From Rhizobiaceae bacterium (lineage in GTDB: Bacteria > Pseudomonadota > Alphaproteobacteria > Rhizobiales > Rhizobiaceae): DNA of 64,000 bases. Of this stretch, positions 1 through 64,000 are shown piece by piece. The notes beneath the pieces were generated by a model, which saw only the letters and a list, made by a program, of their open reading frames with translations, was not told the DNA's origin and did no database searches. A program made the translations under genes and the position numbers. Numbering within the stretch: position 1 is the stretch's first letter; every line of letters begins with the position of its first letter. Location of the stretch: positions 248,001 to 312,000 of the forward strand of contig JABABQ010000067.1 of assembly GCA_014238155.1 (NCBI GenBank), written 5' to 3'.

Positions 1-405
1 GGCAAAACGAGCACCGGCATCGTGATATTTAGCCAGTCGGTTGCGCAGACCATCGAGACCTTCAGTGACGGTTTCGCCCGGCGCTGAAGGCAGGGGATGT
101 GCACCCATGTCAACCTTGATACCGGGGACCGCGCCTGTAGCCTTGATCAGATCTACAAATGGTGTGCCGTCGGCAGCTTTTTGATAAAGTGTCTCTTCAA
201 ACATAATGACACCGGAAATGCAGTCATTCATCGCTTCTTGGGAGCGGAACAACATTTCCCGATAAGCCTGACGATTGTCTTCCGTATTCTCCGTTTGAAT
301 AGAATCAAAACGCTTTTTGATCGTGCCGGTGGATTCATCAGCGGCCAATATGCCCTGCCCCGGCAGCACCATGGCTTGTGCAATATCTTCTATCCGCTCG
401 CTCAT
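1..405 (-). CDS. fba: Class I fructose-bisphosphate aldolase, C-terminus beyond window
   Basis: The product cleaves fructose 1,6-bisphosphate to glyceraldehyde 3-phosphate and dihydroxyacetone phosphate in glycolysis and gluconeogenesis, in the cytoplasm. About 135 N-terminal residues are visible. They begin [13 protein letters not shown] and carry the class I signature [16 protein letters not shown] near residue 18, then MLFRSQE and [11 protein letters not shown]. The Schiff-base lysine lies beyond the window. The ATG at 403-405 is preceded by a good AGGAG about 10 nt upstream. It is the last gene of the tkt-gap-pgk-aldolase series and starts about 125 nt after pgk. The family call is firm from the signature; the class II enzyme lacks it. 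Confidence 0.93.
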
Positions 406-530
406 CGGGGAATTCTCCTGGTTGGTGCTGTATGCAAGGTTCGTATCAGGGTCGCTGGCCTGTGGAAATATCGATGCATTGATTGAATCGATTGATTTGG
501 CAAAAACTTAACAAAATATGCTTCAAACCA

Positions 531-1721
531 TCACGCCAGTGCCGCAACTCCGGGAAGTTCTTTGCCTTCCATCCATTCCAGGAAGGCGCCACCGGCAGTC
601 GAGACATAGGTAAAATCATTGACCACTCCAGCATGGTTAAGTGCGGCCACTGTATCTCCACCACCGGCAACGGAGATCAGCTGACCCTGGCGCGTTTGCA
701 GAGCGGCTGCTTGTGCTGCCTGCACGGTCGCGATGTCAAATGGTGGGATTTCAAAGGCTCCCAGCGGTCCATTCCAGACCAAAGTTTTTGCCTCTGCTAT
801 CCGCCCACAGATTGTCACAACAGTGTCGGGGCCAGCATCCAATATCATGCCGTCATCGGTTACTTCGTCTACCCCCATAACCTGACTCGGTGCATTGGCC
901 TGGAAGGCTTCTGCGACCACGACATCGCTGGGTAGAATAATTTCACAATCAGATTTTGCAGCCTGCTGCAGAATGGCTCTCGCAGTCTCGGCAAGATCGT
1001 GTTCACACAAGCTTTTGCCAACAGCTTTACCCTGTGCGGCGAGAAATGTATTTGCCATGCCACCGCCGATGACCAGATAATCCACCCGGCTGACGAGATT
1101 GCCGAGCAGGTCCAGTTTGGTTGAAATTTTGGCACCGCCGACAATGGCGATGACTGGATGAACAGGGGCGCCGAGCCCGGTCTGCAAAGCTTCAAGTTCC
1201 GCCTGCATGGTACGGCCAGCGTAAGCTGGCAAATGTTCGGCAATTCCCACTGTCGATGCATGTGCCCGGTGGGCAGCACTGAATGCATCGTTGACATAGA
1301 TGTCCCCGAGATCTGCAAGTTCCTTGCCGAATGGTGGATTGTTCTTCTCTTCACATGGGTGAAAGCGGGTGTTCTCCAAAAGCAAAAGGTCGCCATTATC
1401 CAGAGAAGCGATCGCATCAATTGCCAATGAACCACAGCAATCTTCTGCAAATTCAACTGGCTTTTCGAAAACCTCGGCCAATGCAGGCACGACCGGACGC
1501 AGCGACATATGCGGCACAACCTGCCCCTTAGGGCGACCAAAATGAGCCAACAGAATTACCTTGGCGCCACGATCGCTCAATTCAGTGATTGTCGGTTTGA
1601 TTCGTTGAATTCGCGTCAGGTCGGTTACCCGTGGGCCATCCATCGGCACATTGATGTCCACACGCACCAAGATTCGCTTGCCTATAACGTCTGGAAGGTC
1701 GTCGATTGTCTTAAATTGCAT
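531..1721 (-). CDS. pgk: Phosphoglycerate kinase
   Basis: A cytoplasmic glycolytic enzyme that transfers phosphate from 1,3-bisphosphoglycerate to ADP. The 396-residue length is normal for a bacterial PGK. Visible family motifs are RVDINVPM near the N-terminus, HFGRPKG around residue 60, the nucleotide-domain [15 protein letters not shown] around residue 195, NGPLGAFE around 315 and GGGDTVAAL around 355. The start at 1721 gives a full N-terminal domain beginning MQFKTIDDL. It lies between gap (upstream on the minus strand) and the class I aldolase, so it belongs to a lower-glycolysis cluster. The roughly 300 nt to gap could hold a separate promoter. Confidence 0.97.
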
Positions 1722-1892
1722 ATCAGCAGGCCCATTTTAACAGGATGATAACCATCTCTGCTTACTCACTAAACAGAGTTTATGTGACTGGAAAGTTTGC
1801 CTTGTTGTCTAGCGTAACTAAGTGTTTGAGTATTCCCCTCAATATCACTGATTTGACAATATCCCAGCTTCATAGCCGCGAGGTGCGGTAAT

Positions 1893-2048
1893 ATGAAGAG
1901 CTGGCGATGGTATGACCGCGCAGACCAGGTCTGCAGACTGCGTCGCGAACGCGACGACGGAATTCATGTTCGCAAAAATGGCGACTTATACCTGGTTCAT
2001 CCAGGATATCGCATCCGCCGGCCGAAAGCTAAGCAAGCTCAGGGCTAG
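1893..2048 (+). CDS. Possible small basic protein of 51 residues
   Basis: A 51-codon frame starts MKSWRWYDRADQVC and ends KAKQAQG. It has a GAGGTG-like ribosome binding sequence about 6 nt before the ATG. The product would be strongly hydrophilic and basic (many Arg and Lys), with no membrane segment, and I do not recognise a family. It runs opposite to gap and its last 20 nt overlap the gap 3' end, which is unusual. It occupies most of the 307-nt space between pgk and gap, which otherwise shows nothing I recognise. It may be a real small gene or a chance frame. Confidence 0.35.
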   Translation: MKSWRWYDRADQVCRLRRERDDGIHVRKNGDLYLVHPGYRIRRPKAKQAQG

Positions 2049-3117
2049 GTTTTTCCTGTCCAAGTTCCGAGGGGCTTAAGTCCGGTGATTGCGCGGCGAT
2101 CGACGCATGATTGAGCACATTACCCATATGCACGGCGAGATCGGTCATGCGGCAGGAAAAACCCCATTCATTGTCATACCAGGCCATTACCTGAACCATG
2201 GTGCCGTTCATAACCCGCGTCTGCGCCGGGGCAAAACATGAAGAATGTGGATCATGGCTGAAATCTACCGACACTTTTGGGGCCGGATCGTAGGATAGAA
2301 TTCCGCTCAGTTGATCACCAGCAGCAGCTTGCATCGCAGCGTTAATCTCTTCAGCGGAAGTGTCGCGTTTGGCAACGAATTTCAGATCGATCAGCGATAC
2401 ATTTGGTGTCGGTACTCGAACCGCGGAACCATCTATCCGGCCTTTCAACTGGGGCAGAACCAGCGCCACTGCTTTGGCGGCCCCAGTGGAAGTCGGAATC
2501 ATTGACATCGCCGCAGAACGAGCCCGGTAAACGTCCTTATGGTTGCGGTCCAGCGTAGGCTGATCGCCGGTATAGGAATGCACCGTGGTCATAAATCCGT
2601 GTTCAATGCCGATAGCATCGTCAAGCACAGCACAAACCGGTGCCAGACAATTGGTTGTGCAGGACGCTGCAGACACAACCAGATCTTCCTGGCAGATGTC
2701 ATTTTCGTTGACACCATAGACAATCGTACGGTCTGCAGGCTTGCCAGGACCCGACAACAGGACCCGCTTGGCTCCGGCTTCGATATGCGGCATTGATTTT
2801 TTGGTGCTGTTGAATGCCCCGGTGCACTCCAGAACAACATCCACATCCAGATCTTTCCAGGGCAGGTTGGCAGGGTTACGGTCTGCCAGAAATGGAATTG
2901 AGCCCCGGCCGAAATCAATGGTTGAACCGGTTGTGGTTATGGTGCCCGGAAACGGCCCGTGAACGCTGTCATATCGCAACAGGTGCGCGTGGGTCTCGAT
3001 ATCACCAGAATTGTTGATGGCAACAATTTCTATGTCATTGCGATCTAGCTCATGGGTCGCGCGCAACGTGTGGCGTCCGATTCGACCAAATCCGTTAATG
3101 GCAACTCTCACGACCAT
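2029..3117 (-). CDS. gap: Glyceraldehyde-3-phosphate dehydrogenase, type I
   Basis: Oxidises and phosphorylates glyceraldehyde 3-phosphate in glycolysis; the reverse reaction serves gluconeogenesis. The N-terminal Rossmann motif VAINGFGRIGR and the catalytic SAASCTTNCLAP (Cys153) are clear, as are HSYTGDQ and the C-terminal WYDNEWGFS. At 362 residues it is longer than the usual 330-340. Most of the surplus is a Pro/Ser/Glu-rich tail after the normal C-terminal helix. The strand following the Rossmann fold reads AINNSGD where NAD enzymes usually have N-D, which may affect cofactor preference (inference). It lies between tkt and pgk on the same strand, with a tandem palindrome about 90-120 nt upstream of its start. 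Confidence 0.96.
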   Translation of the reverse strand: MVVRVAINGFGRIGRHTLRATHELDRNDIEIVAINNSGDIETHAHLLRYDSVHGPFPGTITTTGSTIDFGRGSIPFLADRNPANLPWKDLDVDVVLECTGAFNSTKKSMPHIEAGAKRVLLSGPGKPADRTIVYGVNENDICQEDLVVSAASCTTNCLAPVCAVLDDAIGIEHGFMTTVHSYTGDQPTLDRNHKDVYRARSAAMSMIPTSTGAAKAVALVLPQLKGRIDGSAVRVPTPNVSLIDLKFVAKRDTSAEEINAAMQAAAGDQLSGILSYDPAPKVSVDFSHDPHSSCFAPAQTRVMNGTMVQVMAWYDNEWGFSCRMTDLAVHMGNVLNHASIAAQSPDLSPSELGQEKPSPELA

Positions 3118-3205
3118 GACTTACTACCTCGCATTTCGCCAATAATTCAAGCTATTGCGGCGCTATAGGCACAGAAGTACTAACGGTCTACCCCTGCTTT
3201 GGAAC

Positions 3206-3238
3206 CTAAACGATTTAGATCAGAACTAAACGATTTAG
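3206..3238. promoter_or_regulatory. Tandem 13-bp palindrome, probable operator upstream of gap
   Basis: CTAAACGATTTAG occurs twice, at 3206-3218 and 3226-3238. The copies are exactly 20 bp apart centre to centre, about two helical turns. Each copy is nearly self-complementary with a central CG, as in operators of LacI-family regulators. The pair is 89-121 bp upstream of the gap start and downstream of tkt. A LacI-type carbon regulator (the CceR/PckR kind known in alphaproteobacteria) is a reasonable guess, but the bound protein is not shown by the sequence. Confidence 0.6.
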
Positions 3239-3294
3239 GTTTCAAACTGATCGGTGGATTGCTTAACTGTTGCTCAATCGAACTGGTGAATTGT

Positions 3295-5292
3295 CTATTC
3301 AGAAACTGATGCCAATTTTTCCTCAACAGCTTCAACGACGGCCTCTGCGGTTATGCCGAAATGGGCATACAGCTCTTTGTAGGGAGCCGATGCGCCAAAT
3401 CCGGACATGCCGACAAATATCGCATCGGAACCGATGATAGCATCCCAGCCCTGTCGTATTGCTGCTTCAATGCCAACGTTGACGGTTGCATTGCCGACAA
3501 CACTCGCCCGATAGGCGTCGCCCTGAGCTTCAAACAATTCAAAACAGGGGACGGAAATCACACGAGTCGCATGTCCGGCCGCATCAAGAGCGGCTTTTGC
3601 AGCCATTGCGATTTCCACTTCCGAACCGCTGGCGAACAGCGACACTTCAGCCTCTTCGCTTCCAGATGAAGCAGCTTCGTAAGCACCGCGACCGCTCAAA
3701 TTCTCGCTTTCAAACGACATGCGAACCGGTTCCAGATCCTGACGTGTCAATGCAATCGCGGAAGGACCATCTGCAGATTCCAGAGCCAATTGCCAGCATT
3801 CGGCGGTCTCGGTCACATCGGCGGGGCGAAACACTTTCAGATTTGGAATGGCCCGCAAGGCTGCCAGATGTTCCACAGGTTGATGGGTTGGACCGTCTTC
3901 ACCCAAGCCAATTGAATCATGGGTCAGCACGTGGATGGCGCGAATGCCCATCAAAGCGGCAAGACGGATCGACGGGCGACAATAATCTGAAAAGATCAAA
4001 AAGCCACCGGAATAGGGGATCAAACCGCCGTGCAGGGCGATACCGTTCATGGCCGCCGCCATAGCATGTTCGCGAATGCCCCAGTGGACAAAGCGACCTG
4101 AAAAATCATCCGGTGTAATCGGCGGAGTCTGGCTGGTATTTGTGTTGTTCGACCCGGTCAGGTCAGCTGATCCACCCAGAGTTTCGCTCAAAATTCCATT
4201 GATCACTTCAAGCACCGCCTGAGACGCCTTACGGGTTGCCTTTTTCGGCGGCTCGGCGGCAATTTCTTTTTTCAACTCTTGAATTTTCTCATCGAATTTC
4301 GCGGGCAGATCGCCACGCTGGCGACGTTCAAATTCACCACGCAGATTGGCGTCGGCTTCAGCAAGACGCTGTTCCCAGTCTTTGCGCGTATGAGTGCAGC
4401 GCAATCCAGCTATCCGCCAATTGTCCAGCACGTCTTCCGGCACGTCAAATGGTTCAGCCTCCCATTCCAAAGCCGCGCGGGCACCGGCGATTTCTTCCGG
4501 CCCCAGGGGAGCGCCGTGAGCGGCCGCCGTACCTGCCTTATTGGGAGCGCCAAATCCGATTTTGGTCTTACAAGCAATCAGTGTGGGCTTCGGTGATGCC
4601 TGAGCCGTTTCGATAGCACCCGCAATGGCGTCGTGGTCGTGACCGTCAACCGAAATGGCATTCCAGTTGGCGGATTCAAAACGGCCGATCTGATCGGTCG
4701 AGTCTGAAATGGAGACAGGACCGTCGATCGATATGTTGTTATCGTCCCAGAAGACGATCAATTTGTTCAGTTTCAAATGACCCGCAAGCGTTATGGCTTC
4801 CTGACTGATTCCCTCCATCAGGCACCCATCACCTGCCAGGCAATAGGTGTGATGGTCCACCAGATCACTCCCAAATTCGTCGGATAGCTTGCGCTCTGCC
4901 ATTGCCATGCCCACAGCATTGGCAATGCCCTGCCCCAGCGGGCCGGTCGTGGTTTCGATCCCGGCGGCATGGCCATATTCGGGATGGCCGGCAGTTTTTG
5001 ACCCTATCTGGCGGAAATTTTTGATCTGCTCGATATCAATATCCTTATAGCCCAGCAGATAGAGCGAGGAATAAAGCAGCATGGACCCATGGCCAGCAGA
5101 CAGCACAAACCGGTCGCGGTCTGGCCAGGACGGCTGTTTGGGGTCGAACTTCATAAATCGGGTAAACAAAACCGTCGCAATGTCGGCGGCCCCCATTGGC
5201 AGTCCCGGATGTCCGGAATTTGCCTGCTGAACGGCGTCGGCGGAAAGAAACCTGATGGCATGCGCCATGCGTGTATTTTTTTGCTGGGTCAT
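3295..5292 (-). CDS. tkt: Transketolase
   Basis: A thiamine-diphosphate enzyme of the pentose phosphate pathway that moves two-carbon units between sugar phosphates. The 665 residues match the family. Visible motifs are [14 protein letters not shown] near residue 27, [14 protein letters not shown], the TPP site GDGCLMEG followed by DDNNISIDG, the pyrimidine-domain [13 protein letters not shown], and [25 protein letters not shown]. It starts [20 protein letters not shown]; the ribosome binding site is weak. It is the first gene of the minus-strand tkt-gap-pgk-aldolase series and has about 180 nt before gap. Confidence 0.97.
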
Positions 5293-5757
5293 ATCAAATC
5301 GCGGATAATCCGCTTGCCTTGTTTTGCCATATGTCGGCCGGAACCAAACCGGTTAAAAATCGCGGCACACATAGCACCCGAGCCCGATGAATCAAAGCTG
5401 CTATTGAACAAACTTTAAAAAACCACAATCAGATGCTCTGCAGCCGTTCAGGTTATATTGAAATCATATTGAAGCAGCGCATTTGAGATCTGATAAGGAG
5501 CAGCATCACCTGGCGTATTGCATATGCGCTGCAGGACATCGCACCGGGTGATAGGTGACGTGGATTTGAGATTGGTGCTTCCGGTCGGGCGCTGGCGGTG
5601 GTGTTTTCAATAAATCTGAATGGCTGCAGGTCTATCAGTCGACTCAAAAGAATCTGGATAACGTATTCTGGCGATTGACGTTTTCATGGTTTTCGAGTTT
5701 GACTTGACCATGGCAGATTTGAGTCGACTGCTTCAAACCTGTGTCAGTAGAGAACAT
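5293..5757. other. Intergenic region between tkt and the DUF4164-like gene
   Basis: 465 nt without a convincing gene. It should hold the promoters of tkt (minus) and of the DUF4164-zapA pair (plus). A short AACCGGTT palindrome lies at 5347-5354, about 55 nt upstream of tkt. Open frames in this stretch show no family features and no good ribosome binding sites. I see no RNA gene. Confidence 0.4.
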
Positions 5758-6069
5758 ATGAGCGATTTGCAAAGCAATTTGACATCTGATGGTGAGGCCG
5801 GAGGTGGTCTTGGCGCGGCATTGGTGCGACTTAACAAGGCTCTGGATTCACTGGATAATGCTGTTGATGCTTCGCTCGAATCAACGCATACAAGCCGCAG
5901 TTCAGGTGAAGAAGTTCAGCGCATGGCCGAAGATCGGTCGAAGCTGGCACAAGAACTTGACAGCAGCGAAGATCGAGCCAAACGACTAGAGGCGACCAAT
6001 AGAGAGGTCTCCAGACGGCTGGTGGCTGCTATGGAAACAGTTCGTGGCGTGCTGGATCAGCCCGCCTGA
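5758..6069 (+). CDS. DUF4164-like coiled-coil protein
   Basis: A protein of 103 residues from the ATG at 5758. It resembles the short DUF4164 proteins found next to zapA in alphaproteobacteria: a hydrophobic heptad-like stretch (LVRLNKALDSLDNAVD), then EEVQRMAEDRSKLAQELDSSEDRAKRLEATNREVSRRLVAAMETVR, which reads as one long amphipathic helix and probable coiled coil. A longer version from 5686 is open, but its extra residues look unrelated to the family. The zapA start follows 17 nt downstream, suggesting an operon and perhaps a link to division. Function is not known to me. Confidence 0.75.
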   Translation: MSDLQSNLTSDGEAGGGLGAALVRLNKALDSLDNAVDASLESTHTSRSSGEEVQRMAEDRSKLAQELDSSEDRAKRLEATNREVSRRLVAAMETVRGVLDQPA

Positions 6070-6086
6070 CGCAGAGCGAGATTGTC

Positions 6087-6431
6087 ATGCCGCAAGTAGC
6101 AGTACAAATTAACGGAAAAACTTATCGCATGGCGTGTGATGAAGGTCAGGAAGCCCATTTGCTCGACCTGGCTCAGCGGTTTGACCGGACGATCCACCAG
6201 TTGAAAGGCTCATTCGGTGAGATCGGCGATCAACGTCTGACCGTCATGGCAGGGGTCATGGTGACCGACGAGCTGGTCGCTTTGCAGCATAAAATCACAG
6301 GGCTTGAATCTGAATTGGCCAAATTACGCGTCGGATCCGGTGGGCAACGCGAAGATCAGATCTCGGAGGCTCTCAACAAGACAGCCGAGCGCATCGAGAA
6401 GATCAGCGCCAAGCTCACCAGCGTCGACTGA
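6087..6431 (+). CDS. zapA: Cell division protein ZapA
   Basis: ZapA binds FtsZ and stabilises the Z ring. This 114-residue protein starts MPQVAVQINGKTYRMACDEGQEAHLLDLAQRFD, the typical N-terminal domain. A tetramerising helix follows (MAGVMVTDELVALQHKITGLESELAKL) with a helical C-terminus (ISEALNKTAERIEKISAKL). It is 17 nt downstream of the DUF4164-like gene and just upstream of 6S RNA and the 5-formyl-THF cyclo-ligase gene. That order is widely conserved in proteobacteria and strengthens the call. Confidence 0.92.
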   Translation: MPQVAVQINGKTYRMACDEGQEAHLLDLAQRFDRTIHQLKGSFGEIGDQRLTVMAGVMVTDELVALQHKITGLESELAKLRVGSGGQREDQISEALNKTAERIEKISAKLTSVD

Positions 6432-6527
6432 GGAACGCTGCCGGTTGTTGCCATTTGGCTGGCCGGATATCAATTTATTTTAACGCAAGCTACGAACTAT
6501 TTATTCGCAATCTGCAAGATGCACCCC

Positions 6528-6533
6528 TATAGT
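6528..6533 (+). promoter_or_regulatory. -10 element for 6S RNA
   Basis: TATAGT lies about 7 nt before the expected 5' end of 6S RNA near 6540. A weak -35 may lie near 6503-6510 (TTCGCA-like). Assigned by position and sequence only. Confidence 0.45.
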
Positions 6534-6539
6534 GGATTA

Positions 6540-6690
6540 GCGCGGGCTGCGCAGTTGGTGTGACAATCATCCTCGGGGCCTTACCGATTCTAAAGGGAGC
6601 TGTCCCTGTCTTCGCTCGTGGGCTTGGACACACGGCGCCCACCTACGCTGTAGGTTCCAGGATCGATAAAACTCGCACGGCTGGTGCGGC
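6540..6690 (+). ncRNA. ssrS: 6S RNA
   Basis: 6S RNA binds sigma70-type RNA polymerase by mimicking an open promoter. The region shows GGTGTGACAATCATCCTCGGGG and CCTTACCGATTC on the 5' side and TACGCTGTAGGTTCCAGGAT on the 3' side, as expected for alphaproteobacterial 6S RNA. Outer GC-rich arms (GCGCGGGCTGCGC near 6541, GCACGGCTGGTGCGGC near 6676) could close the rod. It lies between zapA and the 5-formyl-THF cyclo-ligase gene, its usual site. Both ends are estimates to within about 15 nt. Confidence 0.82.
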
Positions 6691-6733
6691 TCGCCACTCA
6701 ACAGCATTACTGTCTTTCAGGACCGCCCATTCG

Positions 6734-7324
6734 ATGCGTTCTCTTCCGGATACCAAATCGGCGTTGCGCAAAGATGTTCTGGCTCGGCGTAACCAGTTGG
6801 GGGATGCTAACCGCATCGAAATGTCCCTGCGCGCCGCTAAATTTGGACTGCAGGCACCCCAGTTTTCCACCGACAACCTGCTGACTAGCACCGTAGTTTC
6901 CGGATTTTTGCCAATCCGCTCTGAAATTGATCCACGCCCGCTGATGGCAGAATTGACCCGGCTGGGGGCCCAACTGTGTTTGCCGATGGTTACGTCAAAA
7001 ACCAGCCTGGAGTTTCGCCTGATGGTGCGCGGTGCGCCGTTGATTGAATCGGCTTTTGGAACCATTGGCCCGGATGAAAATGCTGCAGTGCTTGATCCAC
7101 AGATATTGCTGATGCCGCTCAGCGTCTTTGATAATAGGGGAGGCCGCATTGGCTATGGCGGCGGTTTTTACGACCGGGCCATCAAAAAATTGTTGGACAA
7201 AGATATTAAGGTACATTTGCTTGGCATGGGCTTTTCGATACAAGAAGTCGAAGAAGTGCCGATGGAGAAACATGATCAATTTCTTCATGGGATCATAACA
7301 GAGAAACCATATCGCAGCTTCTGA
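6734..7324 (+). CDS. 5-formyltetrahydrofolate cyclo-ligase
   Basis: Converts 5-formyl-THF to 5,10-methenyl-THF using ATP, salvaging one-carbon units. The 196-residue product from ATG 6734 (MRSLPDTKSALRKDVLARR) matches the usual length. It carries the N-terminal Lys/Arg-rich helix, the GFLPIRSEIDPRPL segment and the signature GGRIGYGGGFYDR around residue 138. The same frame stays open upstream to 6560, but that part is 6S RNA sequence and would add 58 unrelated residues, so I reject the longer start. It lies directly downstream of ssrS, as in many proteobacteria (ygfA context). Confidence 0.93.
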   Translation: MRSLPDTKSALRKDVLARRNQLGDANRIEMSLRAAKFGLQAPQFSTDNLLTSTVVSGFLPIRSEIDPRPLMAELTRLGAQLCLPMVTSKTSLEFRLMVRGAPLIESAFGTIGPDENAAVLDPQILLMPLSVFDNRGGRIGYGGGFYDRAIKKLLDKDIKVHLLGMGFSIQEVEEVPMEKHDQFLHGIITEKPYRSF

Positions 7325-7392
7325 ATTGCGCCACAGCGTGAATTTCTCCATTAAGATCGAACCGAAACCGCTGGATTTCCGGGACCTGTTTT

Positions 7393-8211
7393 ATGCGAAT
7401 ACTCTTTCTTGGCGACATGGTTGGCAAAACCGGCCGCACCGCAGTCTATGAAAATCTTCCACAAATCAAAAAACGCCTGGCAACCGATCTGGTCATCGTC
7501 AACGGTGAAAACGCTGCATCCGGGTTTGGCATTACCCGCAAGATCCTGCACGAAACTCTTGATGCCGGGGCAGATGTCGTGACATCGGGCAACCACGCCT
7601 TTGACCAGAAGGAGACCTTGAGCTGGGCAGATTCTGAAGACCGTTTTCTGCGACCGGCCAATTTTCCCAAAGGCACGGTGGGACGCGGCAGCAATCTTAT
7701 TGAAGCTCAAAATGGAGCTCGCGTTCTGGTAGCCAATATTATGGGCCGCATCTTCATGCATCCAGAACTGGACGATCCCTTTGCCGCTGTTGAAGCCGAA
7801 CTTGCTGCTTGCCCAATGGGTGAGGCCGCCGATGCAGTCGTCATCGACTTTCATGCCGAAGCGACCAGCGAATCCCAGTGTTTTGGGCATTTTGTCGACG
7901 GTCGTGTCAGCCTGGTGGTTGGCACACACACCCATATTCCGACGGCTGACCAGCAAATTCTGACTGGCGGGACCGCCTATATGACCGATGCGGGCATGTG
8001 CGGTGATTATGATTCTTCCATCGGCATGGACAAGGAAGAACCACTGCATCGATTTCTGACCAAACTGAGCAAGGGACGAATGGAACCGGCACGTGGAGCA
8101 GCGACCGTCTGCGGCGTTCTGGTTGTCACCGATGATTCAACCGGATTGGCAACGGACGTTGAAGCCTTGCGGATGGGCGGACGGTTGTCGGAATGCTGGC
8201 CAACAATTTGA
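7393..8211 (+). CDS. YmdB-family metallophosphodiesterase (TIGR00282 type)
   Basis: A 272-residue cytoplasmic metallophosphoesterase. It has the family start MRILFLGDMVGKTGR, then VIVNGENAASGFGIT, TSGNHAFDQKE, and IDFHAEATSES followed by VGTHTHIPTADQQI and MTDAGMCGDYDSSIGM. Metal ligands are the Asp, Asn and His residues of these motifs. Bacillus YmdB acts on cyclic nucleotides and affects RNA turnover; the role in alphaproteobacteria is unclear. It follows the cyclo-ligase gene after 68 nt on the same strand, probably in one transcript. Confidence 0.9.
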   Translation: MRILFLGDMVGKTGRTAVYENLPQIKKRLATDLVIVNGENAASGFGITRKILHETLDAGADVVTSGNHAFDQKETLSWADSEDRFLRPANFPKGTVGRGSNLIEAQNGARVLVANIMGRIFMHPELDDPFAAVEAELAACPMGEAADAVVIDFHAEATSESQCFGHFVDGRVSLVVGTHTHIPTADQQILTGGTAYMTDAGMCGDYDSSIGMDKEEPLHRFLTKLSKGRMEPARGAATVCGVLVVTDDSTGLATDVEALRMGGRLSECWPTI

Positions 8212-8231
8212 CTTAAAATCAGAGTCTTAGG

Positions 8232-9353
8232 TTACAGTAGTGTACGCTCAACCAACCACCAGGCTCCCATGACTGCAATGGCAAGCGACGCTGGAACAGT
8301 AACGCGGTTTCTGTACCAGGACGCACCAACAAACCAACCCACAACGGCGAATGCCGAAACAATGACCGCCAGCTGACCGAATTCCACACCGACATTGAAC
8401 GCAACAAGTCCAAGCAAAAAATCTGATCGTGGCAAACCAATCTCGGTCAAAATACCAGCGAAACCAAGTCCATGCAGCAAGCCGAACAGGAACACCACCA
8501 CCGGACGCCAGGCATGCAATCGATTGGTGAATATGTTCTCTACCGCTACATAGACGATCGACAGGGCAATTAATGGCTCAACTATCGCTGGCGACAGAGC
8601 GATCACACCATACAGGCCCATCGCCAAGGTTACCGAATGGGCCAGGGTGAACGCTGTTACCTGTACCAACAGCGGACGCCAGTTTGTATTCAGCAGAAAC
8701 AATCCGAGCACAAACAAAATATGGTCCAATCCCCTTGGCAGAATGTGGGTAAAACCAATGATGCCATAGTCCCAAGCCTTAAGCGCCCAATCCCTCGGCC
8801 TGGCAACGCCTATGTCGAAGGCTTCACTGCGCCCGCCAGCACCAAAGAACTGAGCCTGCAGTTCCTGTCCTGGCCGCTCAATCCGCAATACGCTCGATCC
8901 GAAATTCTTGGGATATAACCACCGAAATTTGTTCGCTTCCGGGGGAATATTGCCGGACAGATACACCAGTGAATCCCGGGCTGTTTCCAGATCGCCCACT
9001 GCTGGAATCTGCATCGAGGTGACCAACATTGGGACTGGCGATCCATCAAAGGTCAATCCAATCTGATTTATCCAACGCGGTGCAAATGCGGTAAACCGAC
9101 CCTCCAGCTCGTCAGCCGAAAGTTGTCTGAGTTGTTTGTAGATCTGCGCAGTTGGCGCGTCATCGGTATCCTCATGCTCAGCACCGATGCCGGCAACCAA
9201 CGCTTCGACATTGGTGTCAGCAGTCAGCGTAAAAGTGCGATCCACCGCCAGTTTCAGAGTGAAAATTGATGGACGAACTTCATGGGCGTGCGCAGTTTGG
9301 GCGAATAACACCGTAAGGAGAAGAAATCCCAATCGGCCGTAAATTCGTATCAT
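8232..9353 (-). CDS. HupE/UreJ-like membrane protein with signal peptide
   Basis: A protein of 373 residues with a signal peptide ending AQTAHAHEVRPS. A periplasmic domain of about 170 residues follows (FAPRWINQIGLTFDG, RFRWLYP-type segments). The C-terminal half has several membrane segments with the HupE/UreJ_2 hallmarks GFTHILPRGLDHILFVLGLFLL, AFTLAHSVTLAMG and LFGLLHGLGFAG. Relatives include nickel/cobalt permeases, but the two-domain form has no assigned substrate that I know. It is divergent from a DUF4198-like periplasmic gene, a family often linked to metal uptake. A metal role is an inference. Confidence 0.8.
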   Translation of the reverse strand: MIRIYGRLGFLLLTVLFAQTAHAHEVRPSIFTLKLAVDRTFTLTADTNVEALVAGIGAEHEDTDDAPTAQIYKQLRQLSADELEGRFTAFAPRWINQIGLTFDGSPVPMLVTSMQIPAVGDLETARDSLVYLSGNIPPEANKFRWLYPKNFGSSVLRIERPGQELQAQFFGAGGRSEAFDIGVARPRDWALKAWDYGIIGFTHILPRGLDHILFVLGLFLLNTNWRPLLVQVTAFTLAHSVTLAMGLYGVIALSPAIVEPLIALSIVYVAVENIFTNRLHAWRPVVVFLFGLLHGLGFAGILTEIGLPRSDFLLGLVAFNVGVEFGQLAVIVSAFAVVGWFVGASWYRNRVTVPASLAIAVMGAWWLVERTLL

Positions 9354-9451
9354 ACTGATATCTCAAACTGGCCATGATCTGCCTTATGATTTACGCAGAA
9401 ACTACACGATTGCATTATGAAGCCAACAAACAATAGATTCGGAATTTCGCT

Positions 9452-10261
9452 TTGCTCAGACCATTTTTCCTCTTTGCCATGCTTTCAATGGCCTGGACGA
9501 CCGCTTCCGGGGCTCACGAATATTATTTGATGCCGGAAAGCTTTACACCAAACAGCGGCGTGGAATTCGCCGTTCGCCACCGCCTTGGCCAAAAATTCAA
9601 GGGCAACGAGCTTCCTTTCATCAACAACTGGAACATTCGCTCAGAACTTTGGAAAGATGGTGAGAAGACGTCGATCAGAGGCATGGATGGCGATCGACCG
9701 GCCTTGAAAATTACCGGCCAGGGCAAGGGTTTGATGTCGGTGGTTCACCAAAGCAATGTCGATTTCATCACCTTTAAAACCTGGGAGAAATTCAAAAATT
9801 ACGTCACTAAGGAGGGGCTCGGTCATGCTCTGCTTCCCAGTCAGCAAGGCAGAAACCCCAAACTCGATCTGAAAGAAGGCTATTCACGATTTGCCAAAAC
9901 ACTTGTCGCATTGGGAGCAGAACCTAGTGGCCGTGATCAGCCAACGGGTTTGAAAATCGAACTGGTCGCACTGGCTCATCCACTGGCATTGAAGGCCACA
10001 GATCCGATGCCCGTCCAATTGCTTTACGAAGGACGACCTCTGGAAGGGGCCCGGATCAAGGTATTTGTCGGAGTTGGCACCGAATTCGTGCATCAGATTA
10101 ACACCGATAAAGAAGGCAAGGCACTGATCCCGGCAGGCGGCCCGGGACCATATCTACTCAATGCAATTCACATGACAGAACCGCAGGGCAGCGAAGCGAG
10201 AGAAAAAAACGCCCACTGGGAAAGTTTCTGGGCCTCGCTTACCTATCAGCGCGGCAAATAA
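9452..10261 (+). CDS. DUF4198-like periplasmic protein
   Basis: 269 residues with an N-terminal signal peptide (FFLFAMLSMAWTTASGAHEYYLMPESF). The mature protein opens with HEYYLMPE, typical of DUF4198 proteins, which keep a His next to the cleavage site. The C-terminal half reads as beta-rich, with LLYEGRPLEGARIKVFV and DKEGKALIP. TTG at 9452 is the only usable start, because an in-frame stop lies at 9434-9436 and the next ATG would lose most of the signal peptide. It is divergent from the HupE-like gene and 20 nt upstream of a PqiA-like gene. A metal-related role is inferred from context. Confidence 0.72.
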   Translation: MLRPFFLFAMLSMAWTTASGAHEYYLMPESFTPNSGVEFAVRHRLGQKFKGNELPFINNWNIRSELWKDGEKTSIRGMDGDRPALKITGQGKGLMSVVHQSNVDFITFKTWEKFKNYVTKEGLGHALLPSQQGRNPKLDLKEGYSRFAKTLVALGAEPSGRDQPTGLKIELVALAHPLALKATDPMPVQLLYEGRPLEGARIKVFVGVGTEFVHQINTDKEGKALIPAGGPGPYLLNAIHMTEPQGSEAREKNAHWESFWASLTYQRGK

Positions 10262-10281
10262 GGTCACGGCGGCTTAACTCC

Positions 10282-10746
10282 ATGCGTGTATTCATCGCCC
10301 TACTGCTGCTGACTTCGGCTTTCTCATTCGCTCTTGGGATAACGCTGCCGATATTGCATATGCAGAAATTGTATTTTTTTGAAGAAACCCCATCCATCAT
10401 ATCGCTGCTGGGTGCCCTGTGGAATGACGGGAGCCAACTGATTGCGCTTGCGGTACTGCTGTTTTCGGTTGTGTTTCCGCTGATGAAACTGATAATCGTT
10501 TTTATCGCAGCAATCGCACCGCAGGCGCAGTTGGCGCATTCTCCGATCATAAAATGGGCAGGTGTCCTGTCCAAATGGTCGATGATGGATGTATTGCTGG
10601 TGGCTCTGGTCATTACTGCAGCGAAAACCTCCGGACTTGCAGACGCATTTGTGCAACCGGGTCTATGGTTTTATGCGACCAGCGCAATTTGCGGTGCGCT
10701 TGCTGCCGGTTTGCTGAAAGTCAAATCATCTGGTTCAGGGAATTAA
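10282..10746 (+). CDS. Paraquat-inducible protein A family membrane protein
   Basis: A 154-residue inner-membrane protein with about four hydrophobic segments and the PqiA-family motif KWAGVLSKWSMMDVLLVAL in the second half. Full-length PqiA has two such domains and zinc-finger-like cysteines; this one has a single domain and no zinc motif. PqiA-type proteins work with MCE-domain lipid transport proteins, but none is encoded nearby. It follows the DUF4198-like gene after 20 nt, so the two are probably co-transcribed. Confidence 0.85.
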   Translation: MRVFIALLLLTSAFSFALGITLPILHMQKLYFFEETPSIISLLGALWNDGSQLIALAVLLFSVVFPLMKLIIVFIAAIAPQAQLAHSPIIKWAGVLSKWSMMDVLLVALVITAAKTSGLADAFVQPGLWFYATSAICGALAAGLLKVKSSGSGN

Positions 10747-10755
10747 CCGGGTTTG

Positions 10756-11049
10756 TCAGGAAGGTCGAAGCCGACCGGTTTCAAACCTCTGCAATGCCGC
10801 AAAATGGGCATCACCCTCCCGCCTGGTCGCCCGGCCGGTTTTCGGCGGGATGTCCTTGGCAGCATCATATTGGATCATTTTGTTGCGCAATGTGCGCACA
10901 GAGATGCCGAGAATTTCTGCAGCCCATGTGCGGTTGCCACCACAACGAGCGAGCGTGCCTATAATTAAGTCGCGTTCAACATCGTTCAGTTTTCGCCCAA
11001 TATGAGGCTCGATGTCACACTGAATATTAAGGCTGCTTTTTTGTTTCAT
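10756..11049 (-). CDS. Stand-alone Fis-type helix-turn-helix protein
   Basis: A 97-residue protein whose middle part (VERDLIIGTLARCGGNRTWAAEILGISVRTLRNKM, quoted only as a span from residues 24 to 58) is the HTH_8/Fis-type DNA-binding domain normally found at the C-terminus of NtrC-family sigma54 activators. No AAA+ or receiver domain is present. It resembles the DNA-binding end of the flagellar regulator FlbD. It sits 217 nt downstream of sciP on the same strand, which suggests a link to CtrA-controlled or flagellar genes. A CtrA-like box lies upstream. The target is unknown. Confidence 0.75.
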   Translation of the reverse strand: MKQKSSLNIQCDIEPHIGRKLNDVERDLIIGTLARCGGNRTWAAEILGISVRTLRNKMIQYDAAKDIPPKTGRATRREGDAHFAALQRFETGRLRPS

Positions 11050-11135
11050 ATAAACGGAATTCCCTGCGGGTATGAATGTCAGTCAGTCCAGAGTGGCTGA
11101 TGACATAATCTTTCCAACAGGATGGCGCTTTATGG

Positions 11136-11150
11136 TAAACCAGCGGTTAA
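11136..11150. promoter_or_regulatory. CtrA-like box upstream of the Fis-type HTH gene
   Basis: TAAA-N7-TTAA lies 87-101 nt upstream of the HTH gene. It has one mismatch to the CtrA consensus TTAA-N7-TTAA. Neighbouring sciP makes CtrA control plausible, but such AT-rich matches also occur by chance. Confidence 0.35.
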
Positions 11151-11266
11151 AGCTTTAGATAAAAACGCAAAAAACCGCTCATTGTCCAACCGAATGGTCA
11201 CACAAATTGCGGTCTGTTTGGGAAAATTTATTGCTAGCTCAAATAGCTGCAGAATTTTATTGAAGA

Positions 11267-11542
11267 TCAGTGTCTGTATTGCTGGATGCGAGTAGTGCGC
11301 AATCCGGCCAGGCCATGATCGTCGATGGAAGCTTGCCAGGAAAGAAACTCTTCAACGGTCAGCGTATAACGCTGACAGGCTTCATCCAGACTCAGCAAAC
11401 CACCTCTTACCGCAGCAACAACTTCCGCCTTGCGTCGAATGACCCAGCGCCGTGTTGATGTGGGCGGAAGGTCTGCAATCGTCAGCGGACTTCCGTCTGG
11501 ACCTATGACGTATTTCACCCGTGGGCGCATATGTTCGGTCAT
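11267..11542 (-). CDS. sciP: CtrA inhibitor SciP
   Basis: SciP binds the cell-cycle regulator CtrA and blocks transcription of CtrA-dependent promoters in alphaproteobacteria. The 91-residue product reads MTEHMRPRVKYVIGPDGSPLTIADLPP, then RWVIRRKAEVVAAVRGGLLSLDEACQRYTLTVEEFLSWQ, the DUF1153/SciP helix-turn-helix. Length and both motifs match the family closely. It is followed on the same strand by a stand-alone Fis-type HTH gene. Its presence is a strong marker of an alphaproteobacterium with the CtrA cell-cycle circuit. Confidence 0.95.
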   Translation of the reverse strand: MTEHMRPRVKYVIGPDGSPLTIADLPPTSTRRWVIRRKAEVVAAVRGGLLSLDEACQRYTLTVEEFLSWQASIDDHGLAGLRTTRIQQYRH

Positions 11543-11568
11543 ATTACTCTCTACTCAATACTTAAACT

Positions 11569-11582
11569 TGTCCGACCGGACA
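11569..11582. promoter_or_regulatory. Inverted repeat just upstream of sciP
   Basis: TGTCCGACCGGACA is a palindrome with 6-bp arms around AC, 27-40 nt upstream of the sciP start. Its position fits an operator or a 5' UTR hairpin. The binding partner is unknown. Confidence 0.35.
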
Positions 11583-11700
11583 GATCAAAGTTACGCCTTA
11601 CCACTTAAAATTTGGTAACGGCCCAGTTAGGTGTTTGGTAGGATTTGCCCCCACGAAGTCACACCTGTCATGGAATTGGCAGGCTGGATTCTGGTTTTAC

Positions 11701-14034
11701 CTATTCAATTTCGTCGAGTTCGACCACTTCGTCATTAAATTCCACATGTTCCAGACCCCACAACAGATCGAATTCATGGTCATTCCACATGACATAGCCG
11801 GTACCATCCAAAGTCTTGGCAATTGTATAATCCTCACGGTTGCCGTCGACTTTGAATGTGTCCTCACCATAATGGGCAACAACGTATTGGGTTCCCTCAC
11901 CGTTGAGGATCGTGTCATCTCCAGCACTGCCACCAATCACCGACTCGTCGTCTCCGGTATATTCGTGGCGGGATGCTCCAAATTCCATGTCGATTGCATC
12001 ACTGTCGGTGACCTCGATCAACCAAAGAGAATTGCCCTGTTCGTCTTTAATCAGAGTGCCGGTCGAATATGATTTGATCGTCAGGCCATCCTGGCTGGAA
12101 ACACCGACAAATTTTGAAAAATCAAGCACGTCGTTTTCAACATCAAAATCTTCAACAACATCGGCACCTTCGGAAAAATGGATGCGGTCTGCACCGGATC
12201 CACTCACCAAATAGTCGTTGCCGTCACCACCATCCAACGTATCGTCGCCGCTTCCAGCAGTCAGAAAGTCTGCCCCTGACCCTCCTGCAAGGTGATCATC
12301 GCCATACTCGCCATGCAACTGGTCATCATCGCTGTCACCCACAAGCCAGTCATCGGCGGTCGAACCAAACAGTTTGTCCTGTCCACTACCGCCATGCATT
12401 TCGCCAGCTGTGTTACCCGCAACAATGATATCATCGCCATCCAGACCCATGACCAGCAAAGAGTTATCTTCGACATAAATCGTATCTGCTTCTGCGGTAC
12501 CTGCCGAACGCTCCATGGCAGCGAAGACGTCGTCCTGAATCGTCTCAATGCCCGAATTGCGTTCAATGACGTCAGACAGGCTCGTGGCTTCAATTGCTGC
12601 TATTTCATCGTCGGTCAGGCGACTTTCATACCAGAAAGCATCACCGTCGCGCAGGCGGGTAAACTGATCGACCAACGCCGTGTGGAACAACTCACCCAAC
12701 ATTGAACCGGAGACCGCATCTTCAGCCAGTCCGCCAACAAAAACGTCGATATCATCAACCGAGCCGAACAGGTCTTCGAGTTTCTCCTGCAGTTCCTCAT
12801 CAGACGTGATTTCGGCAAAACTTGTCACCTTGTCGAGCCCATAGGCTTCGCGAACCGAATTATAGTCATCAAGGCCGTGATCGCGGCCTCGTTGGATGTT
12901 TAGCGAGGCCAGGTCGAGTCCACCGGCTCCCGGTGGTCCAAACAGGAAGTTACGAACGTCATCGATGATCTGCGTATCGACTGATTCCGCCTCACTGGTG
13001 GCTGCTCCGCGCAATACGGCATCGATTCCACCTTCAGTAGTCAGCTTGTCGGGACGGAAGAAGGCATCTTTCAACGACAGGTGACCATAGGAACTTTCGC
13101 TACCATCTTCATCCACCCGATGGATTTTGGAAGACAACAATGTGTGCCCAAGGCGGTAGGCAGCCGTTGAAAAAACATTGGCAATCTGCGGATTTATACC
13201 AACTTTGTAGCCATCATAATCGTCGAGCGCCCCTTCTCCCAATAATTTTGGCAAGAATTCGTTATAGGTGATGGCTTGTAATTCAGCTTCGACAATGCGC
13301 CGCGCTTCCTTGTAAAGCGTATCAGCATCCCAATCTGGATTTGATTCCTCAAATTCCGTGACCAGCCGATTGTGCTCGCGAATAAACGTAATATGGATTG
13401 AGGTGAGCACGACATTTTCATTGGCCCGCACGTCCCCGCCGAGGAAAAAACTGTCAGCCGTACTCATAGCATTGGGCAATCCGTCAGTATTGAACGGCAT
13501 CATTTCGCCAGTCGACATTTTCATACGCCCGTCGTCGTCACGCAACGCTGCTTCCCTTATTGAATCTGAACCATAAACGTTGGATGCGTCGATATAGGGT
13601 GTGATGTCGTTGACCTGTTGACGTGGATTATCGGCATCGGTGCCCGTATCCGGGTCGAATTCGGACCTGGTAAATCCAATGGTTGCCGTGCCACTTGCGG
13701 TCGGATCAAAAGATGCATCATCACTTGGGACTGAAATTGGAGCCTTTTCGTCAGCAGATTTGCTGTTTTCCGTTATCGAAATGTCATGATCCAGGAACTG
13801 ACCCCAGGCCCAGAGAAAATCGCTAAAGCCATTGGCATTTGGCAATTCTTCGCTCTGGGCAAATATTTCATTTGAAATCTCACGTGCAGAGGGGCGCGTG
13901 TCACCAGCCAATGTTGAAATTCCGTCGCCATAGTCGGGATCAGCAAATCGCAGCAACGTATCCTTGGTCTGTCCCAATTCGGGATCAAGCGGACTATTGT
14001 TTGCACCGTCAACATTTCTATACGCGTTGGCCAT
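11701..14034 (-). CDS. Animal-type haem peroxidase with RTX calcium-binding repeats
   Basis: A secreted protein of about 777 residues. Residues 1-500 form an animal-type haem peroxidase: YRNVDGANN start, the distal-haem motif WGQFLDHDISI, the proximal-His segment AYRLGHTLLSSKIHR and the LNIQRGRDHGLDDYN block. Residues from about 530 carry GGxGxDxx-type hemolysin repeats (GGSGQDKLFG, GGSGADFLTAGSGDDTLDGGDGND), which bind calcium and usually mean type I secretion. No Sec signal is seen and no T1SS gene is nearby. The start at 14034 (MANAYRNVDG) fits the family; the frame is open to 14121. Such bacterial enzymes may oxidise halides or phenolics (inference). Confidence 0.88.
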   Translation of the reverse strand: MANAYRNVDGANNSPLDPELGQTKDTLLRFADPDYGDGISTLAGDTRPSAREISNEIFAQSEELPNANGFSDFLWAWGQFLDHDISITENSKSADEKAPISVPSDDASFDPTASGTATIGFTRSEFDPDTGTDADNPRQQVNDITPYIDASNVYGSDSIREAALRDDDGRMKMSTGEMMPFNTDGLPNAMSTADSFFLGGDVRANENVVLTSIHITFIREHNRLVTEFEESNPDWDADTLYKEARRIVEAELQAITYNEFLPKLLGEGALDDYDGYKVGINPQIANVFSTAAYRLGHTLLSSKIHRVDEDGSESSYGHLSLKDAFFRPDKLTTEGGIDAVLRGAATSEAESVDTQIIDDVRNFLFGPPGAGGLDLASLNIQRGRDHGLDDYNSVREAYGLDKVTSFAEITSDEELQEKLEDLFGSVDDIDVFVGGLAEDAVSGSMLGELFHTALVDQFTRLRDGDAFWYESRLTDDEIAAIEATSLSDVIERNSGIETIQDDVFAAMERSAGTAEADTIYVEDNSLLVMGLDGDDIIVAGNTAGEMHGGSGQDKLFGSTADDWLVGDSDDDQLHGEYGDDHLAGGSGADFLTAGSGDDTLDGGDGNDYLVSGSGADRIHFSEGADVVEDFDVENDVLDFSKFVGVSSQDGLTIKSYSTGTLIKDEQGNSLWLIEVTDSDAIDMEFGASRHEYTGDDESVIGGSAGDDTILNGEGTQYVVAHYGEDTFKVDGNREDYTIAKTLDGTGYVMWNDHEFDLLWGLEHVEFNDEVVELDEIE

Positions 14035-14260
14035 TGGCTTCAGTCTTTCATTTGTTCCATTTCGAGACAGGTTCGCGTGCCAAACCTTTCTTGCCCTGAA
14101 AAAATGCAATTGCCGGGCCAATTGGCACAGGTGATGTATCTGGGGGTGGCGGTCATTTGTCGGCAGGCTCGCGTCGCCTTCCTCAAATTGTGATCCGACG
14201 TGTTCTGGAAAACGGCTTTAACTGCCACTAATTGGCATTAGACTGTCGAAAACACATGAT

Positions 14261-15526
14261 ATGGACGTCGCCACCATGCAGACCCAACTGAACGCCACCA
14301 CCGTCAAATCGAGCTTTCCCGGTCATTCGGGAGACCTGCTGGCTGCAAGACTGGACATACCAGCCGGCCCGATCAGGGCGACCGCAATATTTGCCCATTG
14401 CTTCACCTGTTCCAAAGACATTCTCGCTGCTAAACGCATCGCGTCCGAATTGGCACGGGTCGGCATTGCTGTGTTGAGGTTTGATTTCACCGGACTTGGT
14501 TCGTCAAAAGGCGAATTTGCCCACACCAATTTCTCTTCCAACGTGCAGGACCTGGTTATTGCCGCCGACTATCTGAGGCAAAATTACAGCGCTCCGAGCC
14601 TGTTGATTGGTCATTCACTTGGTGGCGCCGCCGTCTTGGCGGTCGCTGCTGACATCCCTGAAGTCAAAGGGGTTGTCACGATTGGTGCACCGGCTGATGC
14701 CAAACATGTGCTGCACAATTTCTCAGCCGATATCGATTCCATCGAACGTGACGGCAAAGCCGAGGTCAGCCTTGCGGGGCGGCCGTTCACCATCGAACAA
14801 CAATTTGTCGAAGATGTGCGTGCAAACAATCTGGCGAACCGCATTGCAGCGATGAAACGGCCTCTATTGGTATTGCATTCTCCAATTGATCAGACCGTCG
14901 GCATTGAAAATGCCGGCCAGATCTTTGGTGCCGCAAAACACCCCAAGAGTTTTGTCTCACTGGATCAGGCTGATCACTTGTTGTCGCGCAATGATGATGC
15001 CGCCTATGCAGCTTCGGTAATTGCAGGTTGGGCTAACCGATACCTGCCTGATGATGCCCCGCGATTTGACGAGGCCACCGAGAGTGTGCGTGTGACCGAA
15101 ACGCTGGAAGGTAAATTTCAACAGACCGTGCTGGCCGGAAGGCACAGACTTTTTGCAGATGAACCTGAAAGTTATGGCGGGTTAGACTCAGGCCCATCGC
15201 CCTACGACTACCTATCCATTGCGCTGGGAGCCTGCACGGGAATGACATTGCGCCTTTATGCGGAAAAGAAGGGGCTCGAACTTGGTCGCGTCAGTGTTGA
15301 GGTCTCGCATGCCAAGATACATTCACGCGATTGCGTCGAATGTGATCACGCCCGACAGGATTCAAATACCCGCATAGATAAGTTCAGGCGGGTGATTACC
15401 ATTGAAGGCGGCGCGCCAGCCGGGATGGAAGGCAAGTTGCTGGAAATTGCTGACAAATGCCCTGTTCACAGAACTCTTGAGGCATCATCGGTCGTTGCCA
15501 CAGAAATTTCCGACCAGGGTCAGTGA
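14261..15526 (+). CDS. Alpha/beta hydrolase-OsmC fusion protein
   Basis: A two-domain cytoplasmic protein of 421 residues. The N-terminal 255 residues are an alpha/beta hydrolase with HCFTCSKD, the nucleophile elbow GHSLGG (Ser at about residue 119), LHSPIDQTVG and a final DHLLS histidine. The C-terminal 150 residues are an OsmC-like domain: GGLDSGPSPYDYLSIALGACTGMTLRLYAEKKG with the redox Cys, and a second Cys in DKCPVHRTLE. OsmC domains usually reduce organic hydroperoxides. The fusion is known in several bacteria; its substrate is not. ATG 14276 is another possible start. Its 3' end overlaps the next minus-strand gene by 7 nt. Confidence 0.9.
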   Translation: MDVATMQTQLNATTVKSSFPGHSGDLLAARLDIPAGPIRATAIFAHCFTCSKDILAAKRIASELARVGIAVLRFDFTGLGSSKGEFAHTNFSSNVQDLVIAADYLRQNYSAPSLLIGHSLGGAAVLAVAADIPEVKGVVTIGAPADAKHVLHNFSADIDSIERDGKAEVSLAGRPFTIEQQFVEDVRANNLANRIAAMKRPLLVLHSPIDQTVGIENAGQIFGAAKHPKSFVSLDQADHLLSRNDDAAYAASVIAGWANRYLPDDAPRFDEATESVRVTETLEGKFQQTVLAGRHRLFADEPESYGGLDSGPSPYDYLSIALGACTGMTLRLYAEKKGLELGRVSVEVSHAKIHSRDCVECDHARQDSNTRIDKFRRVITIEGGAPAGMEGKLLEIADKCPVHRTLEASSVVATEISDQGQ

Positions 15527-15747
15527 TCGCCACCGGGTAATTTATCCCAAAGCCATTGCACTCCGCCGAGCAGCGCACAGGCAACAAACAGCATTGTCAG
15601 CAGACCAAATTCGGACCAAGTGGACCGAAACAGCGGCCAGCCGCGAAGCTGGGCCTGTATCAAGCCAAGCCCCTGCTGCCAGAACCAATACAAACCCATT
15701 GCCAGCAGGGCAAAAACTATCAATCCGAAAATATGGCGCAATGTCAT
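15520..15747 (-). CDS. Small membrane protein, last gene of the Rieske operon
   Basis: A protein of 75 residues with two predicted membrane helices (HIFGLIVFALLAMGLYWFW near the start and FGLLTMLFVACALLGGVQWLW near the end) joined by a short polar loop. No family is recognised. It begins 4 nt after the stop of the Cys/His-motif protein and is the last of six co-oriented genes. It may be a small subunit or assembly factor of the membrane complex proposed for this operon (inference). Confidence 0.65.
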   Translation of the reverse strand: MTLRHIFGLIVFALLAMGLYWFWQQGLGLIQAQLRGWPLFRSTWSEFGLLTMLFVACALLGGVQWLWDKLPGGDH

Positions 15748-15751
15748 ATCC

Positions 15752-16498
15752 CTACTGTACCTTTATGCTGTCGACATCGATCTTGAAGACATGCAGATCA
15801 CCGCGTTTTTCGATCGCACCTTCGGCGCTCAACAAGACCGCCGTTAGGCCATAAAGCTGCTCGCCGAGAGCATTGCCTTGGGAATCGGCCAGCATGAAGA
15901 AGGAGGCGCCGTCGACCTTCCCGCTGGCAACGAATACAGCCGGAATGCCGCCAACCAGGCAAAGATTAGCGCAGGCCTTGTGGGCCAGACCATTGCCGGG
16001 ACGCATGGCACCAGCATAACATTTGCCATCACAAATTTCGCCACTGATTTTCCAGCGACCTAACTGGGTAATTTCGACCTTTTGCGGTTGGGAATCAGTC
16101 ATCGGCTTTATCCGTTGGCCAACCTGAAGCATGTCGAGATCGCCCCTTTTCAACAAAGCGCCACGGGCCTCGACCACCTGCCCTTCCAACGCCATGGCCT
16201 GATCCATGACACCGCGCTTTCCCGGACCTGACAACATGATGGAATGGCCATTGGGATATTTGCCACCCGCTGCAATGTGGATCACCGGATAAGGGTTGGA
16301 GGACATAACACCGACGATTTTCTGACGACCCATAAATCTGCCACCACCCGGGTCATCCTGGCTAATAACGAATGAAAATGCAGTCCCAGCAAACAGGCCC
16401 ACGATAAACAGGCTGATTGCGATCAAAAACCCGCGCAATCCAACTGGCAGTTTCTTACCCCAACCAATGAAAAACCCGTCATAGGATTGACCACTCAT
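15752..16498 (-). CDS. Membrane-anchored protein with CxxxC...HxxCxxxC motif
   Basis: A protein of 248 residues with one N-terminal membrane helix (about residues 22-45), so the rest is probably periplasmic. Residues 156-180 form a striking motif: Cys156 and Cys160, an RPGNG turn, then AHKACANLC with His173, Cys176 and Cys180, followed by LVGGIPAVFV. The spacing suggests a metal, haem or iron-sulfur site, or two disulfides. I do not recognise a characterised family. The start overlaps the stop of the Rieske/ferric-reductase-like gene by 4 nt (ATGA), so translation is probably coupled. It is likely a partner in electron transfer (inference). Confidence 0.75.
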   Translation of the reverse strand: MSGQSYDGFFIGWGKKLPVGLRGFLIAISLFIVGLFAGTAFSFVISQDDPGGGRFMGRQKIVGVMSSNPYPVIHIAAGGKYPNGHSIMLSGPGKRGVMDQAMALEGQVVEARGALLKRGDLDMLQVGQRIKPMTDSQPQKVEITQLGRWKISGEICDGKCYAGAMRPGNGLAHKACANLCLVGGIPAVFVASGKVDGASFFMLADSQGNALGEQLYGLTAVLLSAEGAIEKRGDLHVFKIDVDSIKVQ

Positions 16499-17559
16499 GT
16501 CCCGTCTCCCTCAGTCGACGGTACGACAAGTGGTTCAACATAAGTGCCAGCCGGGTTGGCCACCGGATCAATAAAAACCTGACCATCTTGCATCGACAGA
16601 TTGAATGTCGGCACCTTTTCAGTAAATGGCGGCGGCGAGCGTCCATCTTCCGGTCGATACTGGTAGCCGTGCCAGGGGCACGTTACACATCCGTAAATCA
16701 AACGTCCCTCACCGAGCGGGCCATTTTGGTGAGCGCACAGATTGGAAAGTGCAGAGATCTTGCCGTTATATTTAAACACTGCTGCTCGTTCACCATCCGG
16801 CAGCACCACAACCCGGCCCCGCTTTTCTTCCAGTTCGGCAACTTCGCAGACGTGAATATGACCTGATGAATGAAACTCGCCGACATCTCGCGCCACCTCC
16901 ATTCGTCCTGAGACAATATGCAATGCGGTGACAACAAGAGCGCCACCCAAAAAGACAAATCCGAAAAGCCCGCTATCTGAACTCTGGAAATAACCGAAAG
17001 CTACATGGGCAACCAGCGAGGCATAGGCAAAATAGATGCCCATATGCAACGTCTTCCAGATTCTGGGAGTCAGGAAACTAAGCCAGAAATCATGACTGGT
17101 GGTTGCCAGTACGATCAAAATGATCAGTGAAAAAATTCCAAACAATTCAAACGGAAAACCCAGCAATTGATCAAAGCTTACATTGCTGTTGAGCAGTGCC
17201 ACGAAACGATCTGTAGGCGAAAAAACATAGTACCAGTTCACCACGTAGGTAGCATGGATCAGCGCGACCATACAGGTGAGAACACCAAAGTGGCGCCTGT
17301 TGTATAGCAATGGCAGGAAGCGTCTGTCCAAACGCGCGAGCGGCCCAATGCACAAGATGAATGTCAGCATTAAAAAGGCACAGGATCCAAAGGCGCGCAT
17401 CCGCAAAATCGGAGTTTCGACCGGCCGCGTAACATCGTGAAGCGAAGGCGCCAGTTTCAAAAATATCAGCAGATAGGCAATCGTCGCGATCACAAGTATC
17501 GCGTCATAATAATACTTATTCTTGTTCCACAGAACCGGACGATATGAATCGCTCATCAA
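16495..17559 (-). CDS. Ferric-reductase-like membrane protein with C-terminal Rieske domain
   Basis: A 354-residue fusion. Residues 20-215 hold about six membrane helices resembling the ferric reductase/MsrQ haem-b membrane domain, with candidate haem-ligand His at 90, 102, 172 and 185. Residues 230-325 are a Rieske [2Fe-2S] domain with CAH (Cys275, His277) and CPWH (Cys294, His297). Electrons could pass between the iron-sulfur cluster and haem across the membrane. The NADPH/FAD domain of ferric reductases is absent. It overlaps both neighbours by 4 nt. Its operon partner is a Rieske-glutamate-synthase-like protein, so a shared redox pathway is likely, with substrate unknown. Confidence 0.82.
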   Translation of the reverse strand: MMSDSYRPVLWNKNKYYYDAILVIATIAYLLIFLKLAPSLHDVTRPVETPILRMRAFGSCAFLMLTFILCIGPLARLDRRFLPLLYNRRHFGVLTCMVALIHATYVVNWYYVFSPTDRFVALLNSNVSFDQLLGFPFELFGIFSLIILIVLATTSHDFWLSFLTPRIWKTLHMGIYFAYASLVAHVAFGYFQSSDSGLFGFVFLGGALVVTALHIVSGRMEVARDVGEFHSSGHIHVCEVAELEEKRGRVVVLPDGERAAVFKYNGKISALSNLCAHQNGPLGEGRLIYGCVTCPWHGYQYRPEDGRSPPPFTEKVPTFNLSMQDGQVFIDPVANPAGTYVEPLVVPSTEGDGT

Positions 17560-17759
17560 CCACTCCCTGCCGATGGGCCTTTCGGCGTCGGCGCCGGCGA
17601 CGGCGACGACAACTGCGATGCAGGTGGCGCAATTTGCACTGGTGGCTCAAGCTTTGTTGGGTCCTGACGGATGAAAACAGCGGCAATAATGATGGCTGGG
17701 ATTACAACCATCAACACTCTCCAAATCGCGTTGTGGGACTTTCGTAAACTTTGCTTCAT
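17556..17759 (-). CDS. Small single-pass membrane protein with Pro-rich tail
   Basis: A protein of 67 residues starting MKQSLRKSHNAIWR. One membrane helix follows (VLMVVIPAIIIAAVFI), then a Pro/Ala/Ser-rich tail (PPVQIAPPASQLSSPSP). No family is recognised. The start at 17759 forms an ATGA overlap with the stop of the preceding gene, and the stop overlaps the next start in the same way. That supports this start over the longer frame to 17831. It is likely an accessory subunit of the operon's membrane proteins (inference). Confidence 0.65.
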   Translation of the reverse strand: MKQSLRKSHNAIWRVLMVVIPAIIIAAVFIRQDPTKLEPPVQIAPPASQLSSPSPAPTPKGPSAGSG

Positions 17760-18007
17760 GCCCCGTCTCCATCCGATTTGTGGGCAGGGCAGCCATTTTT
17801 GGACAATTGTTCCAATGACCACCATCGCCACAAGACCAGAGGCCAGATGACCAGGACACCTGGAATCAACAGAGGTCTAAATGCATAGGCGTCATGGGCG
17901 GCTGGATCGACCCTGTCGATGCCGACAAACAGGAACAGAACACAGACCAGTGCGCCAATTGCGCCCCAAATTTCCACGAAACGGATAATCAGTTCAGCCA
18001 GCGACAA
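17756..18007 (-). CDS. Small membrane protein with two helices
   Basis: A protein of 83 residues starting MSLAELIIRFVEIWGAIGALVCVLFLFVGIDRV, with a second helix LLIPGVLVIWPLVLWRWW and a polar, Asp-rich end. No family is recognised with certainty. It starts 39 nt after the stop of the Rieske-glutamate-synthase-like gene and overlaps the next gene by 4 nt, so it is coupled into the operon. It may be a membrane anchor for the soluble Rieske-flavin protein (inference). Confidence 0.65.
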   Translation of the reverse strand: MSLAELIIRFVEIWGAIGALVCVLFLFVGIDRVDPAAHDAYAFRPLLIPGVLVIWPLVLWRWWSLEQLSKNGCPAHKSDGDGA

Positions 18008-18046
18008 ATCGTACCTCGATATTGAATTTGCTTGGTGACCGCCTGA

Positions 18047-19657
18047 TCAACCCAAACCACCATAAGCCACGCCAGACAATTCGGCCATCTCCTTTTTCCA
18101 GGTCGTCAAGTCGTCCTGATTGAACCCCGTCAGGTGATCATGGCCGCAGGCCCGCGCCATCACCTGCATCAGTTCCACAGAAGCCGCAAAGAAGTTTTGT
18201 AACTGCTCGGCAGATTTCTCCACCACCAAACGGCTGACAAGGTGTGGTTTCTGGCTGGCAATACCCACCGGACAATTATTGGTGTGGCAGGCCCGCATTG
18301 CTATGCAGCCAATGGCTTGCATAGCCGAGTTAGATACCGCAATCGCATCTGCCCCCAAGGCCATCGCCTTGATGAAATCTGCTGGTTTTCTCAATCCACC
18401 GGTGATCACCAGCGAAATATCGGAACGGCCATTGGATTCAAGGTGCATGCGTGCCCGGGCAAGTGCCGGAATGGTCGGGACCGAGATATTGTCCCTGAAC
18501 AGGATGGGCGCTGCGCCCGTGCCACCACCGCGGCCATCGAGAATGATGTAATCAACTCCGACCTCAAGTGCAGCATCAATATCTTTTTCGATATGTTGGG
18601 CAGACAGCTTGTAACCAACCGGGATACCGCCGGTGCGATCACGCACTTCGTCAGCAAATTCCTTGAGTTGGGACACTTTAGTCCAGTCGGGAAAACGGGC
18701 CGGTGAAATCGCCGACTGGCCCGGTTCAAGATCACGCACTTCGGCAATCTTGCCCTTCACTTTGGCTCCCGGCAGATGCCCGCCGGTGCCGGTTTTTGCA
18801 CCCTGACCGCCCTTGAAGTGAAACGCCTGTACCTTATCCAGCAGTTCCCATTTGAAGCCAAATCGGGCAGATGCAAGTTCGTAGAAATATCGGGAATTCT
18901 CCGCCTGCTCTTCCGGCAGCATACCTCCTTCACCGGAGCAAATCCCGGTTCCAGCCAGTTCCGCGCCACGAGCCAAAGCGATTTTAGCCGGTTCAGACAA
19001 CGCGCCAAAGCTCATGTCTGACACAAACAGTGGGATGTCCAGCTTCAGCGGTTTTTGAGCATTTGGGCCGATTACCACATCCGTGCCCACAGGATCTTCA
19101 TCAAGTCGTGGCGGTTTGTGAAGTTGAGCCGTCAGGATTTGAATATCATCCCAACTTGGCAATTGATCGCGTGGCACTCCCATCGATTCCACTTTGCCGT
19201 GATGGCCGGTTCGTTTCAGTCCGTCTCGGGCATATTGCTGGATCAAACCGTTTAGTGGTTCTTCTTCGGTGCCGTGGGATGTGTCGGCATAAACACCAAG
19301 ATAGGCATCCCGGTTGAATGGCTGGGGGTTGTCCAGTGCCCAGGCAGCGATTTCATCTGCATCCACCAGCACGTCGCCATCTTCAATCCACGAATTGAAC
19401 TTCGGCAAGACTTCGTTGTTCGCATATTCAGAAACGCCGGAATCAATCCGGTAGTCCCAGAAATGGACACCGCACATCAGGTTTTTACCGCGGATGAAGC
19501 CGTCGGACATCAGCGCGCCGCGATGCAGGCATCGACCGTAAAAGACAGATACTTCGCCATCAATTGGCACGATCACCAGATCAACTTCACCAACCAGTCC
19601 ATGGGCTGGTTTTCTGTTTTTGAGCTTGTCGTGTTTGGCAATGCTGACTTTGTCCAT
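18047..19657 (-). CDS. Rieske domain-glutamate synthase-like FMN protein
   Basis: A fusion of 536 residues. The first 105 residues are a Rieske [2Fe-2S] domain with CLH (Cys43, His45) and CGVH (Cys62, His65). Residues 150-530 are the FMN-binding domain of glutamate synthase: DMSFGALSEPAKIALARGAEL, GICSGEGGMLPEE, KGGQGAKTGTGGHLPG, LDGRGGGTGAAP, and a C-x5-C-x4-C [3Fe-4S] motif at Cys451, 457 and 462. The amidotransferase domain of GltB is missing, so it should not use glutamine directly. No N-terminal signal is seen. It heads the six-gene operon. Its real substrate is unknown to me. Confidence 0.85.
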   Translation of the reverse strand: MDKVSIAKHDKLKNRKPAHGLVGEVDLVIVPIDGEVSVFYGRCLHRGALMSDGFIRGKNLMCGVHFWDYRIDSGVSEYANNEVLPKFNSWIEDGDVLVDADEIAAWALDNPQPFNRDAYLGVYADTSHGTEEEPLNGLIQQYARDGLKRTGHHGKVESMGVPRDQLPSWDDIQILTAQLHKPPRLDEDPVGTDVVIGPNAQKPLKLDIPLFVSDMSFGALSEPAKIALARGAELAGTGICSGEGGMLPEEQAENSRYFYELASARFGFKWELLDKVQAFHFKGGQGAKTGTGGHLPGAKVKGKIAEVRDLEPGQSAISPARFPDWTKVSQLKEFADEVRDRTGGIPVGYKLSAQHIEKDIDAALEVGVDYIILDGRGGGTGAAPILFRDNISVPTIPALARARMHLESNGRSDISLVITGGLRKPADFIKAMALGADAIAVSNSAMQAIGCIAMRACHTNNCPVGIASQKPHLVSRLVVEKSAEQLQNFFAASVELMQVMARACGHDHLTGFNQDDLTTWKKEMAELSGVAYGGLG

Positions 19658-19672
19658 AGATGCTGATTCCCG

Positions 19673-19686
19673 GCGGCAATTGCCGC
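19673..19686. promoter_or_regulatory. Perfect 14-bp palindrome upstream of the Rieske operon
   Basis: GCGGCAATTGCCGC lies 16-29 nt before the start codon of the Rieske-glutamate-synthase-like gene. It is a perfect palindrome and could be a repressor site or a hairpin near the ribosome binding site. No regulator gene is adjacent. Confidence 0.4.
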
Positions 19687-19782
19687 AAGGATCAACGCAT
19701 TCCAGTCATCTGACAAGTCCAATCAACGCGTTTAGCGATTTGATAGCGCATAATTGATGGTCGGTGATTGGTGCCTGGTGGT

Positions 19783-20349
19783 CTATTTTTCAGCTCGTTT
19801 TACGTAGCTGCGTTCATCGGTTTCCACGATAATGTCATCTTCGACATTGATAAATTGCGGCACCATGACCCGCAGACCATTAGAGGCAACTGCCGGTTTG
19901 AAGGAAGAACTCACGGTCTGACCCTTGAGAGCCGGTTCGGTCTCGGTAATTGTCAATGTAACCTGAGTCGGCAGAACGATATTCAGCACATCTTCCTCGT
20001 GAAACTCGACACCAACTTCCATCCCGTCATCCAGAAAAATCGCATCGTCACCAACCACATCGGATGACACATCGATCTGGTCGAATGTGTTTGGGTCCAT
20101 CAAAACAATACCGGTGTCGCTTTCATAGAGAAACGTCATTTTACGCTCTTCCACGCGAGCCCGCTCAACGGTTTCGGAAGCTCTGAATCGGGTGTTCTTT
20201 TTGGTGCCCGTGGTAATGTTCTTCATTTCAACTTGATTATAGGCACCACTTTTGCCAGTTTTCGTTGCTTCCGTCTTGGTCACCCGCCACAGTCCGCCTT
20301 CGATCAGAAGCAGCGTCCCTTTGCGAATCTGGTTGCCGTTAATCTTCAC
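19783..20349 (-). CDS. efp: Elongation factor P
   Basis: EF-P relieves ribosome stalling at polyproline stretches. From GTG 20349 the product is 188 residues, the standard length, starting VKINGNQIRKGTLLLIEGGLWRVTKTEATKTGKSGAYNQVEMKNI. The tip loop TGKSG keeps the lysine that is modified in many species. A GGGAA sequence precedes the GTG; the frame is open to 20397, but the extra residues do not match EF-P. Domain II (DPNTFDQIDV) and domain III (VSSSFKPAVASNGLRVMVPQFINVEDDIIVETDERSYVKR) are complete. No modification enzyme gene is next to it. Confidence 0.94.
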   Translation of the reverse strand: MKINGNQIRKGTLLLIEGGLWRVTKTEATKTGKSGAYNQVEMKNITTGTKKNTRFRASETVERARVEERKMTFLYESDTGIVLMDPNTFDQIDVSSDVVGDDAIFLDDGMEVGVEFHEEDVLNIVLPTQVTLTITETEPALKGQTVSSSFKPAVASNGLRVMVPQFINVEDDIIVETDERSYVKRAEK

Positions 20350-20573
20350 TGAACTATTCCCTTCATAGACAATCAACACAGCTTTCTGTGCAAACAATCT
20401 GCTGGATTTTTATTCTCGCTCCGCAACGCCTAGCCTCTTTGCCGCTTCAGCGCAAAGCGAAATAATGGTCTGGACAGTATCTTTGTCAGCCTAAATCTGG
20501 CTAAAGCTAAGGCTCACGCACAATCGACGTTGTTTAACGACTTAAGCGGAACTTCATGTAGGATTTTTGGCGA

Positions 20574-21503
20574 ATGGCAAAAAAAACCACCAAAAAACGT
20601 TCTGCCAAGTCACCGGATAGTCGCAAACGTCGATCAGGTACCCGCAAACAGGTGGCGAGATCCGGGGATTCCGATCGACGGCGTGCAGATAGTGCGAGGA
20701 CGAGCCACACCGTTGAAACCGCAGCTGCCAAACCAGTTGCGCAACTGACCCAATCGGCGTCCGGCGCGGAAGTCATTTACGGCAAACATTCTGTCAAAGC
20801 AGTGTTCCTAAAACGCCCCCAGGATGTTGAAAAACTAATCATCGCCGGAAAGGAGGAATACCATTCAGACCTGATCGGTCTGGCGAATAACCGCGATATT
20901 GACACCTATCTGCTGGCCTGGCCCGATTTCATTGCAGAAGGTGACTTTGGTGAAGATGACAAACACCAGGGTGTTATGGCCGTGGTCAAACCACGCGAAA
21001 TATTTCTGGAAAGCGAACTTCACCAACTGGCCAATGCGCGGTGTGTGCTGGTTCTCGATCAGGTATCAAATCCTCAAAACCTTGCCACCATCATTCGAAG
21101 CGCTGCATTCTTCCATGCTGACGCCCTGCTCTACATGAAAAACCGGGCCGCCACGCCAACTGCCGAAGTGGTGCGGTTTGCAGTGGGCGGTGCAGAAATG
21201 ATCGATATGTATCAGATCACCAATGTCTCCCAGACATTGGACATGCTGAAAGACATGGGCTTCTGCGTGCTTGGCATGGACGAACGCGGTGAGCGCACTC
21301 TTGCCCAGCATGATCTCAGCGATCAGGTGGCCTTCGTTGTTGGAGCCGAAGGGGAAGGCTTACGAAGCAAGACCCGTCAATATTGCTCTGATCTTGTCCG
21401 CATTCCAGGTGGAATGCAGGGAGTTGAATCTCTCAATGCGGCAGTTGCCACAACAATTGCGCTGTATGAGTTTGCCCGACTCGGACCGGTCGATAAAAAC
21501 TGA
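20574..21503 (+). CDS. rlmB: TrmH/RlmB-family RNA 2'-O-methyltransferase
   Basis: A SpoU-type methyltransferase of 309 residues. It has a basic, probably disordered N-terminus (about 60 residues), then the substrate-binding domain (EVIYGKHSVKAVFLKRPQDVEKLIIAG) and the knotted SPOUT domain with the three motifs LDQVSNPQNLATIIRSAAFF, VVGAEGEGLRSKTRQYCS and IPGGMQGVESLNAAVATTIALYE. The likely target is G2251 of 23S rRNA, using S-adenosylmethionine. It is divergent from efp. The family is certain; RlmB rather than another TrmH-type enzyme is the best guess. Confidence 0.88.
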   Translation: MAKKTTKKRSAKSPDSRKRRSGTRKQVARSGDSDRRRADSARTSHTVETAAAKPVAQLTQSASGAEVIYGKHSVKAVFLKRPQDVEKLIIAGKEEYHSDLIGLANNRDIDTYLLAWPDFIAEGDFGEDDKHQGVMAVVKPREIFLESELHQLANARCVLVLDQVSNPQNLATIIRSAAFFHADALLYMKNRAATPTAEVVRFAVGGAEMIDMYQITNVSQTLDMLKDMGFCVLGMDERGERTLAQHDLSDQVAFVVGAEGEGLRSKTRQYCSDLVRIPGGMQGVESLNAAVATTIALYEFARLGPVDKN

Positions 21504-21523
21504 ATCTGCAACTTGGCCCCGAA

Positions 21524-22015
21524 TCATTCCAGAACGGAAGAATCCTTAACGGCTTCCATTGCCACATAGGTTGATGTTTGAGAGACATGCGGCAGCACAC
21601 TGAGCACCTCTCCCAACAGATTGCGATAGGCGGTGATATCGCGGGTACGGACTTTCAGCAAATAGTCAAAACCGCCGGCGATCATGTGGCACTGCTCGAC
21701 TTGAGGAAGTCGGCGAACTGCTGCGTTAAACTTTTTCAAAGCCACCGCCCTTGTATCAGACAGTTTCACTTCGACAAAGGCAATGTGGTCGAGCCCAAGC
21801 TTGACCGGGTCCAGGAGTGCCCGATATCCAAGAATATAACCGTCCTTTTCCAACCGCCTCAGCCGGGTGTGACAGGGGGTCTTTGACAACCCCACCTGAT
21901 CCGATAATTCAGTAACTGTTATTCGAGCATCCCGGCTGACCACCTGCAGGATTTTCAGATCAATGGTATCAAGATTTTCGTCTAAATTCCCGTAAAATCC
22001 GCTCATTTCAGACAT
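21524..22015 (-). CDS. Lrp/AsnC-family regulator of proline use
   Basis: A 163-residue regulator with an N-terminal winged helix-turn-helix (LDTIDLKILQVVSRDARITVTELSDQVGLSKTPCHTRLRRLEKDG, residues 13-58) and a C-terminal RAM ligand-binding domain (VEQCHMIAGGFDYLLKVRTRDITAYRNLL). The start at 22015 is chosen for its AAGGA ribosome binding site; the longer frame runs into the putA promoter. It is divergent from putA with 79 nt between starts. That is the arrangement of PutR, which activates putA in response to proline in Agrobacterium and Rhodobacter, so the same role is inferred here. Confidence 0.9.
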   Translation of the reverse strand: MSEMSGFYGNLDENLDTIDLKILQVVSRDARITVTELSDQVGLSKTPCHTRLRRLEKDGYILGYRALLDPVKLGLDHIAFVEVKLSDTRAVALKKFNAAVRRLPQVEQCHMIAGGFDYLLKVRTRDITAYRNLLGEVLSVLPHVSQTSTYVAMEAVKDSSVLE

Positions 22016-22094
22016 TTTTCCTTGGTAACCATGCAAATTTGGAGTTTTCTCCTCAGTAGATTTGCAATAATAGGGAAAAGTTGGAGGCACGTCC

Positions 22095-25000
22095 ATGAAC
22101 AATATCAGATCACAAATCCGGCAGGCCCACATTCAGTCTGAGGACAACGCCTTGACTGACCTGCTGAAAGCAGCACAACTCGACCGTCAGACCCGCCAAC
22201 GGATCACCGAACGAGCAGTTGAAATCGTACAGCAGATTCGCGATTCCTCCGATCCTGGCATGATGGAACTGTTTCTTGGCGAATACGGATTGTCGAGCGA
22301 CGAAGGTGTTGCATTGATGTGCCTGGCCGAGGCGTTGCTGCGCGTTCCCGATGGATCCACAATTGACGCTCTGATAGACGACAAGATTGCCCCCAGTGCC
22401 TGGGGACAGCATTTGGGCAAATCCCATTCATCGCTGGTCAACGCGACGACTTGGGCGCTGTTCATCACAGGTAAAGTGCTGGACGATGATGACGACAATT
22501 CCATTGCCGCCACGCTACACGGCGCCATAAAGCGCTTGGGTGAACCAGTTATCCGTCAGGCGGTCACTCGTGTCATGAAAGAACTTGGTGGTCAGTTCGT
22601 TTTGGGGGAAACCATCAATTCTGCCATGAAACGGGCTCAGGACAAAGAAGCCGAGGGGTTCACCTATTCCTACGATATGCTCGGTGAAGCTGCCCATACA
22701 GAGGCAGACGCAAAGCGCTATCACCTTGCCTACAGCAACGCTATTACCCAATTGGCTGGTTCGTCCAATTCACTGGATATTCGTGAAAATCCAGGCATTT
22801 CCATTAAATTATCAGCGTTGCATCCGCGATATGAAACACTGAAAAAACAAAGAGTAATGGACGAACTGGTTCCCCGCGCCCGGTCGCTCGCCATTCTGGC
22901 AAAGTCAGCAGATATTGGCCTCAACATTGACGCTGAAGAAGCCGGCCGATTGGACCTGTCGTTGGATATCATTGAAGCTATCCTTCGTGACCCTGTCCTG
23001 AAAGGGTGGTGCGGTTTTGGCGTTGTCGTTCAGGCATATAGTCTGCGGGCGCCCTATATTCTTGACTGGCTCTATGATCTGGCCCAACGGCTCGATCGTT
23101 CGATCATGGTCCGTTTGGTCAAAGGTGCGTATTGGGATACCGAAATCAAACGCGCCCAGGTTGAGGGTCTCAACGGCTTTCCGGTCTTCACACAGAAACC
23201 CTCAACCGATGTCAGCTACATATGCTGCGCCAAGAAACTGCTGGGCATGACCGACCGGATCTATCCACAATTCGCCACCCACAACGCCCATACAGTCTCT
23301 GCCATATTGGAATTGGCCGAAGACAAATCCGCCTTTGAGTTTCAACGCCTGCACGGAATGGGAGAAGCCCTGCACGACACGGTGCTCAGACGACAAAAAA
23401 CAAGATGTCGCATCTATGCACCAGTCGGCGCCCATCGCGAGCTGCTGGCCTATCTGGTGCGCAGGCTCCTGGAAAACGGTGCAAATTCGTCCTTCGTCAA
23501 TCAGATCGTTGACGAAACTGTCCCGCCAGAAGCAGTGGCAGCCGATCCATTTGACGCGGTGGAGGCCTATCTCATTTCGCCCGAAAACCCGATTATCCGC
23601 CGACCTTCCCATCTGTTTGCACCACAGCGCATTAACTCCACCGGCTATGATCTGGAGGACCCTCAAACTCTGGCCGATCTCCAGAGCGCATTGATCGATA
23701 TCGAAACCAAAAAATGGCACGGCGACGGCGACGGCGACGGTGACGGTGACGGTGACAATCGCCAAATTACCAGCCCGGCAAACGGCGGTTGTGTTGGGAC
23801 GATCGCATTCATCACCAAACAGGATGTCGATCAAGCCGCTGATCGGGTGCAGAACTGGGCAAGTACCGCTGCAAAAGACCGGGCACAAGTTTTGCAGAGA
23901 GCGGCACACCTCTATGAACAACACGCCGCTGAATTATTCTCCTTGTTAATGCGTGAGGCTGGCAAAACGCTGCTCGACTGCGTTGGCGAATTGCGCGAAG
24001 CGGTCGATTTCTTACGCTATTACGCGGCAGAAGCTGCAGCACAGGATGCGGAGCCGGCAGGGGTCTTTGCCTGCATTTCCCCATGGAATTTTCCGCTGGC
24101 TATATTCACCGGCCAGATTTCAGCCGCGCTGGCTGCGGGAAATGGGGTGCTCGCCAAACCAGCAGAATCTACCAGCTTGATCGCAAGGTTTGCGGTTTCA
24201 TTGCTGCATAAGGCCGGTGTCCCCGTTGACGTACTGATCCTGCTGCCGGGTACCGGCGGCGAGGTTGGCGCGGCCCTGACGGCCAATAGAAACGTGGACG
24301 GTGTCTGTTTCACCGGGTCCACTCAAACTGCCCAATTGATCAATCGCAGCATGGCCAGCCATTTAATGCCGCAGGCGCCATTGATTGCGGAAACAGGTGG
24401 ACTGAATGCGATGATCGTCGACAGCACCGCGCTGCCCGAACAGGCGATCACTGACATTGTTGCTTCATCGTTCCAGTCAGCGGGACAACGCTGCAGTGCC
24501 CTTCGGGTACTCTATCTTCAAGAGGACATCGCAAAACCATTTTTGAAAATGTTGTATGGCGCGATGGACGAGTTGAGTGTGAGTGACCCAAAACATTTTG
24601 ATTGTGACGTTGGGCCCCTTATCGACACTACCGCTTGCGAAAAAATTAACGCATATGTCGTCCAGGCCCGCAAAAGTGGACGACTTTTAAAACAGATTGA
24701 TGCCCCGCAGAAGGGACATTTCGTCGGGCCCGCCGTCATCTCTGTGTCCGGCATCGAAGATCTTGAAGAAGAAATCTTCGGTCCTGTTCTGCATATTGCA
24801 ACATTTAAGAACAAACATTTCGAGCGGGTGCTTAACACCGTCAATTCGATGGGATTTGGCCTTACATTTGGACTTCACAGTCGTATCGATGAAAGGGTGC
24901 AGCTCGTGATCGATCGGATTGAAGCCGGAAACATCTATGTTAACCGCAATCAGATCGGCGCCGTCGTCGGCTCACAGCCATTTGGTGGTGAAGGCCTCAG

Positions 25001-25553
25001 CGGCACCGGGCCCAAGGCGGGTGGACCGAGATATCTAAATCGGTTTTACAAACAGGAATGCCAGCTCAGTCCGGCGGTTAAGGGCAAGCCGGTAACTTCA
25101 AAACAGGTAGAATTGGGCTTTAAGCGCGGCGATTCCAAGCTGCCGCCTGTGGCACCGGCGGTTGAACTGCCTGGGCCAACGGGCGAATCCAATCGATATT
25201 TCGTATTGCCCCGCAAACAGGTGCTATGTCTTGGACCCGGATCCGCAGCAGCCCAGTCGCAGGCCAAGCGGGCGAGAATATTGGGATGCAACGCGCTTGC
25301 TGTGGCTCCGGGGTGCAAGGACGGTATCGATGGCATCATCGATGCTCGCGTCCTGGCCGATCTGGATACCATCGATGCAGTGGTGAGCTGGTCTGATCAG
25401 CCGCACGAACATCGCAAGGCTCTGGCTGAGCGTGATGGGGCCATCGTACCGATTTTGTGTGATCAAAATTTTGAACAATGGCTGATGCTGGAACGTCACG
25501 CCTGCATCGACACCACCGCAGCGGGAGGAAATGTTGCGCTATTGGGTGGTTGA
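22095..25553 (+). CDS. putA: Bifunctional proline dehydrogenase / P5C dehydrogenase PutA
   Basis: Oxidises proline to glutamate in two steps at the membrane surface. Of 1,152 residues, about 150-500 form the FAD proline dehydrogenase barrel (SIKLSALHPRYE, NIDAEEAGRLDLSLDI, RLVKGAYWDTEIKRAQ, FATHNAHTV). About 560-1000 form the aldehyde dehydrogenase domain (SPWNFPLAIFTGQ, FTGSTQTA, AETGGLNAMIV with the catalytic Glu, SAGQRCSALR with the catalytic Cys). A C-terminal domain follows. No N-terminal ribbon-helix-helix is present, so it is not self-regulating; the divergent Lrp gene is the likely activator. An acidic HGDGDG tract lies in the linker between the two enzymes. Confidence 0.97.
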   Translation: MNNIRSQIRQAHIQSEDNALTDLLKAAQLDRQTRQRITERAVEIVQQIRDSSDPGMMELFLGEYGLSSDEGVALMCLAEALLRVPDGSTIDALIDDKIAPSAWGQHLGKSHSSLVNATTWALFITGKVLDDDDDNSIAATLHGAIKRLGEPVIRQAVTRVMKELGGQFVLGETINSAMKRAQDKEAEGFTYSYDMLGEAAHTEADAKRYHLAYSNAITQLAGSSNSLDIRENPGISIKLSALHPRYETLKKQRVMDELVPRARSLAILAKSADIGLNIDAEEAGRLDLSLDIIEAILRDPVLKGWCGFGVVVQAYSLRAPYILDWLYDLAQRLDRSIMVRLVKGAYWDTEIKRAQVEGLNGFPVFTQKPSTDVSYICCAKKLLGMTDRIYPQFATHNAHTVSAILELAEDKSAFEFQRLHGMGEALHDTVLRRQKTRCRIYAPVGAHRELLAYLVRRLLENGANSSFVNQIVDETVPPEAVAADPFDAVEAYLISPENPIIRRPSHLFAPQRINSTGYDLEDPQTLADLQSALIDIETKKWHGDGDGDGDGDGDNRQITSPANGGCVGTIAFITKQDVDQAADRVQNWASTAAKDRAQVLQRAAHLYEQHAAELFSLLMREAGKTLLDCVGELREAVDFLRYYAAEAAAQDAEPAGVFACISPWNFPLAIFTGQISAALAAGNGVLAKPAESTSLIARFAVSLLHKAGVPVDVLILLPGTGGEVGAALTANRNVDGVCFTGSTQTAQLINRSMASHLMPQAPLIAETGGLNAMIVDSTALPEQAITDIVASSFQSAGQRCSALRVLYLQEDIAKPFLKMLYGAMDELSVSDPKHFDCDVGPLIDTTACEKINAYVVQARKSGRLLKQIDAPQKGHFVGPAVISVSGIEDLEEEIFGPVLHIATFKNKHFERVLNTVNSMGFGLTFGLHSRIDERVQLVIDRIEAGNIYVNRNQIGAVVGSQPFGGEGLSGTGPKAGGPRYLNRFYKQECQLSPAVKGKPVTSKQVELGFKRGDSKLPPVAPAVELPGPTGESNRYFVLPRKQVLCLGPGSAAAQSQAKRARILGCNALAVAPGCKDGIDGIIDARVLADLDTIDAVVSWSDQPHEHRKALAERDGAIVPILCDQNFEQWLMLERHACIDTTAAGGNVALLGG
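23721..23756 (+). repeat. Hexanucleotide microsatellite inside putA
   Basis: Three copies of GGCGAC are followed by three copies of GGTGAC, 36 bp in all, coding for (Gly-Asp)6 at about residues 543-554 of PutA. It lies in the linker between the two catalytic domains. Length changes would stay in frame. Confidence 0.9.
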
Positions 25554-25628
25554 CAAAACGCCTCAAGAGGCCTGATTGTTCCTAGTCGAAACAATTGCGT
25601 TGTAGTTTCTTTAAGTGAGATAATTGCC

Positions 25629-26453
25629 ATGAAGCTGGTTCACATTTCTGACATCCACATCCATCCGCAGCCGATCCATGGATACGACCCGATTGCCAAT
25701 TTTCAAGCATGTATGGCGCATGTTGATGAACACAATGGTGATGCGGATATGGTCATCATTTCAGGAGACTTGACCCATCATGGTGATCCATCGAGTTATG
25801 CCCGATTGAGAGAGATGCTGGATAAATGGCAGTTTGCACCGCTGCTGATGATGGGAAACCATGACCATCGCCAACGATTTCAAACTGCCTTCCCGGGGGT
25901 GAAGAGGGATGTGAACGGATATATTCAATATGTTCATGAAACATCTCTCGGCCGCTTCATTCTGCTGGACACCGCTGAAGCAGGCACCCATGCCGGTCAT
26001 TATTGCTCCAGGCGGCAAGACTGGTTGCGCGGTCAGCTCGACCTGGCGAGGCAAGATAACCGACCCGTCTATCTGGTCATGCACCACAATCCAGTTGAAG
26101 TGGGCATTCCCAATACCGATGCAATTGGCCTTATGGACGGCGCCGCCTTTCGCAATATTTTGAGAGACTACAGGGCTGAAATCCGGCACATATTTTTTGG
26201 CCACTGCCACTACGTGCTTTCCGGAAGTGTCGGTGGCATCGCGTTTTCAGCGCCACGCTCGACAAGCCATCCCTGCGTTCCCGATTTCAGTGGAATTGAC
26301 CGCATGGGATACGGTGATCTGACACCTACCTATAACGTCTGCCTGGTTGAGGAAGACTCAACCGTGGTCCACTCAATTGACTTTCTCATTCAGCCAACAG
26401 TTGTCTGGAAAGACGCCAACGCCGATGGGTTGGTTGAAGACGACACCAGTTGA
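25629..26453 (+). CDS. Calcineurin-like phosphodiesterase (CpdA type)
   Basis: A 274-residue metallophosphoesterase with the metal-binding motifs in order: HISDIHIH near the start, ISGDLTHHGDPSSY, MGNHDHRQRF, VMHHNPVEVG and FFGHCHYVLSG. The order and spacing fit class III cyclic-nucleotide phosphodiesterases such as CpdA and glycerophosphodiesterase GpdQ. It follows putA after 75 nt on the same strand but has its own ribosome binding region. The substrate cannot be set from the sequence. A class III cyclase is encoded at 38150 in this window, but no direct link is shown. Confidence 0.88.
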   Translation: MKLVHISDIHIHPQPIHGYDPIANFQACMAHVDEHNGDADMVIISGDLTHHGDPSSYARLREMLDKWQFAPLLMMGNHDHRQRFQTAFPGVKRDVNGYIQYVHETSLGRFILLDTAEAGTHAGHYCSRRQDWLRGQLDLARQDNRPVYLVMHHNPVEVGIPNTDAIGLMDGAAFRNILRDYRAEIRHIFFGHCHYVLSGSVGGIAFSAPRSTSHPCVPDFSGIDRMGYGDLTPTYNVCLVEEDSTVVHSIDFLIQPTVVWKDANADGLVEDDTS

Positions 26454-26462
26454 CAATGACAG

Positions 26463-27092
26463 CTAACCGTCAATCCGAAGATCGACTTTGACAGATTTTT
26501 GGAGAACATATCTGGCATTTGGAATATCGTTTTCCAGTGCCCGGGACTTCGCCTTTTCAGCATCCAGCCCATGGTTCAACCAACGCTCAATCAACCGTTT
26601 TTCTATAATATCAAGACCGGGATCGATAAACAAAGTGTAGTCCCAACAATTGTTCAGCGGTGCCCACGGAGCCTCCTTCAACAACAGGTAATTGCCTTCA
26701 AACAACAAGATGCGCGTGTCCGCGGCAACGACTTGCGCTCCGGCAATGGCTATATCGCGACTGCGATCAAAAACCGGGATAACCACGTCGCCGTTAAGCT
26801 CTGGATCAGACAGCCGCTGCACCAGACTTACAAAGCCATCTGCATCAAATGTTTGAGGCGATCCTTTTCGAGCCAGCAAGCCGCGACTTTCCAGGATCGT
26901 ATTGTCCAGATGGTATCCATCCATGGGAATGATGGCTGACCGCTCTCCCAGATCCACCAATGCATTTAGCAGTTTTTCAGCCAGAGTGGATTTTCCGGCA
27001 CCGGGTGGTCCGGCAATTGCCACCATAAACCGTTTGTGCTGGCTCGCGGTGCGAACCAGCTGAGTCGCAATTTCATTGATTTGCTGAGTCAT
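26463..27092 (-). CDS. Uridine kinase/phosphoribulokinase-like small-molecule kinase
   Basis: A P-loop kinase of 209 residues with Walker A GPPGAGKST at about residue 28, PMDGYHLDN (substrate and Mg region), RKGSPQTFDADGFV, PVFDRSRDIAIAGAQ and the Walker B-like ILLFEGNYLLL. These are typical of the uridine-kinase-like group, which includes sugar and pantothenate kinases. The length matches rhizobial proteins annotated as fructose or nucleoside kinases. It is divergent from a D-lyxose-isomerase-like gene, so a ketose such as D-xylulose or D-fructose is a likely substrate (inference). Confidence 0.85.
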   Translation of the reverse strand: MTQQINEIATQLVRTASQHKRFMVAIAGPPGAGKSTLAEKLLNALVDLGERSAIIPMDGYHLDNTILESRGLLARKGSPQTFDADGFVSLVQRLSDPELNGDVVIPVFDRSRDIAIAGAQVVAADTRILLFEGNYLLLKEAPWAPLNNCWDYTLFIDPGLDIIEKRLIERWLNHGLDAEKAKSRALENDIPNARYVLQKSVKVDLRIDG

Positions 27093-27248
27093 TTGCCAAT
27101 TGCTTCAAATGTTGAGTCGTGGTTCATATTCCAAACTCTGTGATCCTAGAATGCCTGGGCAATCTATTGAGACTTGCAGGAGCAAAATCAACCGTTTATT
27201 GCTGCTATCGCGCTGGCAATTCGCCCGCAAATCGAACAGGCAGTCATC

Positions 27249-27938
27249 ATGAAACGTTCCACCGTCAATCAGATCATCGCGTCAGCAGATGAATATATCC
27301 GCTCTCACGGCTTTCGTTTGCCGCCTTTTGCGTATTTCACTCCCGATGAAATGGTCGCTCGCAAGGCCGAGTTGACGAATATACTGAACTCCCGTTTGGG
27401 CTGGGATATCACGGATTATGGTGCTGGAAAATTCGAACAATTGGGCCTTTTCCTGTTCACCACACGCAACGGACAATTGTCCGATCTGCTGGCGGGACGC
27501 GGCATGTGCTATGCAGAAAAGATCATGATATCGCGGCAGGATCAGATTTCACCTTGCCACCGGCATATTGTCAAAACCGAAGACATCATCAACAGGGGTG
27601 GTGCCATCTTGGCGATTGAAATGTTTGAAAGCGATGCGCAGGGCAAAATCGATCGATCTGCCCCGGTGCCCGTGGTCTGTGATGGCATTGCCCATACATT
27701 TGAACCGGGCCACGTGCTGGAGTTGGCACCTGGGGCCAGTGTCACGCTGGAACCTGGCAATTGGCACAAATTCTGGGGCAAAGGCGGCGATGTGCTGATC
27801 GGAGAGGTTTCCACCGTCAATGACGATCTGACAGACAATATATTTGCCGACCCCATCGGCCGTTTCAGCGAAATCGAAGAAGACTGCGAACCCACCCATC
27901 TGTTGGTATCTGACTATGAAAAATGGGGCCTGCTCTAA
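27249..27938 (+). CDS. D-lyxose ketol-isomerase-like cupin protein
   Basis: 229 residues from the ATG at 27249. The sequence contains cupin-type metal-binding elements (SPCHRHIVKTEDIINRGG, and LEPGNWHKFWGKGG with a further His and Glu) and resembles D-lyxose/D-mannose isomerases, which interconvert D-lyxose and D-xylulose. The frame extends to a TTG at 27174, but the added residues look unrelated. It is divergent from a uridine-kinase-like sugar kinase and converges on ccoS with 7 nt between the stops. With the kinase it could feed D-lyxose into the pentose phosphate pathway (inference). Confidence 0.8.
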   Translation: MKRSTVNQIIASADEYIRSHGFRLPPFAYFTPDEMVARKAELTNILNSRLGWDITDYGAGKFEQLGLFLFTTRNGQLSDLLAGRGMCYAEKIMISRQDQISPCHRHIVKTEDIINRGGAILAIEMFESDAQGKIDRSAPVPVVCDGIAHTFEPGHVLELAPGASVTLEPGNWHKFWGKGGDVLIGEVSTVNDDLTDNIFADPIGRFSEIEEDCEPTHLLVSDYEKWGLL

Positions 27939-27945
27939 AGCATCT

Positions 27946-28101
27946 TCAGATCGGCGTGTCTTCGCTTTCCTTATCGAGAATACGCACCGACGCCCCTTCA
28001 AGATCATCATACTGACCAGACCGCAAACTCCAGAAAAAGGCCGCAAGTCCAAGAGCGCCCAATGCCAATGCGAGTGGAATGAGGATCAATAAATGGCTCA
28101 C
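27946..28101 (-). CDS. ccoS: cbb3 oxidase assembly protein CcoS
   Basis: A small protein of 51 residues (MSHLLILIPLALALGALGLAAFFWSLRSGQYDDLEGASVRIL, spanning residues 1-42). It has one membrane helix and the CcoS hallmark WSLRSGQYDDLEG. It helps haem and copper insertion into the cbb3 oxidase. The GTG start at 28101 overlaps the ccoI stop as GTGA, giving translational coupling. It is the last gene of the ccoNOQPGHIS operon. Confidence 0.92.
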   Translation of the reverse strand: MSHLLILIPLALALGALGLAAFFWSLRSGQYDDLEGASVRILDKESEDTPI

Positions 28102-30434
28102 GCTGCAACCCTCCCGGCTGGTGTCTGATCCGTGGACGACGCGGCGTCGAGACGCAGCGATGTAGCGTTTGTTTGTGGCCGCTGAATTATTCGGTCCTTG
28201 TAGAAGTTTAACCGCATGCTGTTGGCAATCACCACAATAGACGATGTCGACATGGCGATGGCGGCAATCAGCGGTGTTATTTGCCCGGCAATTGCCAGCG
28301 GCACTGCGATGCAATTGTAAAAAATCGCAAAAGCGAAATTCTGACGCACGAGCTGACCGGTCTTCAATGCGATGGCTCTGGCCGTCAAAACCGCATCAAG
28401 CCCTGGACGGGTAAAAACAAAGTCCGATGCAAGCCTGCCCACATCTGATGCTGAAGCCGGTGCCATCGATACATGGGCCGCAGCCAATGCCGGCGCGTCA
28501 TTCAATCCATCACCAACCATCAAAACTTGAGTGCCCGACTGCTGCAGGACTTGTATATGGTGAATTTTTTCAGCGGGTGTCATTCCGCAAGATTGTTTTT
28601 CGATCCCCAAAACCTTGGCAACCGCAGCGACTGTTGAAGAGTGATCTCCAGAAACTATCTCTACTTCCAGACCGCTTGCCGTGAGGCTTTTGACGGTTTG
28701 GCCGGCGCCTGGACGCAGGCGGTCTTCCAGGACGAAATTGCAGATCACTTCATCTTGCATGGCGAAGGCTACACCTGACGATCTTGCATTTGCCGCATCT
28801 GCTGCAGCAATTTCAGCCACCCAAACGGCCCGGCCAAGCCGCACCAACTTGCCCCTGTAACGCGCTTCAACACCAAATCCAGGAACTTCTTCAACACCGG
28901 ACAGGGCAACACTATGGGCGACGTCCAGATGCGCAGCAACAGCCCGCGCTGCCGGATGTGACGAATGACCCGCAAGTGACTTCGCTAATCTTTCATTGAT
29001 GGTATCCAACCCATCCGAGTCCGCAACCAATGGTTCTCCCATGGTCAGAGTTCCCGTTTTATCAAAAGCAATTGTGGACACTTCTGCCAACCGTTCAAAG
29101 GCTGTTCCGTCTCGCATCATAATGCCCCGACGCATCAGTTGATGGGCGCCAATGACATGCACAACTGGTACTGCCAGGCCCAATGCACAGGGGCAGGTAA
29201 TGATCAAAACCGAAATCGCTACATAGATCGAACTGTGCCAATCACCTCCCGTATAGATCATCCAGCCAACAAAGGTGAGCAGAGCCAGCACATGCACAGC
29301 CGGGGCGTAGATTTGCGCCATGCGGTCGGCAATCCCCACATACTGACCCCTCCCCTGTTCTGCCGCATCCATCATTGCGGAGATTTCAGCAAGGAAGGAA
29401 TTGCTGGCATCGGTGGTGGCGGTGACGTCGATGGAACCGGTTAGGATCAGCACTCCTGCCTCAAGCCGGTCTCCTGGTTGGCAGGTAATTGTGTTGGATT
29501 CTCCGGTCACCAGCGCCCGATCAATATCCGAAGAACCGCAGACCACAATTCCATCAACCGGCAGTCGTTCACCCGGATTGACCCGCAACCGCATGCCTTC
29601 GCTGATCTCTGCCAGATCGATGTAGTGTGGGTTTTTGCCCTCACCGATCAAGACGCCGCCTTTCGATGTGAGTTGCACCAAACGATCAACGGCGCCACGA
29701 GCGCGTTGTCGCATCAGATGATCCAGATACCGGCCAATCAGCAGGAAAAATAACAGGGTGACCGCAGCGTCGAAATAAGCATCTGATCCATTTGTGACAC
29801 TCTCAAATATGCTCATCGCCAAAGCGAGCACTACGGCCAGCGAAATTGGCACATCCATATTCAACCTGCGAACCGTGAGAGCTTTCAAGGCCGAGGTAAA
29901 AAATGGCTGCCCGGCATAGGCGACAGCTGGCACCGCAATAAGCCCGGATATCAGGTGGAATAGCTTTGCAGTCTCGGCATCCGCACCGGACCATACAGAT
30001 ACAGATAACAGCATGATGTTAGCCGCCGCAAAGCCTGCCACGGCAAGAGCCTTCAACAATCTGCCGCCCGCCTCGTCGACAAGCTGAGAAGTTGCTTCCC
30101 CGGGGAAATGCAAATTGGCTTCGAAGCCAAGACGTTTCAGGAAATTCATAATTTCTGAACCCGACCCTTGATCTGCGTCCCAGACCACAGAAACGGTGCG
30201 GTTTGTCAGATTAGCCCGTACTGAGCAAACCTGCGGCATCGACAGCAAACCGCGCTCAATCGTGCCAATACAAGCGGCGCAATGCATGTCAGCAACGATA
30301 AAATCGGACTGATGCTGCATCCCTTCCAAAGGCCGCGAGGCAGCCCTCAAACGCTCCTCATCCAACCGCGAAGCAAAACTCAGGCTGCCTGACGCAGCAC
30401 CTTTTAAATCTGTTGAAGTCTCGCAACAACTCAT
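28098..30434 (-). CDS. ccoI: Copper-transporting P1B-type ATPase CcoI/FixI
   Basis: A P-type ATPase of 778 residues that exports copper for assembly of the cbb3 oxidase. It has an N-terminal heavy-metal domain with MHCAAC (Cys52, Cys55), the membrane CPC site in TCPCALGLAVP, the phosphorylation motif DKTGTLT, an HP motif (GHSSHPAARAV) and GDGLNDAPALAAA. About eight membrane segments are visible. The N-terminal Cys-rich start (MSCCETS) is common in FixI proteins. It overlaps ccoH and ccoS by 4 nt each, in the order typical for FixGHIS. Confidence 0.96.
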   Translation of the reverse strand: MSCCETSTDLKGAASGSLSFASRLDEERLRAASRPLEGMQHQSDFIVADMHCAACIGTIERGLLSMPQVCSVRANLTNRTVSVVWDADQGSGSEIMNFLKRLGFEANLHFPGEATSQLVDEAGGRLLKALAVAGFAAANIMLLSVSVWSGADAETAKLFHLISGLIAVPAVAYAGQPFFTSALKALTVRRLNMDVPISLAVVLALAMSIFESVTNGSDAYFDAAVTLLFFLLIGRYLDHLMRQRARGAVDRLVQLTSKGGVLIGEGKNPHYIDLAEISEGMRLRVNPGERLPVDGIVVCGSSDIDRALVTGESNTITCQPGDRLEAGVLILTGSIDVTATTDASNSFLAEISAMMDAAEQGRGQYVGIADRMAQIYAPAVHVLALLTFVGWMIYTGGDWHSSIYVAISVLIITCPCALGLAVPVVHVIGAHQLMRRGIMMRDGTAFERLAEVSTIAFDKTGTLTMGEPLVADSDGLDTINERLAKSLAGHSSHPAARAVAAHLDVAHSVALSGVEEVPGFGVEARYRGKLVRLGRAVWVAEIAAADAANARSSGVAFAMQDEVICNFVLEDRLRPGAGQTVKSLTASGLEVEIVSGDHSSTVAAVAKVLGIEKQSCGMTPAEKIHHIQVLQQSGTQVLMVGDGLNDAPALAAAHVSMAPASASDVGRLASDFVFTRPGLDAVLTARAIALKTGQLVRQNFAFAIFYNCIAVPLAIAGQITPLIAAIAMSTSSIVVIANSMRLNFYKDRIIQRPQTNATSLRLDAASSTDQTPAGRVAA

Positions 30435-30952
30435 TCAATCTTACCTGTTCCCAATTTGACGAACAGTCGCAAGTCACGTCGGTATGATTGTTCACTCGTG
30501 CTGGCATCGAAACGCAGCATCCACATGCCATCCTCCAATTCAATCCGAGTTCCATAAGCGCCTGACTTCCCGACTTGCAGTTGAATTTGCCGGTCTTGCT
30601 GCTCAAATGCGGGGCGACCAAGCGACACGTTGACGACTTCTGGAGTGAGCCGTAATCCGTCGCGATCAAGCAGGCTGAATTTCAGCTGTTGGTTTTGATA
30701 GGTGACGTTGGACGTCCATCCAAGTTTCGCCTGAACTTTGGCCACGGCCAATTCAGCGTTGAATTTCTGGCTGGCAACATAGGAATTCTTGACCACCAGT
30801 CCGGTCCAGCTGCTTGACGCAAACGTCGCCATGGTCACGTTGACTGCGATGATCACACCGAAGAATGCGACCATGCAGACCAGCATGTGCATGCCGGTAA
30901 AACGAAATTCCTGTTTGGTCTTGTTGGACGTCATTGGGTTTATCTTACTCAT
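30431..30952 (-). CDS. ccoH: FixH/CcoH family protein
   Basis: A single-pass membrane protein of 173 residues. The helix at about 14-40 (TGMHMLVCMVAFFGVIIAVNVTMA) is followed by GLVVKNSYVASQKFN, the FixH signature, and a periplasmic beta-rich domain (GRPAFEQQDRQIQLQ, DGMWMLRFDAS). CcoH is needed for assembly or stability of the cbb3 oxidase. Start and stop each overlap the neighbouring reading frames by 4 nt. The position between ccoG and ccoI matches other alphaproteobacteria. Confidence 0.94.
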   Translation of the reverse strand: MSKINPMTSNKTKQEFRFTGMHMLVCMVAFFGVIIAVNVTMATFASSSWTGLVVKNSYVASQKFNAELAVAKVQAKLGWTSNVTYQNQQLKFSLLDRDGLRLTPEVVNVSLGRPAFEQQDRQIQLQVGKSGAYGTRIELEDGMWMLRFDASTSEQSYRRDLRLFVKLGTGKIE

Positions 30953-32553
30953 TTGTCAAACTTCGCTGGTGCTTCGAATTTGGCGGCTGCGGTGGTGTTG
31001 TCGCTGCCGCCTATCGCCAGAATATTGAAGGAGAATTCAGTTTCCGACCCACCAATTCTATCCTTCGGAACACGAACAAATATACGACTGGCCTGCAGTT
31101 TGTCTGCTCTGGCATCTATGCGCAGCGATCGACTCTCAGGTGCAGCAGAACCAGACGTTTTCATAGTTGCTCCAGACAGTCCGTCAATCGTGATCAGGAA
31201 GCTTCTGTTATTGCCCGTCATATTCAAAATTTTGATCTCGTAGCCATTGCGGATGGCGCCATCGCTAAGAACCGTGAATACCGGATTCCTGTCGTGCAGG
31301 AGGTTGACCTTCAACGTGTCGCGCACCGCCAGCGCCCAAAGCAGTGCCATACCGATTGCCGCGTATATCGCAGTATAAACTATCGTGCGAGGACGCAGCA
31401 AGGAACGCAGGTTGGTGTGTCTTACTTTGTCAACCAGCCTGCCATTTGAACCGCGAATATTTTGCGGACTTATGGTCACCGAATCAATTCCATTTGTCAG
31501 CCAGGTATCTCCACCGGTCGCAAGTTGCATATTTGAACCGTATTCCTCCAATGTGGCATAGGCAATCAGACCCTTTTCCAGCCCCAACTTGCTCATCACC
31601 CCATCACAGGCGTCGATGCACAATGCACAGGTAATGCATTCCATCTGTTGACCATCGCGAATATCGATGCCCATCGGGCAGACTGCCACACATGCGTTGC
31701 AGTCGACGCAGTCACCAATATGCTCGCCCGCCGCCCGCATGCGCTTGGCATGCCGGTCACGCGGTTCACCGCGCCAGTCATTATAAGTTACCGTCAACGA
31801 ATGCTCGTCCAGCATGGCTGCCTGAATGCGTGGCCAGGGGCACATATAGGTGCACACCTGTTCGCGCATGAAACCACCAAAAACATAGGTAGTTGCGGTA
31901 AGTATCCCTACGGTGACGTAAGCGACGAAAGCCGCCTGCCCGGTGAAGAATTCAACCGCTAGTGTTGGTGCATCGGCAAAATAGAATATCCAGGCCCCAC
32001 CTGTGGCAAAGCCAATTAATATCCAGACAATGTGTTTGAACGTGCGTTTGGTGATTTTCGAAGTTGACCAGGGCGCGGCGTCCAATTTTATGCGGGCATT
32101 GCGATCACCTTCAAAATAACGCTCCACAACCAGATAAAGATCAACCCACACTGTTTGTGGACACGCATAGCCACACCAGGCGCGTCCAAGAGTTGAGGTC
32201 ACAAGAAACAGACCAATGCCAGCCATGACCAACATGCCAGCGACAAAGAAAAACTCGTGCGGCCAGATTTCAACAAAGAAGAAGTAGAACCGCCGGTTCG
32301 CCAAATCGACCAGCACGGCTTGATCGGGGGCGTCGGGCCCACGATACCAGCGCAACCATGGGGTCAGATAGTAAATCCCCAGCGTAATGCCCATGATCCA
32401 CCACTTCAGGCCCCGGAACCAGCCAACCGCACGTTTGGGGTGGATCTTCTTGCGTGCTTCGTAGAGAACCCGCTTCTCCTTTGAATTGACAGCCTCGGCA
32501 TCGAAATTCTCGATGCCGGGCTTTGTCGAATCGGGCTTTTCTGTCGTCAGCAT
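30949..32553 (-). CDS. ccoG: Cytochrome c oxidase accessory protein CcoG/FixG
   Basis: A membrane protein of 534 residues with two [4Fe-4S] motifs, CVDCNACVAVCPMGIDIRDG and CITCALCIDACDGVM, near residue 270. Five or so membrane helices and a periplasmic immunoglobulin-like C-terminus complete it. Other family motifs are AWCGYACPQTVW and CTYMCPWPRIQ. FixG/RdxA proteins are thought to reduce copper for CcoN assembly. It is 3 nt downstream of ccoP and overlaps ccoH. Confidence 0.96.
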   Translation of the reverse strand: MLTTEKPDSTKPGIENFDAEAVNSKEKRVLYEARKKIHPKRAVGWFRGLKWWIMGITLGIYYLTPWLRWYRGPDAPDQAVLVDLANRRFYFFFVEIWPHEFFFVAGMLVMAGIGLFLVTSTLGRAWCGYACPQTVWVDLYLVVERYFEGDRNARIKLDAAPWSTSKITKRTFKHIVWILIGFATGGAWIFYFADAPTLAVEFFTGQAAFVAYVTVGILTATTYVFGGFMREQVCTYMCPWPRIQAAMLDEHSLTVTYNDWRGEPRDRHAKRMRAAGEHIGDCVDCNACVAVCPMGIDIRDGQQMECITCALCIDACDGVMSKLGLEKGLIAYATLEEYGSNMQLATGGDTWLTNGIDSVTISPQNIRGSNGRLVDKVRHTNLRSLLRPRTIVYTAIYAAIGMALLWALAVRDTLKVNLLHDRNPVFTVLSDGAIRNGYEIKILNMTGNNRSFLITIDGLSGATMKTSGSAAPESRSLRIDARADKLQASRIFVRVPKDRIGGSETEFSFNILAIGGSDNTTAAAKFEAPAKFDK

Positions 32554-32556
32554 CGC

Positions 32557-33447
32557 TTATTCAGCTTTCGCTTTTTCCCCGCCGCCAAGACCATGAACGT
32601 AAATTGCCAGTTGCTTGACGCCGGCCTCTGTCAGCTTGTCACCCCACGGTGGCATAACACCGTGTTTGGGATTGTTGATCTGGGATCGCAGCGAGGCACG
32701 GTCACTACCGTAAAGAACAATGGAATCGGCCAGATTCGGACCGCCAAACTCGCGATCGCCTTTACCGTTGTCTCCGTGACATGAAGCACAATTATCTGCA
32801 TATAAATGCCGCCCGGCATCGGCTAGCGCCGGATCGAATTCCATGTTGGATAATTGCAGCACATATTCAACAACCGCTTTAATCTCTGCGACTTCAAGCA
32901 GCCCGTCCGCACCAAATGACGGCATCAGTGAATCCCGTGTGTCGTCGTCGACATCATTGCGGATACCATGTTTGATTGAGGTGTAGATCGACTGAAGATC
33001 GCCGCCCCACAGCCAGTCATCATCGTTGAGGTTTGGATATCCAGGACTGCCGGAAGCTCCTGATCCATGACATTGGGTACAATAGACTTTGAACAAAGAC
33101 GAGCCACCAGCCGCCGCAAATCGACTTAGATCCGCATCGGCTCGAATTGCCTCCAGGTCGGAATCGGCAAGTTTTTCAACCGTTGCCCGACGACCTTCTT
33201 CAACTGCTTTCAATTGCTCAGACAAGATGCCCCGGTTGGTGGTTCCTGAAATACCCATGGTTGAGGCATTTAGCAGCGGGATCGCCGGATACCAGATTAT
33301 GTATCCTATCGAGAACACGATTGTCGCGTAGAACGTCCACAGCCACCAGCGTGGCAGCGGGTTGTTGAGTTCCTTGATGCCGTCCCATTCATGGCCCGTC
33401 GTTTCAATGCCACTGGATTCGTCAATTTCTTTTTCAGACATCGTCAT
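32557..33447 (-). CDS. ccoP: cbb3 oxidase dihaem cytochrome c subunit CcoP
   Basis: A protein of 296 residues with a membrane helix near residues 36-56 (WWLWTFYATIVFSIGYIIWYP) and two c-type haem motifs, CTQCHGSGASG and CASCHGDNG, in the periplasmic part. It passes electrons from the bc1 complex towards CcoN. The N-terminal ELNNPLPRWW is a CcoP hallmark. The start (MTMSEKEID) overlaps the end of ccoQ by 14 nt; Met3 would overlap by 8. Confidence 0.96.
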   Translation of the reverse strand: MTMSEKEIDESSGIETTGHEWDGIKELNNPLPRWWLWTFYATIVFSIGYIIWYPAIPLLNASTMGISGTTNRGILSEQLKAVEEGRRATVEKLADSDLEAIRADADLSRFAAAGGSSLFKVYCTQCHGSGASGSPGYPNLNDDDWLWGGDLQSIYTSIKHGIRNDVDDDTRDSLMPSFGADGLLEVAEIKAVVEYVLQLSNMEFDPALADAGRHLYADNCASCHGDNGKGDREFGGPNLADSIVLYGSDRASLRSQINNPKHGVMPPWGDKLTEAGVKQLAIYVHGLGGGEKAKAE

Positions 33448-33595
33448 TGTCCTCTTTCAGTGGAATTTGCGCGATCTCTTCAGCCTTCTTTTTGGAGCCA
33501 GGGCGAAACGTGAAGACTATTACGCCAACAAACAGCACAAACAGGTAAAGCAGCCCCCAGCTATCGGCGAACTGACGAAATGCAGAATAATCCAT
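33434..33595 (-). CDS. ccoQ: cbb3 oxidase subunit CcoQ
   Basis: A small subunit of 53 residues (MDYSAFRQFADSWGLLYLFVLFVGVIVFTFRPG at its start). It has one membrane helix, then a basic and finally acidic tail (GSKKKAEEIAQIPLKED). CcoQ stabilises the interaction of CcoP with CcoNO. It lies between ccoO and ccoP and overlaps the latter, the expected arrangement. It is too short to stand out as an open frame, but position and sequence make it clear. Confidence 0.93.
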   Translation of the reverse strand: MDYSAFRQFADSWGLLYLFVLFVGVIVFTFRPGSKKKAEEIAQIPLKEDNDDV

Positions 33596-33604
33596 GATCT
33601 CACC

Positions 33605-34336
33605 TCACCGCAGGTTTTCGTTTTGCTGATAGGCCTTCAGGTCAACCAAAGTGCCGAGCATTTGAAGATAGGCAACAAGTGCGTCCATCTCGGACACTAC
33701 TTTGGGATTGCCGTCGAAATCGCGAATACTGATTTTGGCGTAGCGCTCCTCCAGACCGGATGTATCCGCGTCAGGATCGGCCTGAGCCTCAAGATCGGCC
33801 AGAGCGTTCGTCACCATGGCTTCGCTGTAAGGCACACCGACCGCAGAATTGGCAGACAAATGGGCGGAAATGTTTTTCTTGGCCAATGTTGTTTTCGCCA
33901 GGAACGAATATTTCGGCATGATCGATTCAGGCACCACACTTTGTGGATCAATCAGATGCTGCACATGCCAGTCGTCTGAATATCGCCCACCAACTCTTGC
34001 CAGATCAGGGCCGGTTCGCTTTGAGCCCCACTGGAATGGGTGGTCATACATGCTTTCAGCGGCAAGAGAATAGTGACCGTAGCGTTCGACCTCATCCCGA
34101 AACGGACGGATCATCTGACTGTGGCACAGATAGCACCCTTCGCGAATATAGATATCACGACCGGCAAGCTCCAGCGGTGTATAGGGCCGCATGCCCTCGA
34201 CCTTTTCGATGGTGTTTTTGAGGTAGAACAGCGGCGCAATCTCAACGATACCTCCGATCATAACAGCGACCAGGGAACCAACGAAGAGCAAGGTCAAATT
34301 ACGTTCAATTTTTCCATGTTTGTCCAGAATTGACAT
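33605..34336 (-). CDS. ccoO: cbb3 oxidase monohaem cytochrome c subunit CcoO
   Basis: A protein of 243 residues with an N-terminal membrane anchor ([22 protein letters not shown]) and the haem c motif CYLCH in [17 protein letters not shown], followed by [16 protein letters not shown] and the axial Met region ([10 protein letters not shown]). These are standard CcoO/FixO features. It is 12 nt downstream of ccoN and 9 nt upstream of ccoQ. Confidence 0.97.
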
Positions 34337-34348
34337 AATCCGTCCCCC

Positions 34349-35977
34349 TTACTGTGCTGCTGCAATGGCGGTTGGAGCTGATATGCCACCCATCAACTTT
34401 TCCTGACGCACATCACCCCGGATAGTGCGCCAGACATTATAGACCATGACCAGCGCACCGGTGAGGTAAAGGAGACCTCCAACCGTCCGCATGACATACT
34501 CTGGATGAATCGCCGATACCGTCTCAACGAAGGAATTTACAAGGAATCCCTGATCATCATATTCGCGCCACATCAAACCTTGCGTGATGCCGGCGACCCA
34601 CATGACGGCGGCGTAGATCACGATGCCGAGTGTTGCCAGCCACAAATGCCAGTTGACCAATTGCAGTGAGTACAATCGCTCACGATTCCAAAGTTTCGGC
34701 ACCAGATAATACAGCGCTCCAAAAGTCACCATTCCGTTCCATCCCAATGCTCCTGAATGAACATGTCCAATTGTCCAATCTGTATAATGGGACAGCGAAT
34801 TGACCGCCTTGATCGACATCATCGGACCTTCAAATGTCGACATGCCATAAAATGCCAATGACATGACCATCATTCGCAGCACCGGATCGGTGCGCAACTT
34901 GTCCCAGGCGCCTTGCAAGGTCATCAGACCATTGATCATGCCACCCCAAGAAGGCATCCACAGCATGATTGAGAACACCATGCCCAGGGTCTGAGCCCAA
35001 TCCGGCAGAGCCGTATAGTGGAGGTGGTGCGGGCCGGCCCAGATATACAGGAAGATAAGCGCCCAGAAATGGATGATCGAAAGCCGGTAGGAATAGACCG
35101 GACGATTGGCCTGTTTCGGCACGAAATAATACATCATGCCAAGGAAGCCTGCGGTGAGAAAGAAGCCCACCGCGTTATGACCGTACCACCACTGGGTCAG
35201 TGCATCCTGAACACCGGAAAAAGCCGAATAGCTCTTCACTCCGAGGAAGGAAACCGGCACCGCGGCATTGTTGACCAGATGCAACATGGCAACGGTGATA
35301 ATGAAGGAAAGATAGAACCAGTTGGCGACATAGATGTGCGGTTCCTTGCGCCGCACAATCGTGCCGAGATAGACAATCAGATAAGCCACCCAGACGATGG
35401 TCAGCCAGAGATCAACGTACCATTCTGGTTCGGCATATTCTTTCGACTGGGTGATACCCAACAAATAACCGGTTGCCGCCATGGCGATGAACAGCTGATA
35501 GCCCCAGAAAACGAACCACACGAGATTGCCACCGAATAACCGTGCCCGGCAGGTGCGCTGAACCACGTAGAAACTGGTGCAAATCAGGGCATTGCCACCA
35601 AACGCAAATATCACGGCCGATGTATGCAGCGGGCGCAGTCGTCCGAAATTGAACCATGGCTCGATATTGAATATCGGCCAGGCCAATTGTGCAGCAATCA
35701 CGACACCGACAAGAAATCCTGTAACCCCCCAGAATATGGTGGCGATGGTGCCGTAACGAATCACGTCGTCCATATAACCGGAAGCGTCCTTTGGTGGCAG
35801 CGTCTGCCCGGCCGGTGCAAACTCGACCCGGCGCATCAAAACAATCGTTGTCGCTGCCAGAATTGCGACCAATATCCAAGCATGTATACGGAACAATTCG
35901 TCCTGTGCAAAAGCAGCGCCCAATACCGCGAGCAGCGTTGCCGCGCCGAGAATTATCGGCTCAGTTCCGTTTCGCAT
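34349..35977 (-). CDS. ccoN: cbb3 oxidase catalytic subunit CcoN
   Basis: The haem-copper oxygen-reducing subunit, 542 residues with about twelve membrane helices. Ligand motifs visible include [15 protein letters not shown] (low-spin haem His), [18 protein letters not shown] (CuB His), [14 protein letters not shown] (two CuB His) and [17 protein letters not shown] (haem His pair). It is the first gene of the ccoNOQPGHIS operon. A perfect FNR/FixK box about 100 nt upstream suggests induction at low oxygen by the FnrL encoded at 36694. Confidence 0.97.
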
Positions 35978-36072
35978 GCTGTTCCCTTTCCTGTAGTGAT
36001 TCCAGTCGGCAGTACGGCCCTCAGATTCGTGCCAACCAAAAGCATAAATCTCTCATTTGACCCCGAATAACC

Positions 36073-36086
36073 TTGATCCAGATCAA
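36073..36086. promoter_or_regulatory. FNR/FixK-type box
   Basis: TTGATCCAGATCAA is a perfect match to TTGAT-N4-ATCAA. It lies in the divergent space between ccoN (96 nt from its start) and the hemerythrin-like gene (61 nt from its start), so it could control both. A gene for an FNR-type regulator lies 0.6 kb away. Confidence 0.85.
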
Positions 36087-36147
36087 GGAGTTTCTGGACA
36101 CCGCATATCATGGTCACCGATTAAGAACGACCATCCGGGAGAAGGCA

Positions 36148-36666
36148 ATGGCCAAGTCTCATCTTAAGCAGATGAAGGATTGCTCCAAGCCATGTACAGG
36201 TTCATGCAATTGCGGCGTCAACCCCGTTTGCGTTGGGCCGATTGAACAGGAAATGCAGCGTTATTTTTCCGTACAACTTGATCTGTGCCATCAGTTGGAG
36301 GATATCGCCGACGCTCTACCGCAAAAAATCGACCGCCAGAAATTGTTGATTGTTGCCCGCAGCATCCTGCCTACCGTGAAGACGGCTCATCGATTTGAAG
36401 AGGACCGGATATTTCCTCACATCAAGATGCAAGCGAAGGAAAAGGAAGCTCTCCATATCAGTCTGGAACGGCTTCAATATGAACATTGGGAAGACGAGAG
36501 TTTTGCAGAAGAACTGTGTGATGGACTGATTCGGTTTGTCACCGGTTGTGATGAACCAAGCGCCAATACGTTGGCTTATATGTTGCGCGGGTTTTTCGAG
36601 GGATTGCGTCGCCATATAGCTTTTGAAGTCGAACATATATTGCCCCTGCTTAGGGTCAGGGTCTGA
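36148..36666 (+). CDS. Hemerythrin-like HHE domain protein with Cys-rich N-terminus
   Basis: 172 residues from ATG 36148, preceded by a GAGAAGG ribosome binding site. The first 30 residues hold five cysteines (12, 16, 20, 22, 28; CSKPCTGSCNC). The rest is a four-helix hemerythrin-like domain with His/Glu candidates in LCHQLEDIAD, HRFEEDRIFPH, EHWEDESFAEE and RRHIAFEVEHILP. Such domains bind a di-iron site and may sense or store oxygen or nitric oxide. Divergence from ccoN with a shared FNR box suggests low-oxygen expression. The Cys cluster could bind an extra metal or cluster (inference). Confidence 0.82.
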   Translation: MAKSHLKQMKDCSKPCTGSCNCGVNPVCVGPIEQEMQRYFSVQLDLCHQLEDIADALPQKIDRQKLLIVARSILPTVKTAHRFEEDRIFPHIKMQAKEKEALHISLERLQYEHWEDESFAEELCDGLIRFVTGCDEPSANTLAYMLRGFFEGLRRHIAFEVEHILPLLRVRV

Positions 36667-36693
36667 CAATGCGATCCTGATCGACCGGTAAGA

Positions 36694-37440
36694 CTATTTG
36701 GACAAATCCTGCTCCATCGCAGCCTTCAGGCGATCAATATCGGTAATGATCACAGTGCGCCGGTCCTGAATGTCAATCAGACCTCGTTTTCGCAAATTGG
36801 TGAGTTGGCGGGAGATGGTCTCAATGGTCAAACCAAGAAAATCAGCTATATCACTGCGTTTCATCGGCAGTTCCAAAGTGACCGACTTGTCGTGACTGGT
36901 GATTTCCGGGTCAATATGGGTCGCCAGGAGAAAAAGAAAACTTGCTACTTTTTCAACTGCCGATTTACGACCCAGCGTCAGCATCCAATCGCGGGCTTCG
37001 TCCAATTCCCTCAACTTTTGAAGGTGCAACCGGTGCTCCAAGTCAGGGGCATCCGCCATAATCTCTTCGATAACTGATCTTGGAAATGAACAGAGCCGTA
37101 CATCTGTGGCAGCTTCAACTGCTACAGTGCTCTCGCTGGCAAATGTTCTGCCGACCATGTCGGGGGCGAACTGCAAACCGACAATCTGTTGTCGCCCGTC
37201 GCTCATCAGCTTGGAGAGTTTCGCAACACCTCCCATGATATTGCTGCAGCGATCGGACTCTTCGCCACCACGGTGCAACTCACTGCCGCTCTGGATTACC
37301 TTTCGCGAGGTGTGTTTGCTCAGCTTGAGCAATTGTTCAGCATCAAGCGCACCGCAAACACCCTGATGACGCACTTCGCAGGCCTGACACACCAGAGGTA
37401 AGTCAGAATTGTGAATGTCCTTGCGTTCATCTTGGCTCAT
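36694..37440 (-). CDS. fnrL: Crp/Fnr-family oxygen-responsive regulator FnrL
   Basis: A regulator of 248 residues. N-terminal cysteines 18, 21 and 29 (CQACEVRHQGVC) and Cys117 (RLCSFP) match the four [4Fe-4S] ligands of FNR. A cyclic-nucleotide-like beta-roll follows, then the HTH (MKRSDIADFLGLTIETISRQLTNLRKRGLI) with the E--SR recognition residues that read TTGAT half-sites. It should activate ccoNOQP under low oxygen through the box at 36073. It converges on the hemerythrin gene. FixK without cysteines is ruled out by the Cys pattern. Confidence 0.93.
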   Translation of the reverse strand: MSQDERKDIHNSDLPLVCQACEVRHQGVCGALDAEQLLKLSKHTSRKVIQSGSELHRGGEESDRCSNIMGGVAKLSKLMSDGRQQIVGLQFAPDMVGRTFASESTVAVEAATDVRLCSFPRSVIEEIMADAPDLEHRLHLQKLRELDEARDWMLTLGRKSAVEKVASFLFLLATHIDPEITSHDKSVTLELPMKRSDIADFLGLTIETISRQLTNLRKRGLIDIQDRRTVIITDIDRLKAAMEQDLSK

Positions 37441-37616
37441 TTCTAAAAATCACTTTCAAATTGTCGCAAATTTGTCTGCTACATATAATGCCAGCTGGCA
37501 GCAATTGTAATACTCGACAATCGTCTAGGAAACCTGCGAGATGACCTTGCAGAACCGGTCGGCCATGCCAACGTAAGCTGCGTTGACCTACCTGGTTTGT
37601 ATCGGCGACTGACATA

Positions 37617-38051
37617 GTGTCTCATTTGGACTATTCTTCTCGACTTAAACAAAGGAATATTTGCTTGGACACCACGATTTACCGGCCCGGTTTGCCGCAA
37701 CATTATATGGTGCTGAGGTCGATCGTCAGGCGAATAATCATTCGCTTGCCCGACGGTTCGCTGCTGGCAGATACCAAAAATGCGATTCGATTGATGGAAG
37801 CAGGTAAAACTCTTTATGATCCGGTTGTTTATGTACCAAGGCAGGACATCAAGGTGAACCTGCTGGATGAGGTTGAGCAGACTGTATGTCCGCTTAAAGG
37901 TACGGCCTGTTATTATGGCTGCCTTGATCAACAAAACCACCACGAAAAACTGGCCTGGAGTTATCTCGAACCCTCCAGTTTTGCACAGGAGCTCACAGGA
38001 CTTGTGGCATTTTATGCCGACAAGGTCATACTCGAACAACATCCCATATGA
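37617..38051 (+). CDS. DUF427 domain protein
   Basis: A DUF427 protein of up to 144 residues with the family pattern RLPDGSLLADTKNAIRLMEAG, VYVPRQDIKVNLLDEVEQTVCPLKGTACYYG, LAWSYLEP and LVAFYADKVILE. The role of DUF427 is not established. The start is uncertain: GTG 37617 gives the longest form, while TTG 37665 has an AGGA sequence at a suitable distance. The next gene downstream fuses the same domain to a cyclase, so the two probably act together (inference). Confidence 0.85.
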   Translation: MSHLDYSSRLKQRNICLDTTIYRPGLPQHYMVLRSIVRRIIIRLPDGSLLADTKNAIRLMEAGKTLYDPVVYVPRQDIKVNLLDEVEQTVCPLKGTACYYGCLDQQNHHEKLAWSYLEPSSFAQELTGLVAFYADKVILEQHPI

Positions 38052-38149
38052 TTGATCCTGAATGGGGTCAGGACGTGTAAATGAGCCGCAACCAAAATTC
38101 CATATTTATTCTTTGCAGCCGGTGACAGAAACTCCCATATAGGTCTTCA

Positions 38150-39715
38150 ATGACACAGCATTTGCAACAAACTTCCAACGATTATGGCATTTGGGTGCAG
38201 TCGATTGGCCATGAGGTTAAGATTTATCACGGGGACACCCTGTTAGCGGCCAGTTCCCGCGCTCTGGTGATGCATGAAACTCGCCTGCCGATCACAGTTT
38301 ATTTCCCAATGGAAGATGTTTGCGGGATGTTGTCGCCAAATCAGGACCATCGAACCTTTTGTCCGTTTAAAGGCACTGCCAGCTATTTCGACCTGGAAAT
38401 CGACGGCAACTCCGTTCCAAAGGCGGCTTGGAGTTATGAAAAAGCCCTGCCCGAGAGCAAGGATGTGGAGGGGTACGTCGCCTTCATGCCCGGCGTCATT
38501 ACGCACATTGATCATGGTGACAACGCCATCGAGCTCATGGACAGTGGCAATATTGCTGGACCAACGGTCGACTGGGTCATGCGCGAAGCATGGTTGTGCA
38601 AATCTCCCGAAGAACTGACAGCAGCGCTGGCGCGAAAATTTCTGCATGACGGCATCGCCATTTCCAGATTGAGCGTCATGATCTGGTCGCTGCACCCAAT
38701 GATTGCGGGCAGGAATTACATCTGGACCAAGGAAAGCGACGAAGTTACGTCGGTTTCGGCATCCTACGAGATCCATACCAGTCCGACCTTCATCAACAGT
38801 CCGCTGCGTCACGTCTCAAAGGGTCTCGGCGGGGTGAGACAACGATTGGATGGGTCGCCAATTGAATTCGACTTTCCCATCATTGGTGATCTGATAGAAC
38901 AAGGCGCAACGGATTATGTTGCCATGCCATTGCCGTTCTCCAATGGGCAGATCAATGTGATGACGTTGACCTGCGACCATCCCAAAGGCTTCACCACGCC
39001 CAATCTTGGTTTGGTGTTTGAATGTTCTTCGGTGATCAGCCGCTATTTCGAAGTATTTACCCTGCAGGAGAACGCCCAGTCATTGCTGGAAACCTATTTG
39101 GGAAAACGCACCGGGGCGCGGGTGCTGGGGGGTGAAATCCGACGCGGGGATGGTGACGATATTCAGGCTGCCATATTGTTTTGCGACCTTCGAAATTCAA
39201 CTTCGCTTGAAGAACGACTGGGCCGGAAAGCATATGTCTCCCTTTTGAACCAGTTTTTTGAGGCGACTACTGATATAATAAATCAGCGCGATGGCGAGGT
39301 GTTGAAGTTTATTGGCGACGCGGTGCTGGCAATATTTCCGGCCGGCGACGACAAACAACTGGCCTGCGCAAAAGCGCTGGACTCGGCGCAAGAGATTGTT
39401 TCGCACCTGTCCACCACTCGTATTGGTGAAGCTGCAGAGCAAATTGACTGCTCTATCGGAATTGCCTTCGGCGATGTCACCTACGGCAATGTTGGATCAC
39501 GCGAGCGACTCGATTTTACCGTGATCGGCCGCGCCGCAAATATCGCAGCAAGACTGGGAGATTATGGCAAGACAATCGGGCAACAGATTGTGATAACAGA
39601 TGACATTGCTAGCTCTCATGATCTGACCGAGCCATTGGGCGATGTATCACTTCACAATGTCGCCGAGCCGGTGGCAACATTTGCTTTGACCACCCAACCT
39701 GCACCTTCACCTTGA
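38150..39715 (+). CDS. DUF427-class III adenylate/guanylate cyclase fusion
   Basis: A 521-residue protein in three parts. Residues 1-125 form a DUF427 domain (CPFKGTASYFDLEIDG, AAWSYEKALPE, GYVAFMPGVI). Residues 130-310 are a middle domain like that in rhizobial cyclases (LHDGIAISRLSVMIWSLHPMIAGRNYIW). Residues 320-510 form a class III cyclase (ILFCDLRNSTSLEERLG with a metal Asp, GEVLKFIGDAVLAIFP with the second Asp, GIAFGDVTYGNVGSRERLDFTVIGRAANIAARL). It should make cAMP or cGMP in response to a signal read by the DUF427 part (inference). It follows the stand-alone DUF427 gene. Confidence 0.88.
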   Translation: MTQHLQQTSNDYGIWVQSIGHEVKIYHGDTLLAASSRALVMHETRLPITVYFPMEDVCGMLSPNQDHRTFCPFKGTASYFDLEIDGNSVPKAAWSYEKALPESKDVEGYVAFMPGVITHIDHGDNAIELMDSGNIAGPTVDWVMREAWLCKSPEELTAALARKFLHDGIAISRLSVMIWSLHPMIAGRNYIWTKESDEVTSVSASYEIHTSPTFINSPLRHVSKGLGGVRQRLDGSPIEFDFPIIGDLIEQGATDYVAMPLPFSNGQINVMTLTCDHPKGFTTPNLGLVFECSSVISRYFEVFTLQENAQSLLETYLGKRTGARVLGGEIRRGDGDDIQAAILFCDLRNSTSLEERLGRKAYVSLLNQFFEATTDIINQRDGEVLKFIGDAVLAIFPAGDDKQLACAKALDSAQEIVSHLSTTRIGEAAEQIDCSIGIAFGDVTYGNVGSRERLDFTVIGRAANIAARLGDYGKTIGQQIVITDDIASSHDLTEPLGDVSLHNVAEPVATFALTTQPAPSP

Positions 39716-39742
39716 CTCCATGTTTTTGACATAAACACACTT

Positions 39743-41257
39743 ATGGCCAGATTCCGTCAGTCTATTACAATGAAACTGTTCGCCGCCATGCTGGCCGTGG
39801 CGGCGGTAATTATTATTTTTGTAGCAGTCACGCTGACCATCAATATGCGTGCCGGATTTGCCCGCTATATGTCTCTGGCCGAACTGGCCGTGTTTGATCA
39901 GCTGCATGACGACCTTGTGGCAGTTCACCAACCCGGCGGATGGCCACAATTTGAAGGCAATGACGCGGCCTGGAGTGAATTCATGCTAGCGGCCGTACCG
40001 CAGCCTCCGCGTAGCCTCGGACCACAAGATGGCAACCGCCCGCCCCCAAAGCGGCAAGACGGTAACCGCCGCCCCAAACGACGAAACGGCGATCGCCCCT
40101 CCAAGCAACAGAGCGGCAAACGGCGTACATTACTGACAATTGACCCAATGAGGTTTGGATCGCGGCTCCAGTTGTTGAACAACCAGGGTCAACGGGTTGC
40201 CGGGGCCGGTCTCCGCAGACCGATACTTGCAAAAAGGCCGATCATTCCACGTTCCAGCGAGCCAAATGACCTGCCGTTGGGATGGATCGCTTTAACCGCT
40301 GACGGTAGCCAGACATCGGGCAGCGACTATCTGTTTCTTCAGGATCAGTTGATGTCATTGGCTGCAACTTTGCTGCTGGCGCTGATGCTAAGCGGAATTG
40401 CAGCCTATTTCCTGGCAAAGCAATTTCTCAAACCGGTACGTGAGCTTGCTTTGGCTGGTGATCAATTATCTTCCGGTAACTATTCGATCCGTCTCACCAA
40501 CACTCGATCAGACGAATTGGGAGCTCTGTTATCGCAATTTAATCAATTGGCGGAAAATCTCGACAAGCGGGACAAGATTGAGCGCAAATGGATATCCGAC
40601 ACCTCCCATGAGTTGAAAACGCCACTTGCCGTGTTGCGTGCTCAAATAGAAGCAATCCAGGATGGTGTTCATGCACCCGATCCCAATCGACTTGAAGAAT
40701 TGCACACTTCGACCATGCGCCTGTCGCGATTGGTGGCTGATCTGAATTCCTTGTCAAACCTGCGCGAAGGGCATCTGGTTACAGATCTTAAGTCGGAAGA
40801 TATCAACCAGATCATCAACTCTAGGCTGGAAAATTCGCTGGAGCATCTCACTGGCAAGCAATTGTCTGTTGAAAGCAATCTGCAACCTGCGCTGCTCGTT
40901 GAATGTGACCGGCTTCGAATCGGGCAATTGCTCGACAATCTGTTGCAAAACGCGGCGCGCTATACAACCGTTCCGGGCACCATTCGGGTCATTGCCCGGT
41001 CGGTTGGTGAAGACGTTGAAATCCGAGTAGAAGATTCCCCACCCTGCCCCCCCAAAGAGGCCAGGGAGAAGATGTTTGACCGCTTTTTTCGTGAAGAGGA
41101 ATCGCGCAACCGTCGATTTGGTGGGTCTGGCCTTGGTCTTTCCATTTGTCGGGAAATCGTATCAGCACATGGCGGCACTATTTCTTTGTCACAATCTGAT
41201 CTGGGCGGTTTGTGTGTGACTGTCATTCTACCCAAAAAGGCATCTGAACATGAGTAA
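39743..41257 (+). CDS. Sensor histidine kinase of a BaeS-like pair
   Basis: A membrane sensor of 504 residues. TM1 at about 10-35, a periplasmic domain, TM2 at about 205-225, then HAMP (LKPVRELALAGDQLSSGNYSIRL), the dimerisation and phosphoacceptor motif SDTSHELKTPLAVLRAQIEA, the N box (DNLLQNAARYT) and G boxes (GGSGLGLSICREIV). The periplasmic part contains a Pro/Arg/Lys/Gly-rich stretch of degenerate repeats, for example PKRQDGNRRPKRRNGD at about 97-112, not usual in BaeS. It overlaps the response regulator gene by 8 nt. The signal may be envelope stress (inference). Confidence 0.9.
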   Translation: MARFRQSITMKLFAAMLAVAAVIIIFVAVTLTINMRAGFARYMSLAELAVFDQLHDDLVAVHQPGGWPQFEGNDAAWSEFMLAAVPQPPRSLGPQDGNRPPPKRQDGNRRPKRRNGDRPSKQQSGKRRTLLTIDPMRFGSRLQLLNNQGQRVAGAGLRRPILAKRPIIPRSSEPNDLPLGWIALTADGSQTSGSDYLFLQDQLMSLAATLLLALMLSGIAAYFLAKQFLKPVRELALAGDQLSSGNYSIRLTNTRSDELGALLSQFNQLAENLDKRDKIERKWISDTSHELKTPLAVLRAQIEAIQDGVHAPDPNRLEELHTSTMRLSRLVADLNSLSNLREGHLVTDLKSEDINQIINSRLENSLEHLTGKQLSVESNLQPALLVECDRLRIGQLLDNLLQNAARYTTVPGTIRVIARSVGEDVEIRVEDSPPCPPKEAREKMFDRFFREEESRNRRFGGSGLGLSICREIVSAHGGTISLSQSDLGGLCVTVILPKKASEHE

Positions 41258-41939
41258 ACTTCCACATATTCTGGTGATTGAAGATGAGATGACTCTGGCC
41301 GGGGTGATCAAGGACTATCTCGTTGATGCTGGCATGACGGTCACATTGCTGCATGAGGGCACTACAGCCACTCAGACCATTCTCGGCGTAAGACCGGATT
41401 TGGTCGTTCTGGACATCATGCTTCCCGGCAAAGACGGCATTACGATTTGTCGTGAGGTTCGGGCTCAAAGCGAGGTTCCAATCATCATGGAGACCGCCAA
41501 AGTCGAAGAAATCGACCGATTACTGGGTCTGGAACTGGGAGCAGATGACTATCTGTGCAAACCATTTTCACCGCGCGAACTCGTCGCACGGATCAAGGCT
41601 ATTTTGCGCCGGACGGGAATCAATCGAGCCGCTCAGGACGGGGGCACGGCTCATTCTCGGTTGCATTTGGATGAGGAAAAGTGGCTGACAATGCTGGATG
41701 ATCAAATTATCAAACTGACACGGCGGGAGTTTCAGCTTCTGCTGGTGCTGCAGAAAAGTGTCGGTCGGGTCTATTCCAGAAGTCAGTTGCTGGATGCGGT
41801 GTTCCATGATGATGCAGATGTATTTGACCGAACCATCGACAGTCATATCAAGAACCTGCGAAACAAACTCAAGCAGGTGGCTCCTGATTACGATCCTATT
41901 CGCTCGGTCTATGGTGTCGGCTACGCTTTTGAGCTGTAG
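41250..41939 (+). CDS. OmpR-family response regulator of the BaeS-like pair
   Basis: A 229-residue regulator with a receiver domain (VIEDEMTLAGVIKDYLVDAG; phospho-acceptor Asp in DLVVLDIMLPGKDG; Thr and Lys in ETAKVEEIDRLLGLELGADDYLCKPF) and a winged-helix OmpR/PhoB DNA-binding domain (LTRREFQLLLVLQKSVGRVYSRSQLLDAVF, IKNLRNKLKQVAPDYDPIRSVYGVGYAFEL). The kinase gene overlaps its start. Its TAG stop codon is formed by the first bases of a repeat end at 41937, which implies insertion at or very near the original 3' end. Confidence 0.92.
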   Translation: MSKLPHILVIEDEMTLAGVIKDYLVDAGMTVTLLHEGTTATQTILGVRPDLVVLDIMLPGKDGITICREVRAQSEVPIIMETAKVEEIDRLLGLELGADDYLCKPFSPRELVARIKAILRRTGINRAAQDGGTAHSRLHLDEEKWLTMLDDQIIKLTRREFQLLLVLQKSVGRVYSRSQLLDAVFHDDADVFDRTIDSHIKNLRNKLKQVAPDYDPIRSVYGVGYAFEL

Positions 41940-41959
41940 AGCCGTTCACGGTTAAATCC
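41937..41959. repeat. Solo repeat end related to the element at 56098-56370
   Basis: TAGAGCCGTTCACG followed by a near-identical TTAAAT stretch matches the right-end inverted repeat of the 56098-56370 element at about 20 of 23 positions. No second end was found nearby, so this is a fragment. The first three bases are the stop codon of the response regulator gene. Confidence 0.6.
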
Positions 41960-42109
41960 CAAAGAAGTGCCAGGTTCTTCACAATGCCTGCACATTCTCT
42001 CCAAATCCAATTCGTTTTGCCGCGTTAACCTGCTGGAACAACGCACCAACGGGCGCGTTCCATGCCACATATTTCCGCAGGAACGGGCCCCAGCACAAGT
42101 AGGATCAAA

Positions 42110-43183
42110 ATGCCCCGTTTGAGATATTCAAGACCTAAACTCCGGTGTGCAATCGAGACCGCGGCAAACGCCGTTGCCATGAGTATCGCTACAATGTTTC
42201 TGTTGGTTTCACCGGCCGAGGCTCACAACAACAAAGTTTCGGTTTCTGTAAAAGGCGGTCAGCGCTGCATTGTTTCCAATGGTTTGCCAAACCACAATAC
42301 CGGAAACTTTCCCAATCGCAGCAATCCTCATCGCATCTCAGAACAGAACGTAAATTTATGTGTTACCGCCTCGCCGAAAAAGGGACGCCGATCACATTGG
42401 GTCAGGAGTTCGATCGGCGTTGGCATAAACGGTGTGCAGTTTCGCCCGACAACGGCAGATTATTTTGATGCCCGCAGCCGACGGGGCTTCAGCCGCAATG
42501 CGCGGTCAGGATGGAACCTCGATGGACTGGGTGCACGCGAAAAGCTGGGCATGGATCGCAACAATGCACATGTCGATAAGCGTGGCTTGTACCACTATCA
42601 CGGTGTGGCAAATGCATTGGTTAATTCCGGCAAGGGCAGCTTAATTGGCTGGGCCGCTGACGGATTTGAAATCCACTATCTGGGCAGCAAAAGACGCTCC
42701 GGCTACGCGCTGAGAAAGGGTACTCGCGCCTCTGCACCCGGTGGCACATATGACGGCACTTATGTTCAGGATTGGAAGTTTGTTGGCGGTTCCAAAGCGC
42801 TCGACAGATGCAACGGTGGCACACTTAACGGCAAATTCGTTTACTTCGCCACTGAGACTTTTCCATTCCTGCCCCATTGTCTGTGGGGCAAGGTGAGCCG
42901 CGATTTTCAACATCGAAGTCGCGGAAATCGCGGGATTCTCGGTCTGTTTCGTAAAACCAATCTGCAACAGAGCCAGAAAGAGCGCCGCCGCACTACCCGC
43001 ACAGCATTTGTCCGACACGGACCTCCACAAGAGACATGGTCGGCTTGTCAGGGTGGATTGTCGGGAGTGCGTTGCACAATCACCAACCAACACCAAAACC
43101 GTCAGATCACTGGAAGTTGCCGCACTCTACGCGGCGGCATCAGTGGGTGCGTGCCCACACGAGGAGCCTATGTTCGCCCTTAA
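42110..43183 (+). CDS. YHYH-domain secreted protein
   Basis: A 357-residue protein from ATG 42110, which has AGGA six nt upstream. The basic N-terminus and a hydrophobic stretch ending LLVSPAEAH form a signal peptide. The central part has the YHYH signature (NNAHVDKRGLYHYHGVANAL, then IGWAADGFEIHY and GTYVQDWKF). The C-terminal ~90 residues are Arg/Gly-rich with four Cys. YHYH proteins have no proven activity; a Cu or other metal site is sometimes suspected. It stands alone downstream of the two-component pair and might be one of its targets (inference). Confidence 0.82.
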   Translation: MPRLRYSRPKLRCAIETAANAVAMSIATMFLLVSPAEAHNNKVSVSVKGGQRCIVSNGLPNHNTGNFPNRSNPHRISEQNVNLCVTASPKKGRRSHWVRSSIGVGINGVQFRPTTADYFDARSRRGFSRNARSGWNLDGLGAREKLGMDRNNAHVDKRGLYHYHGVANALVNSGKGSLIGWAADGFEIHYLGSKRRSGYALRKGTRASAPGGTYDGTYVQDWKFVGGSKALDRCNGGTLNGKFVYFATETFPFLPHCLWGKVSRDFQHRSRGNRGILGLFRKTNLQQSQKERRRTTRTAFVRHGPPQETWSACQGGLSGVRCTITNQHQNRQITGSCRTLRGGISGCVPTRGAYVRP

Positions 43184-43199
43184 CTCCTCATGCACGCTC

Positions 43200-43236
43200 G
43201 GCCGTCGCACTTGGTCTGCAAATTGGTGCGACGGCC
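43200..43236. terminator. Hairpin terminator between the YHYH gene and matB
   Basis: An 11-bp perfect stem (GGCCGTCGCAC with GTGCGACGGCC) encloses a 15-nt loop and is followed by TCTTCTTT. It lies between two converging genes and could end transcription from the left. Confidence 0.75.
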
Positions 43237-43267
43237 TCTTCTTTGAAAGATCCGAATCTGAATTTGA

Positions 43268-44800
43268 TCAGACGGAAAATGAATCCTTCAACCGGGTGCG
43301 CAGAATATTCTTTTGAACTTTGCCCATTGTATTGCGCGGCAATTCAGCAGCAATCTCAATCAGCTTGGGTTGTTTGAATCGCGCCAGATGCGGTTTGATA
43401 TGTTCTGCCAGTGTGCTGGAATCCAATTCATTTCCCGACGGCACAACCACTGCCACAACCGCTTCGCCAAAGTCGGGATGGGGTACGCCGACGACGGCGC
43501 TTTCCAAAACTCCCACCTGATCATCAATAACAAGCTCGACCTCTTTGGGATAAATGTTGAGACCGCCCGATATGATCAGATCTTTGGACCGGCCGACAAT
43601 GTGCAGATAACCATCTGCGTCAATCTTGCCCAGATCGCCTGTTATAAAATAACCGTCGTCGCAAAATTCCGCCGCCGTCTTTTCCGGCATATTCCAATAA
43701 CCGGAAAAAACGTTGGGACCGGATATTTCGATCATGCCAACTTCGGTCGCCGTCGTCGCCGCGAGCGGTTTGCCCGTGTCCGGATCGCCGATCCGCACAT
43801 CAACACCCGGCAGCGGAAAACCAACTGTTCCGGCGCGCCGTTCGCCATTATAAGGGTTGGACGTATTCATGTTGGTTTCGGTCATGCCGTAGCGCTCAAG
43901 TACACGATGGCCAGTCGTCTCTTCGAACTCGACATGCGTCTCCGCCAATAGCGGTGCACTGCCGGAGACAAACAGGCGCATATGGGCGACTAATTGACGC
44001 GTAAAGCGAGGATCGTTCAACAGCCGTGTATAAAATGTCGGCACGCCCATCAAACTTGTCGAACGGGGCAGTTGTTCAATCATCGTGTCGAGATCGAAAC
44101 CGCTCAGAAATATCATCGATCCGCCGGACAACAAGGTCACATTTACAGCCACAAACAGGCCATGAGTGTGGAATATGGGCAGTGCGTGCAGCAAAACGTC
44201 TGACTTGGAAAACCGCCAAAGCTGTTTCAGAGCCTTCGAATTCGACAGCAGATTGTCGTGACTCAGCATTGCTCCTTTCGACCGCCCGGTGGTTCCAGAG
44301 GTATAGAGTATTGCCGCAAGATCACTGCCTCGTCTGTCAACATTAACAAACGACGGCTCGACCAGCTCAGCTGCATCGACTAGCGACCCGACAGCAAACC
44401 CTGCCTCTGTCGCGATGCCAAGTGTTTCAAGTCGACAATCATGGTCCAGCGCCAGATCCGCATAGGTAGTGCGATCCGGAGGGTTGCAAACCAACAGGTT
44501 CGCACCAGAATCGTTGACAAAATAAGATACTTCCGAACCTGTATAGGCCGTGTTCAACGGAAGAAACACAGCACCCATACGAACGCAGGCGATATACAGC
44601 AGGACAGCTTCAATGGACTTTGGCACCTGAACAGCAACGCGATCGCCCGGTTCAATGCCGTAGCTATTGAGAACATTTGCCAGCCTTGCTGAAAAATTCA
44701 GCGCATCTGCATAGGTCCACTGGCCGCCATCAGGCAGCACGGCAAATGGCGCTTGGGGGTCCCCATCTGCAAACAAGCCGTCGAACAAATGATTTGTCAT
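43268..44800 (-). CDS. matB: Malonyl-CoA synthetase MatB
   Basis: An acyl-CoA synthetase (ANL superfamily) of 510 residues that activates malonate to malonyl-CoA. Motifs are the P-loop AILYTSGTTGRSKGAMLSH, LPIFHTHGLFVA, SGSAPLLAETHVEFEETTGHRVLERYGMTETNMNTSNPY (a characteristic MatB stretch, residues about 280-318), GRSKDLIISGGLNIYPKEVE and the C-terminal catalytic lysine in PRNTMGKVQKNIL. It overlaps the matA stop as ATGA and works with it to turn malonate into acetyl-CoA. Confidence 0.93.
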   Translation of the reverse strand: MTNHLFDGLFADGDPQAPFAVLPDGGQWTYADALNFSARLANVLNSYGIEPGDRVAVQVPKSIEAVLLYIACVRMGAVFLPLNTAYTGSEVSYFVNDSGANLLVCNPPDRTTYADLALDHDCRLETLGIATEAGFAVGSLVDAAELVEPSFVNVDRRGSDLAAILYTSGTTGRSKGAMLSHDNLLSNSKALKQLWRFSKSDVLLHALPIFHTHGLFVAVNVTLLSGGSMIFLSGFDLDTMIEQLPRSTSLMGVPTFYTRLLNDPRFTRQLVAHMRLFVSGSAPLLAETHVEFEETTGHRVLERYGMTETNMNTSNPYNGERRAGTVGFPLPGVDVRIGDPDTGKPLAATTATEVGMIEISGPNVFSGYWNMPEKTAAEFCDDGYFITGDLGKIDADGYLHIVGRSKDLIISGGLNIYPKEVELVIDDQVGVLESAVVGVPHPDFGEAVVAVVVPSGNELDSSTLAEHIKPHLARFKQPKLIEIAAELPRNTMGKVQKNILRTRLKDSFSV

Positions 44801-46143
44801 GAAACTTCTTTCTCAACACTTCGACGCATATCTGCTGGCACTTTGGATCTGGCCAGTTGGGATACCGGTTTTGATGCGCCAACTTCTCCAGACTGGGCAA
44901 ATGCCTCGTGCTGGCTCTCAACTTTGTCCATGTCATAGTGATAATTGACCATAACACCAAATGAGTGTTGCAGCCCGTTTGGCGACGTGTCTGCCAAGCC
45001 ATGAAGTTCTAACACCGAAGCGCCGTTGCTGAGATGGAAACGGGCAACGGGATCAAGCGGCGTTCCATCTTCGCGCTTGGCACCCAACAGATATTTTGCC
45101 GCCAATCCACGCAATTGATTATTATGGGACACCAACAATTCGGAATCGGAATTGTCTGATTTCGCAATCGCAGATCGTTGCAAAGTATCAACATAGTCCT
45201 GACTGACGGGACTCTGTTCACCAGAAAGCCAATCTGCAAATCCCGGAAGCGGGGACAATGTCACAAATGTTTTCAAATGGGGCAATTGGACTGACAAGTC
45301 AGCAACCACCTGCTTGATCAAAAAATTGCCAAATGAAATGCCTCGCAGCCCCTGCTGGCAATTCGAGATTGAATAAAACACGGCTGTATCGACCTCTTCC
45401 CGGTCGAGTTCACTGCGCTCGTCCTGCAACACATCCTGAACAGATCCGGGAATCCCGCGACACAGGGCGACTTCAACAAAAACCAAAGGCTCGTCCGGCA
45501 TGGCTGGATGAAAAAACGCAAAACAGCGTCTGTCGTCAGGTTGCAGCCGACGCCGCAGGTCATCCCAGTCAGCGATTGCGTGGACCGCCTCATACTGAAT
45601 GATTTTAGCCAGAATGTTTGCCGGGCTTTGCCAGGATATCGGACGGATTACGAGAAACCCGCGATTGAACCAGGATACAAACAGGTGACTGAAATCGAGA
45701 TCGATGCGTTTCAGTTCAGGATTATCGGGCAACAGATCGAGCAAGTCTTTGCGCATGTTGACAAGGGCCGATGTTGCACCCGGCACATGATTTAACCGCC
45801 GCAGCAACTCCTGACGCGGCGCTTCCGCAGCTGCCGACAAGGCCGCCAGATTTTTGACACTGCGATCTCCACCATAAGCCGTAACCGCATTGGATAATGC
45901 CGCGATGTCGAGGTCCATTTGTGAACAAAGCAACTGGAAGAAAGCCCGCCGGTCCTCACCATCCAATTCCTGATAACGCGTCAAAACGGCGGAACCAATT
46001 TTTCGGCTCGAGACTTCGCCCTTGCTGGACAACAGATCGGCGCAGAGTTTATCGATCGACCGGTCATCTCGGAAGGCCGAAAAACTCGACCCCCGATCAA
46101 TGATCGAAGCAATCAGTTCACCTAAAAAGCTGGAATTTTTCAT
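44797..46143 (-). CDS. matA: Malonyl-CoA decarboxylase MatA
   Basis: Converts malonyl-CoA to acetyl-CoA and CO2. The 448-residue protein has the MCD family pattern: LLRRLNHVPGATSALVNMRKDLL, DLDFSHLFVSWFNRGFLVIRPISWQSPANIL, KIIQYEAVHAI, DDRRCFAFFHPAMPDEPLVFVEVALC (Glu and Ser/His catalytic region) and AVFYSISNCQQGLRGISFGNFLIKQV. The C-terminal part includes AKYLLGAKREDGTPLDPVARFHLSNGA. It is followed by matB with a 4-nt overlap and preceded by a YciI-like gene after 16 nt. Confidence 0.94.
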   Translation of the reverse strand: MKNSSFLGELIASIIDRGSSFSAFRDDRSIDKLCADLLSSKGEVSSRKIGSAVLTRYQELDGEDRRAFFQLLCSQMDLDIAALSNAVTAYGGDRSVKNLAALSAAAEAPRQELLRRLNHVPGATSALVNMRKDLLDLLPDNPELKRIDLDFSHLFVSWFNRGFLVIRPISWQSPANILAKIIQYEAVHAIADWDDLRRRLQPDDRRCFAFFHPAMPDEPLVFVEVALCRGIPGSVQDVLQDERSELDREEVDTAVFYSISNCQQGLRGISFGNFLIKQVVADLSVQLPHLKTFVTLSPLPGFADWLSGEQSPVSQDYVDTLQRSAIAKSDNSDSELLVSHNNQLRGLAAKYLLGAKREDGTPLDPVARFHLSNGASVLELHGLADTSPNGLQHSFGVMVNYHYDMDKVESQHEAFAQSGEVGASKPVSQLARSKVPADMRRSVEKEVS

Positions 46144-46159
46144 CGGCCTTGGGAAGGTC

Positions 46160-46546
46160 CTATTTTAGAATAACCTGTTTTTGCGAAAGCCTGGTCTCAA
46201 ATGATGGCGATCCTTCGTTGACCAACCATTTTCGCAACTTAAAAGTGCGGCAACCTTCCGAATGCATCGGGTCCTGGTTCGCCAGATCAACCGCCTGCTG
46301 CATGGATTCTGCCCGGTATATGATCAGTCCTGATCCCTGCATCTGTTCGCCGGTGTCATCGGAAAGCGGACCTGCCAGGAACAGTTTACCAGCAGCCTCC
46401 ATTTCCATTTGATAGGCCAAATGGCGCGGCAAGACTTCCTTCATAATGTCAGGAGCCACCGCAGGAGTGGATTCCACGACAAATAATTCAAATGCCAATG
46501 CACCCCGTTCTCGGGCAGTTTCTTTGTATTCATTCCATAAGGGCAT
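46160..46546 (-). CDS. YciI-like protein
   Basis: A small cytoplasmic protein of 128 residues of the YCII group: PRHLAYQMEMEAAGKLFLAGPLSDDTGEQMQGSGLIIYRAESMQQAVDLANQDPMHSEGCRTFKLRKW. The conserved His and Asp pair (RHLAYQ, NQDPMHSEG) is present. YciI relatives include the muconolactone isomerase-like enzymes, so it may act on a catabolic intermediate (inference). It is the first gene of the YciI-matA-matB group and is divergent from the RutE-like gene. Confidence 0.85.
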   Translation of the reverse strand: MPLWNEYKETARERGALAFELFVVESTPAVAPDIMKEVLPRHLAYQMEMEAAGKLFLAGPLSDDTGEQMQGSGLIIYRAESMQQAVDLANQDPMHSEGCRTFKLRKWLVNEGSPSFETRLSQKQVILK

Positions 46547-46599
46547 GGGTTTTTCTCCGGTCAGATTTGGCTCATCCTAGCAAAAAATTCCTCAAATGA

Positions 46600-46613
46600 A
46601 AATATCGATATTT
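46600..46613. promoter_or_regulatory. AT-rich palindrome in the divergent YciI/RutE-like promoter
   Basis: AAATATCGATATTT is a perfect 14-bp palindrome, about 54-67 nt upstream of the YciI-like gene. It could be an operator for either direction. Confidence 0.35.
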
Positions 46614-46614
46614 A

Positions 46615-46644
46615 TTGACTACAGACCCATAATGTGGGTATTTT
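46615..46644 (+). promoter_or_regulatory. Probable promoter of the catabolic island
   Basis: TTGACT at 46615-46620 and TATTTT at 46639-46644 have an 18-bp spacer and point towards the RutE-like gene. They match a sigma70-type promoter moderately well. Confidence 0.45.
46625..46639. promoter_or_regulatory. Inverted repeat between the -35 and -10 elements
   Basis: ACCCATAATGTGGGT has 5-bp arms and occupies the spacer of the promoter just described. That is a typical place for a repressor. The GntR protein encoded at 51911 is a candidate ligand, by proximity only. Confidence 0.5.
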
Positions 46645-46688
46645 AGCGCTAACAAGGAATACCAGATAGCGCCACCCAGGGGGCTGAA

Positions 46689-47360
46689 TTGACGTCTGCT
46701 GATAATTTGAAGCCGGATCTTGAGACCCTGCGGGCGACTGCTCAGCAGGATATCAGGCAGCTTCGGGCTGAGATCACGCAACTCGACCAACCGTCACTCG
46801 ATCTTATTCTGGAGCGGGCCCGTTCCCATTATGCCTGGCAGGACCGGCCGGTGACCAAGCAACAGATCTCGCGCATGTATGACATCGTGAAGATGGGCTC
46901 CACCAGTATGAATTCCTGCCCAGCCCGATTCGTCTTCGTTCAAACGCAAGAAGGCAAAGAAAAACTGGCGAAATCGGTTAAACCAACCAATCTGCCCAAG
47001 CTAATGGGCGCACCGCTAACTGTCATTATTGCTTATGATGTGGAATTCTGGCGCGAATTGTTGAAGCTTTTTCCGCATGAAGACAGGCGCGGCCATTTTT
47101 CTGACAAGCCGGACCATGCCGAGGATACGGCGTATAGAAATTCCACTTTGCAGGGTGGCTATTTGATGACAGCCGCGCGCGCAATCGGCCTTGATGTCGG
47201 CGCTATGTCCGGATTTTCAAACGCCATTGTGGATGAGGAATTCTTCGCCGGCACCACGACAAAGTCGAATTTTCTGTGCAATATTGGATATGCCGACGAA
47301 GCCGCTTTATTTCAACGTTTGCCGCGATTTGAATTTGACGAAGTCTGCGAGTTCGCCTGA
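46689..47360 (+). CDS. Malonic semialdehyde reductase-like nitroreductase-family protein
   Basis: A flavoprotein of 223 residues of the RutE/HadB type: ILERARSHYAWQDRPVTKQQISRMYDIVKMGSTSMNSCPARFVFVQTQEGKEKL, APLTVIIAYDVEFWRELLKLFPHED, NSTLQGGYLMTAARAIGLDVGAMSGFSNAIVDEEFF. RutE reduces malonic semialdehyde to 3-hydroxypropionate using FMN and NAD(P)H. The start is TTG 46689 behind AGGGGG. It opens the plus-strand catabolic island and is divergent from the malonate genes. The true substrate could be another semialdehyde or a nitro compound. Confidence 0.83.
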   Translation: MTSADNLKPDLETLRATAQQDIRQLRAEITQLDQPSLDLILERARSHYAWQDRPVTKQQISRMYDIVKMGSTSMNSCPARFVFVQTQEGKEKLAKSVKPTNLPKLMGAPLTVIIAYDVEFWRELLKLFPHEDRRGHFSDKPDHAEDTAYRNSTLQGGYLMTAARAIGLDVGAMSGFSNAIVDEEFFAGTTTKSNFLCNIGYADEAALFQRLPRFEFDEVCEFA

Positions 47361-47390
47361 AATGAATACAGCGCCAAAGGGAGTAAATTG

Positions 47391-47858
47391 ATGGCTTTGA
47401 ATATCCGACCAAAAACGACGGTCAAGCTTAAAGCTGAAGCCCATTGCCCTTCGCATTCGCTGTCGCAAGTTGCGGTCCGAGATCTCGTTTTCGCTATCGA
47501 CGAACCGATTGAACGCGATGGAACGAATACAGGTCCTACACCAACCGACACCGCTTTGGCGGCACTGATTGGATGCACCAATGTGATTGGCCACAAATGC
47601 GCTGCCAGCCTTGGCATCAATATCGGCCATCTCAATATATCTGCTGTCTGTGATTTTGACCGCCGCGGTGTGACGCTGCAGGAAGAAATCGAAATTCCGT
47701 TTACAAAAGTGATTTTAAAAATCGAAACGGGCGAAACAGTTTCGCAGTCCGACCTTGACCGGCTATCTGCTGAGGTCGCAAAATTTTGTCCATTGTCAAA
47801 ACTTTTTCGGCAAGCAGGCACTGTGATTGACGAAGAGTGGGTATCAAAACCAAATTAA
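47391..47858 (+). CDS. OsmC-family protein
   Basis: A single-domain OsmC/Ohr-like protein of 155 residues. ATG 47391 has GGAG 8 nt upstream. Family features are GPTPTDTALAALIGCTNVIGHKCAASLG with a redox-type Cys, and FCPLSKLFRQAG near the C-terminus with the second Cys. Such proteins reduce peroxides through a Cys pair. It follows the RutE-like gene after 30 nt and precedes the TRAP genes by about 40 nt, so it belongs to the same transcript. Its role in catabolism is unclear. Confidence 0.85.
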   Translation: MALNIRPKTTVKLKAEAHCPSHSLSQVAVRDLVFAIDEPIERDGTNTGPTPTDTALAALIGCTNVIGHKCAASLGINIGHLNISAVCDFDRRGVTLQEEIEIPFTKVILKIETGETVSQSDLDRLSAEVAKFCPLSKLFRQAGTVIDEEWVSKPN

Positions 47859-47901
47859 TCGGCCCCACAACAATACAGGGACCATAAACCGGGAGGAAAA
47901 T

Positions 47902-49005
47902 ATGTTGAAAAAAACTTTGCAAACAACACGTAGAGGATTGCTGATTGCTGCCGTTGCAGCCGGAACGTCTCTATCGTTCAGCGCGGCCCCGATCCAGGCT
48001 GCCGAAACAATAAACATGATCGCGATCGATGGCTATCCGGCACGCGCCATGTGGGTTAAGGAATTTTCCGGATTCTTCATTCCCCGCGTCAACGAACTGC
48101 TCGCGGCCAAGGGAAATTATGAAATCAAATGGCAGGAAGCTTATGGCGGCACCATCGTTAAACCGCGTGGTGTGCTTGAAGGCATTAAGCTGGGTCTGGG
48201 GGATATTGGAATTGTCACCACGATTTTTCACAACTCCAAATTGCCAAGTCAGGGTATTTCAGCGGTAACGCCATTCATCGCTGCTGACGCACGAATTGTC
48301 GCCAAAGCGGTAGATGAAATTGCCAAGGAATTTCCACAAATGGCCAAAGAGCTGGATGCGGAAAACCAGGTCTATCTGGCGACTGGTGTGGTGCTGGACA
48401 CTTATCAGATGTTTTCAAAGACACCGATCAATTCACTCGATGATCTGAAGGGCAAGAAAGTCGCTGGTGCCGGTTATAATTTGCGTTATCTGGAAGGCAT
48501 TGAGGGCGCTGCAGGCGTCCGCGGTGGTCTACCAAATTTCTACAACATGCTGCAGACTGGCGTTGTAGACGCAGCCATGCTGTGGCCGGAGGCCGCCAAA
48601 ACCTTCAAGATCGCGGAAGTTGCACCTTACATGCTGAAAGCTGATCTGGGTGCGGTGAACTCGAAGACCGTAACCGTCAACAAGGACATGTGGGCTAAAC
48701 TGCCGGACGAAGTGAAGGGCATCCTGCAACAGGTAGCTGTTGAATATCGTGACCACATTGCCGCTGTTGCGATGGATCGTGCAACGGCATCGTTGGAGGC
48801 CTATAAAAAAGGCGGCGGAACGGTGGTCGAACTGTCAGCTGAAGCTCGTGCTTCCTGGGCCAAATCGATGCCAAATATTGCGGTCGACTGGGCCAAGAAA
48901 CTTGACGACGCCGGTGCTCCCGGATCCGACATGTTGAAGGCTTATACTGCCAAGCTAAAAGCTGCAGGCAAGACGCCAGTGCGCGACTGGGCCAGCGAGC
49001 TTTAA
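47902..49005 (+). CDS. TRAP transporter substrate-binding protein (DctP type)
   Basis: A periplasmic binding protein of 367 residues. GGGAGGAAAAT precedes ATG 47902. The signal region (MLKKTLQTTRRGLLIAAVAA) has a twin-Arg and ends PIQAAE. The mature protein shows the DctP pattern: WQEAYGGTIVKPRGVLEGIKLGLGDIGIV and INSLDDLKGKKVAGAGYNLRYLE, with VVDAAMLWPE. The substrate is likely an organic acid; the neighbouring genes suggest an aromatic or ring-derived acid (inference). Followed by DctQ and DctM genes. Confidence 0.92.
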   Translation: MLKKTLQTTRRGLLIAAVAAGTSLSFSAAPIQAAETINMIAIDGYPARAMWVKEFSGFFIPRVNELLAAKGNYEIKWQEAYGGTIVKPRGVLEGIKLGLGDIGIVTTIFHNSKLPSQGISAVTPFIAADARIVAKAVDEIAKEFPQMAKELDAENQVYLATGVVLDTYQMFSKTPINSLDDLKGKKVAGAGYNLRYLEGIEGAAGVRGGLPNFYNMLQTGVVDAAMLWPEAAKTFKIAEVAPYMLKADLGAVNSKTVTVNKDMWAKLPDEVKGILQQVAVEYRDHIAAVAMDRATASLEAYKKGGGTVVELSAEARASWAKSMPNIAVDWAKKLDDAGAPGSDMLKAYTAKLKAAGKTPVRDWASEL

Positions 49006-49040
49006 GCCGGCAAACGCAATTGCGGTGAGGAAATAAATCG

Positions 49041-49661
49041 ATGTCCGATATTCTTCACCGCATTAGCGCGCCATTCATCGCCGTGGCGATCGTGTCAAAC
49101 GCGGTTGGCACGGCGGTAATTTTTCTGCTGGTCGGCATCATGAATGTCGACATCATTGCCCGCGGGGCATTTCATTCGCCGCTCCGTGGCGTCGTGGAAG
49201 TTGTTATATTCTCTCTGATTCTGATTGTTTTTCTACAATTACCTGACGTGGTGCGAAGCAATCGATTGACGAGATCTGACGGTTTTCTGGTCTTTGCAGA
49301 ACAGCGTTATCCACGCTTTGCCAATAGTGCGGCACGGATGATCGATCTGTTGTCAGCCTTGTTCATGGGCCTGATCGCCTGGACAGTCTACCCGGAATTT
49401 GTTGATTCAATCGAGACCTGTCATTTTATCACTCCGCCGGAATTTGGCGCACCACCTACCGGTGATTTTTTTGCCGATCTGGCCACTGCATTTGCCCGGT
49501 GCGAATATTTTGGCACACCGGGAATTTTCACAGCGCCCTGGTGGCCAGCCAAATTGGCGATATTCTTCAGTGTCACCCTGTGTTCCATTATTTTTCTGCT
49601 GAAAACGCTGATCGGTACGCGAAAACCAGTTCTGGTTGATCAAAGTGAGAGCCCGGTATGA
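49041..49661 (+). CDS. TRAP transporter small permease (DctQ type)
   Basis: A membrane protein of 206 residues with four hydrophobic segments, as for DctQ. The family-like stretch is MNVDIIARGAFHSPLRGVVEVVIFSLILIVFLQLPDVVRSNRLTRSD near residues 29-75. A periplasmic loop of about 50 residues (CHFITPPEFGAPPTGDFF) is longer than usual. It is 35 nt after the DctP gene and overlaps the DctM gene by 4 nt. Confidence 0.85.
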   Translation: MSDILHRISAPFIAVAIVSNAVGTAVIFLLVGIMNVDIIARGAFHSPLRGVVEVVIFSLILIVFLQLPDVVRSNRLTRSDGFLVFAEQRYPRFANSAARMIDLLSALFMGLIAWTVYPEFVDSIETCHFITPPEFGAPPTGDFFADLATAFARCEYFGTPGIFTAPWWPAKLAIFFSVTLCSIIFLLKTLIGTRKPVLVDQSESPV

Positions 49662-50968
49662 GTCCCGTTGAAATCGGTGCACTATCTGTCGCGGCAATTG
49701 TTGCCTTGGTTTACTTAGGCGTCTACATCCCGGTGGCGCTGGGAATGGTGTCTTTCATTTCCATCTGGATTATCAGCGGCAAGTCCATTTTGGCATTCAA
49801 CTTTTTGAAGATCGCCGTCAGTGACGGTGTAACCGAATATCCGTTTGCCACAATTCCTCTGTTCACCGTGATGGGCCTGCTTGTATCGCGGGCCGGACTG
49901 GGAACCGACATTTATGCTGTGATGAACCGCGCCTTCAAGGCGCTGACAGGCGGTATTGGCATGGCGACGGTTGGAGCCAATGCGGTGTTTGCAGCAGTCA
50001 CCGGTTCATCGATTGCTTCAGCTTCGGTATTCACCCGCATTGCCGTGCCGGAAATGCGCAAGCTGAATTACAGCAAACGCTTTGCTGTGGGAGTTGTTGC
50101 GGGATCGTCGGTTCTCGGCATGATCATCCCACCCAGTGCGATGTTGATCATCTATTCCTTTGTCTCTGAACAATCGGTTGGCGAGATGTTTTTGGCAGGC
50201 ATTGTTCCCGGTCTTTTACTCACCGCGGCCTATATCACGTGGATATATGCTGCAGGCAAACTGCGGCCAGATTATCTCGGCAAAAATATCGATCATGGGG
50301 TAGATGAACCCATGTCGGCGGCAGAAATCCTCGACAAGACGGTGCCGATTGTCGCCTTGATCCTGATCGTGCTGGGTGGCATTTATACCGGCTGGCTAAC
50401 CCCGGTTGAAGCTGGTGCTGCCGGTGCACTGGCGGCACTTCTTATCGCTATATTGCGGCGTAAAATATCCTGGCGTGGACTTTGGGATACGGCGATTGAA
50501 ACAGGACATATCACAGCTTCGATCCTGTTCCTGATCACAATGGCTTCGCTTTACAGTCGAATGCTTGGATATGCCGGGTTGCCCAATCAATTGAACGAGG
50601 TTTTGCAAAACTACAATCTCGGTTTTGTCGAAGTGATGATTATCTATGTCGTCCTGATGCTGTTTCTCGGCACATTGCTGGATACAGCCTCGATAATCTT
50701 GATTGTCGTGCCCCTGTTTATCACCCTTGTTGAAGGTATGGGCATGAGCCTGGTATGGTTTGGAATTGTCACGGTGATCGGTGCCGAAATCGGACTGCTG
50801 ACACCGCCGCTTGGCATATCCTGTTTTGTCATCAAATCCAGTCTCAACGACCCCGATATATCGCTTAAAGATGTATTCTTCGGAGCCTTCCCCTTTGCCG
50901 TGATCATGCTTCTGGTACTGATCCTAATTATTGCCTTTCCGGTATTGTCCACCGGCATACTCAACTAG
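49658..50968 (+). CDS. TRAP transporter large permease (DctM type)
   Basis: A multi-spanning permease of 436 residues with the DctM signature: FPFATIPLFTVMGLLVSRAGLG-like stretch, AFKALTGGIGMATVGANAVFAAVTGSSIASASVFTRIAVPEM, GSSVLGMIIPPSAMLIIYSFVSEQSVGEMFLAGIVPG and the final TPPLGISCFVIKSS. It pairs with DctQ in Na+-driven uptake. The start overlaps the DctQ stop (ATGA). The dioxygenase gene follows 21 nt later. Confidence 0.95.
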   Translation: MSPVEIGALSVAAIVALVYLGVYIPVALGMVSFISIWIISGKSILAFNFLKIAVSDGVTEYPFATIPLFTVMGLLVSRAGLGTDIYAVMNRAFKALTGGIGMATVGANAVFAAVTGSSIASASVFTRIAVPEMRKLNYSKRFAVGVVAGSSVLGMIIPPSAMLIIYSFVSEQSVGEMFLAGIVPGLLLTAAYITWIYAAGKLRPDYLGKNIDHGVDEPMSAAEILDKTVPIVALILIVLGGIYTGWLTPVEAGAAGALAALLIAILRRKISWRGLWDTAIETGHITASILFLITMASLYSRMLGYAGLPNQLNEVLQNYNLGFVEVMIIYVVLMLFLGTLLDTASIILIVVPLFITLVEGMGMSLVWFGIVTVIGAEIGLLTPPLGISCFVIKSSLNDPDISLKDVFFGAFPFAVIMLLVLILIIAFPVLSTGILN

Positions 50969-50989
50969 CTCAACCAAGGGAGATGCGCC

Positions 50990-51868
50990 ATGCGCAACGT
51001 CACCTCAGAAACGATCACCAAAGCTTTTCTTGACTATTGTAGCGACGATACCGACCCAAGATTGATGTTCATCATTGAAAAATTGGCAAATCACTTACAC
51101 GATTTTGTCCGCGAAACGGACCTGACCCACGACGAATGGCGAAAGGGTCTGGAATTGCTGATGGCGGCTGGTGAAATTTCCACTCCGGAACGCAATGAGT
51201 TCATCCTGTTTTCCGATGTCCTGGGCCTCTCCTCACTGGTCGACATGGTCAATTCTGCTGAACATGGCACACCATCCAGTGTGTTGGGGCCTTTTCACAT
51301 TCTCGGCGCACCAGACGTGCCGGTTGGTGCTGATCTGAAAGGGGAAAATGAGGGCACCACAGTAGTGGTTGGCGGGCGGGTGACTACCAGAGAGGGAGAG
51401 CCCATCACGGGGGCAGAACTGGAAATCTGGCAAACCGCCGACAACGGTCTTTATTCAAACCAGGACGAAGCGCAACCGGAGTACAATCTGCGCGCTCATA
51501 TGACGACGGGTGCTGACGGACGCTATCTGTTCTCAACGGTCCGGCCGGCCCCTTATACGGTGCCCGATGACGGCCCCGTTGGTGAATTGCTGAACTCAAC
51601 CGGCCGCCACCCGTGGCGCCCCTCGCATTTGCATTTCATCGTCACAGCGCCAGGTCACCGGTCGCTGGTCACAGAAGTATTCCCCAGCGATGACCCCTAT
51701 CTGGATGAAGATCCGGTATTTGGTGTGCGGGAACAGCTGGTGATGGATTATCAAAAGCGCGAAGATCCTTCCAACCTTCCCGATGATCTGGAAGCCAAAG
51801 CAGAGCTCGGATCCCCGTTTTACGTGGTGGATTTTGATTTCGTTCTGGCCGAAGCAACTGCAAGTTAA
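50990..51868 (+). CDS. Intradiol ring-cleavage dioxygenase (hydroxyquinol 1,2-dioxygenase type)
   Basis: A non-haem Fe(III) dioxygenase of 292 residues that opens catechol-like rings between the hydroxyls. The N-terminal helical domain (DPRLMFIIEKLANHLHDFVRETDLTHDEWRKGLELL) is followed by the catalytic beta-barrel with SSVLGPFHILGAP, and the iron ligands Tyr155, Tyr189, His213 and His215 (WRPSHLHF). Overall length and motifs fit hydroxyquinol 1,2-dioxygenases better than protocatechuate 3,4-dioxygenases. No maleylacetate reductase is visible nearby. It is co-oriented with the TRAP genes, suggesting the transporter imports its ring substrate or a precursor. Confidence 0.9.
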   Translation: MRNVTSETITKAFLDYCSDDTDPRLMFIIEKLANHLHDFVRETDLTHDEWRKGLELLMAAGEISTPERNEFILFSDVLGLSSLVDMVNSAEHGTPSSVLGPFHILGAPDVPVGADLKGENEGTTVVVGGRVTTREGEPITGAELEIWQTADNGLYSNQDEAQPEYNLRAHMTTGADGRYLFSTVRPAPYTVPDDGPVGELLNSTGRHPWRPSHLHFIVTAPGHRSLVTEVFPSDDPYLDEDPVFGVREQLVMDYQKREDPSNLPDDLEAKAELGSPFYVVDFDFVLAEATAS

Positions 51869-51910
51869 CGCCACGTTCACACGTTAGCGTCCTGTACCCA
51901 TTGTTTGAGT

Positions 51911-52633
51911 CTAATTTACCAAGTCATCGCTCAAAAAATTGCTGGTGCGGCGATAGTGATTGATCAGCAGTTTTGCGGCGAGGTCGGCATCACGAGCCAG
52001 CACGGAATCGCAGATCGCACTATGTTCTTCGGCTATATCACGCTCAGGATAAGCTTTGGTTCCTGACAATTGGCGATAGCGAATATTCTGATCATATAAC
52101 TGGTCACAGAATTTCAACAGCATTGAGGAACCACACTCGCTGATCAACGTCATGTGGAAACCCTTGTGTTGTTCTTCCCAGTCTTTGTTGGCGACAAAAT
52201 GATTGGAATCGGCGGAACGGGGAATACGCGACAAACGGTAGTTGGCAAGAACAACCCGCTCCTCCCAGGCGGCAGCTCCATTTGCAATGGACTCCCGTAA
52301 TGCCCGCTCCTCAAGCCAACATCGCGTTTTCAGTAATTCTTCAAATTCCTGCACACTGACTTCAGAAACCCGAAATCCCCGTTGGTCGTTGCGCTCAACA
52401 AAATGATCCGACGTCAAAAGGCTCAAGGCCTCTCGGATGGGCGAGGTTCCCACGTCATAAGTACGACGCAATTCCTCGATTTTAAGTTTGCGGCCGGGTT
52501 TCAGGGTGCCTGATATTATGTCTTCGCGAAGCCGCATATAAGCACGGCTGGTCATCGATTCTGAACCAGCGCTGTCTGTCGCACTGATATCACGGAGCCC
52601 AACCCCCTCGCCCATTTCTGCTGGATCGCTCAT
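51911..52633 (-). CDS. GntR-family regulator with FCD domain
   Basis: A repressor-like protein of 240 residues. The winged helix is at about 30-95 (MRLREDIISGTLKPGRKLKIEELRRTYDVGTSPIREALSLLTSDHFVERNDQRGFRVSEVS) and an FCD effector domain follows (EEQHKGFHMTLISECGSSMLLKFCDQLYDQNIRYR with metal-type His residues). It runs opposite to the dioxygenase gene and probably controls the catabolic island, perhaps through ACCCATAATGTGGGT at 46625 (inference). A strong inverted repeat lies in its own upstream region. Confidence 0.9.
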   Translation of the reverse strand: MSDPAEMGEGVGLRDISATDSAGSESMTSRAYMRLREDIISGTLKPGRKLKIEELRRTYDVGTSPIREALSLLTSDHFVERNDQRGFRVSEVSVQEFEELLKTRCWLEERALRESIANGAAAWEERVVLANYRLSRIPRSADSNHFVANKDWEEQHKGFHMTLISECGSSMLLKFCDQLYDQNIRYRQLSGTKAYPERDIAEEHSAICDSVLARDADLAAKLLINHYRRTSNFLSDDLVN

Positions 52634-52662
52634 GAAGTCAAAATCTCTTTCGTTGGTATAAT

Positions 52663-52691
52663 CGAACCGGGAAACATCCTGTCCCGGTTCG
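52663..52691. promoter_or_regulatory. Strong inverted repeat upstream of the GntR gene
   Basis: CGAACCGGGA and TCCCGGTTCG form perfect 10-bp arms around a 9-nt loop, 30-58 nt upstream of the GntR start. It could be an operator for autoregulation or a transcript hairpin. No T-run follows on either strand. Confidence 0.45.
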
Positions 52692-52739
52692 CTTGGCTGT
52701 TTCTCACATTGATAGGGTCAGGCTCCCTTCATTTGAGCC

Positions 52740-53022
52740 CTAGGGCAAGGACCCATTAATCTGATGTATTCTGCGATGGTGAATTTTGTTGCTGGCAAGG
52801 AGCAGAGACGCAGGAAACCTGTTGGTTTTCAAGGTTCTGCGACGATATCCAGCGGCAAAAATCGCCCCGCCCACCCAAAACAAAAGGGGGTTGGACATGT
52901 CACGCCCGCCTAAAGCAAACCAATGCTCGAAAGGGCCACCGGCTCTTGCTTGCGCTTGTTTTACTTTATCCAGAAGTGTCATGACCAACACAATACACCA
53001 CATTAATGAGTCCTGACCCTAG
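52740..53022. mobile_element. MITE-like element with IS5-type CTAG flanks
   Basis: Ends at 52740-52763 and 52999-53022 are inverted copies matching at 20 of 24 positions, starting CTAGGG and containing CATTAAT; similarity continues less well for about 12 more bases. CTAG borders both sides, as for IS5-family target duplication. The ~275-bp interior contains an 87-codon frame on the minus strand that is not a recognisable transposase. The element ends 2 bp from the stop codon of the exported beta-lactamase-fold gene. Another TAGGGTCAGG lies just outside at 52713. Likely a non-autonomous or decayed insertion. Confidence 0.65.
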
Positions 53023-53023
53023 C

Positions 53024-54085
53024 CTATTTGACAGGTAATTGCACCGTTGCCAGGTCAGTACCCACCACTGTATTTCCTGAAAAACCACCATCCGTGACAG
53101 CGGCCTTATAAGCTGCTTCATCCAATGCACCACCGGGAATAGGATAGGGGCCTTGACGCTTTGCTCCCATTGGCGGGATCAGATGGGTCAGCATCAGATG
53201 TTTGGCACCAGTGCGTTGGGCCATACTGCCAAGATCTGTTGCTGTGGACTGCCTGAAATATATGGGCGGCGGGAACCCACTTGCTTTGTCTGGGCCCATA
53301 ACCGGATGGATCGTCGAGTGAACGATGATATCCGCACCCTTCGCCAGTTTTTCAACCTGCGCTGATGTCGATGTATCGCGCGGTGGTTTTGGTTTGTCGT
53401 TGCCAGCATCACCACCAATGACGACGCTGCCGGCCGGGGAATCTACACGATAGGACGCGTGGCCGGGAATGTGACGCGAATTGATGGCGCTGACCTTAAC
53501 GTCGCCGGAGGTCCAGACAACCACAGGTTCCTTGGCTGGTGCAAAGGCCATGACATTAATCAGGTCTTTGGGTCCTCCGACCAACCGCTTGGGGTTTTCC
53601 ACCAAACGTTGCGCCATCTCGCCGGACTCAATCAACGCATCGCCAATATGCGCCGCAAAATTACGCCCACTCAGCGTGTGTCCACGCGGTGATTTTGCAT
53701 CTTCGCTGACCACCAGATCGACTTTTGGTCCGCCGGAATTAAAGTGCCAGCGCAATTGCATCATATCAGCCAGACCTTCGGTATGATCTGAATGCATGTG
53801 GGTGATGAAGATCGCATTAAGCTTGCCAACCGGCACCCCAAGCTGCGACAGGCGCTGCGTGGTGCCACGCCCGGTATCAAATTGTAGTTTGACCGCACCA
53901 CATTTATTCTCATCATCTCCAAATTGCACCAGAGTTCCGGCACCGGCCTGCCCTTTGAATACAGGTGGCCCTCCCTGGGTTCCGGTCAGAGTTACTTTCA
54001 TACAGGGTGCAGCCCAGGCCGCTCCGCTCAGGGCCGCGGTAGACACCACCAAGGCGCTGATTATCGATTTAAGATATAACTTCAT
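53024..54085 (-). CDS. Exported metallo-beta-lactamase-fold hydrolase (RNase Z-like)
   Basis: A protein of 353 residues with a Sec signal peptide (IISALVVSTAALSGAAWAAP). The mature part has the metal-binding motif FITHMHSDHTEGL near residue 95-105, further His in RHIPGHASY and GGDAGND (bridging Asp), and HLMLTHLIPP. The overall pattern resembles RNase Z/arylsulfatase-like hydrolases, but export makes an RNA substrate unlikely. It is divergent from the FAH-family gene and next to an aromatic-catabolism island, so an ester or lactone substrate in the periplasm is possible (inference). Its 3' end touches a MITE-like element. Confidence 0.85.
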   Translation of the reverse strand: MKLYLKSIISALVVSTAALSGAAWAAPCMKVTLTGTQGGPPVFKGQAGAGTLVQFGDDENKCGAVKLQFDTGRGTTQRLSQLGVPVGKLNAIFITHMHSDHTEGLADMMQLRWHFNSGGPKVDLVVSEDAKSPRGHTLSGRNFAAHIGDALIESGEMAQRLVENPKRLVGGPKDLINVMAFAPAKEPVVVWTSGDVKVSAINSRHIPGHASYRVDSPAGSVVIGGDAGNDKPKPPRDTSTSAQVEKLAKGADIIVHSTIHPVMGPDKASGFPPPIYFRQSTATDLGSMAQRTGAKHLMLTHLIPPMGAKRQGPYPIPGGALDEAAYKAAVTDGGFSGNTVVGTDLATVQLPVK

Positions 54086-54206
54086 TGAAAACCTCCCATG
54101 AGCGCTGAAACTGACATTGCACTGGGCATTTGTCAGCGCGATTTGCTGGACCGACGCCGATCCAGATTGAGACAGCTCACATCTCTTTGACTGATTTTAT
54201 AGATAT

Positions 54207-54224
54207 TTTTGGAAATTTGCAAAA
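54207..54224. promoter_or_regulatory. AT-rich dyad in the divergent MBL/FAH promoter
   Basis: TTTTGGAAATTTGCAAAA is symmetric at 16 of 18 positions and lies between two divergent catabolic genes, 73-90 nt upstream of the FAH-family start. It is a candidate operator; the regulator is unknown. Confidence 0.4.
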
Positions 54225-54296
54225 TATATCGTTTTTATTTTCTTCGGAACCCGGTATGATCAATCAGTATTCAAAAGTGAGAGATGGGGAGTTGGC

Positions 54297-55163
54297 ATGC
54301 GTCTGGTGTCATTTAAGGGAGCGGATGGACCGCGTATCGGAGTTGTGCAGGATGATGGTGTCATCGACCTGACGGCAGTGGATGCTGCAGCACCTCGAAC
54401 CATTGCAGCAGCAATCCGGGAAGAACGCTTGAATGAGCTTGAGTCACTGGTGGCTAAAGCAGATCCGGGAAATCGACACGAATTCGACAAACTTGATTTC
54501 GAGTTGCCTATTGCCGATCCGGGTAAAATTTTATGCCTGGGGCTGAATTATATGGATCACGTCAATGAAGGTCCGTTCAACAAACCCGATTTTCCGGCAA
54601 TTTTCATGCGAAGCCCGACCTCTCTGGTTCCGCATGGCAAGCCAATTATTCGCCCGCTTCAATCTGAAACGATGGACTACGAAGCCGAACTTGCGCTGAT
54701 AGTCGGCAAACGCTCCCGCCATTTGACACTGGAGAACGCGTTGTCAGCCGTTGCTGGTTACAGCTGTTTCAACGATGGTTCGGTGCGTGAATATCAGCGC
54801 CATACTATCCAATGGACAATGGGCAAGAATTTTGACCGGACGGGCCCCTTCGGACCGGTATTTGTGACGCCAGATGAACTGCCGGAAGCAGCAGAAGGAT
54901 TGAAGATTGAGTGCCGGCTCAATGGCGAGACCGTCCAGTCCAGCACAACCGACATGATGATTTTCAAAGTTGCTGAAACTTTGGTTTACATTACCGAAGG
55001 GCTGACATTGGAACCCGGAGATGTCGTGATGATGGGCACTCCGTCGGGTGTAGGCCATGCCCGCAAACCACCATTGTGGATGCGCGATGGCGATATAGTA
55101 GAAATTGAAATCGAAGGCATCGGCTTATTGCGCAATCCCATTCAGGATGATGTTGCAGGTTAG
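54297..55163 (+). CDS. Fumarylacetoacetate hydrolase-family protein
   Basis: A protein of 288 residues with a short N-terminal domain (MRLVSFKGADGPRIGVVQDDGVIDLT) and the FAH catalytic domain: KILCLGLNYMDHVNEG, the metal-binding FMRSPTSLVPHG with a later DYEAELALIVGKRSR (Glu ligands), YSCFNDGSVREYQ, TMGKNFDRTGPFGP and MGTPSGVGHARKPP. FAH-family enzymes hydrolyse or decarboxylate 2,4-diketo acids and ring-cleavage products. It is 5 nt upstream of the amidohydrolase gene, so they form an operon. Probably processes the dioxygenase product or a related acylpyruvate (inference). Confidence 0.92.
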   Translation: MRLVSFKGADGPRIGVVQDDGVIDLTAVDAAAPRTIAAAIREERLNELESLVAKADPGNRHEFDKLDFELPIADPGKILCLGLNYMDHVNEGPFNKPDFPAIFMRSPTSLVPHGKPIIRPLQSETMDYEAELALIVGKRSRHLTLENALSAVAGYSCFNDGSVREYQRHTIQWTMGKNFDRTGPFGPVFVTPDELPEAAEGLKIECRLNGETVQSSTTDMMIFKVAETLVYITEGLTLEPGDVVMMGTPSGVGHARKPPLWMRDGDIVEIEIEGIGLLRNPIQDDVAG

Positions 55164-55168
55164 CTGAC

Positions 55169-56056
55169 ATGTATGTGCGACGTTCGACTTTCGGATTGAT
55201 CTGCGCCGCATGTTTGTGCGCCGGGTCGGCACTGGCCGATGACGATCATCCAATTGGCGAAGCGGTTCACACCTTGCCGCTGTTTGACGCGCACATTCAT
55301 TACAAGCAGCCGGCCTGGGACGCTTATCCGCCCAGCAGTGTGATCGAACTGATGGACAAAAATGGTGTTGCCATGAGTCTTGTTTCTTCAACGCCGGATG
55401 AAGGAACCATCAAACTGTTGGAATATGCTCCTGATCGAATTGTGCCGGAACTTCGGCCCTATCACGGGAGTGCCGGGTCCTCCAACTGGACAAAGTCGCC
55501 GGGCATGGAAGACTATTTGCTTGAACGGCTGGACAAATATCCTCACGAAGGTCTGGGTGAATTTCACATTCACCGGATTGATCCGACTGATGAGCCATTG
55601 CTGCGCAAGGTCACCGAGATGGCCAGGTCACGGAACATTCCAATCCATATCCATTCCGGTGCCGCGCCAGTTGACCTGCTGTACCGACTTGAACCGGCGC
55701 TGACCATTATCTGGGCACATGCCGGTATGAGCGAACCGGCAATTGTGGTGGAAGAGATGATGGCAAAGCATCCGACCCTCTATGCCGATACATCGTTTCG
55801 AGAATTTGATATTCTCTCTTCTGGCCAAAGGCTCGATCCGGATTGGGAACGGGTGCTGAAGCGTTTTTCAAAACGCTTCATGGTTGGCACCGACACCTGG
55901 ATCAACGACCAGTGGGCACGTTATTCCGAACTCATTTCGATTAACCGGCAATGGCTATCTTTACTGCCGCGCGAAATTGCTGAACGCATCGCCTATAAAA
56001 ACGCCGAAACGCTTTTTGGCCGGTCGATCTCCAATCAGCAGATTGGTACTCGCTGA
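55169..56056 (+). CDS. Exported amidohydrolase-family (TIM-barrel) protein
   Basis: A 295-residue protein with a signal peptide (STFGLICAACLCAGSALADDD). The mature domain has the amidohydrolase motif LFDAHIHY, then EFHIHRIDP, IPIHIHSG, TIIWAHAGMSEP and a final GTDTWINDQW. These His/Asp residues could form a metal site like the ACMS decarboxylase/2-pyrone-4,6-dicarboxylate hydrolase group. Export is unusual for that group. It is 5 nt after the FAH-family gene. Activity may be on a cyclic ester or amide outside the cytoplasm (inference). Confidence 0.85.
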   Translation: MYVRRSTFGLICAACLCAGSALADDDHPIGEAVHTLPLFDAHIHYKQPAWDAYPPSSVIELMDKNGVAMSLVSSTPDEGTIKLLEYAPDRIVPELRPYHGSAGSSNWTKSPGMEDYLLERLDKYPHEGLGEFHIHRIDPTDEPLLRKVTEMARSRNIPIHIHSGAAPVDLLYRLEPALTIIWAHAGMSEPAIVVEEMMAKHPTLYADTSFREFDILSSGQRLDPDWERVLKRFSKRFMVGTDTWINDQWARYSELISINRQWLSLLPREIAERIAYKNAETLFGRSISNQQIGTR

Positions 56057-56097
56057 AAATAGAGCTTGGTCAGATCCTGCCAGATGCAAGCTGAGCC

Positions 56098-56370
56098 TAG
56101 AGCCGATCAGGTTTAAATGGAGCTAATTCTGTTTGTGATTGGCGAGATGATCCAGAGTTGAGACGCACGCAGCGCGATGCCCTCGCATCGGGCAAGGGCG
56201 GCTCGACTTTGGACGTCCGCCAATCACAAACCCTTCGGGAAGGACGCTTTTGCGCCACTACCGGCGCAACGGCTCTTGGACGTATACCCGATACGACCGG
56301 CGATCCTTTACTTGATCCTGTCACAAAAGCGCTCCTTCAGAATGGTTCCATTTAAACGTGAACGGCTCTA
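56098..56370. mobile_element. MITE-like palindromic element with IS630-type TA flanks
   Basis: About 270 bp with no gene. The ends (TAGAGCCGATCAGG at 56098 and its inverted counterpart CGTGAACGGCTCTA ending at 56370) are inverted copies over about 33 bp and are flanked by TA, as for IS630/Tc1-type insertions. Inside, 56131-56144 and 56218-56231 form perfect 14-bp arms around a hairpin with CGATGC/GCATCG arms. A third pair (AAGGACGCTTTTG near 56240, CAAAAGCGCTCCTT near 56325) is also inverted. It resembles rhizobial palindromic mosaic repeats. The terminal TA forms part of the stop codon of the DUF899 gene. Confidence 0.7.
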
Positions 56371-57069
56371 ATACCGATCGTGACGTTTCACCCAGGCCAT
56401 GGCGTGCGGCAGAGAGTCCTCATCCCGCCCTTTCGGCAACAGGTCGAGATACTGATAAGCGACATTCATATTATCGAGACCGCGAGAATAACAGGAATAG
56501 GTGTGGTAAACCTGCCCAGCCTCATCTTTGGCAAAAATGCTGATCCCCGGCGCTTCACTGGCTGGAAATTGTGTATCGCGAAAATTGTAATAGACTGATT
56601 CCGCTGCTAATTGTTCAGCAGTGAACGACGCCTGATAGTCGTGGTTGAACTTTGAACCCAGCGAAGACACCCACATGAATTTCCAGCCCATTCGCTGCCT
56701 ATAAGCGTCGATCTTCGATAAACCGGCGTTCGAAATCGCAACAAAAGCGGCGTCTCGGTTCTCCAGATGAACCGTCGTTCCGTCAAACCCATCGGCCCAG
56801 AAGGAACAACTGGGACATCCTTCTGCCCAGTCATCGCCCATCATAAAATGTTGAACGATGAGCTGTGACTTGTCACCAAACAATTGGGCAAGGTTGCGCG
56901 CACCGTCCGACGTGTCGAACTGGTATTCTTCCTCCACCCTGACCCAGGGCAATTGGCGGCGGCGAGCGCTCAACGCGTCACGCTGGCGCAAAAATTCCTT
57001 TTCCTGTTTCAACAATTCCTGTCGTGCGTCCAGCCATTGCTGTCGCGTTGCTACATTTGCCTGTTTCAT
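56368..57069 (-). CDS. DUF899 thioredoxin-like protein
   Basis: A protein of 233 residues from ATG 57069, which has GGAG at a good distance (an ATG 6 nt earlier is possible). DUF899 features are QQWLDARQELLKQEKEFLRQRDALSARRRQLPWVRVEEEY, LFGDKSQLIVQHFMMGDDWAEGCPSCSFWADGFDG with a CPSC-type pair, and the C-terminal YHTYSCYSRGLDNMN. The family has a thioredoxin-like fold and unknown role. It is the third gene of an ArsR-AHSA1-DUF899 operon. Its TAG stop coincides with the end of the repeat element. Confidence 0.85.
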   Translation of the reverse strand: MKQANVATRQQWLDARQELLKQEKEFLRQRDALSARRRQLPWVRVEEEYQFDTSDGARNLAQLFGDKSQLIVQHFMMGDDWAEGCPSCSFWADGFDGTTVHLENRDAAFVAISNAGLSKIDAYRQRMGWKFMWVSSLGSKFNHDYQASFTAEQLAAESVYYNFRDTQFPASEAPGISIFAKDEAGQVYHTYSCYSRGLDNMNVAYQYLDLLPKGRDEDSLPHAMAWVKRHDRY

Positions 57070-57097
57070 ATTCATCTCCAACATTATTGGGTGTCGT

Positions 57098-57532
57098 TCA
57101 GTCGGCAAGACGTTCCAGTTTGCGAAGCGACGAGGTCCAGCCTTGATTGTGATTGTTGCGGCTCTCTTCGTCTGGAAGCCCGGAATGGGTGAGGACAAAT
57201 CGAGCCCCACCGCCGGCATTGGGTTCAACGTCAAATCGAACCTGGGATTCATGGCCACGTACGTCCTTGTCGTCATGCCACGCCCAGGTGAACTCGACTG
57301 ATTTTGGTGGATCGGCCCGTGTCACTTCACCACTCATCTTAAATGTATTGCCATCCGCATTGACAAGGGTCGACCACCATGCCCCCGGAGCTGAAAGATC
57401 AAGAGCGTGCTCGTTGATGTTGACACCTTCCGGGCCCCACCATTTCAACAGGTGTTCGGTTGAAGTGATGAAAGCGAATACAGTTTCTGCATCGGCGGCA
57501 AATACCCGTTCAATTTTCAGTTCATTGGTCAT
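57098..57532 (-). CDS. AHSA1/SRPBCC domain protein
   Basis: A 144-residue SRPBCC-fold protein: ERVFAADAETVFAFITSTEHLLKWWGPEGV, then MSGEVTRADPPKSVEFTWAWHD and a C-terminal helix GWTSSLRKLERLA. The fold binds hydrophobic ligands. It overlaps the ArsR gene by 4 nt (ATGA). ArsR-AHSA1 pairs are common in bacteria, where the SRPBCC protein may act on the signal sensed by the repressor (inference). Confidence 0.92.
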   Translation of the reverse strand: MTNELKIERVFAADAETVFAFITSTEHLLKWWGPEGVNINEHALDLSAPGAWWSTLVNADGNTFKMSGEVTRADPPKSVEFTWAWHDDKDVRGHESQVRFDVEPNAGGGARFVLTHSGLPDEESRNNHNQGWTSSLRKLERLAD

Positions 57533-57852
57533 TTTTTACTCTCCTGAATCAGAGCCCATTCCAGCCTGTCCAGACTTGTCTGCCAGAATTCGCGGTAAGA
57601 CATAGACCAGGCACCAACCGATTGAACGGCCTCGGGACGCGCCGAATAAAGTCGTCTTTGCTTGTCGACGCGTTGGGTAACCAATCCAGCCGAACGCAAC
57701 ACCTTCAAATGCCGTGAAACGGCCGGAGCCGATATCGCCGTGCCCTCTTGAAGGTCTCCTGCAGACAGTTCCCCTTCCTTGAGAAGCCGTTCGACAATGG
57801 CGAATCTGGTGTCATCACCAAGGGCTGCAAATGTTTGAATGAGATTGGACAT
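57529..57852 (-). CDS. ArsR-family winged-helix repressor
   Basis: A repressor of 107 residues: FAALGDDTRFAIVERLLKEGELSAGDLQEGTAISAPAVSRHLKVLRSAGLVTQRVDKQRRLYSA. No metal-binding cysteines (CxC) are present in the recognition helix, so it probably senses something other than arsenic. It heads an operon with AHSA1 and DUF899 genes. A perfect palindrome ATGTTAATTAACAT lies 22-35 nt upstream of its start, a good candidate for its own operator. Confidence 0.93.
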   Translation of the reverse strand: MSNLIQTFAALGDDTRFAIVERLLKEGELSAGDLQEGTAISAPAVSRHLKVLRSAGLVTQRVDKQRRLYSARPEAVQSVGAWSMSYREFWQTSLDRLEWALIQESKK

Positions 57853-57873
57853 GTAACACTTTATTTCGCATTA

Positions 57874-57887
57874 ATGTTAATTAACAT
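57874..57887. promoter_or_regulatory. Perfect palindrome upstream of the ArsR gene
   Basis: ATGTTAATTAACAT, 22-35 nt upstream of the ArsR start, with a further ATGTTA half-site 3 bp to the right. Its position and symmetry fit an autoregulated ArsR operator. Confidence 0.55.
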
Positions 57888-57944
57888 AAATGTTATTTAC
57901 AATAAGTCAAGCCATGTGATTTCCCATGTCTCCTGTGTTCTCAA

Positions 57945-59945
57945 CTAAACAAGTTGTCTTGGTACGCTATCTTCAAATTGCCGCTCGAAAATCAACTCGT
58001 CGTTGAGGAACGCCCGCAAATGCGCGGTTGAATAAAACAAGACTGCGTCGCAATGCATTTCGGCTGATGCTTCGGTACGCCACATCTGCCCTTCCCGGCC
58101 TCCGGTCTGCTCCCAAAATGATGTGCATCGCGCAGAAAGCGGATTGTTGGGATGTATAAAGAATTCTTCCTTCAACCAGCTGCCGGATATCAGACCGTGT
58201 TCCAGATCGCGATCTTCGCCGGCATCCGACTGAATCGTTGTCACAACCGCACCGTTTTGCTGGGTGGTTGTAGCTCGCGAGTAGGACGATGGGCGCAGAT
58301 TTTCACACTGCCACGCTTCGGCCCCTTCCGGTTCATCAAATTGCCATTCGTCATGTTCCACCGGCAACCGCACGGGCACGTCGATCTGTCCCCCAAAAAC
58401 GGTGATTTCGGCTGATATCGGAGAGGGCCAGATGAATGGCCAATAGGAGGTTGAAATGGAAAGTCTCAATGAGTGTCCCGCCGGCAAACGATAGGCGCAC
58501 TGATCCAGTCGAAGCGAGACAGATATTTCCACGCCGGGTTCCAAAGCCTGAGGAAACTCATGGGATTGAAAATGCGTGAGGTTCAAGCACCCAAGCGTGA
58601 TATGTGCCGATTTGCCATTTGGTCCCACATCACATAGTCGCACTGTAATTTGAGCGTTGGGTTGATCGCTGCTCAGGGTCAGTGAGACCAAAGGTGCCCC
58701 GACAATATCGACAACGCATTCCTGCACTTCGCCATCGAAGCACAATGATTGATCATCATCCGGCGTTTGTTCGTCCGGCAATTCATCGCTGAAGGCAAAT
58801 GGGAAATATTCACCAGACTGGCGACCACAGTCATGAGCTGAGGAAACTGCGCGGTTCATAACTGCAACTTCGGGCACCAGTTTGCCGTTACCTGACAAAT
58901 AATGGGTTAGCGCGCGAACCGAAGGTGACGGCCAACTTTGTTCAGCAATCCAGCGTCCCGGACGTTCATCATACCAACGCCGTGGCGGCAGGGAATCCAT
59001 CACATAGGCCCGGTAAGCCGGATCGTCCGTTACACCCGTATCTTCGTTCTTCAACCAATGATCCCACCAGCGTTTTGCTTCCTGCAAAAAACCGATGGCA
59101 GGTTTGGGACCGGCATAGTGTGGATATTTGTGGTTCCAAGGACCGACGATACCCTTCACAGGCGCCTGCAGATTTTCCACCAGATGAGAAATCGTATTTC
59201 GATAACCGTCATGCCATCCACCGATGCTCAACACAGAAGCGGTAATCGATCCGTAGTTCTCACAGACCGACCCGTGTTTCCAATAGTCGTCACGATGTTG
59301 GTGACGCATCCAGGTTGACCAGTGCCAGGGTTGATTTTCAAGTCGATGCAGCCACATTTTGCGCCACTCATCTCCGACCAAGGCCTGATCCGGTGGTCGC
59401 GAAGAATAGGAAAGCATATTGGTTGACCAGCCAAAGTTTTCCAGTAGTAAACAGCCACCCTTATAATGAATGTCATCGGCATAGCGGTCGACCGTTGAGC
59501 AAATGGTGATCACCGCCTTTAAGGCCGGTGGCTGCATGCTGGCAACCTGCAGACTGTTGAAGCCACCCCAGGAAATGCCCATCATGCCGACATTGCCATT
59601 GCACCAGGACTGTGCCGCTGCCCAGGCGATAACATCACATGCGTCCTGCAATTCCTGCTGCAGATATTCATCTTCTAACAAGCCCTCCGACTCCCCGCTA
59701 CCGCGCATGTCGGTGCGAATGCATGCATAGCCATGGCCAGCCAACCAGGGGTGGGTGAACTGGTCTCGAACAATCGTGCCATCACGTTTGCGGTAGGGAA
59801 GATGTTCCAGAATAACCGGCACTGGATTTTCTTTTACATCAGCCGGCATCCAGATTCTGGCCGATAATCTGCAACCATCGGGCATAACAATGCCGACATC
59901 GGCATGTTCGACTATTTCATTTGGAAAATCCGCCGCCTGTTTCAT
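57945..59945 (-). CDS. CocE/NonD-family hydrolase
   Basis: A cytoplasmic hydrolase of 666 residues. ATG 59945 has AAAGG upstream; a longer frame to 59996 is less likely. The alpha/beta-hydrolase core shows PVPVILEHLPYRKRDGT, ACIRTDMRGSGESEG, the nucleophile GISWGGFNSLQ, then SIGGWHDGYRNT and GPWNHKYPH (catalytic Asp and His regions). A jelly-roll domain (VSLTLSSDQPNAQITVRLCDV, RLPAGHSLRLSIS) makes the C-terminal part. The family includes cocaine esterase and X-Pro dipeptidases (S15). The real substrate is unknown. Confidence 0.92.
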   Translation of the reverse strand: MKQAADFPNEIVEHADVGIVMPDGCRLSARIWMPADVKENPVPVILEHLPYRKRDGTIVRDQFTHPWLAGHGYACIRTDMRGSGESEGLLEDEYLQQELQDACDVIAWAAAQSWCNGNVGMMGISWGGFNSLQVASMQPPALKAVITICSTVDRYADDIHYKGGCLLLENFGWSTNMLSYSSRPPDQALVGDEWRKMWLHRLENQPWHWSTWMRHQHRDDYWKHGSVCENYGSITASVLSIGGWHDGYRNTISHLVENLQAPVKGIVGPWNHKYPHYAGPKPAIGFLQEAKRWWDHWLKNEDTGVTDDPAYRAYVMDSLPPRRWYDERPGRWIAEQSWPSPSVRALTHYLSGNGKLVPEVAVMNRAVSSAHDCGRQSGEYFPFAFSDELPDEQTPDDDQSLCFDGEVQECVVDIVGAPLVSLTLSSDQPNAQITVRLCDVGPNGKSAHITLGCLNLTHFQSHEFPQALEPGVEISVSLRLDQCAYRLPAGHSLRLSISTSYWPFIWPSPISAEITVFGGQIDVPVRLPVEHDEWQFDEPEGAEAWQCENLRPSSYSRATTTQQNGAVVTTIQSDAGEDRDLEHGLISGSWLKEEFFIHPNNPLSARCTSFWEQTGGREGQMWRTEASAEMHCDAVLFYSTAHLRAFLNDELIFERQFEDSVPRQLV

Positions 59946-60034
59946 GGCTGCACCTTTTCGTTTGAGTGTCGCGTCTCTCTTATTGCCACGAAACAATACC
60001 TGTTACGCCTTGTCGATAGGAACAGGATGCATTG

Positions 60035-61000
60035 ATGACACAAACCCGATCTGCGGCAACCATCGGCATAACTTGTGCCATGATTGCCTCCATCGCATTC
60101 ACCTTGAACGACGTCGGCATCAAATTTCTGTCAGGCGATTATGCGCTGCATCAGATCGTATTCGCCCGCACGCTCATCGCCCTGACGCTGACGCTTGGCG
60201 TCATGATCCCGCTGGAAGGCGGATTTCAACTGGTGAAAACCAAACACATCAAAATGCATATATTGCGGGGCCTGTCGGTGGTTTTTGCCAATATGGTATT
60301 TTTCATGGGGTTGGCGGCCCTGCCTCTGTCTGAAGCCACGGCGATTTTCTTTATTTCTCCACTCGTGATCACCGCTTTTTCCGTTGTCTTTCTTGCCGAA
60401 AGGGTCGGCCTTCGCCGCTGGATGGCCGTATTGGCCGGCCTTGCTGGTGCTCTGGTTATCATGCGTCCCGGAACAGAAGCTTTTCAGATTGCTGCCCTGT
60501 TTCCCGCCATGGCTGCTGTCGCCTATGCGACTCTGCACATGCTGACCCGCAAGATCGGCCGTGTTGAAAAAGCCTCAACCATGGCGCTTTATTCCCATCT
60601 GACCTTTTTACTGGTCAGCTCAACCATCGGCCTGATCGCTGGCGATGGAACCTATGCAACAAGCATCCATCCCTCAATAGATTTCCTGACTCGCCCCTGG
60701 GTGATGCCGAACACTCGCGATATCTGGATCATGATCGGTATTGGAGTGGCCAGTGGTACCGGGGGCTATTTCATCACCCAGGCCTATCGATCATGCGAAG
60801 CCGCACTGATAGCACCATTCGAATATCTGGCGCTGGTACTGGCAGTTTCCTGGGGGGTGATGATTTTTGGTGAATGGCCTGACTTCTGGGCCTGGACAGG
60901 AATCTCGATGATCCTCGGCGCCGGACTGTTCGTCATATGGCGAGAGGCTACGTTGAATATGCGCCTTGCGTCGGAACACCCGATGCCGCGCAACCGTTAA
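60035..61000 (+). CDS. DMT-family (EamA) transporter
   Basis: A membrane protein of 321 residues with ten hydrophobic helices and two EamA repeats. Characteristic pieces are FTLNDVGIKFLSGDYALHQIVFARTLIALTL, ALPLSEATAIFFISPLVITAFSVVFLAERVGLRRW and, in the second half, AYRSCEAALIAPFEYLALVLAVSWGVMIFGEWPDFWAWTG. ATG 60035 has AGGA 7 nt before it. Such transporters export metabolites, often amino acids; the substrate is not clear. A hairpin terminator follows at once. Confidence 0.92.
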   Translation: MTQTRSAATIGITCAMIASIAFTLNDVGIKFLSGDYALHQIVFARTLIALTLTLGVMIPLEGGFQLVKTKHIKMHILRGLSVVFANMVFFMGLAALPLSEATAIFFISPLVITAFSVVFLAERVGLRRWMAVLAGLAGALVIMRPGTEAFQIAALFPAMAAVAYATLHMLTRKIGRVEKASTMALYSHLTFLLVSSTIGLIAGDGTYATSIHPSIDFLTRPWVMPNTRDIWIMIGIGVASGTGGYFITQAYRSCEAALIAPFEYLALVLAVSWGVMIFGEWPDFWAWTGISMILGAGLFVIWREATLNMRLASEHPMPRNR

Positions 61001-61002
61001 AA

Positions 61003-61028
61003 AAGGCGGCTGGTTGCCCAGCCGCCTT
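61003..61028. terminator. Rho-independent terminator (bidirectional)
   Basis: AA plus a 9-bp stem GGCGGCTGG/CCAGCCGCC with a TTGC loop, then TTCTTCGTTT on the plus strand and a run of T on the minus strand. It lies between the converging DMT gene and ABC binding-protein gene and can serve both. Confidence 0.88.
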
Positions 61029-61055
61029 CTTCGTTTCAGCCAACAAGTGTATCGC

Positions 61056-62675
61056 TTAAGCGAACCACCAGCGTTCCGACAATTTGTTTCCATCGTTCTG
61101 CCAGTTGGCAGCAACGTCTGGACCGTGGGTAACTTTCTTGCTGTGAGCCAGAATATAGTTTGCCCACATCGCAACAATTGCACCACCATCGTCATGGAGA
61201 AGCTGTTGTGCCTCAAAGTACTGCTTCTGACGCTCGGTCTCATTGGTCTCAGCGCGGGCCTGAACAATAACTTCGTTGAAGCGATCAGCAGCGGGCGTGT
61301 CACGCCATGCGGTGTCGTTCCAGTTATTGTCTTGGGTGTAGGCAGCAGAATACATCCAGTCCTGGGTTGGACGACCACCCCAGTAACACGCACACCAGCC
61401 TTTTTTATTCCAGACATTGGACCAGTAGCCATCGTTCGGCTCGCGAATAAGTTCGATTTCAATGCCTGCCTGTTTCGCAGAAGCTGCGATCAACTGACCG
61501 GCGTCAACCGCTCCCGCAAATGCCGCATCAGCGACTGACAGTTTAATCGGACCGGAATGTCCGGACTTCTTGTAAAGTTCAGCAGCCTTGTCCGGATTAA
61601 ATTCGCGCTGTGCGATCTGGTCGTTGTGGAACGGCATTGAGGCATTCACCGGGACGTCGTTTCCGGCAATACCGTGACCCAACAGAATTTTGTCAACCAG
61701 TTCCTGACGATTGATCGCCAGTTTCAACGCCATGCGCAGGTCAGCGTTGCCGAATGGCTCAACATCAAGACGCATGGGGAATGTGTAATGCTGCGTTCCG
61801 TTAGTCTCCAGAATATCAACTGTTGGAACCCGGCCCAGAAGCGCCACGGTTTTAGGGTCGATGGAGTCTGCAATATCAACATCGCCATTTAAAAGCGCGC
61901 TTTGACGAGCCGTCGGGTCTACCACTGACAATATATTTACAGCGTCAAAGTGACCGGCGTCAGCTTTCCAGTAGTTTGAATTGCGTTTGAATTCACCGCG
62001 GACACCAGCTTCGAAAGATGATGTCACATATGCGCCCGTGGAGTTATCCAGGGCGTTCACATCAACATTTCCTGTGCCATCAGAGGCCATAATCATGAAG
62101 TGATATGCACTCACAATATAAGGGAAGTCGGCATTGCCTTCTTTCAACTCGAAGATAACACGGTTATCGCCATCCTTCTTGATGTTTTCAACTGCAGATA
62201 CCAAGGCCTTCGCAGCCGATTTGGTGTCTTCCCCCCGATGGATATTGAACGTCGCTATTACATCGTCGGCAGTCATCGTTTTACCGTTATGGAACGTCAC
62301 ATCTTTACGCAGATTGAAGGCCCAGCTCTTGGCACCATCACCCGGCTCAAAACTTTCAGCCAGTTCGGGGCGCAATTTGCCGTCCTGGCCAACTTCCGTC
62401 AGGTGATTGCCCCGCGTATAGATCACAGCCTGAGTCATGCCGTTGTTAGAGGTCGACGGATCAATCGAGTCCGTGGTTCCACCATATCCTGTTGCATGGC
62501 GCAGCAAGCCGCCTTTGTTCGGTGTCGCAGCCAGAACGTCGCCTGCCATGGTCATTGCGGCCGGCAAGACTACACCAGCAGCAAGCATTGATGTGATAAA
62601 CTGGCGGCGGTTAATCCCGCCGCTCGCGAGCTTTTCACTTTGCTCGCGCACGAATTCCGTTTTCATGTCACGCAT
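61056..62675 (-). CDS. ABC transporter substrate-binding protein, peptide/family 5
   Basis: A periplasmic binding protein of 539 residues. The N-terminus has a twin-arginine signal (NRRQFITSMLAAGVVLPAAM) ending before AGDVLAATPNKGG. The mature protein shows family 5 features: AESFEPGDGAKSWAFNLRKDVTFHNGKTMTADDVIATFN and YTFPMRLDVEPFGNADLRMALKLAINRQELV. GGGAG lies 8 nt before the start ATG. It should deliver peptides or other solutes to the permeases encoded on the opposite strand at 62880. Confidence 0.93.
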   Translation of the reverse strand: MRDMKTEFVREQSEKLASGGINRRQFITSMLAAGVVLPAAMTMAGDVLAATPNKGGLLRHATGYGGTTDSIDPSTSNNGMTQAVIYTRGNHLTEVGQDGKLRPELAESFEPGDGAKSWAFNLRKDVTFHNGKTMTADDVIATFNIHRGEDTKSAAKALVSAVENIKKDGDNRVIFELKEGNADFPYIVSAYHFMIMASDGTGNVDVNALDNSTGAYVTSSFEAGVRGEFKRNSNYWKADAGHFDAVNILSVVDPTARQSALLNGDVDIADSIDPKTVALLGRVPTVDILETNGTQHYTFPMRLDVEPFGNADLRMALKLAINRQELVDKILLGHGIAGNDVPVNASMPFHNDQIAQREFNPDKAAELYKKSGHSGPIKLSVADAAFAGAVDAGQLIAASAKQAGIEIELIREPNDGYWSNVWNKKGWCACYWGGRPTQDWMYSAAYTQDNNWNDTAWRDTPAADRFNEVIVQARAETNETERQKQYFEAQQLLHDDGGAIVAMWANYILAHSKKVTHGPDVAANWQNDGNKLSERWWFA

Positions 62676-62879
62676 TTATTATCTCCCATTATTGTTTTAT
62701 TGGATTCCCAAGCTTTCACTGGTTTTCCGGAGTTAAACGAACCACACAGACGCGCCAAATGCAATTAAGCCGACGCAACTGAACTAAAAAATTGATGTAT
62801 GTAATCAACTTTTGTTGGTTTGGCGGTTTACAGCCGTAGCGTGGTTCGCCTAGCCTGATTTCAGGGATGGGTTGAGATA

Positions 62880-63887
62880 GTGCCCATATTGAAGGCAGGA
62901 GTTGGGAGGCTCTTTTTGCATCCGGTCTTATATACAGTACTGCAGCGTTTGGGATTGGGTTTGCTAACGCTGTTCTTTGTTTCGATAATTATCTTTTCTT
63001 CTATTGCGTTGTTGCCCGGAGATTTTGGCCAACAGGTTCTGGGTCAGGCGGCTTTGCCAGAGACGGTCGAAGCCTTTCGCCGTGAACTGGGTCTCGATAA
63101 ACCTGCTTGGTTGCGTTATATCGACTGGATCGCTGCTGTTCTCCAGGGTGATCTGGGTACGTCCTTTTCCGGTCGTGCCTCTTCGGGTTCCGATGCATCC
63201 CGCGGTGTTTGGGAACTGGTCGCTCCACGACTATCCAACACCTTGTTCCTGGCTGGATTCACTGCGCTGATCGCCGTTCCCCTGTCGCTGTTTCTCGGCA
63301 TTACCGCCGCGTTGAAGCGCAATTCAATATATGACCGTTCGGTCAATGCGGTCACACTAACCACGATTTCTTTTCCCGAGTTTTTCCTGGCCTATCTGCT
63401 GATCGTTGCACTGGCTGGCATTTTCCCGACCCTGTCCAACGTGACGCCGGACATGTCGTTTGGAGATCGGATTTTCAAGATTGCTCTTCCCGCGCTGACC
63501 ATGACACTGGTGATTGTGGCCCACATGATGCGCATGACACGCGCGGCGCTGATTAATCTGCTGGCCAGCCCTTATATTGAGATGGCCCAATTGAAAGGTG
63601 CTTCACGTGCCAAGGTGATTATTAAACATGCCCTGCCAAACGCCTGGGCGCCGATTGCAACCGTTATCGCTTTTAACCTTGCCTATCTAGTGGTCGGAGT
63701 TGTGGTTGTTGAGGTTGTTTTTGTTTACCCGGGCATTGGCCAGTTGATGGTCGATTCAGTGAGCTCGCGCGATATTCCGGTGGCCCAGGCCTGTGCTCTG
63801 ATCTTTGCGGCCACCTATATATTGCTGAACCTGATGGCTGACGTCATTGGTATTGTTACAAATCCGAGGTTGCTGCACCCAAGATGA
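62880..63887 (+). CDS. ABC transporter permease, DppB type
   Basis: A membrane protein of 335 residues with about six helices: QRLGLGLLTLFFVSIIIFSSIALLPGD, LDKPAWLRYIDWIAAVLQGDLGTSFSG, and the EAA-type loop EMAQLKGASRAKVIIKHALPNAWAPI. The start is GTG 62880. It is divergent from the binding-protein gene with about 200 nt between them, and the next permease gene overlaps its stop by 4 nt. Confidence 0.93.
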   Translation: MPILKAGVGRLFLHPVLYTVLQRLGLGLLTLFFVSIIIFSSIALLPGDFGQQVLGQAALPETVEAFRRELGLDKPAWLRYIDWIAAVLQGDLGTSFSGRASSGSDASRGVWELVAPRLSNTLFLAGFTALIAVPLSLFLGITAALKRNSIYDRSVNAVTLTTISFPEFFLAYLLIVALAGIFPTLSNVTPDMSFGDRIFKIALPALTMTLVIVAHMMRMTRAALINLLASPYIEMAQLKGASRAKVIIKHALPNAWAPIATVIAFNLAYLVVGVVVVEVVFVYPGIGQLMVDSVSSRDIPVAQACALIFAATYILLNLMADVIGIVTNPRLLHPR

Positions 63888-64000
63888 CCGAAGAACCTCA
63901 ATCATATTCCGCATCCGGTGAAGTTGGTCAGGTCCGCCAGCGCCGCTCTTATGGAGAACGCGTTTGGATCGCTTTGAAGAAGGCGCCAATTTCCGCCTGG
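63884..64000 (+). CDS. ABC transporter permease, DppC type, truncated by window end
   Basis: The first 39 codons (MTEEPQSYSASGEVGQVRQRRSYGERVWIALKKAPISAW) lie in the window. A polar N-terminus before the first membrane helix is typical of DppC/OppC. Its ATG overlaps the previous stop (ATGA), so it is the second permease of the same transporter. Confidence 0.75.
   Translation, partial: MTEEPQSYSASGEVGQVRQRRSYGERVWIALKKAPISAW

Follow-up and report, generated by a model that had tools for sequence, protein, structure and literature searches.

The six-gene block described here, which lies in a 64,000-nucleotide stretch of Rhizobiaceae DNA (hereafter the window), comprises two units: a membrane core, g2–g6, and a pluggable soluble partner, here g1. 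In our judgement, the chances are roughly even that the core is an MsrQ/YedZ-related inner-membrane electron conduit, fed by Rieske-tagged cytosolic flavoenzymes and serving a reductive role in the envelope. The parts, conserved ligands, operon organization, partner swaps and co-occurrence presented below are all read from sequence. The ORF listing places six consecutive, tightly packed minus-strand ORFs at 15520-19657 (Table 1), with a 39-nt gap at the g1/g2 junction, a 4-nt overlap at g2/g3, a 1-nt overlap at g3/g4 (if the conserved ATG, 17556, is taken as the g4 start), a 4-nt overlap at g4/g5 and a 4-nt gap at g5/g6. The six ORFs and their close packing were recovered as originally predicted; of the span claimed at the time, 15520-19686, the start is correct, but the end overshoots the beginning of g1 by 29 nt on the upstream side. 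Promoter- and terminator-like sites showed no excess over shuffled sequence.

Table 1. Positions of the six genes and their features within the window.
Feature	Positions	Strand	Basis
g1, soluble protein of 536 aa, Rieske + glutamate-synthase FMN/[3Fe-4S] domain	18047..19657	-	ORF, Pfam, PDB alignment, 15-sequence alignment
g1 N-terminal Rieske, aa 4-75, C43-x-H45 ... C62-x2-H65	19433..19648	-	PF00355, 43.3 bits (cut-off 20.3)
g1 FMN/synthase domain, aa 197-505	18143..19069	-	PF01645, 305.2 bits (cut-off 20.4)
g2, small membrane protein, 83 aa	17756..18007	-	ORF listing
g3, single-TM membrane protein, 67 aa	17556..17759	-	ORF listing
g4, YedZ/MsrQ-type ferric-reductase-domain protein + C-terminal Rieske	16495..17556	-	Pfam, 56-sequence alignment
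g4 ferric-reductase TM domain	17014..17388	-	PF01794
g4 C-terminal Rieske, C275-x-H277 ... C294-x2-H297, predicted cytoplasmic	16639..16857	-	PF00355
g5, one-TM protein, 248 aa, no known family	15752..16498	-	ORF, Pfam/NCBIfam, alignments
g5 ligand set C160-x12-H173-x2-C176-x3-C180 (3 Cys + 1 His)	15959..16021	-	Invariant in 57 + 16 sequences
g6, small protein, two predicted TM helices, 75 aa	15520..15747	-	ORF listing

The soluble partner g1 had been read as a Rieske-FMN-[3Fe-4S] protein, and all three elements are present: the Rieske domain, whose motif recurs in 39 of 40 g1-like ORFs and is missing from that of locus L106; PF01645; and cysteines C451, C457 and C462 (C-x5-C-x4-C), which are invariant in the 15-sequence alignment, window included, and align with those of GltB structures. 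Like GltB, g1 combines an FMN/synthase domain with [3Fe-4S] cysteines; unlike GltB, it has no amidotransferase (no Pfam match to a glutamine amidotransferase domain), carries a Rieske domain fused in front and has no GltD in its operon. PDB glutamate synthases align with g1 only over GltB residues ~856-1190. The earlier description of g1 as the GltB central domain without its amidotransferase is right about the missing amidotransferase but not about the domain name, since the match is to PF01645 and PF04898 stays below cut-off. That g1 might be a standard glutamate synthase subunit with a separate partner was rejected, because the amidotransferase is missing and the same genome has a separate full-length glutamate synthase match elsewhere, in a 1594-aa frame. 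The nearest paralogues of g1 carry tandem CDGSH [2Fe-2S] motifs in place of the Rieske domain, as in Vibrio L172 (PF09360; identity to g1 57% overall, 67.7% across residues 130-534) and, on inspection by eye, in L160-L163. Type 5 CISD proteins, given in passages of PMC3174974 as tandem CDGSH [2Fe-2S] domains fused to the GltS FMN domain, likewise place an N-terminal [2Fe-2S] module before the GltS FMN/[3Fe-4S] part, whereas the module of g1 is a Rieske (2 Cys 2 His), not a pair of CDGSH motifs (3 Cys 1 His), and g1 is linked to a membrane core. The g1 architecture is that of the published type 5 CISD in Rieske form.

The predicted haem-b-like membrane protein with a second Rieske domain is g4, in which Ferric_reduct PF01794 (aa 58-182, 46.9 bits) and PF00355 (aa 235-307, 49.2 bits) both score above cut-off. 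Two starts are available, ATG 17556 (353 aa) and TTG 17559 (354 aa), and the Met encoded by the ATG is invariant in the 56-sequence alignment; residue numbers are counted from the TTG. The Rieske ligands are invariant in the 56 sequences, as are R88, H102, H172 and H185; R88, H102 and H172, together with H90 and H156, lie within the ferric-reductase TM domain, and H185 and H214 just downstream of the Pfam span. A simple helix scan scored five TM helices, a sixth is probably present, and the basic loop at residues 75-90 fits an N-in, Rieske-in topology. R88, H102 and H185 are in register with the YedZ-like protein of the same genome, in which H172 is opposite a Gln. Like MsrQ/YedZ, g4 is a ferric-reductase-type membrane protein with Arg in place of the first haem His and with His in TM3 and TM5; unlike MsrQ/YedZ, it carries a Rieske domain of its own, and searches of Pfam and NCBIfam at E up to 1 returned no family for g2, g3, g5 or g6. 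Against the MsrQ model g4 scores 30.9-32.6 bits, below the curated cut-off of 130, and no MsrP-type molybdoenzyme is found among the six genes by Pfam or NCBIfam. NOX enzymes and long ferric reductases have four haem His and FAD- and NADPH-binding domains, whereas g4 has Arg88 at the first position and a Rieske domain instead; a NOX identity was rejected on these grounds, as were two full NOX-like haems (H90/H102 and H172/H185), since the register check puts Arg88 14 residues before H102. Passages of PMC3591440 on the FRD superfamily list Rieske as an extension of bacterial ferric-reductase domains, with a Rieske/FMN extension as model M4; g4 shares the Rieske extension, and these passages describe architecture alone, naming neither an operon nor partner enzymes nor a function.

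Conservation was assessed in a class sample of 289 evenly drawn alphaproteobacterial genomes and in a locus set, the best 80 of 589 tblastn-confirmed stretches ranked by similarity to the window's g4. In the class sample g4 occurs in 15 genomes, adjoined by g2 in all 15 and by g5 in 14, and g2, g4 and g5 are kept together in 75 of the best 80 loci out of 589. The three small membrane proteins of the original prediction, g2, g3 and g6, all have predicted TM helices. A relative of g2, which has two such helices and a conserved FRpLLiPg motif, is present in 79 of these 80 loci; g2 and g3 form one fused ORF in many relatives, since at least 34 of the 79 ORFs extend past g2 to include a g3-like tail (14 of the 79, lacking the anchor motif, are unclassified). 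g3 itself has a basic, His-containing N-terminus, a single TM helix and a Pro-rich tail, and a separate g3-like ORF directly follows g2 in 29 of 75 loci, again among the best 80 of 589. In 71 of 75 loci from the same best 80 of 589, the gene after g5 is an ORF of 55-106 aa for which a TM helix is predicted; BLAST with the g6 sequence itself matched only L072.

g5 has one N-terminal TM helix followed by a predicted periplasmic region. Its proposed CxxxC...HxxCxxxC motif survives in C160, H173, C176 and C180, invariant in both a nearer set of 57 sequences and a more diverse set of 16, but not in its first Cys, C156, which is kept in 90% or more of the nearer 57 and is Val or Ile in 7 of the diverse 16. 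Searched against solved structures, the g5 profile gave a single match, no better than E 0.81. The g5-type domain also stands alone in short secreted-looking proteins of ~145 aa, and NCBIfam searches with these and with adjoining small proteins returned nothing informative. The ferric-reductase fold of g4, and the possibility that the lone g5-type proteins are metallochaperones, would suit a core that reduces quinone or O2/superoxide in a Rieske-dependent way, much as a NOX or a ferric reductase would, with g5 aiding only assembly or haem/metal insertion. We consider this very unlikely: g4 has no FAD/NADPH domain, g5 accompanies g4 almost throughout the class sample, and the first haem His is replaced by Arg88, the signature given for YedZ/STEAP, not NOX, in passages of PMC3591440.

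g1 often accompanies the core but is not a fixed part of it. Full-length Rieske-GltB occurs in 8 of the 289 class genomes, seven of which have g4 (Fisher p=1.6e-9, uncorrected for kinship), and in four class genomes with both, g1 lies ~17 kb off or on another contig; conversely, full-length g1 is lacking from 8 of the 15 class genomes with g4. Among the best 80 of 589 loci, full-length g1 is found in 39, a Rieske-pyruvate-oxidase-like (Rieske-POX) gene in 29, both in 26 and neither in 38, and since these 80 are the loci nearest to the window's g4, the g1 share is likely above that of the whole family and the class sample is fairer. Nine of the 38 genomes with neither gene at the locus have full-length g1 elsewhere. 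Its absence from 8 of 15 g4 genomes and from most of the 38 genomes means that g1 is not an obligatory donor. The block nevertheless recurs in many Alphaproteobacteria, with its genes often neighbours, and in 37 of 38 measurable loci (from the best 80 of 589) g1 and g4 lie on the same strand, 3-2601 bases apart; both observations support the dedicated membrane electron-transfer system originally proposed. The idea of a single six-gene system stands for the recurring block but not for a fixed six: what stays constant is g2-g6, with g1 as one exchangeable partner.

At other loci the place of g1 is shared or taken over by a Rieske-pyruvate-oxidase-like enzyme, a Rieske-FMN-reductase or an SDR. 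The two further Rieske fusions that adjoin the core have ThDP enzyme domains in one case and an FMN-reductase domain in the other; the best NCBIfam matches of Rieske-POX are pyruvate oxidases, all below cut-off. Rieske-POX occurs without g4 in 6 of its 12 class carriers (289-genome sample), and five genomes (G613, G614, G617, G622 and G639) have a g1+Rieske-POX pair at a distance from the core. Haloarchaeal plasmids of Salinirubellus, Halorarius and Halorubrum carry, on one plasmid, full-length Rieske-GltB as here (60-61%) and Rieske-POX (57-58%), about 1.4, 4 and 17 kb apart and labelled 'glutamate synthase-related protein' and 'thiamine pyrophosphate-binding protein'; unlike here, the core is absent, with no full-length g4 and no match to g5 within those plasmid records. 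Such pairs away from the core, together with the g4 genomes that lack g1, would be expected if g1 and the core were independent systems that often travel together with no direct electron transfer. This we regard as unlikely in view of the co-orientation and closeness of g1 and g4, the presence of g4 in nearly all class-sample carriers of g1, and the Rieske domains on both sides, which make direct coupling plausible.

A different alternative concerns direction: the core may take electrons from the quinol pool or the periplasm and pass them through the Rieske clusters to g1 for a reductive glutamate-synthase-like reaction, e.g., a reductive amination with free ammonia or an amine. K282 and R308, conserved in g1 (GltB-structure and 15-sequence alignments), align with what we take to be 2-oxoglutarate ligands of GltS, but the third ligand there, presumably Gln, is His294 in g1. 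A GltB domain standing alone beside a ferredoxin-like module fits an electron-accepting enzyme, characterised glutamate synthases are reductive according to part of PMC8097209, and the quinone pool is given as the MsrQ donor in a passage of PMC8315932. Against this, the core is also paired with an FMN-reductase-type domain and, by the sub-cut-off matches, with pyruvate-oxidase-like enzymes, which are normally electron donors, and a full-length match to glutamate synthase exists elsewhere in the genome. We judge reverse flow improbable.

For cofactors, flow direction, Rieske-to-Rieske transfer, substrate, terminal acceptor and likely role, we infer the following outward pathway. In this genome g1 would be the cytosolic feeder, its FMN domain oxidising an amino acid or related metabolite, with glutamate-like compounds as obvious candidates, and electrons would pass from FMN to [3Fe-4S], to g1's own Rieske cluster and on to that of g4. 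Having entered at the cytoplasmic Rieske cluster of g4, they would move to haem b in a six-helix ferric-reductase domain (H102/H185), possibly with a second haem via H172, and exit at the periplasmic face, either to g5 or by way of it. The 3-Cys/1-His set of g5, a putative metal or Fe-S site, would face the periplasm. g2/g3 and g6 would be structural subunits, and in relatives the Rieske-tagged pyruvate-oxidase-like and FMN-reductase-like enzymes appear to serve the same socket. The likely role would be MsrPQ-like reductive repair or detoxification in the envelope. The available passages of PMC5676040 describe MsrQ as handing electrons to periplasmic MsrP, with cytosolic Fre as a potential donor; the proposed exit of g4 is on the same side, and this transfer counts for an MsrQ-like core. 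The quinone pool as MsrQ donor (PMC8315932, in part) would make a cytosolic enzyme unnecessary and counts against a g1-fed pathway.

Annotations around the Rhizobium and haloarchaeal loci hint weakly at redox stress. At two of the three annotated Rhizobium loci, the core has a sigma-70-family gene and NrsF/DUF1109 genes nearby, at distances of about 1 and 8 kb, and a passage of PMC8315932 ties such anti-sigma factors, in ECF16 systems, to HOCl/ROS responses and Msr genes, which counts for redox repair. No general stress-type neighbour was seen by eye among gene clusters common to at least five of the best 80 of 589 loci, and a hypochlorite-resistance island was dropped as the main claim because no redox-stress neighbour family was seen to be widely common to them. 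The window's own neighbours, an animal-type haem peroxidase and an OsmC-hydrolase, recur only in the close relative L072 among these best 80 of 589 and were rejected as members of the system.

No description of this gene set was found in the open-access literature, most subscription papers lying outside the search. The original view that no described system has this set stands to that extent for the set but not for its parts, as FRD-Rieske fusions and type 5 CISD appear in passages of PMC3591440 and PMC3174974, respectively. More tentatively, and with more doubt than confidence, we suggest a socket-and-plug arrangement, in which a Rieske-input YedZ-type wire accepts matching Rieske plugs of GltB, pyruvate-oxidase or FMN-reductase type, so that NAD(P)H-free metabolite oxidation would power periplasmic reduction via g5 as a new type of 3-Cys/1-His redox protein. 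Cultured strains exist for some of the genera named as carriers among the best 80 of 589, e.g., Roseibium/Labrenzia, Pseudovibrio and Rhizobium, making the system directly testable. If the proposal is correct, it would reveal a widespread alphaproteobacterial route exporting reducing power over the inner membrane from NAD(P)H-independent dehydrogenases, assign a role to FRD-Rieske fusions as well as to stand-alone GltS-domain proteins fused to [2Fe-2S] modules, and make g5 a new conserved Cys/His protein in envelope redox biology.

The six genes g1–g6 were all recovered by ORF calling on the minus strand of the window (table), as the original prediction had it. Read from g1 to g6, the junctions are a 39-nt gap, a 4-nt overlap, a 1-nt overlap, a 4-nt overlap and a 4-nt gap, a tight packing. 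Pfam assigns Rieske and Glu_synthase domains to g1 (hereafter Rieske-GltB) and Ferric_reduct and Rieske domains to g4, while g2, g3, g5 and g6 have no family match in Pfam or NCBIfam. A simple hydropathy scan yields two segments in g2, one in g3, five in g4, two in g5 and two in g6. As the second g5 segment (residues 175–193) falls within its Cys/His region, we count one anchor helix for g5. Since the ferric-reductase domain has six helices, we infer a sixth g4 helix at about 172–190, under the scan threshold, which would place the N-terminus, the basic loop 75–90 and the C-terminal Rieske domain of g4 in the cytoplasm. The window genome gave ten Rieske hits.

Coordinates and strands of the operon and of genes beside it or at related loci
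Feature	Locus	Position	Strand	Remark
g1–g6	window	15520–19657	-	six ORFs
Haem peroxidase	window	11701–14121	-	An_peroxidase (animal-type, 517.8 bits) with RTX calcium-binding repeats; adjoins operon
Alpha/beta-hydrolase fused to OsmC domain	window	14261–15526	+	convergent with g6
ORF group	window	28098–36000	-	by eye, presumably a cbb3 oxidase cluster with accessory genes
Rieske + NADPH-dependent FMN reductase domain	L070	6257–7384	+	immediately after g4, at usual g5 position
g1-like gene	L106	2919–4463	+	beside core; g1 match from residue 145 onward

The membrane core, g2–g6, is conserved. Among 289 alphaproteobacterial genomes drawn evenly across the class (the class sample), 15 carry g4; g2 adjoins g4 in all 15 (the window and 14 regions), and g5 is full-length in 14, the exception being G216, where g5 is missing and a Rieske-FMN_red fusion begins 12 nt past g4. 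A phylum-wide sample gave g4 in 7 of 349 genomes, every one from the same class or order. A wider search gave at least 589 tblastn-confirmed stretches, some perhaps only Rieske proteins, and the best 80 named loci among these are considered below. They come from Labrenzia/Roseibium, roseobacters, Pseudovibrio and Rhizobium, among others, and from many MAGs, of which one (L117) bears a Nitrosovibrio name. g2, g4 and g5 are kept together in 75/80 loci, and the other five loci (L073, L085, L096, L134, L149) break off near the core. In 71 of the 75, g5 is followed by an ORF of 55–106 aa with a predicted TM helix. g2 runs on as a single ORF into a g3-like tail in at least 34/79 loci, and a separate g3-like ORF is present in 29/75, supporting the notion that g2 and g3 act together.

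The soluble partners are more variable. Full-length g1 is present in 39 of these best 80 loci, on the g4 strand in 37 of 38 measured and 3–2601 bases away; Rieske-POX is present in 29, together with g1 in 26, and by the cuts applied 38 loci have neither. Rieske-POX is a Rieske-ThDP enzyme that NCBIfam matches best, though always under cut-off, to models of pyruvate oxidase and pyruvate dehydrogenase. Of these 38 genomes, nine encode full-length g1 elsewhere, two give partial matches and 27 give none (E 1e-100); one partial match is the L106 gene, in which no Rieske motif was found. Rieske-POX was detected in 9/38, including a shorter copy within L148 that the cut had excluded. Rieske-POX and g1 adjoin each other in five genomes (G613, G614, G617, G622, G639), each with one internal stop codon in G622. 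In the class sample, full-length Rieske-GltB occurs in eight genomes, seven of them with g4 (Fisher p=1.6e-9, uncorrected for kinship): adjacent to it in G000, G096 and G252, separated from it by about 17 kb in G009 and G143, and on a different contig in both G123 and G227. The one genome without g4, G074, is 67% complete. By contrast, full-length g1 is absent from 8/15 g4-bearing genomes, and Rieske-POX (E 1e-150) is found in 12/289, six with g4 and six without; the window genome has none.

Both partners also occur on haloarchaeal plasmids. Rieske-GltB (60–61%, full-length) and Rieske-POX (57–58%) lie about 1.4, 4 and 17 kb apart on plasmids of Salinirubellus, Halorarius and Halorubrum, and a Haloferax plasmid has Rieske-POX only; outside Rhizobium, no plasmid record searched reached 80% g4 coverage or matched g5. 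In the haloarchaeal plasmid loci L167, L168 and L170, the region with both genes carries annotations such as merA, and in some also DUF3179, DsrE, pirin, peroxiredoxin or TauE/SafE.

The next-best g1 matches in the class sample (G022, G202, G211, G287) begin near residue 120–130, and in these and Vibrio L172 two CDGSH motifs replace the Rieske domain, an architecture published as type 5 CISD (PMC3174974). The nearest g1 paralogues, L160–L163 and L172, are GltS-FMN-domain proteins with N-terminal tandem CDGSH motifs. Type 5 CISD and g1 thus share the FMN/[3Fe-4S] part but differ in the [2Fe-2S] module joined to it, CDGSH or Rieske; that two unrelated modules serve one such part argues that the module acts to transfer electrons to or from a partner.

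Other genes also accompany the core. Besides the Rieske-FMN_red fusion of G216, further partners are an SDR, found immediately upstream both on three Rhizobium plasmids with annotation and at some of the best 80 loci, and Na+/H+-exchanger-like genes in 18/80 (BLAST; Pfam on one). A set of ThDP enzyme, OpgC and TPR genes recurs at L058, L059, L074, L039–L041, L125 and L136, with CoA-transferase III in most and no adjacent g1. L103, L121 and L129 share a related membrane-protein-like ORF of 504–582 aa directly upstream of g2, which by eye we take to resemble a TctA-type transporter. Only the close relative L072 among the best 80 has a counterpart of the window's haem peroxidase.

g4 shows the YedZ/STEAP signature, with Arg88 14 residues ahead of H102 and an H172–H185 spacing of 13; the paper giving this signature lists Rieske among known FRD extensions (PMC3591440). 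R88, H102, H172 and H185 are invariant in 56 aligned g4 sequences; in an alignment with the YedZ-like protein encoded in the same genome, R88, H102 and H185 have counterparts and H172 is paired with Gln. The g5 ligand set C160/H173/C176/C180 is likewise invariant. Short proteins of about 145 aa also carry this Cys-His-Cys-Cys domain; those of L025, L028, L031 and L032 (138–173 aa) each precede a second Cys-containing protein of 173–190 aa, and NCBIfam gave no meaningful match for the L028 and L031 pairs. MsrQ delivers electrons to MsrP in the periplasm, with the cytosolic flavin reductase Fre proposed as potential donor (PMC5676040), and elsewhere its electrons are said to come from the quinone pool (PMC8315932). 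The sequence data show the parts, their ligands and their co-occurrence, whereas the cofactors, the direction of flow, the substrate, the acceptor and the role are our inference. On the model of the Fre route, the g4 Rieske domain would take the place of flavin reductase input, soluble Rieske-bearing enzymes would be the donors, and g5 may be the periplasmic-side acceptor or relay.

Of the three Rhizobium loci with annotation, two have sigma-70-family and NrsF/DUF1109 genes nearby, and anti-sigma factors of the NrsF/DUF1109 type have been connected with HOCl/ROS responses (PMC8315932); reading the loci by eye, however, we saw no widely shared stress-type neighbour. The individual architectures are known, but no paper listed by our searches of the open PMC library describes their combination and its function. 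Collectively, the gene set is real, conserved and functionally coherent. The single system predicted is no fixed set of six genes: its membrane core stays the same, while the partners of that core, most of them Rieske-tagged, can be exchanged. MsrQ kinship and the sigma-70-family/NrsF/DUF1109 neighbours suggest, by analogy, a possible role in envelope redox repair.
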